64,000 nucleotides of DNA, taken from Chelonoidis abingdonii. Lineage: Eukaryota > Chordata > Testudines > Testudinidae. The notes under the pieces were generated by a model, which saw only the letters and a list, made by a program, of their open reading frames with translations, was not told the origin of the DNA and did not search any database. The translations under genes were made by a program, and so were the position numbers. Positions within the stretch are counted from its first letter, which is position 1; each line of letters starts with the position of its first letter. The stretch is from NCBI RefSeq assembly GCF_003597395.2, contig NC_133782.1, positions 5,931,697-5,995,696 on the forward strand, in the 5' to 3' direction. Positions 1 to 64,000 of this stretch are shown here, piece by piece.

Positions 1-233
1 TTTAAGCTGGGTGGGCAAAGCAGAGGGGCTTTTCACTGAGGTGAGCCCAAGGTGACCCTGGAAAAGCTAGAGAGAGCAGTTTTGAGCCTGGTGTTGGCTA
101 AAAAGGTTTAGGGCTATAAGCTAAGACACTGCTCCTTTGGTTCTTGACTCCTCCTGCATTCGGAGATGCAGGACTTTGGACTATTTCCTTGTAAATAAAC
201 AAGATTGCATCAAAGAAAATGCCAGACTCCATC
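1..233 (+). mobile_element. LTR-like repeat end, truncated by the window edge
   Basis: Its right part (TTGTAAATAAACAAGATTGC at 190) recurs in altered form near 12577, with AATAAA just before the conserved end. This suggests the end of an LTR or retroelement on the plus strand. The left end is outside the window. Another element, at 234-1119, abuts it. Family assignment is inferred. Confidence 0.5.
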
Positions 234-1119
234 TGTCATAAACAGATAGCTAAGGGTTAATGTCTATTTCACCTGCAAAGGGGTAACCAAACACCTGACC
301 AGAGGACCAATCAGGAAACAAGATTTTTCAAATCTCAAGGGAGGGAACTTCTGGGTGTGTGTTTTCTTTCTCTCTTGCCTGTTGCTTCTCGGCTCTGAGA
401 GTGAACTGTCTCTCTCCAAGCTTTCTAATCTTCTGTTTCCAAGTGTAAGTATAAAGGTAGAAAGACAATAGTTTTATATTGTTTTGTAATTTACATGTGT
501 GTAGTTTGCTGGAATGTTTTAAATTGTATATCTTTTGGATAAGGCTGTTTATTCATTTTCTTTTAAAGCAATTGACCCGTGTTAATGTCAACCTTGATAC
601 AGAGACCAGTTTTATGCCTTTTTCTTTCCTTTTTATATAAAGCTTCTTTTTAAAACTTGTGGATTTTCTTTTCTAGCTGAGGCTCAAGGGGATAGAATCT
701 CTGTGCCAGGGTTACGGTCTCTCTCAGGGAAAGACTGGGAGGGGGAAATCTCTGTGTCAGAGTGCAAGCTTACCTTTGCAGGGACTCTGACTGAGGGTGA
801 AAGAAACTGGATCTCTCTGTTTTGCATTTCAAGGAATTGAAATAGTGGGCTCGTCCAGGGCTATCCAGGGAGGGGAAGCCTGGGAGGAAATAAAGAGGAG
901 ACAAGGGGAGGGGGTTATTTCCCTTTGTTGTAGACTCAGGGCATCTGAGTCTTGGGGTCCCCCAGGGAAGGTTTTGGGGAGATCAGAGTGCGCCAGACAC
1001 TGGAATCTGGCTGGTGGCAGTGATATCAAATCTAAGCTGGTAATTAAGCTTGGAGGTTTCATGCTAGCATCTTATGTTCTGAACTCTAAGGTTCAGATCT
1101 GAGTAGGAAAGCTATGATA
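234..1119. mobile_element. Solo-LTR-like element with 5-bp target duplication
   Basis: The element starts TGTCATA and ends TATGATA, an imperfect terminal inversion of the TG...CA type. It is flanked by exact CCATC copies at 229-233 and 1120-1124. An internal TATATAAA lies near 635. There is no coding capacity beyond short chance ORFs. The size (886 bp) and 5-bp duplication fit a solo LTR of a Gypsy- or ERV-type element. It lies in the PTK6 intron left of the 1479 exon. Confidence 0.6.
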
Positions 1120-1478
1120 CCATCAATTTCTGCTTCCAACTGGAACATCTTCACGGCCCTGAAATTTGACTAGCCGCCTAGGTCGAAAAGGGGCAACAGT
1201 ATTAATATTGTCACCTCAAGAGTAACACCAGAGACTAGCTCTGTGAAATGCCCTACTTTAGGATTCCACATCTCTTATCTACGAAGGGGTGTTAGTGGGA
1301 CAATTTCTTCGTCCAAGTATTCTTATTGCTTTAGGATGGACATGAATGCCCGTGTCTCCATTTCTCTTATGTTTCTGCCGGTAGCCTTTTGGACTTGGAA
1401 GAGGTAATTCAATGTAAAGATCTCTATTAAAGTATCTCATTCCTTCCCATTCTCTTTTCTTGCACGGGTCCTTTGCAG
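1120..1478. other. PTK6 intron sequence, no further feature
   Basis: I see only unremarkable intronic sequence ending in a pyrimidine-rich tract and the CTTTGCAG acceptor of the first visible PTK6 exon. Confidence 0.6.
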
Positions 1479-5292
<3,814 letters not shown>

Positions 5293-6700
5293 TAGCTGCA
5301 CCAGGAGCCCTTGTCTTACTGTTTCCTTTCACCTCTTTTTAAGTCTGGCATTTTTGTTATAAAGACCTCTGGGATATGAAACCAATAGCTCTCTGGCTTG
5401 GATATCTGCGGACTTTTCCTAGATCATTTTCTGAAGAATAGGGATTCTGATATACTAAGGATACATGCTTAAAGAACAGCTGTTTCCAGAGAAGATGAAT
5501 CTATTTCAGGAGCAAGGACTCATGTTAGTTGTCATCAATCATTTCACACACAAAAATCTGAAGCAACACAAGAAAAACCATTTGGGGTTGATTCTCTCCT
5601 GATAAGACAATATATTCCTTCTGTCCGCCTTGCAAATTCATTTCGAGACTTCCTGCTCACCAGACCATTGTATAATTACATCTACTCCATAGACGTGATG
5701 GGGTTCTGTAAGACTTAATTTTTGCCGTAATGTTAGAATGTGTAAATGATTAGCAAAATATATGACAATAATCTACATGTCCCGGGGAGCCTTTATCGGA
5801 CTCCACTGTGAGGAATAACAGAATGATCAGCTGTGCAAGACTCCAGGGTCTTGGAAAGGGAGCAATGGAAATCTATTGGGAAAGGTGGGTGGATCAGTAT
5901 ATAGAAAGAACACCTGATTCCATTCAAATTTGTGTGGTAGGGGGCCTGTGCATTGAACTGCAACTTTGGATTCTGTTGCTTTGCTTCAATACAAATTGTT
6001 ATACACTGACTGCTGTGCTAGATGAGGTCACTGAATGCTACCACTGTTCAAAAAGTGCGTCGTCATGATCATTAATGTGTCATTCATTGTGCCTCCAATT
6101 CTGCACCACACATTGGATGCAATCCAGGATATATTTTTAGAATGATGAGTTTTGGCCCCAAATCCATTATGTTCCTTTTCAATCCATCTTTGTTTTTTTA
6201 TTTGCTCCACTCCCCATTCTACAACATAATAACTGTCCCTGTGTTTTAACTATGTCAAATCACCAGCTGGGCAGGAGGGGGGCACGCCATAGTCCCAGCC
6301 CAAAGTCCAGGTAAATGCTTGCCCAAAAAGCTCCCAAGCATCAAACTCAGACTGTGGTGAACCAGCAGAAGAAAAGTTCTGCAACCAGAAATCTTCCACC
6401 AGGAGTGCCCAGCCCTGCTTTCAGTTCTCCAGCTTCTGAAGGTGAGGATTGTCACCCTGAACATCTCAGCTGGCCTGTGCAGGATTCCAAATGCAGACTA
6501 TGGAGAGGAGAATGAACGGTCAAGGTGGAGGATGTTCCACCCTGAATAGTGAAGAGTCAGGGCTAGACTTTCTAGGGCTAGCTAAAATCATGACATTCAG
6601 GTTTATTAGGAAGGTGTGGATATAAGGCATTGGAAGGGATATAAACCCTCATGCCCTAGGGCATAACCCCACCTCTAATTAGTGGTGGTGAGGAGGAAAT
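5293..6700. other. PTK6 3' flank, UTR extent undefined
   Basis: The stretch presumably includes the PTK6 3' UTR but I see no AATAAA or ATTAAA to mark its end. ORFs here are short and unsupported. Confidence 0.4.
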
Positions 6701-6845
6701 ACTTCCCTTGCAGACAAATTATGCAGACACTGCCCATTGCAGGGTACCTTACACACTGAGACAGCTGGTGCTGGCTGCTGTCAGACACAGGATACTGGAC
6801 TAGATGGCTCTTGGACCTGGTCTTGGCTGGCAGTTCCTATGTTCC
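6700..6845 (+). mobile_element. CR1-like LINE 3' end
   Basis: ACACAGGATACTGGACTAGA followed by GCTCTTGGACCTGG and TTCCTATGTTCC matches the 3' end consensus also seen at 35640-35826 (plus) and 49528-49700 (minus) in this window. It is 5' truncated, as is usual for LINE copies. Confidence 0.55.
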
Positions 6846-7264
6846 CATGCAAGGCTAATGGGGAAACTACCATTCCCTGCTTAACGTATAAAGCAATCCG
6901 GGTGAGCTCTGTGAGCAGCACTAAGCATGAAGGGAAAATCATTACAAAGTGAGTGCCCATAGGGAGGGAAGAAGCGGAATTAGGTTGATAAGACGTTGGC
7001 AGGGGAGTCCGCAGAACCAGTTCCAGGCCTTGGTCACCTATGGGAATTAGAATCATCTGGAGTCGAAGTTTATTCCTGGCCTAGCAGGGCTGCCCCTCCT
7101 CAGCAGGAATAAGTGATGTGGGTGAGGTTTGAGTATCACATCCACTGCAATGAGTGCAGAGGCAATCATTAGGGGGTTGCACACTCCATTGCTTCTGTAA
7201 GCCAAGTGCACGGCATCCACCCAGGGTTCCTTCCTTATTCCCCCACCCCTCCCACCAAGATTTG

Positions 7265-8030
7265 TGTGTGCCACCCTCCCATCTCCCTTTATTTCAGGGA
7301 ATAACTGTAACCTACCCCCAGCCCTCCCTCATTCCAGGGGCTCTGTGTGCTCCCTGTTCCCCCCACCCCATATCAGGATCCCCTGCTATCCCCACTTTCA
7401 CCCATTCCCTCTTCTCTCCCATGCCAGGGGTTCTGTGTCCTGCCTATTCCCTTCTACCCCCTGCCAGAGGCTCGGGCGGGGGTGGGGGTGTCCCATGCCA
7501 CCCCTTGAGTCCTGGGGTTCTATGTCCCACCACCCCCCCAACTACCCCAATTCCAGGCGTTCTGCATGCCCCACCATGCTAGAAGGTCTGCATGCCCCAC
7601 CCAACCCTGGGGTTCTGTGTCCCTCCATTCCCTACCTCCCTGCATTTCAGGGCCTCTGTGTGTTCCCCTTTCTCCCAGAGGTTCTATGGGGGTCCCATTT
7701 CTGGGGTTCTGTGTCCCTCCATTCCCTGCCTCCCTGCATTTCAGGGCCTCTGTGTGCTCTCCTTCCTCCCAGAGACTCTATAGGGCCCCCATTCCACCCT
7801 CCCACCCCATTCCTGGGGTTCTGTCTCCCCCCCCATTCTGGAGGCTTTTCATGGGGTCCCTCCATTCCCTGCATGCCTTCAGCTGTATGTCCCCTGGCCC
7901 CATTGCCGTGTCTGCTAGGGGCACACTGTGCCCTCCATTGCCTGCGGCTCTGTGCACCCTTATTCCCTCCTCCTCCTTCTCCCCCACCCCATGTTAATGG
8001 CTCTGTGTGTCTCTCCCATACCCCTCATGG
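7265..8030. repeat. C/T-rich minisatellite-like array
   Basis: The motif GGGGTTCTGTGTCCC and its variants recur many times. The clearest units are two adjacent ~94-bp copies beginning CCCTCCATTCCCTNCCTCCC at 7621 and 7715. The low stop-codon content produces long overlapping open frames (up to 286 codons, 7264-8124) rich in Pro, Cys and Ser that have no domain and should not be taken as genes. Confidence 0.75.
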
Positions 8031-8129
8031 ACCAGGCTTTGGGGAGGCAGCTGGGAGGAGGGTGGAAGGAGCTCCTCGCCTTCTGGCTCCCCTTGCTGGC
8101 CGAGCATCTGACCCACAGCTCTGAGGCAG

Positions 8130-9590
8130 CTCAGCCTAGTGAGCAAGGAGCAGCCAGTTTTTCTGGCTTTGCAATTCTCACCAAAAATCCATCCCATTCA
8201 GCTCACTGACAGAACATTCCTGGAAATTTTGAAATTCATCAGTTGTGGTGTTCAAAAGTGATTGTGTCACATCTGGACAAACCTAGAAATGCTGTCACGT
8301 TACATAAAGAGCTTCTCTGATCTCGGCCAAGCGTCAGAGCTGATTGGCAAATAGTAACTGTTTCACCATCCAGAATGCCACAATACAGTTTAGGCAACAG
8401 CAATGATGGTGAATTGTGGAAATCAGTTGGTTTCCTCTTGTTCCCCTTCCATCCCAGTTGTCTGACACATTATTTGCAAGTTCCAGTTCCAGCTCTTAGT
8501 CCTTACCTTCAACAACCTGGGCCCAGCATACCTAAAAGAGCCTAAAACACCGGAATGGGGACTGTGCTCAAAAACCCTGCTCCTCACGCACGAAGGATCT
8601 TTCTATCACAAAGGTCCAGCTTGTCTGTTCACGAGATGGAGCTTTCCTGAGGGCTCAGATATCACCACCTTCCATGCCACATGCAAGGCATGCGTCTTTG
8701 ACCTGTACGCATGGAGCAGCATGTTCAGATACACAAACAAGTCACCCTACTGAACCACTACTCGGCACACCCAGTTCTCCCCAGGGCGAGATGATACAAA
8801 ACCACCCGGGTACAGATGTGTAGGCATGTTGCTTAATGCCCAACCACCAAGTGCTCAGCTGCTATGGTAGTAAGTGTGGGAGAAGACAAGACACAGAAAA
8901 AGAAGAGAAATCAGTGGACAGAAAACTCACAATTCTTTCTGCCACCAGATGGTGGTAAAAACCTAGAGGCTGCAGACTGCACTGTACAAAGATTGTCTGG
9001 GTGGGGGTGACGAGCTTTGTCTGTCTGGCTCAGGAACAAAGAAATATGTCTGCACAGTCGCTACTATGAAAAAAGGCAACTGTGGTAGTTTGTAATTTGA
9101 GCCACCGGGATCCTGGTGACTGGGGCGGTTCTGGCCGGCCAGCTGGCCTGCTCGTTGGTGGGAGCATTAGTGCTATTCTTGTTTAATATAAACTATATGT
9201 AGGTTGCCAGGCCGGTTTCCCTTGTTTTCTCGGTTGCTGTGCACTCAGGCAAACAGTTCTAATGCATCACATGCTACGCCCTTGTTAGCAAAAAGGAATC
9301 ACCAAGGCAAGCACTGGCGAGGCGAAGTGGAAAAGCAGCGTCGTGAAAGATCTCTCTGAGCATAGCATGGGCTGCAGAGAGTTCAGCTGAGGCCTTTGCA
9401 CACCAGCTGACCCAGAGAACAGTGGGTCAGTTCACAGGGGGATGTCTCTACGAAGTATGAAAGCTTGCACTATGCTAATGGCTGTGGGCCTGTCAGTCTG
9501 GACCTCATTTTCCATTCATTTGTACTGCCAACACTAAGCATTCAAAAACCATGAGCCACCCCCCGCCCCAAAAAATCATGTGATTGACTT
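8130..9590. other. Intergenic, nothing assignable
   Basis: No ORF of interest, RNA gene or bounded repeat was recognised. A short stretch near 8505-8545 (AACAACCTGGGCCCAGCATA) resembles degraded retroelement sequence, but I cannot delimit it. Confidence 0.4.
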
Positions 9591-9599
9591 AAAAATGAT

Positions 9600-10270
9600 T
9601 AGATCTTAAAGCACGGGTGCCAGAATGGTGGGGGAGGGGGAAGCAAGGGTCTATGTCCCTCCTACTTTTGAAAGTGGACAGCCCTGACCCATCCACTTTC
9701 ACCATGGGACAGGCTCTCTGCCCATCCTCTTTCCCCAAGCCTCCCCTCTCTCCCCCCTGCAGCTTCAACCAGGCTGGAAGCTAGAGCCTGGCCCAGGAAA
9801 GAGCAGCTTGGGGAGCCCTGGTAGCTGCAGAGAGCCCTGAACCCTCTACCTGCCCTGGGCAGGAGGTCTGGGGGGGGGATATGGGTCGGGGGCTGCTCTT
9901 GCCCCCCACCTCCCGGCAGGTGGAGGGGGCCCTGGTTAGGGATGCCAACTTTCTAACTGCACAAAACCAAACACTGTTGACCTGTCCCCGGCCCCACCCC
10001 TGCTCACTCCATTCCTCCCTTGCTCCATTGCTCGCTTTCCTCCAAACTTTCACCCTGCTGGGGCAGAGGGCTGGGATGCAGGAGGAGGTGAGGGCTGTGG
10101 CTGGGGCCAAGGATGAGTGGTTTGAGGTGCAGAAGGGGGCTCAGAGCTGTGGCAGTGATTGGGGTGCAGGGGGGATGTGGGCTCCAGGAGGGTGTTTGGG
10201 TGTGGGAGGGGGCTCAGGGCTGGGGCAGGGATGCAGGAGGGGGGGTAAGAGGTGCGGGTTCTGTTAACAG
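9600..10270. repeat. G-rich interspersed repeat
   Basis: Runs such as GGGGGAGGGGGAAG and repeated GGGGCTCAGGGCTG, GGGATGCAGGAGGGG give a low-complexity G-rich tract. Its character is like the reverse complement of the C-rich element at 18030-18620. It is probably a degenerate non-autonomous DNA transposon; ends were not identified. Confidence 0.45.
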
Positions 10271-12060
10271 TAAAGCAGACAAACAATGCAGGCTGGGCAT
10301 ATCAGGGCGTGTTTCTGTGACCACCGGTGGGAATGGAAATACAGTCACTTTAAATGATCGTTTGTGTATTTTTCTTTCAAGGGTTGCTTGTATTTAGTAG
10401 TGTCGGCGTGCTGCGGGTCAGCCAGGCCCCTGCCATGTCATCTAGTCTGAGCTGTGTCTCACAGGCCACCAACAGCACCTGCACACCAAGCCCAACAGTG
10501 AGGGGGAGCCCCTGGAAGGGAAAAGCTAATAAAAGGCATCAATGCACTTTCCTAGCAAATGTGAACTGAGCGAGAGACTAAGCCAGTGAACCAGAGCGTG
10601 AGATTCAGCAAGAGCCCTGTAGAATGCCCCTGCCTTCTCCTTGGGCATTGTTGACACACAGTTTTCATAATCATTGCTGTGACAGGCAGCCTCGGTCCCT
10701 TAGCAACCATTCCCGAGCAAGCGCAGTATCAGAGTGCAAATTTAGAGCCACGGGACTGACTGCGTCCAAGCTGTCCTGAAGGGACCTTTATTTAGAGGGT
10801 TTTTGTTTTTGTGCACTGTGGTTTGGAGAAGGAGGGTTGAGCTGCTGCAGCTGAAAAGCAACAGGTGTACAATGCAGCCTTGCTTCATGGGCGGGGGGGA
10901 GTTTTTATTCTGTGATGATCTGTGGTTTTGGAAAGGAAAGGATCACTGCTCTTCTCCCAGTAGGCTGACCAGACAGCAAGTGTGACAAATCAGGAGGGAG
11001 GATGGGGGGTAATAGGCACCTATATAAGACAGAGCCCCAACTAGTCACCAGATCCCCCTGGCCATTCCACCTGTGCATTTCGAGTGCTGAGAAGTAACAC
11101 TAAACGAGTGTGGCAGCATGGCCGCATCCTCTGCCAGCCAGTCTCCTGATTCTGTTTATGCTGACTGCATTTAGTAGCGGCAGCTGAAGTGCAGAGTCAG
11201 CATCTCTTGGCAGAGAACGGTAGGTGCCAGGGGCATGAGCGGGGGGTAGGGTTCTGAATGGAATGTGTTTATTACGGCTAAATGGAAATATCTACATCTA
11301 GGAACAAAGCACGCAGGCCATGATCACAGGATGGGGGCTCTAGCCTGGGAAGCAGTGATGATGCTGAGAAGGATTTGGGGGGTGTGGCGGGTAATCAGCT
11401 GAATATGAGCTCCCAGTGCGATGCTGTAGCCAAAAGAGCTAATGCGCTCCTGGGATGTACAAACAGGGGGCTCTTGAATAGGAGTCGAGAGGTTATCAGG
11501 CATTATTTGGGGGCAGGTCTCTGGCCTGTGTTACAGAGGAGGTCAGATGCAAGCCTTGCACTAGTCCCTTGTTGGCCTTGCAATCCATGAAGGCCGGACT
11601 CATTAACCCAAAGCCAAGTTAGCCAGCCCAGACACCAAACACAAAGGAGCTCCGTGTTTATTGAGTCCTGGCCCGTGGTTCAGCTTTCAAACCCAAACTG
11701 ACCCAGTAGGATTGTTCCTTGCTGTAGATTGTGCCCCATACATGCAGCAAGAGCGAGGTGTTTCCATCACAATTCCTGACCCTCTGGTGTCTGGGACCCT
11801 ATATGGGGTGTGTGAGTGGGGGGTGGGGGCGGAGGGGGGCAGCAAGCAAGGCAAAGGCCTACCGGTCTAAGCATGCCCATTCTAGAAGCCACACAAGAGA
11901 GGAAGGCATACAAAGCCAGTCCTTCCCCCCCCCCCAGGCCCCACCCGCCCCGATATCAGAAGCACTCATGGTGCAATTCTCTCTGGGAGCAGGACCAGAG
12001 CAGAAGACGTCATGGCATGAACTCCCCTTGCTGAAACTGATATGGGGAAAAGGAGTGCAG
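10271..12060. other. Intergenic, nothing assignable apart from a C homopolymer
   Basis: A C tract of about 14 bases occurs near 11924-11937. Short ORFs on both strands are unsupported. Confidence 0.4.
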
Positions 12061-12062
12061 CT

Positions 12063-12136
12063 CCAGAGGGTAAGATCGATGGGCGAGATCAGACTGGATG
12101 CTCAGAACTGCCCTGTAAAATCTATGATTCTATGCA
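12063..12136 (+). mobile_element. LINE-like 3' tail ending in ATCTATGATTCTATG
   Basis: The stretch ends AATCTATGATTCTATG, the 8-bp microsatellite-like tail typical of CR1 3' ends, preceded by GATCAGACTGGATG. It is a short 5'-truncated copy. Confidence 0.5.
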
Positions 12137-12389
12137 CTCCTAGCTCAGGGTTGTTATGCATCCATCCTTGAAGCTGCCAGACATGCTAGCTGCCTTCCAT
12201 TCTGGCTAGATGAAGGAACATATACGCTTGTTTGTGATAGCTGAAATGATTGAAGCCAGCACCCAAATCACAGCCCAGCATGGCAAGGCTGGAATAGAAG
12301 CTGTGCCATGCAGTCTGAGTTTCCCTGGGGTCGGACTGCAAACTCAGGGGGCTGGTTATTGTTTGGTAGAGTTGTGTGTGTCTGTGTGA

Positions 12390-12640
12390 GTCAGAAGCAA
12401 CCAGAAGGCAAAAACAAGTGAAGCAGTGCATAGCGTGGCCCTGAGACAAAGCCTTGAGAGGGTTTTTTGGGCAGAGTGCTGGCTGAAAAGAGCTTTTGAG
12501 TTGTGAGCAAAGACACTGGTATCTTTTGCCTAATGCCTACTGTGTTCAGGGAAACAGGACTGTCTGAACAATCTTTGTAAATAAACAGGATTGCATCAGT
12601 GAAATACCTGACTCTATCAGCAGTTTCTCCTCCTAATAGA
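12390..12640 (+). mobile_element. LTR-like repeat end, second copy
   Basis: TTGTAAATAAACAGGATTGC at 12577 followed by ATCAGTGAAATACCTGACTC parallels the end of the repeat at 1-233, with the same order of motifs. The left boundary is uncertain. Confidence 0.45.
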
Positions 12641-14670
12641 AACAACCCCTCGCATAGTCACTTGGGCTAAAAAGGGTATATTCCCCACCTTTCAGACGAG
12701 GGACTGGCAGCAGGTAGGAGAGACATGAAATTCATGGCCTATCGCGACATCAGCATAGGAGGGACAATCAACCTCACTGATCCATCCCCTCCATATCAGC
12801 TTCCAGCCCTGAATAGTATATGGTCAACCCGCAGCCAGGTGCTTAAGCTTTAAGCCTTCTTCCTTCCTTTTGTTTTCCTGGTGGTAGTGTGGAGCAGGAG
12901 AGACACTGCCGGGACATTGTGGTGCTAGAGGATAGCGGGCACCAAAGACCCGTCTCTGTCTTACCCACTTGGGTGCTGTATATTAGAATGAAAGGCTCCC
13001 ATGGTGAAGGGGATCAGAGGGCAGATGTTTGCCCTCTTCTCCACTAAAATTATGGGTAAAATTCATCCCATGCAGCACACCCTTCCCTAAAGGCCTGCAT
13101 CCCTTAGCTGCCTAAGCAGGGCCTATGTGGTGTGATGGGACCTCAGCACCAGGGTGGATTTCACCCAGGGGCAGCAGATATTTTGGATTAGTGGGGACAG
13201 CCGTGGTATTGAGGCAAAGCTGCGGACCCAGGCCAAATCCCCGTTTTATAGCTCTCCAAGGTACCTGGCTTGGCACAGTCTGTTATGGGCTTTGTCTTGA
13301 GGGGCCGGCTGGAAGCAGTACAGAAAAGAGGGGCCTGGTTACTCTCTGACCCCAGGAAGAGAAACTTCCTCAGTCAATGTGCCCACGGAGGGTTCAGTGG
13401 TTTTCAGCCTGCGTTTCCCTACCGGCTGGCAGTGTACGCAGGTGCTTGGGAAAAATCGGTTTATATATAAGGTTCTGAAACAATCAACCAGGGCCCTGTC
13501 CCTCCAGCATACAGGCCAGCAACTACTCAACCCTTGAGTGCTTCCACCCCAGACCCATGGACTCTCCTCAGTTATAGGAACCAGCAGCGGCCATTCCAGC
13601 TTGCACAGAGGGATGCTTGGAGTAAAAAATTGTCTGTGATGTTTTGGGGATCCCCCCAGAGCAGTGAGGGGTTTGGTCACCACCTCTCCTGTGACCTTGG
13701 GGTGCCTGAATGCAGCAGATCCCTCACACCAGTGGCCTTCCCACTAGCACAAGGTCTCCTCCTGGCTTCCACCAGGCTAGTTACTCCTCGCAGAGTGACA
13801 TCAACCATCCTTTGAGTCCCGAGTCTCTCCAAATTCATCCTTCCTGAGGTCTTAGCTACCAGACACGCAAACTTTTCCCTTCCAGTTTGTCACCTCACAA
13901 GGTATGAAATCAGCTCACTTTGGCCCCCACACACCACACAGTTTGCACAACAGAGACGTGTTTATTTAGTAGAAAACCCACAGATTCAGAGAGGAAATAA
14001 TACGGGAGAGCAAACAGATACTAGTTACATAGTGAGCAAACATCAAGATGCTGCTTCAGGCTTTACACTGCTCTGTTAGATAAAATCCCTCCTAGTGACC
14101 TGTTCCCTTTGAACAGACCCATAGCCATGGGGGTGGGGGATCCAGCAGCCCCAGACAACCTCCCGCCTTCAAGACTGTCCCTCACGTTTTGGCTGGATTT
14201 AACTTCAAACCCCTTCCACTTTAAAAGAGCATGGCATGTTCCAGCAACCCCATGGCCTGCTGTCCATCTGTCCCAATCTGAGCGGTCCAGGAGAGGTGCC
14301 AGCTATATTCCCCTATGTAAAGGGAATCCCCAGATGGCTGCCTATGATCTGGTTCAAAGATATGGCCTGATGCACTGAAATCCCTCAGGTGACAGTGCAT
14401 TACAGCCCTGTTAGGGGATGCCCCATTGCTCCCAGAGCTGAGGTAAAGCAGCCTGTGAAATTCAAAGACAACAGAGCACAGCGAGGTCCCCAAAACTGCA
14501 GGGGCCCAAGTCCCTCACTTGCTGCACTTGGTCCTAAGGATGGCCCTGGCTGCCCTCTCTGACAATAAAGGGCAGCTGCTCCCTCCAGTGGAGAGATGCA
14601 AAGGGGACACCTGTCTCTCATGCCACATGCAGGTGAGGGGCACACCTGGGGGTCTCCAGATGTGGATGGA
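12641..14670. other. Intergenic, possible degraded LTR material
   Basis: No gene is seen. Around 13945-14100 the sequence (GTGTTTATTTAGTAGAAAAC and following) has the look of antisense retroelement sequence, without definable ends. Confidence 0.35.
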
Positions 14671-15605
14671 TGTGACGGGGCAGACCAGCCCCACATTGAG
14701 ACTGAGAGGGTTAAGCCTTCCCTCCTTGCAGGGGAAGCCCCACCACTGAGGCTCTGTTGGGCATACTCAGCTATAAAAGCTGGCAGAGCTGCTCAGTCAG
14801 GGCTGACTGCCGAGGACGCAGGATGCCCGGCAGAGGCTCCAGCCCAGGAGCCATTGCGGCCGTTACCTGCGAGAACGGAAGAGCCCAAAACCAGGACCAG
14901 AGGCTAGCTGCTGTCAGAACTCCAAGAAGTGCATGGTGCTGAGAAGCCTGGAGATCCTGATATTACATGGACTGCTGCAGCAGAAGAGCCAGTAGGAAGT
15001 GACCTGCGGGGGCGGGGGGGGGGCGGGGTGAGGGAGTGGTACTTCCCACCCCCATGAGGGCAGTGGGTTTTGATGCGATACCCCACTAGTCTGGGGTGGG
15101 CTGTGCTACTTGCTGTTAGGGCCTGGGGTTGGGGCCCAGGGGAGTTGGGTGGGCCCAGCCCCCCACTGGAGGCCTCCACCCTCATGGGATGACCCCCAGG
15201 CTCAGACCTCCAGGCCACTCTATCCTACTGACAAAGGTGGCTGAAGTGACTCTAGCTACTAGTCCACGCTTTCCCATTAGAGGAAGAAATTTAGGGGGAC
15301 TCTGGCCATTAGGCCATACTGCCCTACAGGCATGCTGAATTGACTCTGGTCACTAGGCCATGCTATGCCACTAGAGGAAGAAACTTAGGGGGACCCTGGC
15401 CATTGAGCCACACTGCCCTACAGGCACAATGAATTGACACTGGCCATTAGGTTGTGCTACCCCACATGGGAAGAGACAGTGCATAGGCCCTGGTCAGTGG
15501 GCCACACCATGTGGTCTACCAGAGTGGGCGTAGAAAACAGACTGAGGCATAGATAGGCGGGGTACCTCCTACTCAGGGAGTTGTAGGGGTACAAACCCTG
15601 CCACA
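14671..15605 (+). mobile_element. Solo LTR-like element with internal 94-bp tandem repeats
   Basis: The element begins TGTGACGGGGCAG and ends CCCTGCCACA, a TGTG...CACA pair. Its flanks ATGGA (14666-14670) and ATGGG (15606-15610) may be a 5-bp duplication with one change. A TATAAAA box lies at 14772-14778. Units starting at 15249, 15343 and 15437 repeat with a 94-bp period (about 2.7 copies). There is no coding sequence, so it reads as a solo LTR. Confidence 0.65.
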
Positions 15606-18020
15606 ATGGGACTCAAGTGTTTCCTGTTGTTAAAGCATCACCAGAATCAATCTCGGAGGACACCGCACCAGGTGTAGGCTGTGAGGAGTGCTGCATGTGG
15701 GCTGGGGATGGTAGAGAACAGAAAGGGTTATTTGGAAACAACATGGGATCTGCCTGTAAAGACTGCTATGGAACAAGCTAGACAACCATTTCCTGTTGCC
15801 TAAAATGTGTATTCAACAACCCAAAGCTGAAAGAGGAACACAGAAGGCCAGTTTTCAGGAATGTCACTATCACAGTGCAGAGCAGAGGAGCAGAGCCCAT
15901 GCTCAAAGGTAGATCTTTGCTTCCTGTTTAGGTTGTCCTGGAGAGGTCTCATCTACACTAACAGACACAATCAATCTGGCGACGTCAAGCAGAAGTGCAT
16001 CTAAGAGCAATATTCTGTGTTTAGTCTGAAATTTATTCAGAGCCACAGAGTTCAAAATTGCTTTAGAAAGGTGGGCAAGCCTTATCATCCAGATTGTACT
16101 GATGGGGAAACTGAGGCACAGAGCCCTAAAGTGAGTGTCCCCGTTATATGCAATGGGATTGAGAACACAGCCTTAAAGACTGGTTATTATTATTGTTCTC
16201 CCAGGACACTAGCACTTGTATTCAGCATCCAGTTTTCCATATAGCTATGATATATCCCATTTTCTAATTAGGTGAAAAGTGAAACAGTAAATCAGTGGCT
16301 CTTCCAGAAATAGGACCCAGAAATCTTCTGGCTTCTTGAAGAGAAGTCCTAGAGAATATAACTTTTCTTGAGAATTTTTAAGCCATGCAATAGAATACTA
16401 TAATTCTTGGAGATTTTTAAGGCTTTCAGAATAATTACTATCAAATTCTATTAGTTTCATGCCTATTAAACTCCAAAGATGTTTTCCATAAGGATTTGCT
16501 CTAATCATTAGATTACAGAGCCTCATTGGGTACATCTACACTGCAAGAAACCCTCCTCCCACCTCCCCAGTGGTGGTAAGCCCAGGTCAACTGATTCAGG
16601 CTGATGCTATGGGGCTAAAACCAGCAATGTAGATACGCTGCCTTAGCCACAAGGCCAGGCTTCCCCTCTGCTAAGCGAAAGAGGTTTGGAGTTTTCCTTC
16701 CTGACAAATGATATTACCGGTTATTTCAACTGGTTAGAATGCTTTTGACAAAATGGATTTTGGCTGAAATACGCTGTTTTGTCATAAGTGAAACATTTCA
16801 TGGAGGTAGATCAATTTCAGCAATGTTTTTGATGGGAAGATTTCTGAGGTTCAGGGTGGACTCTGGGCTGGGGTCACATCTGAGCAGAGAGAGCAAGAAC
16901 CCGAATTGAATACCCGACTTTTCTGATCCTCAAATGGACATTTCGACACAAATCTGTTCTGCAAAAACGGTTGAGAGGTTGGGGTTTTTTTTCATTCCAG
17001 GGAGGAACAAACTCAAATTTTGAAACTTTGAAAGTCCTTGCAAAACGGATTGTTGTCTTGAGGCCAGCTCCACTGGTTATTTTGGCTTCCTTTCCAGGAA
17101 AACTCCTTATTTATTCAGTAACAGTTTGGGTTACTGGCCAATGAAGAGAAACAACCAAGAGGGGAAAGCTTGCAAGCAGATTGCATCAGGGTTTTGCTGT
17201 GCATAAGCAAAGCCTCCCTGTACATTCTTGGACTCCCCATCCCTTCCAGAAGGGGGTCAGCTCTACAGCCCCCTTATTAAAACAAACACATCAACACGGA
17301 GTAACTCAGTACATGCAGTGTAACCGGATCCCTGCAAGTCCTTCCCCTTTCCCCACAGCAGCTGTTGCCCTGGCATCCCAAAGGCTTAGTCCCGTACAGA
17401 GGATCCCAGCAATCCTTGCCTGTCTCTCTCCTCCCACCCCACCTCCCTGCCTGCCTTGCTGAAGAGCAGAGGCAGTGGAGAGACGCATGCGCCCCAAGGA
17501 AGCCATCTGCTCGTCCTCATGGAAAAGTGGGATAAAGGTCAGCCAAGCAGGCAGGGAAGAGGGGTCAGGCCAGGTTTCATTTGGTTTGCATTTCTCTCTG
17601 CATTAGGAGTCTGGATTGCCACTTGGGGGAGAAGGGAGGGAGGGTGTCTTTTATCATCTATTGCTAGGAACATGCTATAAACGACCCCAGGAGTACCAAC
17701 ATCTGGAGGCTTTCTTACAGCCACGTCCATGACAAACAAGAAACCTCAGCAGAGCTGCTCACCCCTCTGGGGCCTGCTCCAAAGCCGGTTGAAGTCAACA
17801 AGGAGCCTGGCACACAGGGAGAGAGGAAAGCTGGGTTTGATGTTCTGGCCCCTCCCTGGGAGAGGGAAGGATTTTGGTGTGTGTGTTTCAACAAGATGCC
17901 TACGGCCTCGCTCATCATTGCCACAAATGTCCCTCGTTCCCTTATCCCTTTGCCACAGCGAGGGAGAGCCCCAGCCGTGGTCTCAGCTTGCCCGGCAGCT
18001 GGAAGAGTGCTGTAGAGGAG
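15606..18020. other. Intergenic, nothing assignable
   Basis: The stretch contains AT-rich degenerate repeat-like sequence at about 16690-17060. I see no gene, RNA or bounded element elsewhere. Confidence 0.4.
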
Positions 18021-18024
18021 CTAG

Positions 18025-18620
18025 GGAAGGGATGGGCAAACTTTTTGGCCTGACGGCCACATCAGGGTTCCAAAATTGTATGGAAGGCAGGTTAGGGGAG
18101 GCTGTGCCTCCCCAGACAGCCAGGCGTGGCCCGGCCCCCGGCCCCTATCTGACCCATCTTGCTTCTCGCTCCTCTGGTCATCCCCCCCCCCCTCGGGCCT
18201 CCTGCCCTATCCAACTCGTCCCCCTATTCCGACCCCTGGATGGCATCCCCCAGACCCCCTCCCCATCCAACCCCTCCCTGTCCCCTGACCTCCCCTAACC
18301 CGACTTGCCCCACCATCGCCGCATCCAACCCGTTCCGTCTCATTCCTAGGACTCCATCCCCCCTGGGAATCCCTTGCCCCATCCAACTATCCTCTTATGC
18401 CCTGGCCCTTGACTGCCCCCACGGACCCCTGCCCTAACTGCCCCCCCAGCGCCCCATCCATTTCCGCATCCTCTCATTCCTGACAGCCACCAACCCCCAA
18501 TGACCCTGACCCAGTTCTACCAAGCCCTGCTCCCTGGCCCCTGACTTCCCCTATCTGCCCCATCCAACCCCCCTCCTTCCTGACTGCCCCCCCCAGACAC
18601 GCCGCCCATTCAACCCCCCG
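18025..18620. repeat. C-rich repeat beginning GGGCAAACTTTTTGG
   Basis: GATGGGCAAACTTTTTGGCC near 18029 followed by a long run of CCCC-, CCATCCAACCCC- and TGACCCC-type motifs matches the style of a common turtle non-autonomous DNA transposon. It runs into the duplicated block. Open frames through it (such as 17729-18298) reflect composition, not coding. Confidence 0.5.
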
Positions 18621-21600
18621 TTCCTCACCCTCTGACCCCTCGTGACCCCAATCCATAACTAAGCCCCCACTGACCACCAGCCCAAAACTCCCCACTCTTC
18701 TTCCCCGACCCCCCGAACCCCCACTCCCTGCTCCCGGCAGAGCCATCAGGACAGGCAGCCACACCATTTGGCCATGTCAGGCCATGGCTCTGCAACTGCA
18801 CTGACCGCACAAGAGCTTGCAGCCCAACCGCTGCCCAAAGCAATTGTGGGCCAGCAGCACAGTGAGCTAGACTGCGGAGGAGGGGGGCAGCTGGGGCAGG
18901 GCTGGGGGCCGGGCCTTGAATGCCCACCTCCTGAGCTAGGAAGTGATGATATGCAGAAAGCGATTTTGATAAGGGGAAAATCTCAGGCCTAACCCTGGTC
19001 CTTTTCTGCTTTACATTGTTCTCTTGTTAAAGCGACCTCAGATTGTTCCTCCATTTCCTTCCTGATCCACACTCCCATGGAGACATTGCAACCAAAACCG
19101 TATTTGAGGGACAAATCCCAACCCCGGTGTCATGCACTGCGTCTCTCCCTGGGATGAGTGAGACTGCCCATTCTGTGACTGAGAGTGAAACCAAGAACTG
19201 AATTGCACTCCCAGATGGGAGTTGGGGTGCAAAACTGGGTTTGTAGCGAATCAATGCTTTTTTGGGCCGACTGGAGCTGCTGTCAGCTTGCACAGCCCGC
19301 TGATGGCTCAGGGGCTGTTACAGTACACAGGGCAGCTCTAGCCATGTCCCCCGGCCTCTTGTCCCAGCTGCTTACTGTGCCACAGGGAGGTGGAAACTTA
19401 GGCGTTTAGCACTAGAAACTGCTCCTTCACTGAAGAGAGACCAGGCAATGCTTTTTGCAGAGAGGAGAGGCTTGGAAGTGCCAGAAGAAAATCTCCAGGC
19501 CCTCTGTTGCAAGCCGCAGGGAGAGAACGTGCAGGTTTCTGGGTTTAAAGCTCAGTTTTCCGTGGGTACTCACTTCAGTGAGCCCTTTCCCAAGGCAGCA
19601 AAAGCAACATGTAACAAGGTTAACAGTGGTTACGGTCAACAGTCGAAACTCAGAACCTCACCCCATTGCATTGGCCCAGGACTGGGGGAAATAAACAAGA
19701 GAACACACACAGATAACAAGCCAGGTTGGAGATACTAGCCACCGCCCATCCAGTGCTTGTCAGTACTGGCAACTGTTTCTCAAAGCTGAGAACCACAAAT
19801 ACAATGTTCTGAACTGCCCTTAATTCAAGTTACCTGCCCTGGCGTATAATTTTTCACACAGGAATGGGGCTCAAGTGTTTGTCAGCTGGAACCCTTCACA
19901 GAAGGTTTTGGGTTTTTTTTAGAGTACATCTGCCAGCCCAGCCTGCTCCAAAGAAGGGCTTAGACCGTCAGCAGAATCCTCAATCCAACGGTTTTGATCC
20001 AAGTGATCAGCTCTCCAAGGTGCTCAGCACCATTAGTCTCCTATAATTTCTGATCCCAGGAGATGCTGACCCACCTGCTGCTCCTACTGGCCCACAGGGA
20101 GCTGCACGGGGTCAGCCCTCACCACTAATCAGGCCCCATAGTGGCTAGACTTGTGGGCAGGGGACATAACAATTGTGGGTGTGTATATCAGCTGTTTTCC
20201 CTGGGGCTAAACGGGAAACATTCTCACTATAGCAGTATAGGGCACGATATAATCACTGCCAGTTCCTCCACCCCTCTGAAGAGGGATAACCACTTTTTCT
20301 AGACTTGTTTCAACCCAAAAAAAACCCCCTGGGGAAAATTTCAAATTTAACATCCCTTTGGCCCCATGGAATGCGTCATAACATTAGGCACAGCATCTGC
20401 AGTAAAAACTGCTGTCTTCCAATAGCCGAATCAGCTCTGCAAGGAAGTTATGGACACACCCAACTCCCCCCTAAAATGACTTGGCGGGGTGGGAAGAAAA
20501 GAGTTATTTGAAGGATAGTTCGTCAGCAGCTGCAGACATGCCACTTAAATTTGGACATATGAAGCCTACGTCCGTGTAATACTGTAAACTGATCTAGTCT
20601 GAGCCAGGGATACCCGCTGTTCGCCCCCACGTGGCACTCACAACAAAGCCAGCACTCAGTACCACATAGTTCAAGAGGGAAACAGTGGCGCACTCAATTG
20701 GCTTTTTTCATTTGCTTCGCAAGGTCAGGCACAGCAAATCTATGAACTGGCTGATCATGATGGGTTGGACTCAAATGACTCAGGACGTCCTTCCAGTCCT
20801 GTTGTCCTACAGGCAGAAATGTTGCGGGACTGGCATTAGCAAGTTACAGCCCCTTCCTCAGCTTATTTGGACATGAGAAACACTGATGGAAAATTATTTA
20901 ACTGCACAGTACATATGGAACCCCCACAAATTCATTACCATCAAAAGAGCTCCACCTTTGGCCCAGATCCCCAGCGTCCCGCAGTATTTGCTAGCAAACA
21001 GCGTGGGGGTAGGAGGAAAAGAAGAATGGCGGGTGGTATGATGCATGCAAGCAGGAGCCAGGTGTGGCCAGCTCTGAATTCTGCTCCTTCGCAATTTATA
21101 CTTCCGGCCTTTCGTCATGGCGAGAATATGCTCCTCAGATGTCTATGCCGGGAATCAAGGTGATGTGAGAAGTCATGGCTGGCTTGAACATGGGGATGTC
21201 AGCGTGTTGCTCTGGCCATCATTATTCCCACTGATTCCAGAACTGATTGAGGAAGTGATTTTATTTTTTCCCCTCAAAACACTTTAAACATCTGAAGCCA
21301 TTAAATGCAGCGTGAATCGGCCAAGCAGCAGTTACACCCATTTCACTGTCATACACACTCTTGTGAAACACACATGATTGCCTTCTCACTTTCACGAATT
21401 TTCACTCCCTCCTATCCCAACAGGACTTGATTATTTGGGTAAGTCACTATCACTCACATCACAGGAGGCTCTGATTCAGTGTCTTTTTTAATAAATTGGA
21501 GGAGAGTTTCATGATCCCTTCCCACTAAGAGCAGCATTCCCCCCTCATGAAAAATAACGCCTGAATAATAAGATATAGAATAAACCCTGCTGCAACATGC

Positions 21601-24600
21601 CATTTTCCCAATTTTATGGCATCTCTTTCCACCCCTACCTTTCGTAAGTAAGCCCCTGTGGATTGCCGAGATTAGCCACATAAAAGTATTTGTTCTTCTC
21701 TTGTGAAAAATGGCAAACAGGAAAAGCAAGACCAGATTTCAGTTACAAGACACAAGAGGAAAGTACATCCCTTTAGGTTTGGACTAGGTCATGATAATGA
21801 GTATGTAATTTAAGGAAAGATTTGTGTGTTCCAAAACAGAGATAAAAAACAATTGTTGGTAAACTGTTCTAGAGTACTCTGGGGTTACCAATGGTTCTAG
21901 TGCAAAAAAGCCCCCTTTTGGACACCTTATAGTATCACTGTTTTCATACACACAGTGCAGGAGAAGATCCGACTGCCTGTTTCTTTTATTTCTCCATTTG
22001 CTACAGTAAGTTTGAGATTTTGGGCTTTTACTCATCACATTTTACACAACGCCAAAGAGACTGTTGCCATAGACAAGGCATCACGAACGTCTGAAGTCAT
22101 TTATAACAGCTGAGCACCAGACATTTCCCTATAAACTTGAGCATCATGCAAATTAGTCATAGATAGTTTAAGACTTTTGGTTTATAACCTACATTTTGCT
22201 TTTGGAACCGATAGAGTACCAGTTAATCCATCTCAGCACGGAAGGGGTGCACTAGCCTGCCTTCCTTAAGGTTGCTTACACCCTAATTCTTTCGTGATTC
22301 TAAGAAACCTGGAAATGTTTTTATTTGGGGGTAGGCCGGTTTGCAGCAAGACGTTTTTCCACAGCTTGTATTTTCAAAAAAAAGTCAATGAGCTGTGACT
22401 TTTGCCTATCAAAAGATGATTGTTTTTCACTAGAACACCTATGAAACACTGGTTTGGCTCTGGATGAGGAGAGGTTGCAAGTTAATTTTAAAATCTCCCT
22501 GTAAGCCTTTTATAGCTCAGAATGTCTTCCTTGTTTCTAACTAGGGATAAAAATAATCTGCTTGCAGGAAATTGGTGCCATTAGAAACTTGATATTCAGT
22601 CACAAAGGGGCTGCCAAACCTGGTTTTCAAAAAAAGCTGTGCACCTAACTGCATGAACTTGACTGACACATATAGATGCAGTTCAAACAATTGTATGTTG
22701 CACAGGAATAGTGACATTAGCTATCTAACAAGAGCAGACCAAGTCTTGAATCAGGGCCACTTTTAAACGTTAAGTCTCAAGCCTTTTTTTTTTTAATCTA
22801 CTCGGTTAGATTTTACGAAAAATAAATAACTAATTGTTTCCAACCAATGGAGGTCGATAAATTGGTCTATCTATATCTACTTTAAGATTTGTGCTTGAGA
22901 GAGTAAGGCCATGCAAGCATGGGCCACATTACTGTAGCACTCAGCACTCAATTTGTTCTAAAAACAACCTACCGACAATCAGGGAAGCTGCAGTAAGAGT
23001 GAACTTCCTGCTCCTTGCCCACGCTGGAACCGCTTATGATAAGGCCGACTAATGCAGGACATGCTGTTAAGTTATCTGAAGACACACAGCCACGTAGTGG
23101 GTCTTAGAAAAGTTTAACCTACAGCAGTTTCAAAAGCAATTGAGAGATTCCTATTAATGTAGGTCAAGTGCTTTTGTGGCCAGGGCATTTGTAACATACA
23201 ATTTTATCTTTCAGGCAAGTGCTAACATTTCTCACTGGAGCAGTGGCCATACACAGCTGCTGACAGAACAAACCTTTTGTGCAGATATGGCCCTGTTATT
23301 TGTCTGGCAAAGTAACAACTAAAAGAAAAAGCCCATTAAGAAATATGGGCTTATGGTTCCATGCACGTAGATGTGTACACATGCAGCGTTCAAGCAACTG
23401 AGTAACCTTCATTGTGATTCAGCCTGCCCGGCAATCAATACATGGCATTATATACAGAGGTCAGTCTATCATTTAATTGTTGCCCGAATGTTAGTTTCCT
23501 TTTGACAGTGCTTGTACAGAGATCCTCTGTACCTGATTAAGAACCAGCGTGCTTGATAAGCCAAAAGGCGATTTGGTCTCCAGCCTGCAGCGAGCCAAAA
23601 GGTAGCAGCCGATAACTGAGGTGACGTCTACGGCAGGGTTTTGAACCTTTTTTTATTATTTATTATAGCAATAGTCAGATGCTGAGAAGAGGCAAAATGA
23701 TCAGGAAGAATTATTCTGTCTTTGCGCATCAATGACTGGAATAGAAAGAAACAGCTTCATATTCCCTCAGTACACTGAAGCGCCTTTGACACAGTGACTG
23801 AGTACTATCAATGCTACCCCTAATCAGATGGCAGAGCCTCCATTCAACCTACCTTCGCCTTGTGCATAGGTGAGTGATTCTACACAGGTAGAGCTGGAGG
23901 GAGGGGGCAACCTGAAAAAGGACACCTAGTGACATGCTGGCCCACTACTGGAAGGCCTGCAGAGATATCCTGCCAATTTTGATGAGCAGCAGCTGAAGGA
24001 GTCAAAGCCTTAATCATCATTTCACAATATCACAAGAAGGAGACCGGCTTTCAGAGGGTGCTTAAACCAGAGCTGCATTTGTCAAGCATACTGTCAACTT
24101 GTCTGTAAGTAGCCAAGGCCTGGGGGAACTCCCCTCCTTGTCACCAAGATTAAGAGGAACTGAGCAAAGGTGGAAATTTCATTTAGTGTGATGCACATTT
24201 GTCCCATGTTCAGGTCAATGTGTGAAACAGCTCCAAGGCATGTAGCTGCAGGTGTACATGGAATGATTTTGGCAACAGTAAGTGGCCTGAACCACTATTG
24301 TGTGTTGCATGACAGTAGCTCAAGTTGGCAGGCGGTATCTGAGCCATCTTGCTTATTACTAAAAGTAGCCAAGTCATGCAGGCTGTAAATCTGGTCATGC
24401 TTGTGAGGCCTGCAGGCATAAACCAAGACAGGAGGGGAGGAGGGTTTGGGTGCTCACGGACCAGGGTAGCTTAACACCCAGCCTTCCTGCTGAGAATGTT
24501 TGTAAATTGCTGATCAGGTATTTTAAGAAAACCAGGAAGTCTATGGTGCCCCCAGGAATCTTTGTCAGGGAACCAAAGCATGGACACTGAAAAACAAAAA

Positions 24601-25561
24601 AAACCTGTATCTGGTAAGACTGATAAGGAAATCTCTTTCTTGAGCTTTTAACCCTGCTTGCTTAGTAAAGATCTTTAAGAGATATGTCAATTGTATTACT
24701 AAAATTATAAATAAAAGGGAAAGTTTTTAGATAATTGGACTACTCTAACGGGGCTCTTTAGGGATGCTCCCTCTGGAACACATTCTTGGGGTCCCCAACT
24801 TGCAGAGCAGAAAGCCTCTTATGGTGCACTGAACCACACTCAGCTTCGGTAATTGAGGGGTGAAGACCTGCGAAGTACTGAGACTAAAGTAAAGTGTAGC
24901 TTAGGTGAAAGCCTCATGTTGTTCTTTTGTGGCAGCCATCTTCGGTCAGATGGCATCTCCCTGATTTCCTGACACCCCCTCGCCCAGAGTAGTTACCAGA
25001 GCTTTGGGTTTGAAGACGGTGGGTAAAGCAAGCCCCTCTAAACAGAGCAGTAGCCGTAGAGAAGGGCAGAGGCTCACATTAATCTTTTCCACACGGATTA
25101 AGGCACACGGTCAAGTTTTTAGTTCCATTGAACAACTAAACAAAGTGTTACCAAGGCTGTATTTTTTGGAAATGAATACAGTCCAAATTAAAGAACAGTT
25201 ACAAAGTGGGTAAATTTTTTGTTTGTGTTTTTTTTAATAAAAAACCTACATCTAAATACTAATGTTCAGCTGTCTACTCTACGGGGAAGGGGAGTGAAAA
25301 TGGGCTCTGACTCCTACGTTTGGATCAGAGCAGCGCCAGCAGGCAGCAGGCAGATGTGCACCTGTTACGCAGACGGCCAGCGCCGGTTGCTGGCCTCACT
25401 GGCGTGGCGCTTCTCATTACTTCCTGAGCCAGGCCACAAGTGATCATGCCGTTGCCACCTGGATAAGTTCCTGAATCTGAAAGACAGAGACACATGGGTG
25501 CAGGGAAAACGAGAGAGCAAACCATCTTTGACAGCAGCTGCCTCCGATACAAGCTGGTGAA
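18618..25561 (+). repeat. Left copy of a ~6.9-kb direct duplication
   Basis: From about 18618 to the gap edge the sequence is repeated in the same order and orientation at 25867-32680. Shared landmarks include the segment from TCAGGACAGGCAGCCACACC (18747/25986), the GTCAGGCACAGCAAATC block (20725/27887), and the PPDPF last exon. Offsets drift from about 7249 to 7119, so copy 2 is ~130 bp shorter, almost all through 1-2 bp indels. Apart from the PPDPF exon it is non-coding, with a CR1-like 3' end near 20735-20815. Confidence 0.93.
25333..25480 (-). pseudogene. Frameshifted second copy of the last PPDPF exon (probable assembly artefact)
   Basis: The minus strand repeats the PPDPF terminal exon, including the CTTTCAG acceptor and GGCATGATCACTTGTGGCCT. 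It carries about eight differences in ~120 bp from the copy at 32481-32595. Most are single-base gains or losses (ACTTATCC against ACTTTCC, GGTGGCAAC against GGTGGCCAAC, ATGAGAAGC against ATGAGGAAGC), and the TGA is lost. It lies 80 bp from a 25-N gap at the end of the left duplicate. The pattern looks like uncorrected read error rather than pseudogene decay. Confidence 0.8.
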
Positions 25562-25586
25562 NNNNNNNNNNNNNNNNNNNNNNNNN
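25562..25586. other. Assembly gap, 25 N
   Basis: This run of 25 N separates the left duplicate, which ends exactly here, from 280 bp of unduplicated sequence and then the right duplicate. The uniform small size suggests a placeholder rather than a measured gap. Confidence 0.98.
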
Positions 25587-25866
25587 TCTAATTCTATAGT
25601 ATGAGACAATATATTCATGTCATGTTTAAGAAAAATTTTGTAAACGAGTTCCAATAGTTCATGGATTAGGGACCCAATTTTATGGGGATCCAGGAGCTTC
25701 TGTACAGATTATTTAGGTTAATCTTTCTATCTACCCAATGGGACTCAGCGCTCACTCTAGAACAGAGGTGGGCAAACTACGTTCCGTGGGCCACATCAGG
25801 CCCGTGGGACCCTCCTGCCTGGCCCCTGAGCTCCTGCCCCAGGAGGCTGCACCCGGTCTATCCTGC
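25587..25866. repeat. Right-contig head with a C-rich interspersed repeat
   Basis: These 280 bp between the gap and the right duplicate have no counterpart upstream of the left duplicate. From about 25764 (AGAGGTGGGCAAACTACG, then GGGCCACATCAGGCCCG) the sequence resembles a common turtle repeat that begins with a GGGCAAACT motif. It runs into the C-rich edge of the duplicated block. Confidence 0.55.
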
Positions 25867-28800
25867 TGTTCCCCACCCTCTGACCCCCTGACCCCAATCC
25901 ATACCCTACCCCCCTGACCACCAGCCCAAACTCCCCAGCTCTCTATCCGACCCCCGACCCCACTCCCTGCTCCCCGGCCAGAGCATCAGGACAGGCAGCC
26001 ACACCATTGCCATGTCAGGCCATGGCTCTGCAACTGCACTGACGCACAAGAGCTTGCAGCCCCACCGCCCAAAGCATTGTGCCAGCAGCACAGTGAGCTG
26101 AGACTGCGGAGGAGGGGGGCAGTGGGGGCAGGGCTGGGGGGCCGGGCTGAATGCCCACCTCTGAGCTAGGAATGTGATGATGATGCAGAAAGCTGGATTT
26201 TGAATAAGGGGAAAATCTTCAGGCCTAACCCTGGTCCTTTTCTGCTTTACATTGTTCTCGTTAAAGCTGACCTCAGATTGTTCCTAATTCCTTCCTGCTC
26301 CCACTCCCATGAGACAGCACCAAACCGTATTGAGGGACAAATCCCAACCCCCGGTGTCAATGCAGCGTTCCTCCTGGGAGAGTGACCCCATCTGTGACTG
26401 AGACCAAGGAGCATCTGATGCACTCCAGAGGGAGTGGGGTGCAAAACTGGGTTTGAGCAATCAATGCTTTGGGCCGACTGGGAGCTGCTGTAGCTTGCAC
26501 CAGCCGCTGATGGCTCAGGGGGCTGTTACAGTAGCACAGGGCAGCTCTAGCCATGTCCCCCCGGCCTCTTGTCCAGCTGCTTACTGCTGCCACAGGGAGG
26601 TGGAAACTTTAGGCGTTAGCATCTAGACTGCTCCCTTCACTGGAAGAGAGACTCAGGCCTGCTTTGTGCCAGAGAGGAGAGGCTTGAAGTGGCCAGAAGA
26701 AAATCTCCAGGCCCTCTGTGCAAGCCGCAGGGAGAGAACGTGCAGGGTTTCTGGTTTAAAAGCTCAGTTTTCACGTGTGGGACTCACTTCAGTGAGCCCT
26801 TTCCCAAGGGCAGCAAAAGCAACATGTAACAAGGTTACAGTGGTTAAGGCAACAGTCGAAACTCAGACCTCACCCCATTGCCTTGGCCCAGGACTCTGGG
26901 GAAATAAACACAGAGAACACACACAACCAGGTTGAGATTACTAGCCACCGCCCATCCAGGTGCTGTCAGTACTGGCACTGGTTCTCAAAGCTGAGAACCA
27001 CAAATACAATGTTCTGAACTGCCCTTAATTCAAGTTACCTTGCCCTGGCCGTATAATTTTCACACAGGATGGGGGCTCAGTGTTTGTCAGCTGGGAACCC
27101 TTCACAGAAGGTTTTGGGGTTTTTTTAGAGTACATCTGCCAGCCAGCTGCTCCAAGAGGGCTTAGACAGTCAGCAGAATCCCTCATCCACGGTTTGATCC
27201 AAGTGATCAGCTTCTCCAAGGTGCTCAGCACCATTAGCTCCTATAATTTCTGATCCCAGGAGATGCTGAGCACCTGCTGCTCCTACTGGCCCCAAGGGGA
27301 GCTGCAAGGGGTCAGCTCCTCACACTATCAGGCCCATAGTGGCTAGACTTGTGCGGCAGGGGACATAAAATTGTGGTGGTGTATATCAGCTGTTTCCTGG
27401 GGCTAAAGGGAAACATTCTCCTATAGGCAGTATAGGGCACGATATAATCACTGCCACTTCCTCCACCCACTCTGAAGAGGGATAACACTTTTGCTAGACT
27501 TTGTTTCAACCCAAACTGGAAATCAATTACATTCTGCATGATGCGTCATACATTAGGCACAGCATCTCGCAGGTAAAACTGCTGTCTTCCATAGCCGGAT
27601 CAGGCTCTGCAAGGAAGTTAGGACATCACCCAAACTCCCCCTAAATGACTTGGCGGGGTGGGAGAGAAAAGAGTTAATTTGAATGGATAGTTCGTCAGCA
27701 GCTGCAGACATGCCACTTAAATTTGGACATAATGAAGCCTACGTCCGTGTAATACTGTAAACTGATCTAGTCTGAGCAGGGATAGCCTGCTGTTCGCCCC
27801 CATCACAACAAAGCCAGCACTCAGTACCACATAGTCAAGAGGGAAAAGTGGCTGGCACTCAATGGCTTTTTCAATTTGCTTCGCAGGTCAGGCACAGCAA
27901 ATCTATGAACTGGCTGATATGATGGGTTGGACTCAATGACTCAGGACGTTCCTTCCAGTCCTGTGTTCCTACAGGCAGAATGTGCAGGGCTGGCAATTAG
28001 CAAGTTACAGCCCCTTCCTCAGCTTATTTGGAAATGGAGAAACACTGATGGGAAATTATTAACGCACAGTACATATGGAACCCCCACAAATTCACTACTC
28101 AGAACAGAGCTCCACCTTGGCCCAGATCCCCAGCTGTACGCAGTATTTGCTAGCAACAGCTGGGGGTAGGAGGAAAAGAAGAGCAGGGGAGAACTGCAAA
28201 GGAGCCAGGTGTGGCTCCTTGATCCTGCTCCTGAATTTATACTGGCCTTGGTCATAAGTTGCTCAGTGCAGCCTCAGGTGATGTGAAAGTCTGTGGCGAG
28301 AATGGTCAGGTGTTGCTCTGGCCATCATTTCCCACTGATTCCAGACTGATTGAGGAAGTGATTTTATTTTTCCCCTCAAAACACTTTAAAAACATCTGAA
28401 GCCCATTAAATGCAGCGTGAATCGGCCAAGGCAGCAGTTACACATTTCACTGTCATACACACTCTTGTGAAACACACATGATTGCCTTCCACTTTACACT
28501 GAATTTTCACTCCCTCCTATCCCAACAGAATATTGATTTATTGGGTTAAGTCACTAGCACTCACATCACAGGAGGCTCTGATTCAGTGTCCTTTTTAATA
28601 AAGGAGGAGAGTTTCATGACCTTCCACAAAGAGCAGCATTCCCCCTCATGAAAAATACGCCTGAATAATAAGATATGAGAATAAACCCTGCTGAACATGC
28701 CATTTTCCAATTTTATGCATCTCTTTCCAACCCCTCAGCCTTTCTGTAAGTAAGCACCTGTGGGATTGTCGAGGATTAGCCACATTAAAAGGTCATTTGT

Positions 28801-31800
28801 TCTTCTCTTGTTGAAAATGCAAAACCAGGAAAAGTCAGACCAGATTTAGTTACAAGACACAAGAGAAAAGTATCATCCCTTTATGTTTGGACTAGGTCAT
28901 GATAATGAGTATGTAATTTTTAAGGAAAGATTTGTGTGTTCCAAAACAGAGATAAAAAAACACAATTGTTGGTAACTGTTCTAGGAGTACTCTGGGTTAC
29001 ACAATGGTTCTAGTGCAAAACAAGCCCTTTTGGACACCTTATCAGTAATCAGCTGTTTTCATACACAAGTGAGGAGAAGATCCGACTGCTGGTTTCTTTT
29101 ATTTTCTCCATTTGCTTACAGTAGTTGAGATTTTGGCTTTTACTCACACATTTTACACAAGCCCCAAAGAGACTGTTGCCATAGACTAAGGCATCACGGA
29201 ACTGTTCTGAAGTCATTTATAACAAGGACCTGAGCAAAGACATTTCCCTATAAACTTTGAGCATCATGGCATTAGTCATAGATGAGTTTAAGATTTGTTT
29301 ATAACCTACATTTTGCTTTGACCGAAGACCAGTTAATCCAGTCTCAGCAGGAGGGGTGCACTAGCCCTGCCTTCCTTAAGGTTGCTTACAGCCCTAATTT
29401 TCTGTGATTCTAAGAAACTGGGAAATGTTTATTTGGGGGTAGGCCGGTTGAGCAAGACGTTTTCCACAGCTTGTATTTTTCAAAAAAAGTCATTGAGCTG
29501 TGACTTTTTGCCTATCAACAAGATGATTGTTTTCACTTAGAACACTATGAACTGGTTTGGCTCTGAATGGAGGGAGAGGTTGCCAAGTTAATTTAAAAAT
29601 CTCCCTGTAAGCCTTTATAGCTCAGAATGTCTTCCTGTTCTAACTAGGGATAAAAATAACTGCTTGCAGAGAAAATTGGTGCCATTAGAACTTGATTATT
29701 CAGTCACAAAGGGGCCTGCACAAACCTGGTTTTCAAAGCTGTGCACCTAATCTGCATGAACTTGACTGACACATATAGATGCAGTCAAACAATTGGTTAT
29801 GTTGCACAGGAATAGTGACATTAGCTATCTAACAAGAGCAGACAAGTATTTGAATCAGGGCACTTTTAAAAGTTAAGTCTCAAGCCTTTTTTTTTTTTTA
29901 AATCTATCTCGGTTTAGATTTTACAGAAAAATAAATTAACTAATTGTTTCCAACCATGGAGGTCGATAAAATTGGTCTATGCTATACTACTTTAAGATTT
30001 GTGCTTGAGAGAGTAAGGCCATGCAATGCATGGGCCACATTACTGTAGCACTCAGCCACTCATTTGTTCTAAAAACAACCTACCAGACAATCAGGGAATG
30101 CTGCAGTAAGATGAACTTCCTTGCTCCTTGCCAGCTGGAACCCTTATGATAAAGGCCGACTAAGCAGGACAGCTGTTAAGTTATCTGAAGACACAACAGC
30201 CACGATAGTGGTCTTAGAAAAGTTTACTACAGCAGTTTCAAAAGCAATGAGAGATTCCTATTAATGTAGGTCAAGTGCTTTTGTGCCAGGGCATTTGTAA
30301 CATACAATTTTTACTTTCTAGGCAAGTGCTAACATTTCTCACTGGAGCAGTGGCATACACAGCTGCTGACAGAACAAACCTTTTGTGCAGATATGGACTG
30401 TTATTTGTCTGGCAAGTAACAACTAAAAGAAAAAAGCCATTAAGAAAATATGGGCTTATGGTTCCATGCACGTAGTGTGTGACACATGCAGCCTGTCAAG
30501 CAACTGAGTAACCTTTCATTGGATTTCAGCCTGCATCCGTGCATCAATACATGCATATATAACTGCAGAGGTCAGTCTTCATTTTAATTGTTGCCGAATG
30601 TTTAGTTTCCTTTTTGAAGTGCTTGTTTACAGAGATCCTTCTGTACCTGCATTAAGAACCAGGTGCTTGAAAGCCAGAAAGGCGATTTGGTCTCCAGCCT
30701 TGCAGCTGAGACTCAAAAGGTAGCAGCCGATAACTGAGGTGACTTCTACGGCAGGGTTTTAACCTTTTTTTATTATTATTATTAGCAATAGGTCAGATGC
30801 TGAGAAGAGGCTAAAATGATCAGGAAAGAATTATTCTGTTCTTTGCGTCATCATGACTGAATAGAAAGAAAAAGCTTCATATTCCCCTCAGTACACTGAA
30901 GCGCCTTTGAACAGTGACTGGAGTACATCATGCTACCCCCTACTCAGATGGCAGAGCCTTCACTCTCACCTACCTTCGCCTTGTGCAAGGTGATGATCTA
31001 CACCAGGTAGACTGGAGGGAGGGGGGAAACCTGGAAAAAGGACAACCTAGTGACATGGCTGGCCACTATGGAAGGCTGCAGAGATACCTGCCCATTTTGA
31101 TGAGCAGCAGTGAAGGAGTTTCAAAGCCTTAATCAAACATGTTCACAATTCCAGAGAAGAGACCGTGCTTTCAGAGGGTTGCTTAAACCAGAGCTGCAGT
31201 TTGTCAAGCATACTGTCACTGTCTGTAAGTAGCCATAGGCCTGAGGGGAACTCCCCTCCTTGTCACCAAGATTTAAGAGAAACTGAGCAAAGGTGGAATT
31301 CATTTAGTGTGATGCCACATTTGTCCCCATGTTCAGGTCATGTGTGAAACACTCCCAGGCATGGTACTAGCAGGTGTACATGGAGATTTTGGCAAACCAG
31401 TAAAGTGCCTGAACCACTATTGTGTGTTGCTGACAGTAGCCAAGTTGGCAGGCCGTACTGAGCCATTCTTGCTTATTACTAAAAGTAGCCAAGTCAGCAG
31501 GCTGTAAATTGGTCATGCTGTGGCCTCAGCATAACCAAGACAGGAGGGGAGGAGGTTTGGGTGCCACGGACAGGGTAGCTTAACCCCACAGCCTTCCTGC
31601 TGAGAATGTTGAAATTGCTGATCTAGGTATTTTAGAAAAACAGGAAGTCTATGTGCCCCCAGGAATGTTTGTCAGGGACCCAAAGCATGGACACTGAAAA
31701 ACAAAAAAAAAACCTGTATCTGGTAAACTGATAAGGAAATCTCTTTCTTGAGCTTTTAACCCTGCTTGCTTAGTAAGTTCTTTAAGAGATATGTCATTGT

Positions 31801-32229
31801 ATTACTAATTATAAATAAAAGGGGAAAGTTTTAGATAATGGGACTACTCTAAAGGGGCTCTTTAGGGATGCTCCCTCTGGACACATCTTGGGGTCCCCAC
31901 TGGCAGACAGAAGCCTCTTATGGTGCCACTCGAAAACCACACTCAGCTTCGGTAATTGAGGGTGCAGACCTGCGTAAGTACTTGAGACTAAGTAAAGTGT
32001 AGCTTTAGGTGAAAGCACTCATGTTGTTCTGTTTGTGGCAGCCATCTATCGGTCAGATGGCCATCTCCCCTGATTTCCTGACACCCCCTCGCCCAGAGTA
32101 AGTTACCAAGAGCTTTGGGTTGAAAGAACCGTGGGTAACAGCAGCCCCTCTAAGACAGAGCAGTAGCACTCAGTGAAGGGCAGAGCTCACATTAATTCTT
32201 TTTCACACGGATTTAAAAGGCTGCTTAAG

Positions 32230-32235
32230 TTTATT
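32230..32235 (-). terminator. PPDPF: Putative PPDPF polyadenylation signal AATAAA
   Basis: The minus strand has AATAAA about 245 nt past the PPDPF stop codon, implying a 3' UTR of roughly 260-280 nt. The matching site in the left copy of the duplicated segment is not intact. Confidence 0.45.
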
Positions 32236-32480
32236 AGTTTCCATTGAACAACTAAACAAAGTGTTACCAAGGCTGTATGGAAAGAATACAGTCAAATTAA
32301 TGAAACAGTACAAAGGTGGTGTAAATTTTTTGTTTGTTTTTTTTAAAAAAAAACCTACATCTAAATACTTAATGCAGCCTGTCTACTCTACGGGGAAGGG
32401 GAGTGGAAAATGGGCTCTGACTCCTAGCGTTTGGATCAGAAGCAGCAGCCAGGCAGGCAGCAGCAGATGTGCCAGCCTGT

Positions 32481-32595
32481 TCACGCAGACGGCCCAGCGC
32501 TCGGTTTGCTGGGCTCACTGGCGTGGCGCTTCCTCATTACTTCCTGAGCCAGGCCACAAGTGATCATGCCGTTGGCCACCTGGAAAGTTCCTGAA
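32481..32595 (-). CDS. PPDPF: PPDPF terminal coding exon (intact copy)
   Basis: The acceptor is CTTGTCTTTCAG ending at 32596. It encodes SGTFQVANGMITCGLAQEV, then a basic/Ser-Pro tail ending GPSA, and TGA at 32483-32481. It lies inside the right copy of the ~6.9-kb duplication, and this copy keeps the frame throughout. Confidence 0.92.
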
Positions 32596-35500
32596 CTGAA
32601 AGACAAGAGACACATGGGTGAGGGAAAACGAGAGATGCAAACCATCTTTGACACAGCTGCCTCAGATACAAGGCTGGTGAACTGCAGCTCCCTGCTCTCA
32701 TAAGAGCTCCTCATATGTTCCCACTGCAGTGATTCCAGAACAGACTTCTAGTGAAAGTCCAGAGACTGTGGAAGCACCCAAACTCAGCCATCACTGCTCC
32801 AGACTGGGCAGCACTTCCTGGCTACAGTGAGAAACATCTGCAACAAAAAGCTGTGCTAGCCAACAACAGGGTCTTATTGGTAGCAACAGCTCCATTGTCT
32901 ACTGGCTAAGGCAGCTGGAGCTATTCTCCCGCTCCCTCTGACTTGCTGCATGCACAGGGCTGCATGCAACCATGTGTGCATACAAACTAGTTAATCCACA
33001 TCTGCACCTGCAGTTTCTACTGCTGCTGCCTGTGCAAGCTGGGCCTGGAATCACCATCCCTAGCATTTAATCTCTGGCTCTTTTCCTGCACTTCTTGGGT
33101 CTGACCACTAAGCTTTGAGGACACTTTCCTTGAGGGCCACTACATTTGGTCCTTTATTGTACCAATTTTCAATGGCTACAAAGGAAAAATAAATCCTTCC
33201 CTCCTCTGAAACTTGTAGAATGCAGCAGAGAGAAGAAGGACTTTCTGTTCGTGACATGCAGTGTTGTTGTAGCTGGGTCAGTCCCAGGATATTAGTGAAA
33301 TTAACTTCTCTCTCTCACCAACAGAAGTTGGTCCGTAACCCACCCTGTCATCCGGTTCATGATGGCTTTTGCACAAAAAAACATTTCAAACAAGCCATTA
33401 GCTTCCCCTACTCCACCCAGTTAAACAGATGTTCCATCTTCCACAACATCTGAAGAGATAGGCCCAGATCCTCAAAGGTATTTAGGTGCTTAACTAACTC
33501 CCATGGGAGTTAGGCAGCTGAGGAGGATATGGGCCTCAGAGTTTTAGGTCTAGTATCACCTCATAATAATGAGTGACAGTGCTACTATTCCCGGCTACAG
33601 TGATTCCTTTTGCCTCCATTAGCCCTTTGCTGCTGAGTGGATTATTAAGATTCAAAGCACTTCAGGAGAGACCATCTGGAAAGTATTCTAGATATGTGGT
33701 GCAGAATACAACTAAGCAGAATTATAAGAAGTTACCGTTTGCATTCCTGTATAGTCCTCCCTTGTCCTTGCCACGCCAATATTCCAAAACACCCTTCAAG
33801 CTTCTTAATTTATCTCCATTACCATATTCTGAATGAGCTAAAACAAACGTCCACTTACTTCTCTGGGGATTCCGACACAGTTGTCATAATAGGATGAGTT
33901 GGCTTTCCAAAGAAGAAGCTAGCCCACCAGTGACCAGGGTCAGACTTGGGAAGACCTGAAAAGCAAATACTTATGAAATATGACCGCTGGGTACATGCAA
34001 CTTGATTAGGAGATCCAGCAGAAATAGGTACTTCCCTGATTACCATGGTGGTCTTGCTACATATGCAAAAGGACAAATTAAGAAACTGGCACTCCGCAGT
34101 GGTGCCTCATGAAGGAGTAGAAGCCAGCTACAACAACTTCAGTCCTCCTCTATGGAGGTTTCTCTCTATAGGGATTTTTCTGCCATTATAAATGGTTCTG
34201 TATAACCCATGGATAATGTACTTAGTTAGCACTGAGAATGTTTTTTAACCTACAGTGATCCTCTGAAGAGCCATGGAGAAGGTAGTTTGTTTTGTATTAA
34301 AGTTAAGGAGATGGTACAAGAGCGTTTTGACCATAAGAGTTCCCCTCCATGGGAGGCTGGGCCAGAGAGCCCAGGCTGTAGGAGAGGTGCTTACCCGGAT
34401 GGTGAGGAATAACCTCCCCAGAGTATTCAGCACTTCCACAGGAGCTGTTGCTGGAAGTGGAACCCAGACGCCCTGTGAACGAGATTGCATCTCATCAGAC
34501 CAACATTCCCCTCTGCCAAAATTAGATCTACTGCTGTAATGAACATCCTCACTGCAGTTAGCACATGGTTTGCCATTAAAGATAAAGTATTCGCCATGTT
34601 ACTGCTTCTTAGGCTCAGGTGCCAGTTTCCATACCAGCTAACGTCCTGTTCTGAGTATCGGTGGGTATGTGCCACCCTTTTAATGGCATCCACCCTACAC
34701 AGCAAGCATTAGAGCATGTTTGAAGGACGCGTTAGTCTGCCATCACACATTTGGAGATATTTTTAAGCGCTCCTTTACAAGATTTCTTGGCACAGTGTTT
34801 TAAGAATAGATTCTTTCACACCCGAAGGACAAAGAATAATCTCAAACAGCTTTCTTGGCAAACTAGGTAATTACAAGCAGCAGCAGGTTAATGCCACAGG
34901 TTGGAACACAGGTGGTGCTACACGGACATAACACCTTACAAAACCGTTTGGAAAAAGTCTTTATGGAACATCTCACTCAGCAAGTGGATACAAGTAACTA
35001 ACTCACACTCCATATCTTGCAAGACACAAGTATAAGCTGTATGTAGGATTCTAGGTCATGGAGGGAGGGGGAAGGTTTTGGTTTCATACACACTGGGAGT
35101 CTCCCCTTCTACTGTGGGTGAGACAAAGGCCTGGTCTATGCCTAAAATTTAGGTTGACCCAACTAAGTTGCTCAGAGCTGTGAAAATGTTGCCACTTGGG
35201 CACCGTGGTTAGGTCAACCTAATCCCCAGCATAGACACAGTTAGGTCAACGGATGGATTCATCCATCACCCGAGCTACTGCCTCCTGGAGAGGGATTACC
35301 TACATGGAAGGGTTTTTTCCGTCAGTTAATGCAGGAAGCGTCTCTCCTACAGCGCTACAGCTGATATGCCACTGTAGCACAGACATTCCTGCAAGGAGGG
35401 ACTTGCCCGACATGTGGCAACTATAGAGATTTACCCTTTGGCCAAAAGGATCTTGCTGGAGAGCAACAACGATCCGAACGTAGACGGTGCTTTATGTGAC

Positions 35501-36925
35501 AAGGTCCCACAATATCAATTCCTCCCCTCCAACCTGCAGTGGCCGGGCCACTCTGTGAATTGGGGCCAGGGAAGGGGCACCCCTCCCCCGGCCGGTCCCC
35601 AGGCAGGTTCCCTAAGTGCCTGTGTGGTGCTAAATAGGCTGCTGCATGGCCAGTGCGGCTTACAGGGAATCTTAGAGGCTTGGGAATGGGCGACGGGGAT
35701 GGATCACTTGATAACCTGTTCTGTTCATTCCCTTTGGGGCACCTGGAATTGGCCACCGTCAGAGGACAGGATACTGGGCTAGACTGACCTTTGGTCTGAC
35801 CCACTACGGCCATTCTTGTGTTCTTAATCCTCAGCTGGTGCTATCTGGTAAAGCTTTATGTTAGCTCAGACCACCTGAGGATCTGGCCCTGTACTTAGGC
35901 TCATGTATTTTTCTGTTTACTTTGCCGTCTGCAGAAGTATTTGTTCTACGCAGCATTTAGCTAGCCACCTCCCACCCTATGCTCTCAGGAGCTTTAAGGT
36001 AACTCTAGAAGAGCTACCTCAAGAAGAGGAAAACAGCTGTTAACTCCCCGCCCCCATTGAGAAATCATTGTTCCTTTGTTTGTATGGTAGCTCATATGGT
36101 TAAGTACAGACAATGTTCGCACAATTAAGGGAGTGTGGATCATTATCTCCCTGCTCAGTACTAAATAAGACTCATCCCTATTCTTGGTTCTTCCTCTCCT
36201 TTTTCAACAAAAAATACTGCAGTGTCAGGAATTTGTTTGGCATGAACAAAAAGCGGTCTTTGTTTAAAGAGAGCCTAGTGCCTGGATGGATCATGTTTAT
36301 TTCAGAAATGCCATGACATTGCCATCAGCAGATACTTCTTTAAGTTAATCCACACTTTGGGTCCCAGGAGTTCTGTATGTGATTCTTTGAAAGGAACAAT
36401 CGAGATAAACAGTACATTGGCTATGCATTGAGAAAAGATGCAGAAGCCAATGGCTTTGGCATAGGCACACAGTAAACTAGAATAGGAGATTATCTAAAGC
36501 ACAGATCTTTCAAACTGGCATTTCCAAAGGCATCTAAGGGATTTGAGTGCTCATCCCTCACTGAATTTCAATGGGATTTGAGCACCCCAACTCCCTCAGA
36601 TGCCTTTGGAAATGCAAGTTTAATAGGAGCCTATAAATACACTGTGGTTGGAAAGCAAATTTGACTGTTTTTGAGCAGTTGTACATGGGCATTACAAACT
36701 TCCGCCAAGATAAGAGGAGAGTTCAGCGACTTTTCTTAGCAAGACCCACTCCACAGAAAAAGGTTTGAGCTAGATAGATATATTCCCCACCCACCCACAC
36801 GAGCTGCTGCCGTGCGGTTTGTGAGCACCTCCATTTTGTACCAATTGAAGGACAACGTAGCAGTTCTTACTTCTGTAGTAGTCATGGGTTGCCACAAGTG
36901 AGCCGCTTGATGGGATTGCTGCCAT
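32481..36925 (-). CDS. PPDPF: PPDPF, pancreatic progenitor cell differentiation and proliferation factor; complete spliced CDS
   Basis: Four coding exons on the minus strand (36925-36871, 34472-34395, 33955-33859, 32595-32481; 55+78+97+115 nt) join in frame to 345 nt: 114 residues plus TGA. That is the length of human PPDPF. The N-terminus MAAIPSSGSLVATHDYYRRR, the Ser-rich GSTSSNSSC, the core DPGHWWASFFFGK and the tail GMITCGLAQEV match the family. Every junction has AG/GT. The start ATG has A at -3 and G at +4. The protein has no signal peptide or membrane segment and appears small and Ser-rich. The family (zebrafish exdpf) is linked to exocrine pancreas growth; its biochemical activity is not evident from sequence. 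The gene converges on PTK6, as in human. No single ORF spans it, so ORF-based annotation would miss it. A damaged second copy of the last exon at 25333-25480 is probably an assembly artefact. Confidence 0.95.
32681..33250. other. PPDPF downstream flank, nothing assignable
   Basis: This unique sequence lies immediately right of the duplication and left of PPDPF exon 4, so it belongs to the last PPDPF intron. No further exon is seen. Confidence 0.5.
33256..33336. mobile_element. Short interspersed repeat fragment
   Basis: TTGTTGTAGCTGGGTCAGTC and CTCTCTCACCAACAGAAGTT resemble a widespread turtle/crocodile retroelement. I associate this loosely with Penelope-like elements; the fragment has no clear ends. 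Confidence 0.35.
33458..33545. repeat. Foldback MITE-like repeat, second copy
   Basis: GCCCAGATCCTCAAAGGTAT then ACTCCCATGGGAGT form an inverted pair of the same family as the PTK6 intron repeat at 2060-2216. It lies in the last PPDPF intron. Confidence 0.55.
33859..33955 (-). CDS. PPDPF: PPDPF exon 4: conserved HWWASFFFGK core
   Basis: The acceptor is GCTTTTCAG ending at 33956 and the donor is GTAAGTGG starting at 33858. It encodes LPKSDPGHWWASFFFGK followed by PTHPIMTTVSESPE, and ends with two bases (AA) of a split Asn codon. The aromatic core is the most diagnostic PPDPF motif. Confidence 0.93.
34395..34472 (-). CDS. PPDPF: PPDPF exon 3: Ser-rich segment
   Basis: The acceptor is CGTTCACAG ending at 34473 and the donor is GTAAGC beginning at 34394. 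It enters in phase 1 and encodes RRLGSTSSNSSCGSAEYSGE then VIPHHPG, with the last Gly codon split. It matches human RRLGSTSSNSSCSSTE closely. Misread frames of this exon give unrelated-looking peptides on both strands. Confidence 0.9.
35131..35400. mobile_element. MITE-like DNA transposon in PPDPF intron 2
   Basis: The sequence AGGCCTGGTCTATGCC, then TTAGGTTGACCCAACTAAG and GTTAGGTCAACCTAATCCCC, has internal complementarity and the GGTCTA-type end of a frequent turtle MITE family. The right end is degraded and no target duplication was found. Confidence 0.5.
35640..35826 (+). mobile_element. CR1-like LINE 3' end
   Basis: AGGACAGGATACTGGGCTAG followed by ACCTTTGGTCTGACCCACTA and GGCCATTCTTGTGTTCTT is the 3' terminal consensus of a turtle CR1 subfamily. 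It is in plus orientation, antisense to PPDPF, within intron 2. Confidence 0.65.
36520..36615. repeat. Palindromic MITE-like repeat
   Basis: GCATTTCCAAAGGCATCTAAGG is mirrored by CCTCAGATGCCTTTGGAAATGC around a centre near 36570. It is a short inverted repeat in PPDPF intron 2. Confidence 0.55.
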
Positions 36926-36960
36926 GTTACTTGATCTTAGGTCTTGTACAGATATTAACC
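36871..36960 (-). CDS. PPDPF: PPDPF exon 2: start codon and conserved N-terminus
   Basis: The acceptor lies in a strong pyrimidine tract (CCTCCTTTGTCTTGCAG) ending at 36961 and the donor is GTAAGAAC starting at 36870. The first 35 nt are 5' UTR. ATG is at 36925-36923 in the context AAC-ATG-G. It encodes 18 residues (MAAIPSSGSLVATHDYYR) and ends in phase 1. The acceptor just upstream of the ATG shows that at least one more 5' non-coding exon must exist. Confidence 0.92.
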
Positions 36961-38549
36961 CTGCAAGACAAAGGAGGGAGCCTTCAGAATATGGGGAGTG
37001 TCCATGACCACATACCACACATGCCAAACCCACCAAAATAAATAAATAAAATGCAGAAATTGGGCTTGGTTTTTGGCTTAATGGCTTGTGAGTTGCTTGT
37101 TGGCTAGTTTTTGGCTTAGCTTGTTGCTGGGGGGGTGGGGAAAACCAGCTGCCTTGGCAGAAAGAGAGTCAGGAGAGCCCAGTGGCCCACCACAATCCCA
37201 GACTGCATGCCAGAGGGAAATCTAGTCACAGTGTTGGGGTTCTTCAGGATTGGCTTGGCCTGGCCTTGTTTTAAAATGGGATTAGCTTGATTTTTGGCTT
37301 ATTGTGAAAGTCGGGGAGCTTAATTATAACGTGAAAGTTGGGAACTGTGCATACCACAGAGAGCAACTAAATGTAGCACAAGACTCAAAGTATCTTCTAT
37401 TACCATCCTCACGAAGCCTAAACCATGGGATAACCCAACATTCAAACTGGGGGGGAGGGGGGAAAGCGTGCTACTCGAGACTTCAGTGTTCCTTGATTAC
37501 TGAACTAGATTCAGGATCTCAACTTTCACTTAAAGTAACAATTCCTAATGCGCATGATGGATTTGAGTAAGTTTATCTTACATTTCTGACAGTGTGCTAG
37601 TTAAAATTCAGTGTTGATGTTCTAGCTTCTTGGGTCTTCAGCCTGTATTAAGGGTAATTGTTTTCCTCTATATGAAATACATATCTACAGCCCATACCAC
37701 TACCATGGACTAATATTTTAATAGTTAAAAGGATTGTATTAAAAACAGAAGCTAATCAGTAAGTCACACGAAGAATCATGAGCACAACTTCTCCATTCAA
37801 AATAAGATCATCCTCGCTAGTACATAGTACCATTACTGTATATATATGTACTGGAACTAGGGACACACACCACAAACATGCTAACCACATCCCCAAAGTC
37901 ATCGCCCCTTGCTATGAAGAGCTAACAAAGTATGTGTGAATGACACAAGAGGGAGGTTGATAAACACAATAGTGTCATGATCTGTTTTGTTTTCATCCCT
38001 ATGCTTTGTATATTAGCAGCAGAAATGCTTGTGCACTCATACAGCTAGACACCATGTGACTCCCAGCAAAATCACAATTAGACACCACTGCTCTAACAGT
38101 GGACATTTGCAGATTGCAAAGTTGTTTGATCAGCCCATTGTTTAACCAAAAACCCCCAACATCCAGCTTGCTTCTCTAACATGTGAGGAAACTGCTGTAC
38201 ACAAGATGTCCTTTAACAGAAAGAGGCTAAGCTCATGGATAAATTACTTGTTGATAGTTCTCACCCCTACAAATTAGTGGATAGGACTTTCCAATAATCA
38301 CTTTAAAAAATGCTACAGTATTTTTAATGTTGGAACAACCTGTGAAAGCAAGCTACGGTCACATCTTCAGAGCAGTCACCACCCGGACAAATTTCATACA
38401 CCATACGGACATTGTTCTGTAGGTCTGTCTCAGTCAAGTAGATGTGTTTACAAACACTTACAGAAACAGATGCAGGAAAAATGGCTCACTTGAAATCACT
38501 CCCATCCTTCCAGATCAGTACACACCATGCAATGCTTACGGAGGATGGA
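36961..38549. other. PPDPF intron 1, nothing assignable
   Basis: This is the start of the long first intron upstream of the coding exon. No exon, RNA or bounded repeat was recognised. Confidence 0.45.
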
Positions 38550-38780
38550 TGATTCAGAGAAAGCATTGGAACTGGACTCACGGGATCTTGGTTCAGTTCC
38601 TAGTTCTATCACAGACTTCCTGGGCAACCTTGGGTGAGTCAATGTGCCTCAGTTCCTCAGCTGTAAAATGGGGATGGTATTTCCTTTATCCCACCCTTTG
38701 CCCCATTTACTTACATTGCAAGCTCTCTGAGGCAGGGACATGTGCAGCATCCAGCATAGTGGGGCTCCCACGCCCCATTG
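38550..38780 (+). mobile_element. MIR-like SINE
   Basis: TTCCTAGTTCTATCACAGAC, GGGCAACCTTGGGTGAGTCA and CCTCAGTTCCTCAGCTGTAA, then AAATGGGGATGG, follow the MIR core order in plus orientation. Position is within PPDPF intron 1, antisense to the gene. Confidence 0.65.
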
Positions 38781-40985
38781 TAACCGGGAGAGTGCTACTT
38801 TAATATTAAAGAATAAGAATTGTATGGTGCTCGGTTTCCACTGCTCTTCATCATCCGACACACAGAGTCAGGCTATCGTAAGTAGAAATAACGAAGGAAA
38901 CAAACATGCCCATTTACTTCAACCACTGAGTTCTCTGCACTACCTTCCAAGCATACAGCCAAGGAACAGTTTATTCCCTCCTGTCAACAGAACAGTCAGC
39001 TAATTATGAGCAGCACCTCGTAATCTAGCCCATTATTCACCATTAGCTGTGAAAAACATGGTATGAAATATTAAGTATTAATGTAGCTGGACTACAGGCA
39101 CATACTCTGGACACAATGTCAGCCCTGCTGCCATCTGACACATCTGCTGACCTGCGAGTGAAGTACAGCTGGCTGGGAAAAGGTGGTTTTTTTTGTCAAA
39201 GCTCGAGCCAGCTCTACCAAAAAAAATGCAATTCTAGATTTAATGGTAGAAAGTTACAGTCCAAAGCAGTCCATAGCCCTCAAAGGATTGAGTAGTTATC
39301 AAAACATCCTGTATGTGCTGATGAGTGGTATGTAGAAAAGACAAAGCTGCCAGCTAACATTAGCTAGGGTGTGGCAGCCTTTCCTTCCTGATGTGCACTT
39401 TGGAAGTGACACGTCTGGCAAACCAGGCCACTGCAGCAGCGCCACTTGTAAGCCACAGCCCACTGGCTTAATGGAGTGCTTCTGCAAAGGCACATTATAC
39501 CTCTTCTTCACACACTAATCTAACATTGGTCTGTTTCCAGGCAAAATTCACTAAGTTTTTCCAATCTGGCTGCCTAAGGAACTGCTGCTTCCTATTTGTC
39601 CTCATGGCTGCTAAGATGCAGTCCCCAGAAACTGGAGAACTGGAGGCAAAATGTTCCCAGATGGTCCCCCACTGTGGAATCCCTTGCTGTTTAGGCAAGC
39701 TAGAGGCAGAGTTTGTTAAGTTTTCAGAGCAGAGTACAAGACTTGCCTTCCTCTGGCCAACACACTGTTCACTCTTCTGTTTAATAAATTGTTATTTGTT
39801 TGCATGTGACAAGCCCGTAGCCACAGAACCTAACTATAGCATGATTCAGTGAGAACACAATCTTCAGCATTCTCCTATTTTAAAGCCAACTTCATGCTAG
39901 TCTTAGCACAGATAATTTGTTACTATGAAACGTTTACAAAATAATTAGTTAAGGAAACCAATTCAGTGAAGTACAGTTGATCCAAGCAGCTTCTCCAGAC
40001 AAATTAACATGCAGGGATTTAAATCTGAATCCGGTAACACTGCCTGTGGGAAACATCCCAGAAGGTGGATCACACCTATGCTGCTACTTATCGGACAGAT
40101 GCTCTGTCAGACACAGGGGAAAAGGTGCATTTAGGACAGTGATACTCAGACCTCAGTGGTTCAGGAGCTAAATTAGTGACCAACATTAGCTAAAAGAGCC
40201 ATAGTAGTGTAAATTCATTGTTTCATTTACTATAATACTATATATTCATATTTAAATAGTAGGACAGGGAAAATATTTAGTTTTTATATGCATTATTCTC
40301 ACAGCAAAATGACCAAAGTATTAATTTATCCACTACAAACAGTAAACATAGTAAAGCACCCAAATTTAATTAACCAGTCACACTGTGTTTTAATATCATG
40401 TGCTGCAAAGAGACACAGGAGAGACGTTAAACAGCTGCTCAGAGCTCCAGAGCCTCAGTCTGAGCATCACTGGTTTAGCATATGCCCAGGCCCAGCCATC
40501 CCCTGCTGCTGCAGATAGCTATTCACACTGTGCTTCCCCAGCAATCTAGTGTTAAGGTGATCATGTAGAATACAGTAGAGAGGAAGACTAGGGGGACAGT
40601 TATGAAGGTTATGATCTAGTAAGTTAGATGTGCTCTCGGACAAACTCAGTACCCTTCATGGCAATAGAGCTACAGGAGCAGGGAGCCTTGGGAGAAATTC
40701 CTCATATCCTAATAACCAGCACCACTGACAAGGTCAACCCAACTATTCCCAACCAAGGAGAGTGTCTACAATTCATCACCTTTCAATGGAAGGAAGAATG
40801 ATTAAGGGACAGGGCTTTAATTTGAAGTTCAGCTACCAAAGGAAGAAAAAACTGAAACAGTAGCTGTATATTACATAAAACTGGTCATGCTCCATCTTGC
40901 TACTAAATGCATATCCTGGGTATTTCCATGTCCCTCACCTTACTATAGATCTAAACAGCTCATGGTGTTCAGTGTGTTTACCCTC
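38781..40985. other. PPDPF intron 1, nothing assignable
   Basis: I see no coding or structured feature. Short ORFs, including a 108-codon one at 39526-39852, have no recognisable domain. Confidence 0.4.
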
Positions 40986-41130
40986 ATAACACCTCTGTGA
41001 AACAGGAAGCATTAACCCCTAAGTACAGATGGGAAACTGAAGCACAGATTAAGTGACTTGCCCAGGGTCACATAGAAAATTGGCAGTAGAACAGGTAGTT
41101 TAGCCTGGGACTTGGGAGACCCATGTTCAT
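40985..41130 (-). mobile_element. MIR-like SINE, antisense
   Basis: ACAGATGGGAAACTGAAGCA followed by AAGTGACTTGCCCAGGGTCA is the reverse-complement MIR core. It is degraded, with no clear ends. Confidence 0.6.
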
Positions 41131-41291
41131 GCTCTCTCAGCATCCGAAGATGCTGAAAGGGGATGAGAAGAGAGCTCATTTATGTAGCTAAGGACTAACC
41201 TGATCACTATGGATGTAAGGGCAAATGGCTTTTCACATTCTTCAGCATGTGAAGAGAGATATGCCAATCTCAATTTTGAAAAACAAACACC

Positions 41292-41590
41292 AAGGCCTTG
41301 GCTACACTGGCGCTTTACAGCACTGCAACTTTCTCAGTGGTGTGAAAAAACACCGCCCCCCCCCCCCCCCGAGCGCAGCAAGTTACAGCGCTGCAAAGCG
41401 CCAGTGTAAACAGTGCCCCAGCGCTGGGAGCGTGGCTCCCAGCGCGGCAAACTAATCCCCACGGGAAGGTGAGTACGTGCAGCACTGGGAGAGCTCTCTG
41501 CCGGCGTCATGACCTCACTCGCACTTCAAAGCGCTGCCGCGCGAGAGCTTCCGCGGCAGCACTTTGGAGTTTCGAGTGTAGCCAAGCCCC
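41292..41590. mobile_element. MITE-like DNA transposon with terminal inverted repeats and a C15 tract
   Basis: The left end GGCCTTGGCTACACT is complementary to the right end AGTGTAGCCAAGCCCC. Inside, TGGCGCTTTACAGC pairs with GCTGCAAAGCGCCA. A run of 15 C occurs at 41356-41370. There is no ORF of interest. It is non-autonomous and probably hAT-like, but no target duplication was confirmed. Confidence 0.6.
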
Positions 41591-41826
41591 AAACGTACAG
41601 ACATGACCAGTATGAAAGAACCAACCTGAACCTCAACTGCCAATGAAGGCTGCAGCCTCAAATTTGAGGTTAAAGTTTATTTTATTTCCTATTCTGCTTT
41701 TCATAGACTCCATTAAAAACAAATCATATCCCACTTTCAGCCAGATGCATGTCACTCCATGTCCCATGTTTTAAGCTACACATTATATGATGAAGGCCCA
41801 GGGTCATCAAGTCAAGAGTTTACTGA

Positions 41827-41850
41827 GAGAGAGAGAGAGAGAGAAAAAAA
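41827..41850. repeat. (GA)n microsatellite followed by an A run
   Basis: A short dinucleotide array of nine or so GA units continues into nine or ten A. Confidence 0.8.
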
Positions 41851-43039
41851 AAATGATTTTGGTTTGTCCTTGTCTGCTAAATTCTTATCATATAGTGTAA
41901 AGCCACACTCACACCTTTGATGAGCAGAGTAACACATGGACACATTTATTTCATGTGTAGGCATTTCTGTGTCAGTGGCACGAGTGCTTAGAACTTGTCC
42001 TTAATCTCTAGTCTTTGAAAAGTCAGTCTCTGTTTGCAGACACTCCACTTAAACCAGTGCTTCTCAAAATGTGGTACATCAGCTTGATATTTTCTACCAA
42101 TTCATTTCACAATAATATTTTAAGAAGATAGTACATGAACCAATATAGTTAAGTTCAAACGAATCTATTACCAGCTTATAAAACAATACACCTTCATAAA
42201 GTTATCAGTGTTCAAGCATGTTGCTGCATGAAAGAGGTTCTGCTGATGGATATGATCAATTTTCTCTGGTGTATCCAGTGCACTTTTCCTTAAAGTATCA
42301 GACTATGCATAGTAAGTGCCTGAGACTGCACTTTCAATCTGATCAAGAATGACTGAAATGCCTCTGAAATCGTTTGATGGAAAAGGTAACAGCTGCATAT
42401 TAACTGGCAAATAAACCTCTACTATACATTTGTGGGCCTAATAGATGTGCTTGTTTTGCAACAGATGTTGTCTCCTTACAGATTTTAGTGCTCAAAGAAA
42501 TCACATGCAGATGAACGTACAACATGGTCCATCCAGTAGAAGATCCTGCTAGTCAAAAATGACCAAGGTAATGTGGCCATAAGCAGTGTGTGTTGGCAGA
42601 GGCAGTTGGCACATCTAATAAAGCCTTCACAAACTGCCTAGAAGAACCGAGTTTAAATGAAATCTGGTTCATACCAGTTTGATCAGAATCCTCACACGCA
42701 GGACATTTCCCTTCCTCCAGAGCATGTTTGATGAGGAAATACAATTAATGCAGAAGAAACAGAACAGCGACAGATTCACACTGCTTGCACACTTCTCAGC
42801 TGGAGGGGGAAAATAGACTGCACTTCTACACTGGGGGATGGCTTTAACATTTTTAGAAAACTGTGGGGGGGAAGGAGTCAGTGACTAGGAGTATGTAAAC
42901 TGAAGGGAAATCATGAAAACATGTTTGATTTACAGGGGGAGGAAGTGGCCATTCCTCCTGTCTCAGGAGAATTCTTTACTTGCCTGCAGCTGGGGGTGGG
43001 GAACTCTGCTAGAACACACACGCTGTAAAAACCGGACTG
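41851..43039. other. PPDPF intron 1, nothing assignable
   Basis: No gene or bounded element was recognised between the microsatellite and the CpG-rich promoter. Confidence 0.4.
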
Positions 43040-44110
43040 AACTGGCTCGCAGCAGCCTACAGAGAGCCCCATCCCATCCCCCTAGCCTAGCTTCTAGCTC
43101 CGTACTTCGCTGCACGCGTGATCCAACTCGCTCAGCGCGTCTCAAGTAATTTGTGGGGGAAGGAGAGAGGAAAAAGGCATGTCCAGGATTTAGGGGGTAG
43201 ATTTGGGGGTGTCCGGATGTTCGGTCTCATATCCTACCATAACAAAAGCCAGGCCCAGGAAGCAATGCCCCCTCTCAGCTCTACGGTCAGCACTGGGGAG
43301 CCGCGGTAACACCACCGCAGCAAAGTGTGTCTAGACGCTGCACGGCGACGGGTTTGGGTTAAAAGATCCCCTAAGACGCGTGCAAGGGGGGGAAAAAACA
43401 ACAAGACAAAGACAGAGCATCGGACCCTGCACATGGGGGGAGCGTCCTCTGCGGAAAGGAAACAGTTGCCAACATCCCGAAGGAACTCGGCGCAGTTCTC
43501 CCCGGGTGCCCGCAGCTCTGACCGACTGGTTCCACGGGCCACGGAACGTCGGGCCACGGGCCCCGACCCACGCCCCGATAACAAGTAAACCCCCATCCAC
43601 GTCGCTTACGATGCAACTGACAAAGCCACCGGCAGCCCGTTTCACTCCTGTTTCGTGGAGACACGGGGAACCTCTATTTTTCTTCCGCTTCAAATCTTCA
43701 CCCACATCCCCTAGTTGCCCCGTACCTAAAGGGGTGGGGGGGCGGTTAGCTGGAAAGCCCCTGTCAAGTCTGGGACAGTTTCACCGACGCAGAGCGAGGA
43801 GGGGGGGAGAAGTCCCCCCAAATGAGAGGAAAACACTTGAAAGAGCCTTTAAAGGCGAGATCTGGGGCCAGCCCATCCTCCTCGGTCTCCCCACACGAGC
43901 AAGACTCGGCAGCCTGTCTGGGAGAAAACCCAGCAATCAGCCCTTCCCCAAATCGACACAATACACTCGGTTTAACAAAGCTGCGGTGGCACAGATCACT
44001 TGATCCACGGACAGCCGCCACCCCTCTCTGGCATCCCCAGCTGCTCAAAGTTTCCCTTCGCGCAGCTGCTCTCGGAATCCCCAGCCCGACTGGGTTCGGG
44101 GGGATGTTAC

Positions 44111-44268
44111 CTTGTTTCTTTTCAGCGCTGCTGCCAGCAGCGCCCTCACGGCTTGAGATCACAGGTGGCGAGGCTCCGGGGAGTAAACGCTAGGCCACAG
44201 AGCCCATTTGCAAAGGAGATACTGGGGGTGCACTCCACGTCCACGAACACAGCCAAGGTCTAAGGGGT
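44111..44268 (-). other. PPDPF: Predicted non-coding first exon of PPDPF (5' UTR)
   Basis: Exon 2 begins with a splice acceptor just upstream of the ATG, so a 5' exon is required. On the minus strand a TATA box at 44304-44297 predicts a start near 44268. A consensus donor (CAAG then GTAACA) follows, giving exon end 44111 and a first intron of about 7.15 kb. The exon holds a five-codon upstream ORF (44207-44190, MGSVA then TAG). This is inferred from signals only. Confidence 0.5.
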
Positions 44269-44296
44269 TTCAGAGGCAACGCCGCAGCAGCATGGC

Positions 44297-44304
44297 TTTA
44301 TATA
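44297..44304 (-). promoter_or_regulatory. TATA box of the putative PPDPF promoter
   Basis: The minus strand reads CCTATATAAAGCC inside otherwise GC-rich DNA. GC-box-like GGGCGGGG lies just upstream of it in the transcription direction (about 44356-44364). Its distance to the predicted exon 1 fits a focused start 25-30 nt downstream. Confidence 0.55.
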
Positions 44305-44430
44305 GGCCGGAGCCCACGGCTCGTCACGGCTCGTGTGCAGGCGGGGGACGCCCCCAGTGGGCGGGGAGACGGCAGGGAGGAGCAGGTTTCTTGTCCGCGC
44401 TGGGGTCGGAACGTGTCAGCCCCACGGGTG

Positions 44431-45875
44431 ATTGCACAGACTCTCTGTGGTGGTGTCTGGCGCCTTGTGTATTGCTAATCCCGAGTTCACACGCTCAGCA
44501 AGCAGGAAAAGGGCGTGAAATGATTCGGAGGGGGTCACTTGGCAGATCAAAACCTGCCTCCCGTTGGGAAGAAAACAGGCAACATTTTGCAAACAGCCCT
44601 GCCCCTGCCCCTGCCCTTGGGGGCAATAATATTAATGATTAAATTAATAGGGCAAAATCACCCGTGATGCAACTCTGCTTAAGTGAAGGGTGTTACACCC
44701 AGGGTGAATCTGGTTTATTAATGTAGTTATATGTGTAATATTTTGTTTTGTTCTGGCATTTACACTCATCCGTGTAAATAAATTAATACAAAATGTAAGG
44801 ATTAGAAAGGGGAAATTGAGGTCCTTGCAATGAGCTCAGGAGTTCACCTGCCCAGAGCTCCCTGCAGGATTGGGAGGATATGCCTCAATCCTACAAATGC
44901 TTCTGTCAATGGAGTTTCTTATATGACCCCTTATCACCATAGTATTTGAGGACCTCAGGATCGTTAATGCCACAACATCCTTTGAGGTAGGAGGCTATCA
45001 TCTGTTGTACAGATGTGGAACTGGGTGACAGGCTGAGGTTACACAGGAAGGCTATGGCTGATGGCGACCCAGGAAATGAATAGGGCTGCTAGTCTGGCTC
45101 CCTATCCACCAGGCCACACTTTATGCTATGTGTACTTAAGCCACTGCATTACTTTACTCAGCTGACTAGTTCCAAAGCTGTAAGTGGGACTACTCACATA
45201 GTTAAGTTATTAATGTTCTTCAGTGTTTGCAGGTCCAAGTCCATATACAGTGCAGCATAAATGCAATTCCATACTATGACATAAATCAACACAGCAAAGC
45301 AATTGCTTATTCAAGTCTCTGATCCTGCAGCCCTCACAGAATATTCCCATTCCGTAGGAGTTTGGGTTATAGAAAGACAGCAAGATATGAACGCCCATCA
45401 ACTGTTTCTTACAAAAGTGAAGGAAGCATCTGGGATTAGGTATACATTTCTTTCTCACTTTAGTGTTGTTGAGCCAAGGGTGCAGAACTGCTTGAAGCAC
45501 AGTACAGAATGTTCCTGGGCAAAAAGAAAACAAAGCACCTTTCTCTGGCAATTTAAACTCCCTTTTAAATAAAGATTCAATCCATCACAATAACAACATC
45601 TGGGTAAATTCAACAAACCAGCACTCCTGTTAAACGCCCAGATTTTGAACTCCTATCTTCATGCGCTCACCTGTGTGGATCTAATTGCAATATTAGTAAC
45701 AAGGGAAGCAAACTTTCAGTTTGTCATCTCTCCGTATGCAGCAAACTAATTATTTTTAAAGGACACTTTCTAAGGGATATATCCTGTCATTGATTTTTAA
45801 GCAAAACTCCCCACTGAAATCAGTGGGGAATTCTGCCTAAACGTCAATGACAATACATGAATTTGGGTCTTTTTC
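44431..45875. other. Intergenic upstream of PPDPF, with a MIR-like fragment
   Basis: Around 44925-45125 the order GGTAGGAGGCTATCATC, CTGGGTGACAGGCTGAGGTT, TGGCTCCCTATCCACCAGGC suggests an antisense MIR-like SINE. Otherwise nothing is assignable. Confidence 0.45.
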
Positions 45876-45879
45876 ATAT

Positions 45880-46075
45880 TTTCAGTGCAAGGTCTGGCAG
45901 AATCAGCAAGATATTAGGATTGGGCAAATTACTTCACCCCCTTCCTGTGCCTTGGTTTACCCATCTATTTAATGGAGATAATAAAACTGACCTACCTTCC
46001 AGGGATGTTATCAGGGATTAGTTAATTACTGTAATGGACTTTGAATATAGAAATGCTAAACAAATTACTGTTTAA
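45880..46075 (+). mobile_element. MIR-like SINE
   Basis: GGGCAAATTACTTCACCCCC, CTGTGCCTTGGTTTACCCAT and AATGGAGATAATAAAACTGA, with ACCTACCTTCCAGGGATGTT, match the MIR consensus order well. Plus orientation. Confidence 0.72.
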
Positions 46076-46329
46076 ATAATCCTTTGGTAGCTTTAGATGC
46101 AAATCTATGTTTAGCCAGTGATGTTTTGTTTTTCTGCATCACAGACGCTCATGGGTTTGTTATGGTAGGGTTCCTCATAAGAATTTGACTAGTATTAATT
46201 ATATAGCTTCAAAACATTTTTTAAAAAACACCAGGACCCTTTAAATGCATGTGCTACGCACACACCTTCTGGGCGTGGTCTCCCACAGAGAGAGAGATAA
46301 AATGAGTCTGCTTGACAGCTTTAGCTAAC

Positions 46330-46440
46330 AGCCAATTGGCTTTTTGCTCATGCGGTAGAGGCTCATGCGCTAAGCTCCAGAGGTCCCCAGTTGGATCCTG
46401 CCCATTGACGACAGGGGTCTGTCAGCATTACACGTGCACA
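46330..46440 (+). mobile_element. tRNA-derived SINE-like element
   Basis: GCTCATGCGGTAGAGGCTCA resembles a tRNA A box and the AGTTGGATCCTG stretch near 46389 resembles a B box, with spacing like a tRNA head. It does not fold as a complete tRNA by eye and lacks an obvious anticodon arm, so it is more likely a SINE head than a functional tRNA gene. Confidence 0.45.
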
Positions 46441-48110
46441 GCATTAACTAGTGTGTAGCAAGATAATTATATGGCTCATGAAGTAACCAGAATTAGGAAA
46501 TATATAAAAGAATAAAATATATACATAGAATAAAATATATACATGCTAAATTTTGGACTTCCAAACCATTTTGTCTTAGTAAAGTCAAGAGTGTGTTGCA
46601 AATTCATCTTCAAATCTATCCTGGTGTATACTGTGTGTCCTTTCTAATTACTCCTAATGATACCTAATGGCACTTTCCCACAAAGGATGTAGAATTGCTT
46701 TATATACTATAGTGTCTGAGTTGAGCTAATTGCTTTTATAAGTGATGGAGCCTAGAATAAAAGATATCCTGTGTGTGTGATGGCTCCATGCATGTTCACA
46801 TTCAACACTGCTTTTCAAAGTTAGTTAAATGAGTAATGTTGTGGTTAAGACAATCACTCCGTCATGGAAAGTGGGAATGAATCAAGGCTCTATAGCATGC
46901 TGATTCAGAAAGGATCAGGTCTCCACCCTATGTCAGTTACCATCTACACTGTAATATGTATGTTTTCCAAAAGGAAAACGAGTTAAGGTAAAATACATAT
47001 TGATATAGAGTTTTACAGTGGGATTAGGGGTGAGACCCCCATGCAGTTTCCCAGCACAAGGCTTCTCTATGCAAGCTGAGTGTGTTGGGGGTGGAGAAAG
47101 GGAATTTTACTGGTTACTAGGAGTGAAACTCAGCCGTTTTAAATCCAGAACGGAAGTCAGGAGTTGGCTGGGGGTTTCTCTCCTATTCCCATCTACTTCT
47201 CTTCTTCTCCTGCAGCTGTTTTCATTCAGCGCCATGCTTTTCACCCAGACCATCTCCAGATTCCATATTGGGTGTGAAAGCCAATGCTGAATCTGGCAGC
47301 TGGCTTTTGTCCTTACTCGGCTCGGGAGATAAAGCCTTTCATGCAATGTAATGTACTTGGCAAAAACATCAGGAATAAACCAACTCTGCAGATCTGGCTG
47401 AAGCAGCTGGCCTCTGGTCTCTGTCATAGTCACCAGAACGTGAAGCCGTACATTAATAAAGCTGTAACTGAATTATAAAGGAACACCATCTGCTTCCCCT
47501 CCCCCCACTCAAAATACAGTGTACCATTCCCTTTTTTCTAACTTCTTAGAAACCTAAATATGGATATATTTCCTCCTCTGAGTTTTACCTTTACTACCTG
47601 GCACACCTCGTTATTTGCCAAACAGGAAAGTTACATCTCAAGAGACACACACAACCACTGAGCTGTGTGGGTGCTTGAAAACGGGGTAACTCTTTGCTTC
47701 CTTGTGTTTGTACCAGCATCTCTGATGATTAGGTTGCAGAAGAACTTGGGGAATAGTTTTGATTGGGCTCTGGCTGCTGCAGAGCTAGGGGATCATAAGA
47801 GCACCAAACTTTGTTTTTGTGTAGGGCCTACAAGAACTATCACTGTTGTTTCTTTATAGTAGTTGGAGGGAGAGAGTTGTTTGTTGTTAAAGTCGTGATT
47901 TAAAAAACAAAACAAAACAGGGCTGGATACTGGCCCCAGGCAGCAAGTGGAGAAATCTCTTGGTGAAAGGGAACTTCCCACTGGCATAAATCTGGTAGAG
48001 CGGGCTTCTGCACCCACCAAATTCATCCTGACACTGGGACATATCAGAGAAGGGAAAGGCTCTGATCTCCTGCACTGATCATTTACTGGACTATAGCCCT
48101 ATATAGACTA
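46441..48110. other. Intergenic, nothing assignable
   Basis: A short duplicated motif AGAATAAAATATATACAT occurs twice near 46508-46543. No gene seen. Confidence 0.4.
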
Positions 48111-48118
48111 TACACCTG

Positions 48119-48959
48119 CAGGACCGGCGCTAGGGTTTCTGGCGCCCTAGGCCCCAGGACATTTTGCCGCCCCGCGCGCGGGTCTCGCGGCTCCGGCGGA
48201 GCTGCCGCAGGCATGCCTGCGGCAGGTCCACCGGAACAGCGGTTCCCTNNNNNNNNNNNNNNNNNNNNNNNNNNNNNNNNNNNNNNNNNNNNNNNNNNNN
48301 NNNNNNNNNNNNNNNNNNNNNNNNNNNNNNNNNNNNNNNNNNNNNNNNNNNNNNNNNNNNNNNNNNNNNNNNNNNNNNNNNNNNNNNNNNNNNNNNNNNN
48401 NNNNNNNNNNNNNNNNNNNNNNNNNNNNNNNNNNNNNNNNNNNNNNNNNNNNNNNNNNNNNNNNNNNNNNNNNNNNNNNNNNNNNNNNNNNNNNNNNNNN
48501 NNNNNNNNNNNNNNNNNNNNNNNNNNNNNNNNNNNNNNNNNNNNNNNNNNNNNNNNNNNNNNNNNNNNNNNNNNNNNNNNNNNNNNNNNNNNNNNNNNNN
48601 NNNNNNNNNNNNNNNNNNNNNNNNNNNNNNNNNNNNNNNNNNNNNNNNNNNNNNNNNNNNNNNNNNNNNNNNNNNNNNNNNNNNNNNNNNNNNNNNNNNN
48701 NNNNNNNNNNNNNNNNNNNNNNNNNNNNNNNNNNNNNNNNNNNNNNNNNNNNNNNNNNNNNNNNNNNNNNNNNNNNCTGACCCGGGGGACATCTTGGGCT
48801 GCCGGCTGCAGGCAGCTGCTGCCGCCGGCAGCTCAGCCCCTCCAGCAGCAGCAGCTGCAACCATTTAAAAAAATTTGGGGGGGCGCCACTTTTTGGCACC
48901 CCCAAATCTTGGCACCCTAGGCAACCGCCTAGTTGGCCTAAATGGTTGCACCAGCCCTG
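48119..48959. mobile_element. hAT-type DNA transposon with exact 8-bp target duplication, interrupted by a gap
   Basis: The left end CAGGACCGGCGCTAG and the right end GGTTGCACCAGCCCTG (reverse complement CAGGGCTGGTGCAACC) form imperfect terminal inverted repeats. TACACCTG flanks both sides exactly (48111-48118 and 48960-48967). The 8-bp duplication and CAGGG-type ends are hAT hallmarks. The interior is very GC-rich with palindromic GCCGCAGGCATGCCTGCGGC, and most of it is replaced by 528 N, so any transposase remnant cannot be judged. Confidence 0.8.
48249..48776. other. Assembly gap, 528 N
   Basis: The gap lies inside a GC-rich transposon. Open frames reported across it are artefacts of translating N. 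Confidence 0.98.
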
Positions 48960-49527
48960 TACACCTGTGGCCTATGTTTCAGCAGTCCTGAGGCTGCTCT
49001 AACTAACTGGGTCTGGGGCCCACACTGGTCCACAGAATCAGAGAGCCAGAAGCAACTTCCTAACTTTCTCTCCACTTGTGTACCGTGAACAGAGCTCAGG
49101 TGCAGGGGAAATTCTGGCCCATAATATTTAGAAACTGGAGATCACTTCTGATCAGTGCACAGGCCACGTAACCAGGGTGAATGGCAGGGAGAATTGCATC
49201 AATGGGTGGGGTCAGAATCTCCTGCCATGTCTCCTCTACTGCTGCTACTTTAACCTTAGGGACAGCAATATGAGCTTACAGTGATGCCCCTCTAGCACTA
49301 GCATGACATTTCATGCTGCCTGCAGCTTATAGTGTAAAACAGAATATACACGGCTACCATGTCATGTCTGATATGTTGGGTTTGTGTGACTCATACATGA
49401 ACAGTAACAAAACCAACTTCTTTCCTATTTTACATTCCATGCACATGTGAAGCACATCCAAAAATCTCTCTTCCTTACAAAACAATGTTGCCAACTCTTG
49501 GAGTATCACCATGAGTCTGGCAATTGA

Positions 49528-49700
49528 ACATAAACACATAAGAATGGCCACACTGGGTCAGATCAATGGTCCATCTAGCCCAGTATCCTGTCTTCCAACA
49601 GTCGCCAATGCCCAGATTCTTCAGAGAGAATGAATAGAACAAGTAAACAAGTGATCCATCTACTGGTGCTTTTCTTAAAGCCCCAGCTCCTGGAGTCATG
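49528..49700 (-). mobile_element. CR1-like LINE 3' end, antisense
   Basis: CACATAAGAATGGCCACACT, GGGTCAGATCAATGGTCCAT and CTAGCCCAGTATCCTGTCTT are the reverse complement of the CR1 3' terminal consensus present at 35640-35826. Confidence 0.7.
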
Positions 49701-49829
49701 AGCTTATGTGAGAATTTTCGCTTTCATTAAAACAACAATAACAACAACAAAGGTTCTAGTCCTCCTGGTTGCAAAGAAAACCTGGGAAACATGCCCCAAA
49801 CACATCCTAAAAGCTCAGAAACCTTAAGG

Positions 49830-50162
49830 CAGTGTTTCTCAAACTGAGATTGCCGCTTGTGTAGGGAAAGCGCCTGGTGGGCCAGGCCGGTTTGTTTACC
49901 TGCCCCGTCTGCAGGTCCGGCCAATTGCGGCTTTCACTGGCCGCAGTTCGCTGCTCCAGGCCAGTGTGAGCTGCTGGAAGCAGCACGGGCCGAGGGGCAT
50001 ACAGGCTGCTGCTTCCAGCAGCTCCCACTGGCCCGCAGCGGCGAACTGCTGCCAGCAGGAGCCACAATCGGCCAGACCTGCGGACGGGGCAGGTAAACAA
50101 ACCAGCCCGGCCCACCAGGGGTTTTCCCTACATAAGCAGTGACCCCAGTTTGAGAAACCCTG
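49830..50162. mobile_element. hAT-type MITE, 333 bp, near-complete palindrome
   Basis: The ends CAGTGTTTCTCAAACTG and CAGTTTGAGAAACCCTG are inverted repeats. Flanks CCTTAAGG (49822-49829) and CCTTAAGA (50163-50170) form an 8-bp target duplication with one change. The interior is also self-complementary, for example GTTTACCTGCCCCG against CGGGGCAGGTAAAC. It is non-autonomous. Confidence 0.8.
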
Positions 50163-50170
50163 CCTTAAGA

Positions 50171-53100
50171 CAAACAGAAAGAACCACAAATGTATATCTT
50201 TGATCTCATGATTTTAAATCCCATCTTAGGATTTTTGAATACTTGGTGTTGGCAATGCTGAAAACATATCTTTCTGCATGGGCACTGGAAAACTTGGAGC
50301 ATTTTCATATGCGCTTATGTTGTTTTATCAGCCAGTTGTAAATACTCCATTCGGAAAGGAAATGATAGCCCTGTACATCGTTCCTTCGGCGAGACAGTGC
50401 AATATCCTGGTGAAATACTGCAGACATGTTGCATTGTCTCTTGCAGCTATGGAAAAATCACCTCCGTCTCCCCAGTGAACACAACTTGCTGGGAGTGCCG
50501 CTAAAGAAGTCAACATTTCCCAACCACTCATGCACTCTAGAGTCTAAGCTTAGGCCAGGAAATAACTAATACAAAGCATCTGTGCCAAAGAGCAATGGGC
50601 CTTTTCATTGGTAACAGCATTATCCCATCTCTGTAACGGACGTATTGCCTTCAGAGAGTTACTGCACACAAATATGTTTGTTCCAGTTTGGTACCTAAGC
50701 CCCTGTTTGCACACATAATAACGGAGGCCAGTGCCTGGAAATACGGACCAAACAGAGCAGCAACAAAGCAAGAGGCTTTTTCCTGAAGTCCAGAATATTT
50801 ATCCAAACGTCCAGTGAACTTATAAGGCCAGACTGTTCGTGGTCAGCCTTGTGCCATTGCACAAGGGGAAGAGTGCACAGGAAGCTTCTTGCCTGCATTT
50901 CCCCATGTTTCCAGAGCAAGGGACCAGAGACAATTGCACCACCTGTGCTTTGGAGAGTGCAGGGACTGCCACCTTCCATGTGCCCTCCCACCCCCCAGAG
51001 GCAGGCATGATTTCCAAGGTGATGGATAGGTGGATAAGGGGCTGTAAGGTCATGGCCCCACCGATGCTCATTGTTGCTGACCCTAAATGTTCAAAAATCA
51101 CGAGTCAGCCCTCCGCCCCCCTCACAGTCATGAAAGCAGCTTCAACATGAGACTTTTACAGCCTCCCTCTCAGTATATTGATTCTTTTTGTTTCCTTTCT
51201 GGTTTCTGAGCCTTTGGAAGGCATTTGGGCCACATTTTCGAGTGTCCCTCTGCAACCACAAGGGCTAGAAACTTACTCTTCTAAAAAAAAAAAAAAAAAA
51301 AGAGCAAGAAGAAAGAAAGCTGAGAGTCCCATTGGAATCACTTGGGTCCAGCGCTTTAAATAATGCATTAAGTATTGAGAGATCAGCAATGAAATCCCAA
51401 GAGCTGGCAGCACTGTATTCTCTGCATTGACCCACATGGTGGCAAGGAGAGGGCGAGGGGGGCAGGGACCGTCCCCAGAGACGCCCAATGATGTTGGGGA
51501 GGGACAGTGCTTTCCTCAGGGACAACCTTTTCCTGAGCTGCTGCAGGGCAGTGTGGATTTCAGGGCTGTGACATAAGACGCCCTTTGAGCCTTTCCTATA
51601 GATATTGCCTTTTAGAGAGCTCAGTAGACACTGGAATGGTATAAGCTCTTTGCTGGCCACGGCCAGGGATACCACAGGCAGTACTAGGGGCCTTTAGCCC
51701 AGGCAACAGTCACATGACGACCTGATCTGCAGCTCGTTTCAGGATGCTGCCCTGTATCCAGGAGCCCGGTGCTCTGTGCAGAGAATGGTAATGCAAAGCC
51801 CACTCCTACTAGTACTAAACAGGTGATAGGAGGAAGGGAAATGAACCTTATGAGGGTCCATTTTTAGTCAGGTCTCCGCCCAGCTCACCCTTGTGCAGGT
51901 GCAAAATTGAGTGGGTGGTGGGAGGGAGGGGAATAGCGGCCAGGCAGCACCCACTGACTGCTGTGCACCTGGGACCCAAGGCTGCGGAGGTCGCACAGGT
52001 CCATAATGGCCAGGGTAGCATGCACGTGCACCCTGGTGGCCCAAATCACTCTCTAGCCCATAGCCCCAAGATATTGCCAGAACTTGGATTTACCACTCAA
52101 AATAGGTCGGCTAAAGAAGCGGCTGCTTTTCCTTTAAAGAGATGACACCCCCTGGTGAAGCAGGAGTGGAATGTTCCACACAGAGAACAATAACCTAGCT
52201 CCTCCTCCCCAGCCAGCTGAGGTGCAGCCAGTCCTGTTGGGATCAGCTTGCTCCAGAGCACTGAGCAATAGAGGCAACTGGGAGGACGTAGCACTGGCTA
52301 TTGATTAACCTTTCAGTGCAGGGAAACTTATAATTTGTTGCTCTACTAAAGCTGCAGGGCCTGCTGCTGCACTGTTAAACCCAATGGGACCAAGTCACGG
52401 CCTTGGTGAACTCAAGAGGCCCAATTCTGGCATCTTTACACACTCTGACTAGTACCTTTCATTACAAGGGAGAGTAGCAGACAACCTCCAATGACCATAC
52501 TTCACAGATTCCACTCCAGAGAGCTAGATTTCTGGCCCTCTTCCTCGTGCTAAGTAGGACCATACTTGGAGCACAGAGCAATTGCACTTGACTTGCTAGT
52601 GACTTCAGTAAAGTTACACTAGGGAGAACTTTGTCCATAAGTCTTTTGTCTTATTCATAAAAATAATCAGTGAGACATCCAATTAAAGAGAACCTCACTG
52701 TGAGGATAAGAATGAGTTTGAAGGGAGAAGAGGTGTCAGGCCTTGTGGTATCAAACGTAAAGCTTGTTCGAATGCCCAGTAGAAGAAATTGGAATGGTTT
52801 GATGTTTGTGTTTGAGAAGCAAAAACAATGGTGTGAGTTGGTTCATGTTCCAGGTAAGTACCTAGAGCTGAGCAATGGGAAAAACTGGGGCGAATCTTCA
52901 TCTGGTCTGACTTGGCGCTTCACTGAGATTGGTGTTCTGCCAATTCATATCAGCTGAGGATCTACCCCCAAGTCTCTGCAATTTCCCACAGTTCAGACAG
53001 AGCAGCTCAGTGACAGGCTCAAATGTCAATCAGCTGTAGCCCACTGTGGGGAGCTGCTGCCACCTATGGATAAGAATTGGCCTTAACCTTCTTTCCCAAA

Positions 53101-53342
53101 CGCCATTCTAGCTCCATTACTTTATTTGAAGGCTGCTCTAGCAAGGCCCCTTCTAGTATCGGGGATTGCAGCAGGAATAACCACCGGCCTGAAAACAAGC
53201 AGATCATCACATCGCTGGAAGCAGAAGCAAACAGGGTATACAAATGCAAGAGAAGAAGAATTCGTAATGGCCAGTTCATTAAAGCAGCTTCCAATATGTC
53301 AAGCCTAAAAATATACCTCTAAGGAAAATGACACCAACAGAC
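50171..53342. other. Intergenic, nothing assignable apart from an A run
   Basis: An A homopolymer of about 19 bases is at 51283-51301. No gene, RNA or bounded element was recognised. Open frames reach 136 codons at most and lack recognisable domains. Confidence 0.4.
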
Positions 53343-53355
53343 ACTAACAGACTTA

Positions 53356-53716
53356 TTTCAGAGTAGCAGCCATGTTAGTCTGTATCCGCAAAAAGAACAG
53401 CAGTACTTGTGGCACCTTAGAGACTAACACATTTATTTCAGCATGAGCTTTTGTGAGCTACAGCTCACTTCGGATGCACAGAATGGAACACACAGACAGG
53501 AGACATTTACAGATACAGAGAACATGAAAAGGTGGCAGTGTGCGTACCAAGAGGAAGAGTCTAATCAATTGAGATGAGCGATCATCAGCAGGAGAAAAAA
53601 AACTTTTGAAGTGATAATTAAGATGACCCATAGAAGGTGTGAGGAGAACTTAACATAGGGAAATATTTCTATTATTTATTATTATTATTATTTAATATTA
53701 TTTCCCTATGTTGTTG

Positions 53717-53757
<41 letters not shown>

Positions 53758-54032
53758 TCCCTATGTTAAGTTCTCCTCACACCTTCTAAGGGTCATCTTA
53801 ATTATCACTTCAAAAGTTTTTTTTCTCCTGCTGATGATCGCTCATCTCAGTTGATTAGACTCTTCCTCTTGGTACACACACTGCCACCTTTTCATGTTCT
53901 CTGTATGTATAAATATCTCCTGTCTGTGTGCTCCATTCTATGCACCCGAAGAAGTGAGCTGTAGCTCACGAAAGCTCATGCTGAAATAAATGTGTTAGTC
54001 TCTAAGGTGCCACAAGTACTGCTGTTCTTTTT
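53356..54032. mobile_element. Foldback retroelement (possibly Penelope-like) with 13-bp target duplication
   Basis: Two inverted arms (53390-53663 and 53756-54032, ~275 bp, above 90% identical by eye) flank a 92-bp ATT-rich spacer. The left arm has 34 extra bp at its outer end (53356-53389). ACTAACAGACTTA occurs exactly at 53343-53355 and 54033-54045. The arm sequence (CTTAGAGACTAACACATTTA, GAGCTACAGCTCACTTC) is a frequent turtle repeat that I associate with Penelope-like elements. The family name is inference; the structure is directly visible. Confidence 0.75.
53664..53755. repeat. (ATT)n microsatellite in the foldback spacer
   Basis: The spacer is nearly pure ATT/TTA triplets, interrupted once by TTTCCCTATGTTGTTGTTG, a partial third copy of the arm's inner end. 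Confidence 0.85.
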
Positions 54033-54045
54033 ACTAACAGACTTA

Positions 54046-55075
54046 GTCTGCCAAATGTAGCCGTAATGTTGCAAACCCTCAAAAACGGAATGTAAAACAT
54101 TATTGAATAGTATAGCCATTGACTCTTTCACTGCTGCGAGGACATGGGCTAACAACGTTTAATCATGTGAGTAGAGCGTTAACATGAGGAAGGAAGCCCT
54201 GCTGAGTATTTCCAGGACACTGGCAGCAAATGGCCATCCTAAAACCATTTGAAGAGAAGCATCTAGATAGAAGTGGACAGGATTTTGGAGAGGTTATGTT
54301 GCTACTACACCTTTGCAAGCTCCTCCAGTTCACACTGTTTAATTATGGAACTGGTGAGTCACAAGAACACTTTTCACAGTTTATGCGCATCAAAAGCAGG
54401 CTGCATAGCACTCATCATGGAAAACTTCCCAGGAAAAGGTATTAACAATTAACCACACCTCCTGGGACCTATGGATGAGACCTTAAAGTAAGGGCTACAT
54501 GTGCCTTTAGCAATAAACTGCACCCCCTCAGAAGCCGAGATAACCCTACAAAGAGATGAGATGTAAAAAATACCAAAACCCCTTAAAGAGATAAACCTGT
54601 TGTCTACACAGACTTGTGTTGTTCCTGCACCGAAACCTGTCTCATTCCTGCACTGAAATTGTCTTAAATGTGTTCTCCTTGACAGAAGAATATGGGACAG
54701 ATAATCAGAATAGTGCCCTGCAGAATATGCATGCAGAATTAATGGGATTGTGTGCTCTGTCATTGTAATATACAGCACAAAGCTTTTACCAGAGCCATTT
54801 TCACTGCCCCTTTCAGGGGGTCATGAGCGGCTCTGTGAGTCCCACGTGTATTTTTTGTTTGCAGTTCTAGTCTAGAAATCTAACTTTCAGGGCCAAATTT
54901 TCAACAGGTTTGTTTAAATTTCATCTGCAACAATTGCATGTGTATCTTTAGTGAGGGCAAGAGCCTGATTTGCATAGGCAAATGAGCACAGATATGCTTA
55001 AAGAAAATAAAGATCATTACATACCTAACTATTTGATTTCAATATACACAATGTTCCTTTCATTTTGGGGCTGCA
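54046..55075. other. Intergenic, nothing assignable
   Basis: No gene, RNA or bounded element was recognised. Confidence 0.4.
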
Positions 55076-55079
55076 GTTA

Positions 55080-55262
55080 AGAGAGACAGTGTGTTCTGGA
55101 ACTGGGAATCAGCAACCTGTGTTCTGGTCCTTACTCAGCCAGTGGCTCAGTGTGTAACTTCATCAGGCTACTTAATGAATCTGAGACATAATGGGAATAA
55201 TAATATGTAGCCAGCTTTGTAAAGTTCTTTGAGCTGTATGGATGAATACAAGTGCTATGTAT
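55080..55262 (+). mobile_element. MIR-like SINE
   Basis: GAGACAGTGTGTTCTGGAAC, TCCTTACTCAGCCAGTGGCT and TTTGTAAAGTTCTTTGAGCT, then ATGAATACAAGTGCTATGTA, follow a MIR/tRNA-SINE order in plus orientation. The copy is old. Confidence 0.6.
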
Positions 55263-58200
55263 CATCATGAGGCTGAGTAGTAACACTAGTTATAACTAAG
55301 GAAGCTTTATGTAAATTAGGTCTGAAGAGTTAGCTCATCATCTTACCAGCCATAACTCTGATCTGTCTATTCCCTTAGCCAGCCTTCATTTCAAAGTCAT
55401 TTGTAAAGGAAAATGCAGAGACAGGAATTGCTTGTCGCACATCTTTAATCCACAAAGCACTGCGTTCCTCTTGGCAAACTTGCAAATGGTCTTGCAGAGG
55501 CAGGATGCTCTCAGGACATCTCTTGTCTCAGCAAACCACTGACCATATTGACTAACACACCTGGCCCGATGGCAGGATCGGTGGTCACCAAATACAATTT
55601 TAACACCTTTGGATGAATAGAAAACATAGTGCATCAAATTAATCGCTAGTGTGACACCATTGGCTTTACTAGGGGTTACTCAGGGATGAATTTTGGCTCA
55701 TCCATTTCACTGACCTGTACTTCTAACAGATCAGTGTTGTAGTAATCTCCCTTTGAATGCCCTAAAAGTTTATTCTCTTTTTTAACCTGGTCGTTCCTTT
55801 AATGGGTCTTCAGTTAAGGTGGTTAGCAGATGTGTCCAGTCAGAGTCCTTTTAACTCACCACCCATGCATTCATAAAAAAAGCCTTGGCTTTTGCCAACT
55901 CACGTATGTGCACAGCTGCCAAATAAAATCTGATGCAGTTTCCTCATACTACTGCACATTTACTGTCGTATAAACAATCCAGCCGGATAGATGTCCCACA
56001 TGCTGTGAACAGCATCAAGGCAGTACTGTGTGCATATCTCCCATTCTCTCTCCAACCTGACCTACATCAGGAATCAAGAGGGGGCTCTATCCTCTTCTGA
56101 GGGTATGGTAAGAGTTATCTGAGCAGCTTGTGTTGGCATTAGCGGGCGTTATGCACACAGCTCCCTTTTGCTTCAAGAATGTTTCTAACTAAATGAATTT
56201 TTACATCTCTCTGTTCTCCTACTCTCCTCGAATTAAAAAGATTGCATTGGATATAGAAACATCTGCACTGGCTGCTTCTTGGATTGATACCGCATCCGAT
56301 TGTACCATGCAATTTTATTCTGTACGGCCTCTTTCATATCAAGTGTATCTCAAAAGGCTTTAGGGAGTTAAGGAATAAGCTAGCAATATAATAATAGCAA
56401 AGGACGCGAGAAATTAAGGAGACAACGTTAGATTTTCAGAGGAGATCTGAAAATAGGTGAAGAGTTGCTGTATTTTGCTATGGGAAGTCTGCTCTGAATG
56501 GCAGAAGCTGCAGAGGAGAAGGTACTTGGCACCAGCAGAGTTGTGAGTATCTGATCATCTAGCCAGTGCTAGATAAGCAAAGGGAGCAGGGAGGAGAGTA
56601 GGGAGAAAGACAGAGGCAAGCACCATTAGGTGGGGAGGCTAAAGGTTAGAAGGGCAATTTTAAATTGCATTTTGAAATGAGGGGGGAGCCAATCGAGTTG
56701 TTTCAAGACAGGAGTATTATGGTTATGTTTTTAGGGGGCTGTGGTAGAGATAGTCAATTGCAAAGCCATGGGGAAATCCGGGAGCTATCTGTCAAACTCA
56801 ACTCATCCATGATGCAGTTTTGACCACCTCACTTGCACTCTATCCACCATCCCCATTGTTTTCCCCAGGATTTAGTCTAATATCCCAACCCCCTGCCTTA
56901 AACAAATCAACCCGCTACTGAAAAAAAGAGTCTTTCTTTCCCCCACATGTGAATTTTCCCACTTTTCCCTCCCCACTCCCTGGAAAAAAAAATGCTGGCC
57001 TGAGGTTCAAGATGGGCAATATTCAGCCCTACGCCCATGTCTTTTTAAGGCCTGATATCACATGGCTTTCTGGGCTCTGGAGTTTTATACCACAGGGAAG
57101 AGAAGATTTCCAATGGACCACACAAAATTTCTGTCTAGGCCCCAAAGGGCCCAAGCGATTAAAAAATGTGACATTTTAATGTCTGAGAAAGCTATTTTCG
57201 GTCATTTTTAGAGATGTTCACATTCACCGGTTTTAATTTCTCCCTCCCTGTTGACTTTGACTTTGTAGGCAGAGGAGTATGAGAAAGATACTCAATGCAT
57301 TTATTAAAAACCCATTCCCTAACGAGATATCAAACACAGATTTCTATAAGCATGTGGTGCTGAGGGTATGCAGTGGCCTGGGGTGATATAAAGCTGTGTA
57401 TAAAGGTGAGCTCTGTAATGCAGCCATCACAAATGCATGCCTATAAAGCTTTTATGCCCCTCTGTGTCATCCTGTGTTCCCAGCTTTTGTCATCCTATGG
57501 GTCAGATTCTCTGCTGAGACACAAAGGGGCCAGAAAGGAACTGGATCCAGCCAGCTAAGAATTGCCCTAGCATGGGGAAGCTATTGGCCAGCACAGAGCT
57601 CATATAGTTACCTGTTGAGCCACCACCATCCTTGCAGCTCCAGCACAGTGGGCATATCATTGTTGAGAGGGGACATATCTGGAATATGCTATGCTCTGGT
57701 TATGCCCAGCTGGCATACGGGGACTGTTGCCAGCTGATGTAATATAGAGCAGACCCCAGGCTGCTCCACTTACATGGCGCTCCTGAATGCTGCAGATCTA
57801 GACTGAGAATCGGGGAGCTGGCTCCCTGACAGCCCCTACTCCCTGCTGTGCTGAATTTGGGCCTATCCATTTATCCATGTATTGATAATACACACAGATG
57901 TTGTACTACTCCCCCTATAGATTCTTTAACAGCAATGGCTGATTAAAGCAGGATCATCTAGGTCACGTAACCAGATGCTGGCATCTTTAGGGGGTTTTCC
58001 TAGCCCCCCCATAGCTGCGGATTTCACTCTCCAGATTTCAGGCAGCACTATCTCAACAGTGTTCTCATGGAATATTTTCCTCCCCCTCAAGCCCTTCATC
58101 CATTCCAGCATAAGCCGTCTCACCAGGGAGTCTAGCCATCCACCAGTGAAAGATGTTTAGCCAACATCCCTCCCTGTTTCTGAGCATTACAGGACTTGGT

Positions 58201-61200
58201 CAGAAGCACAGCTCAATTCCCTGCAGTGGCCTCATATCCCTCAGGGGCTGCACAGGTGAATTCTCTACCCAGATGCTGCTTTGCTCTTCAGATACACAGA
58301 GCTCTATTTTCACACAGTCAGAGAAAAGCTTTCCTCTCTGCAGTCCGCAGTCACAAAGGAAAGGATGGGCACTTGGGCAAGTGGAATTTAAACATGAAAA
58401 GCCCCCCCACACAGACACCACCACACCTAGTGTGTTGGAGCTTCAGGTCGGGGATCCACACCTCCCCACAGTCTATAAGAGCAGCTGATGTAAAACGCAG
58501 GCGCATCCGTTCCATGAATGTAGCCCTTGGCGTGGATGCTGATTGTTGATGCTACACAGCATCACCATGGCAACCAGCTTCCGCCTTTGCTGCTCTCTCT
58601 TCTCTATGAACCGCCCATGGGAAGCTGGATTGAAGTTGCATGGTCCCCTGGTTGTCTCAGGTGGGCTGCTGACATCTTGGCCCAAAAGACGTTTGCTTGC
58701 TGGGGGCTTTTGAGTGTTGTAAATTGCCAGCATTTCATGAGAGCAGCGCAGGCACCACTCACCCTTCATGTCTGCCCTTGGGGTGGTAATTTGGTGTCTA
58801 GAGCCAGAATTTTTTCCTCTTCCCTCTGGAAGGGGGACAGAGTAAACCCAGGCTTCTGCTGTGCTAGGATGATGATGATAATGACAAACAGTAGGTTAAA
58901 GAGTCAATGAGTCTCTGCTGGCAAAGCTGTTTCAGGGAAGTCAGGGATCTGTCTGCTACTGACTCTCTCCCATCAATGAATTCCTCTATTTTCTGTGCCT
59001 TGTGCTACAGGAGCGTGTCTCCTGTCTGCATACAGAGGAGCAGTCTATTAACGAGAGATCAGCACCAGTCCCACCAGTGCGCCTCCATCCTTAAAACTCC
59101 CAGCATGAACCTGATTATATACCCTACTGTCCTGAAGCTCATTCTGATTTTACAAACCTTTGCATTACTTTGCTGCCAAGGCCTACAGAATTTTGGGCCC
59201 TGAAGGATGGAAGAGGTTTAGAAAGATCTGCCAAAGCTCCCAAAGGCTTCGATTCTCTTTGGATGATACAGAACCAATTTACTCATTGTCTCTCTCCCTT
59301 TCCCAAGGGGATTGATTGAGTCAGTGTACAAATTGCATCATCTTCACTGCCTTTTAAACCACGTTCCTGCTGCTGGCGGTGAGGGTGCTGAATGCCCTGT
59401 CCTCCCTGGAAACATTTTTTGTTTAATGACACCAAATGCTAAGTCCTCGAAACACCACCTCTTCCCTCAGGTGTGATCTTTGTGCGTTAAATGATGAAAG
59501 GATTATTCAAGCCACCCAGCTTCCATCGAAAGAAGAGCAAATATTTCCCAGAAACACACTGGCTTCCTGGCGCATTCAACTTGTTATTAGAAAATGGAAG
59601 TTATTAAAATGAAAAGGTCATTACTTCTACATACGCACAGAGACAACCTCCCCGGCAGCCAACAAGAGAGCGGCATTCAGATCCAGGGTTTTTGAGACAT
59701 TTCATGATAAAGTTTAATTTTAGCTGGATCTGCCTGTAGATTACATCGTGCCATGAAAGCACAAGCATTGCCTGGAGACAGGAGATGAAATTCTTGCTGC
59801 GCCTTCCTCCTCTCCTCTGACTGAACCAGGGAAGACAGTTCCACAGGACCGAGAATATATGGAGCGATAGAGCATACTTCAAATCATCTGATGGGATTGT
59901 ACATCTACTTTATCCTAGATAATTAAACCTGCTTGCTGTGCACACACTGAATATCTCCTCTCACCTCAACCCTTCTCTCTGTCTCCTGTCCACCTGTCCT
60001 TTGCATCACTTCTCTACTTCCCTTAAGGGCCAGGTTATAGTCAGCCCCTGTCCTGCTGCACAAGGAGGAAGGGGACTCCCTGTCCTTGTGCTCCTGCACC
60101 CACTAGCCTCCCCCAAAAGGCCAGAGGAGGTAGGGCCATGTCCCTGCCCCTTCTCAGCATCATCAGCAGAGCTGGTGAGCTCTGAAAGTTAGCATGAGTT
60201 ACACAGTCCTATGGCATTGCATAACAGCTGCACTGCCTTGAGTTCTCCCTGGGGTGGGACTGCTCTACAGTGCCCTCTACAGGCCTTAATGGCATGAGAT
60301 GTGATGGTCCAAGCTCAGGAACTGGACTCTCAGCTCATGTTCCTGCTAGACTGATCTCTGGGGAAATTATATTTGCAGTGAGTGCTTCCCAAATTGATCT
60401 GTTTAGGAAGAGAAATGTTCCCCCTCTTTGCTTCTCAGCAATGGTGTTACTTTCATGCCTTCTTGGGCAGTGGGTTCTATGTCTCCACCAGCATAAATTT
60501 AGCACCCATAAACCTAGTGGAACAGTTTGGTGAAACAGAGAAGAATTTCCAGAAGGGCTGCTCCATGACATGAATGAAACCACATTGGGTTGTAAAGCTG
60601 CATGAGGCCTGCACCGAGCATTGAATATTGTCTTTGCTGGAGGAATCACACACTGTGCTTTATTCAAGAGTTTCCTCTTTCACAGAGCTGGCATTACCCC
60701 CGCTTGTGTCATGCGATCTTCGCTTTGTCGATGACCGGCCTGCATGCCTCTCAGAAGCAAGAAATGAGGGGTGGGTATTAGCTAATGGGGCACCGTAGTG
60801 CCCAGTGTATGTTCCAGGCATCACAGCAGTACCTCTGCACTGAACAGAGATGGTATGTGCTGAAGTGCGCAGGGGTTAAAGCAACCTTCATAACTGACAG
60901 TATAACTGTCGGCGAAGGAGAGCTGGCATTGCATATAGAGTCCAGCTGGCTGGGCTGCTGGCATTTTTTTAAGAACTTGTTTTCAAGTCAGAAGTTTATT
61001 TTTAAATTCCTGGCTCCAGTTGCTGGTATCAACAGCACGCAATGATTTCAGCCATTCAAAATATTCCTTAATTCTCCCCTCCTTTTCTCTGTTTGCCCCT
61101 CATTTCACAGCCCCCTCCCTCAATACCGAAATGCCTGTACACACTGAAATGCTTTGGCAGAGTTGTTGGACTAGCTTCTTAAAGGGCTTTATGAGCCCTC

Positions 61201-61340
61201 CACCTCTTTGGTAGGAATTGGACACTCTCATCCGTTTACCACACAACACTGTTTCCATTTGCTGGATTATTGATGAGCCATCATTATTCATTTAGCTCTA
61301 ATAAATGTATTATTTACTACTTGTTCAGTGCAGCACAAGA
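55263..61340. other. Intergenic, about 6 kb with nothing assignable
   Basis: I looked for EEF1A2 (expected neighbour by synteny) motifs such as GHVDSGKST and found none. Short ORFs on both strands lack recognisable domains. Confidence 0.4.
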
Positions 61341-61344
61341 CACA

Positions 61345-61425
61345 AAATAAAGGCAGTCCTTGCCCCAAAGAGCTTATAGTCTAAAAGACAGACCATTAGA
61401 CGGATATGCACTGGGAAATCAAAAA
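61345..61425. mobile_element. SINE/LINE-like fragment
   Basis: AGTCCTTGCCCCAAAGAGCT followed by TATAGTCTAAAAGACAGACC is a conserved fragment of an old amniote interspersed repeat. Class is uncertain. Confidence 0.4.
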
Positions 61426-63190
61426 ACAAGAATAACAGAGATCATCCTCATCATTATTATGATAATTATTTAATTATAAATTCACTTCATGTGGGCATAG
61501 TTGAAGGCACGCAGCTACTACAGTGAGGAGGATGGCATAGGGGCCTGGGTAGAATAGAGTAGAATGAAGAACTGAGCTTTTAGGAGAGAATTTTCATGAG
61601 GAGGATGTAGTGGGTTGGAGAACTGGTGTAGGGATTTGTTATATTCCGTAACCTGTACCTCAAACACACAGTGCATTTATCTACAACAAACAATAAATGC
61701 TGGTGTTTTAATGGTGTCCATTAAAGAATTCCTTCCGGAGCCTGTCTGTGTCTGGCTGGGTTTTCTACAACTGAGCTCAAGATTTCTTCCCTCCCAGTTC
61801 TTTTGCTACAGGTGATCAAAGATCCATGGAGATCTGCAGTAGGCAATAGGATTGAACCCTTCCATGCCGGAGTGTCAATGGCTGTGGTTAAGGAGCTTAG
61901 TAGATCTTCTACTCCAGTGGTTTTCAACTGTTTCCATCCTAGCACCTGTTTTTGCATATCAGTATCACTTTATATAGTTAGGATCCCTCTCCCACGTAGT
62001 AAGATGGGACTCCTTGGGCTGAGAGTCCTTGTTGTATTCAATGGCCTTTCAATGTTCTAGTAGAGAGGAGTTGCCTGCAAGGAAGGTTTGGAAGTTGTCT
62101 GGCTCCATGAGCTTCTAAGGGTAATTCATTGTGGTTGCTGTTTCTTGCCTGGAGACCAGGCGGGCACTGAGCTGAGCCTGGAGGGGTTGCTCAGTCCAGG
62201 ATAGGTTCTGGGTTGGTGTTGTGTGTGTATATATTCCTCATAAACACATCCTTTCCAGTAATGAGGCTCAGGGCTAGACCTGCTCTGTATGTGACCAACT
62301 TTATGTGTCAGTAGCCAAGCTGAATGTTGGGTTTAGGTATATAATGCAATTTCAATACATTTTCTACCCTTCGCCAGCAATATTTTACTGTTAATACCCT
62401 CAAAACCAGTCTCTACTTATAATTTATCTAGAGGGGCTATGGTAACAAGAAGGCAAAGGCCTTTTAGCATCATGAGTGACTATGCTACTCTTGAGCTGTC
62501 ATAATGAGCAAGACACGATATGCATAGGGTGAACCAGAATTTGCACTTTCTGTAAAGCTATGTGCCTGGGAGGCAAGCATTCACCATTTCATGATGAGGT
62601 ATCAATATAACCCAGATGGGAGGGGAAGATGCTCTAGAGAGCAGCTACTACACAACTTCTCATTCACCCTGCTCCCTGAGTTCTTGGGACTCCCTTTTTG
62701 CACAGACCAGCACCAGTGGAGGCATTGGGGCATCTGGGACCAGTGGGGAGATAGAAGAATAGCTACTGTCCCTACACATAGGCGTGAGGAGACTTGCTGG
62801 TGCCTATTGCTACCTTCCACATTGAGTTGCAAAAGATACCATGAGGCCCTGCATCTGGGCAGGTCCTGGCACTGCAGGCATATGTTAGTTTGCTGCATCT
62901 CAATCCTCCTCTATAGCACTCCAGACAGAGTATGTCAGTCCCAGACTTTCATTGACTGGAGACTGTAAGTTGTCTTGAATGATTCTGAACTGTGTAGTGA
63001 TGGTTTTGTGATACAGATAAGTGCCCACTAGAGAGTACATGGAAACTACCAAAGGAGTGTCACCTGAGATCCAAATACATTCTGAATGCAGGTATCTAGA
63101 TGGGAGAAACTAGAACATTCAACCTACCACTGAAAGTCATGGGATCTGTATTCCTGAACAGTTAAACATGTTTTTACAAAATCACTTTTC
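61426..63190. other. Intergenic, nothing assignable
   Basis: No gene, RNA or bounded element was recognised. Confidence 0.4.
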
Positions 63191-63193
63191 ACA

Positions 63194-64000
63194 GACTCAT
63201 AGAAATGAAGGGCTGGAAGGGACCTTGGGAGGTCATCTAGTCCAGCCCCTGAACTGAGGCAGAAACAAGTCAACTTACACCATCCTTGACAAGTCTTTGT
63301 CTGTTTTTAAAAACTTCCAATGACCGGGATTCCACAACCTGCTTTGGAAGCCTATTCCAGAGCTTAAGTGTCCCTATAGTCAGAAAGTTTTTTCTAAAAA
63401 CAAACCTAAATCTCCCTTGCTGCAGATTAAGCCGATTGCTTTTTGTTCTATCTTCAGTGGGCATGGAAAACAATTGATCATCATCCTCTTTATAATAGCC
63501 CTTATCATATTTAAAGACTGTTATCAGGTCCCCAATAAGTATTCTTTTCTCAAGACTAAACCGTTCTTTTAACATTTTCTCATAGGGCTAGTTTTCTAAA
63601 ACTTTCATTATTTTTGTTGGTCTCCTCTGGACTCTCTCCAGTTTGTCCATAACTTTTTTAAAGTACAGTGCCCAAAACTGGACACAGTACTCTCACTAAG
63701 ACCTCAGCAGTGCTGAGTAGAGCAGGACAATTACCTCCACTCTCTGATACTCAACATTTCTGTTAATACACCCCAGAATGATATTAGTCTTTTTTTTCAA
63801 CTGCCTCATATTGGTGGCTCGTATTCAATTTGTGATCCACTATAACCCACATATCCTATGCAGCAGTGCTTACTGCCTAGCCAGTTATCCCCCATATTGT
63901 AGCTGTGCATTTGATTTTTCCTTCCTAAGTGTAGTATTTTGCAATTGTCTTTATTGAATGGCTCTTGATCCAAAAGCTTTTACTCAAAAGCTGGGGGAAA
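63194..64000 (-). mobile_element. CR1 LINE, 3' portion, continuing past the window
   Basis: In minus orientation the element's 3' end is at about 63194 (ACTCATAGAAATGAAGGGCT, complement of the CR1 tail). The segment GGAAGGGACCTTGGGAGGTC, then ATCTAGTCCAGCCCCTG, is the usual CR1 3' end. Upstream, minus-strand codons 63575-63270 encode the C-terminal end of the CR1 ORF2 protein, with the recognisable RFRFVFRKNF and LWNRLPKQVVESRSLEVFK motifs. CR1 ORF2 encodes an endonuclease and reverse transcriptase; only the extreme C-terminus is intact here. The element runs off the right edge. Confidence 0.85.
63270..63575 (-). pseudogene. CR1 ORF2 C-terminal fragment
   Basis: This open stretch of about 101 codons, with GDLITVFKYDKGYYKED and WNRLPKQVVESRSLEVFK, matches the conserved C-terminal tail of CR1 reverse transcriptase proteins. 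No reverse transcriptase or endonuclease domain is present in the window, so it is a fragment of a 5'-truncated or window-truncated copy and not a functional gene. Confidence 0.8.

What the first reader, a model, noticed from the sequence alone, without database searches (positions are those of the whole stretch)
18618..32680. ~6.9-kb direct duplication abutting a 25-N gap looks like a false assembly duplication
Two copies (18618-25561 and 25867-32680) share order and orientation. They differ mostly by scattered 1-2 bp indels, with far fewer substitutions than real divergence would give. The left copy ends at the base before the gap. This is the signature of two unmerged contig ends or haplotigs from imperfectly corrected long reads. 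It inflates the PTK6-PPDPF interval by about 7 kb.
Basis: partly seen in the sequence, partly recalled or inferred. Interest (0 to 1): 0.75.

Follow-up and report, generated by a model that had tools for sequence, protein, structure and literature searches.

The report
False assembly duplication beside a gap
A stretch of about 6.9 thousand letters appears twice in this vertebrate genome most likely because an error-filled long-read copy was left unmerged next to the clean copy at an assembly gap; it is an ordinary assembly artefact, not biology.

Summary
Window 18618-25561 (A) and 25867-32680 (B) are one direct repeat, 89.3% identical. A stops at the base before a 25-N gap; 280 bp of other sequence follows before B. 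The differences look like long-read error, not evolution: 86 substitutions (21 transitions) against 605 indel events.

Two lines of evidence make A the bad copy. A has more CpG and less natural oligomers than B; calibration suggests A carries about 75-100% of the noise. And the repeat holds the last coding exon of PPDPF (minus strand): open in B (Pfam PF15060), frameshifted in A.

Likely route (about 0.7): an overfilled gap. A long-read extension of the left contig ran past the start of the right contig, the overlap went unrecognised, and a minimum 25-N gap was kept. This matches published PBJelly behaviour (PMC3504050, PMC6733440); overfilling is suspected in the snapping turtle assembly (PMC9635638). 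The species and pipeline of this window were not identified.

A repeat with hAT-like ends lies at the break. Its flanking 8-mers suggest, without proving, that the 280 bp before B are foreign. The false sequence is 6.9 or 7.2 kb accordingly.

The parts
18618..25561 (+). Left copy A: error-rich duplicate that ends at the gap
   Evidence: CpG 16.6/kb vs 11.6/kb in B; less natural oligomers than B in 10 of 10 bins; frameshifted PPDPF exon
25562..25586 (.). 25-N gap
   Evidence: PBJelly is reported to inflate gaps under 25 bp to exactly 25 bp by default (PMC6733440, passage)
25587..25866 (.). 280 bp between gap and copy B; possibly foreign, with a hAT-like terminus at 25763
   Evidence: the 8-mer before the terminus, CTCTAGAA, agrees with AGCTAGGA at the right end at 5 of 8 positions
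25867..32680 (+). Right copy B: the cleaner copy, contiguous with the sequence to its right
32481..32597 (-). Last coding exon of PPDPF in B, open to its stop (upstream edge taken from the profile match, splice site not determined)
   Evidence: PF15060 (PPDFL) E=2.3e-7, 31.5 bits, cut-off 27, profile 77-109 of 110; translations
25366..25478 (-). Counterpart of that exon in A, spread over frames by indels (coordinates read off the alignment)
   Evidence: the one frame of A submitted reaches E=0.11, 13.1 bits, under the cut-off
18027..18933 (+). Repeat with hAT-like ends at the left edge of A, flanked by AGCTAGGG (18019-18026) and AGCTAGGA (18934-18941)
   Evidence: the family name is recalled
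33858..33959 (-). PPDPF internal exon (profile match), outside the repeat
   Evidence: PF15060 E=2.5e-15, profile 44-77
36869..36925 (-). PPDPF first coding exon (profile match)
   Evidence: PF15060 E=2.5e-7, profile 1-19
3021..3200 (+). PTK6 kinase exon (stretch searched), left gene of the interval
   Evidence: Best PDB hit Protein-tyrosine kinase 6, E=3.8e-25

Best explanation
A single genomic segment of about 6.8 kb is represented twice. B is the accurate copy. A is a stretch of uncorrected or thinly corrected long-read sequence appended to the end of the left contig, which probably stopped in or near a C-rich transposon-like repeat. The extension ran past the point where the right contig begins. 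At about 11% difference the overlap was not recognised, so both were kept, with a minimum-size 25-N gap between them. Supported here: the repeat, the error-like spectrum, A as the noisier copy, the broken exon in A. Inferred: the overfilled-gap route by PBJelly or a similar program, PacBio-type reads, and 25587-25866 as a wrong extension through another copy of the repeat. False duplication of some kind: about 0.95. The overfilled-gap route as stated: about 0.7, the figure given here.
For: 605 indel events to 86 substitutions, 21 of 86 transitions (p=2e-15 against two thirds, p=0.09 against one third). Two simulated divergence runs give 0.32 and 0.41 indel events per substitution by unit edit; two error runs give 3.71 and 4.83; observed 7.03. 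A less natural than B in 10 of 10 bins and in 270 of 442 difference clusters, z 6.2; calibration puts about 75-100% of the noise in A. If A were true and B noisy, B should hold 23.4 CpG/kb; it holds 11.6. PPDPF last exon open in B, frameshifted in A. A ends at a gap of exactly 25 N. PBJelly defines gaps as 25 or more N and reports overfilled gaps whose extensions have no identifiable overlap (PMC3504050, passages); it sets short gaps to exactly 25 bp (PMC6733440, passage).
Against: A's CpG excess (16.6/kb) is smaller than uniform error on B predicts (20.0, sd 1.2), so errors are not uniformly random or B carries a minority of them. One of six unaltered control segments, 40500-48248, scores as low as A (-2.0076 against -2.0058 bits), so the absolute score alone does not mark A; the paired comparison does. 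Differences are more uneven than chance (variance 23 on mean 10.7 per 100 columns). Error simulations used rates measured from A and B, so their fit is partly built in. No reads, assembly record or species were available. 25 N as a mark of one program is indirect.
Confidence: 0.7

Rival explanations
1. Same kind of artefact by another route: an unpolished long-read contig merged or scaffolded against an accurate contig, with 25 N as a fixed or estimated spacer.
For: Merging can also duplicate regions (PMC9635638, passages); the snapping turtle assembly, for one, combined gap filling and merging (PMC7718744, passages).
Against: Exactly 25 N beside a long extension fits gap overfilling better. 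The insertion excess in A (408 bases against 278 missing) looks more like PacBio than Nanopore error (recalled).
Confidence: 0.25
2. Heterotype false duplication: A and B are the two haplotypes of one locus, both kept.
For: Heterotype duplication is the main source of false duplications in earlier assemblies according to PMC9516828 (passages), although its table gives more homotype than heterotype for the earlier Illumina hummingbird assembly (27.2 against 13.7 Mb).
Against: 605 indel events to 86 substitutions with 21 of 86 transitions, and a frameshifted PPDPF exon in A. So many 1-2 base indels are far beyond allelic variation (recalled). A small allelic component beneath the noise cannot be excluded.
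Confidence: 0.03
3. A real tandem duplication whose left copy has decayed.
For: Same order and orientation, close together.
Against: Simulated real divergence (9.5% substitutions, 1.2% indels, my assumed rates) gives 0.32 and 0.41 indel events per substitution by unit edit, not 7.03. Real substitutions favour transitions (recalled). The left copy ends exactly at a gap.
Confidence: 0.01
4. A question within the artefact readings: the left boundary of B is the true one, and A is a misplaced extension by reads from B's locus that aligned to a repeat at the left contig's end.
For: The terminus at 25763 matches the right terminus at 12 of 12 positions, against 9 of 12 for the one at 18027 (sequences, counted by eye).
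Against: The flanking 8-mers agree at 7 of 8 positions for the A boundary and 5 of 8 for B (counted by eye), and the sequences left of 18618 and left of 25867 share only short matches, where mis-mapping would need a long one.
Confidence: 0.3

Closest known systems
Homotype false duplication (VGP term; PMC9516828, passages)
   Same: Under-collapsed sequence caused by accumulated read errors, with a gap between the copies
   Different: Read depth and k-mers, which define the class, could not be examined here
PBJelly overfilled gap (PMC3504050; PMC9635638; passages)
   Same: Contig-end extension that reaches past the gap, no overlap recognised, gap kept
   Different: The pipeline behind this window is unknown
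Suspected overfilling in the snapping turtle assembly (PMC7718744; discussed in PMC9635638; passages)
   Same: Illumina draft filled with PBJelly; 186 Mb growth called potentially spurious
   Different: No evidence that the window is that species; its PacBio reads were error-corrected and the result polished with Pilon, which fits an 11% error stretch less well

Membership tests
Homotype false duplication | Gap between the duplicated pair | tested here: met
   25 N at 25562-25586
Homotype false duplication | Difference caused by sequencing error rather than alleles | tested here: met
   Indel and transversion spectrum and simulations; broken exon in A. Inferred from sequence, without reads
Homotype false duplication | Very low accurate-read depth, no haploid k-mers in one copy | not testable with these tools
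   No reads held
PBJelly overfilled gap | Remaining gap of the program's default size, 25 N | tested here: met
   Exactly 25 N; passages
PBJelly overfilled gap | Error-rich extension abutting the gap | tested here: met
   A abuts the gap and is the noisier copy
PBJelly overfilled gap | Program used in making the assembly | not testable with these tools
   Assembly not identified; the genome search 'own' did not answer
Real segmental duplication | Substitution-dominated, transition-rich divergence | tested here: not met
Heterotype false duplication (haplotigs) | Haploid-depth support for both copies | not testable with these tools
   No reads held
hAT-type transposon at the break | Inverted termini and 8-bp target-site duplication | tested here: inconclusive
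   7 of 8 match for the A boundary; 9 of 196 CTAG-centred 8-mers in the window match the target that well, the tested sites included; termini match only partly

The most novel reading that the evidence does not exclude
The same signature (exact 25-N gap, noisy copy on one side, clean copy on the other, sometimes a broken orphan exon) recurs across this assembly and creates many false exon or gene duplications, which could be found from sequence alone by indel spectrum and CpG excess.
Probability: 0.5. Interest if true: 0.25.

Novelty: not a real feature. Interest (0 to 1): 0.12.

Why it matters
It adds about 7 kb of false sequence between PTK6 and PPDPF and a broken second copy of PPDPF's last coding exon, which annotation could report as a pseudogene or partial duplicate. 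The useful point is practical: the bad copy can be told from the better one without reads.

Tried and rejected
Rfam on the whole window at gathering thresholds: no match. Search of the window's own genome: six attempts, none answered, so recurrence across the genome is untested. Third copies of the repeat elsewhere: one exact IUPAC pattern, 0 matches in viral contigs and 0 in genome contigs, so the 280-bp boundary could not be polarised. Matches of A or B in the rest of the window: none at E 0.01 with low-complexity filtering. Tandem repeats in 16000-36000 at score 50: none. The second gap (528 N): no direct repeat of 30 bp or more in 47000-50500. MAFFT was rejected as a guide to the indel ratio after the control. 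A test whether the start of B is an inverted piece of the same element gave scores at the edge of 200 shuffles (26, with 3 shuffles as high; 28, with none as high) and is not used as evidence. A search for papers with Chelonoidis abingdonii and PBJelly listed 0. Passages of PMC4580222, PMC7757076, PMC6240028 and PMC8280923 were seen and not used. In this version the confidence of the best explanation is 0.7 instead of 0.95: the 0.95 belongs to 'false duplication of some kind', and the route has a rival at 0.25.

Full report
Observation. Self-comparison of the window finds one direct repeat of 150 bp or more: 18620-25561 against 25868-32681, 89.3% identical over 7194 columns. The left copy (A) ends at 25561, the base before a 25-N gap; 280 bp follow the gap before the right copy (B).

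Nature of the differences. With unit edit costs the copies differ by 86 substitutions and 605 indel events; 408 bases are extra in A and 278 missing from it. Five pairwise schemes give 2.0 to 7.0 indel events per substitution. Default MAFFT gives the reverse, 225 gap events to 932 substitutions. To decide, B was given either long-read-like error (rates taken from the A/B comparison, so the fit is partly built in) or divergence (9.5% substitutions, 1.2% indels, assumed), two runs each, and realigned in three ways. Error runs: MAFFT 213 and 220 gap events with 927 and 872 substitutions, close to the observed; unit edit 3.71 and 4.83, below the observed 7.03; strict affine 1.83 and 1.52 against 2.0. 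Divergence runs: 0.09 and 0.12; 0.32 and 0.41; 0.11 and 0.14 (observed 0.24, 7.03, 2.0). Of 86 substitutions 21 are transitions, against two thirds expected of real ones (recalled; p=2e-15) and one third of random error (p=0.09). Differences lie along the whole length, 7.5 to 16.9% per 361-column bin, leaving out a 2-column last bin, though more unevenly than chance (mean 10.7, variance 23 per 100 columns in 72 bins).

Which copy is wrong. CpG observed/expected is 0.316 in A, 0.221 in B and 0.381 in the 280-bp stretch; eight other, partly overlapping segments range from 0.189 to 0.413, the highest being 40000-48248. Under an order-6 model trained on window sequence outside the repeat, A is less natural than B in 10 of 10 bins and in 270 of 442 difference clusters. 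Against a simple reading of the score: one of six unaltered control segments, 40500-48248, scores as low as A. Calibration on five flanking segments, four replicates per setting and two insertion models, places about 75-100% of the noise in A: the observed fraction, 0.611, and mean delta, 0.039, fit full noise in A; the CpG difference, 5.0/kb, lies between the 75% and 100% cases. The simulations have fewer insertions that repeat a neighbouring base (0.41 or 0.56 at full noise in A) than observed (0.64), so the error model is only approximate. B may carry a minority of the noise.

A coding exon inside the repeat points the same way. The last lies at the right end of B and, for its coding part, inside it, in one open frame to the stop. 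The one frame of A submitted reaches 13.1 bits, under the cut-off of 27. A's frames each hold only part of the exon; across B 32470-32640 there are 160 identical columns of 174, 10 bases missing from A, 3 extra in A and 1 substitution. PTK6 is at the left of the window, so PTK6-PPDPF is the right name for the interval.

Mechanism. PBJelly extends contig ends with long reads; a gap is overfilled when the two extensions have no identifiable overlap but exceed the predicted gap (PMC3504050, passages). It is reported to inflate short gaps to exactly 25 bp (PMC6733440, passage). A benchmark gives its filled sequence 89.23% mean identity on a human test with simulated reads (PMC8848313, passages), like the 89.3% here, perhaps by coincidence. 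A fish genome study counted 28,377 overfilled gaps in its own PBJelly assembly and called the 186-Mb growth of the snapping turtle assembly potentially spurious (PMC9635638, passages). That turtle assembly used ALLPATHS-LG, PBJelly with error-corrected PacBio reads, Pilon and quickmerge (PMC7718744, passages); whether this window is from it is unknown, and correction and polishing would speak against an 11% error stretch surviving. False duplications from read error are called homotype (PMC9516828, passages).

The break. A repeat with hAT-like termini (recalled family) spans 18027-18933. Its flanking 8-mers AGCTAGGG and AGCTAGGA agree at 7 of 8 positions; B's left terminus at 25763 is preceded by CTCTAGAA, 5 of 8. 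This favours A's left boundary as native and 25587-25866 as foreign. Against it, B's left terminus matches the right terminus better (12 of 12 against 9 of 12, by eye). I hold the first at about 0.65. If right, 18618-25866 (7249 positions, 25 N included) is false; if wrong, 6944.

Verdict. A false duplication (about 0.95), ordinary in kind, most likely by an overfilled gap (about 0.7).

Noticed in passing
48249-48776: Second gap, 528 N, next to a GC-rich imperfect palindrome with 30-nt arms at 48186-48241; no direct repeat of 30 bp or more in 47000-50500.
   Followed up: partly
53377-54043: Near-palindrome of about 660 bp: the stretch matches its own reverse complement at 89%.
   Followed up: no
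49823-50169: Inverted repeat, arms of 163 nt, 85% complementary, 21 nt apart.
   Followed up: no
40000-48248: CpG observed/expected 0.41, the highest of the segments measured; long open frames near 43.3-44.2 kb may mark a CpG island.
   Followed up: no
63273-63587: 105-aa open frame on the minus strand that resembles the end of a non-LTR retrotransposon protein (recalled).
   Followed up: no
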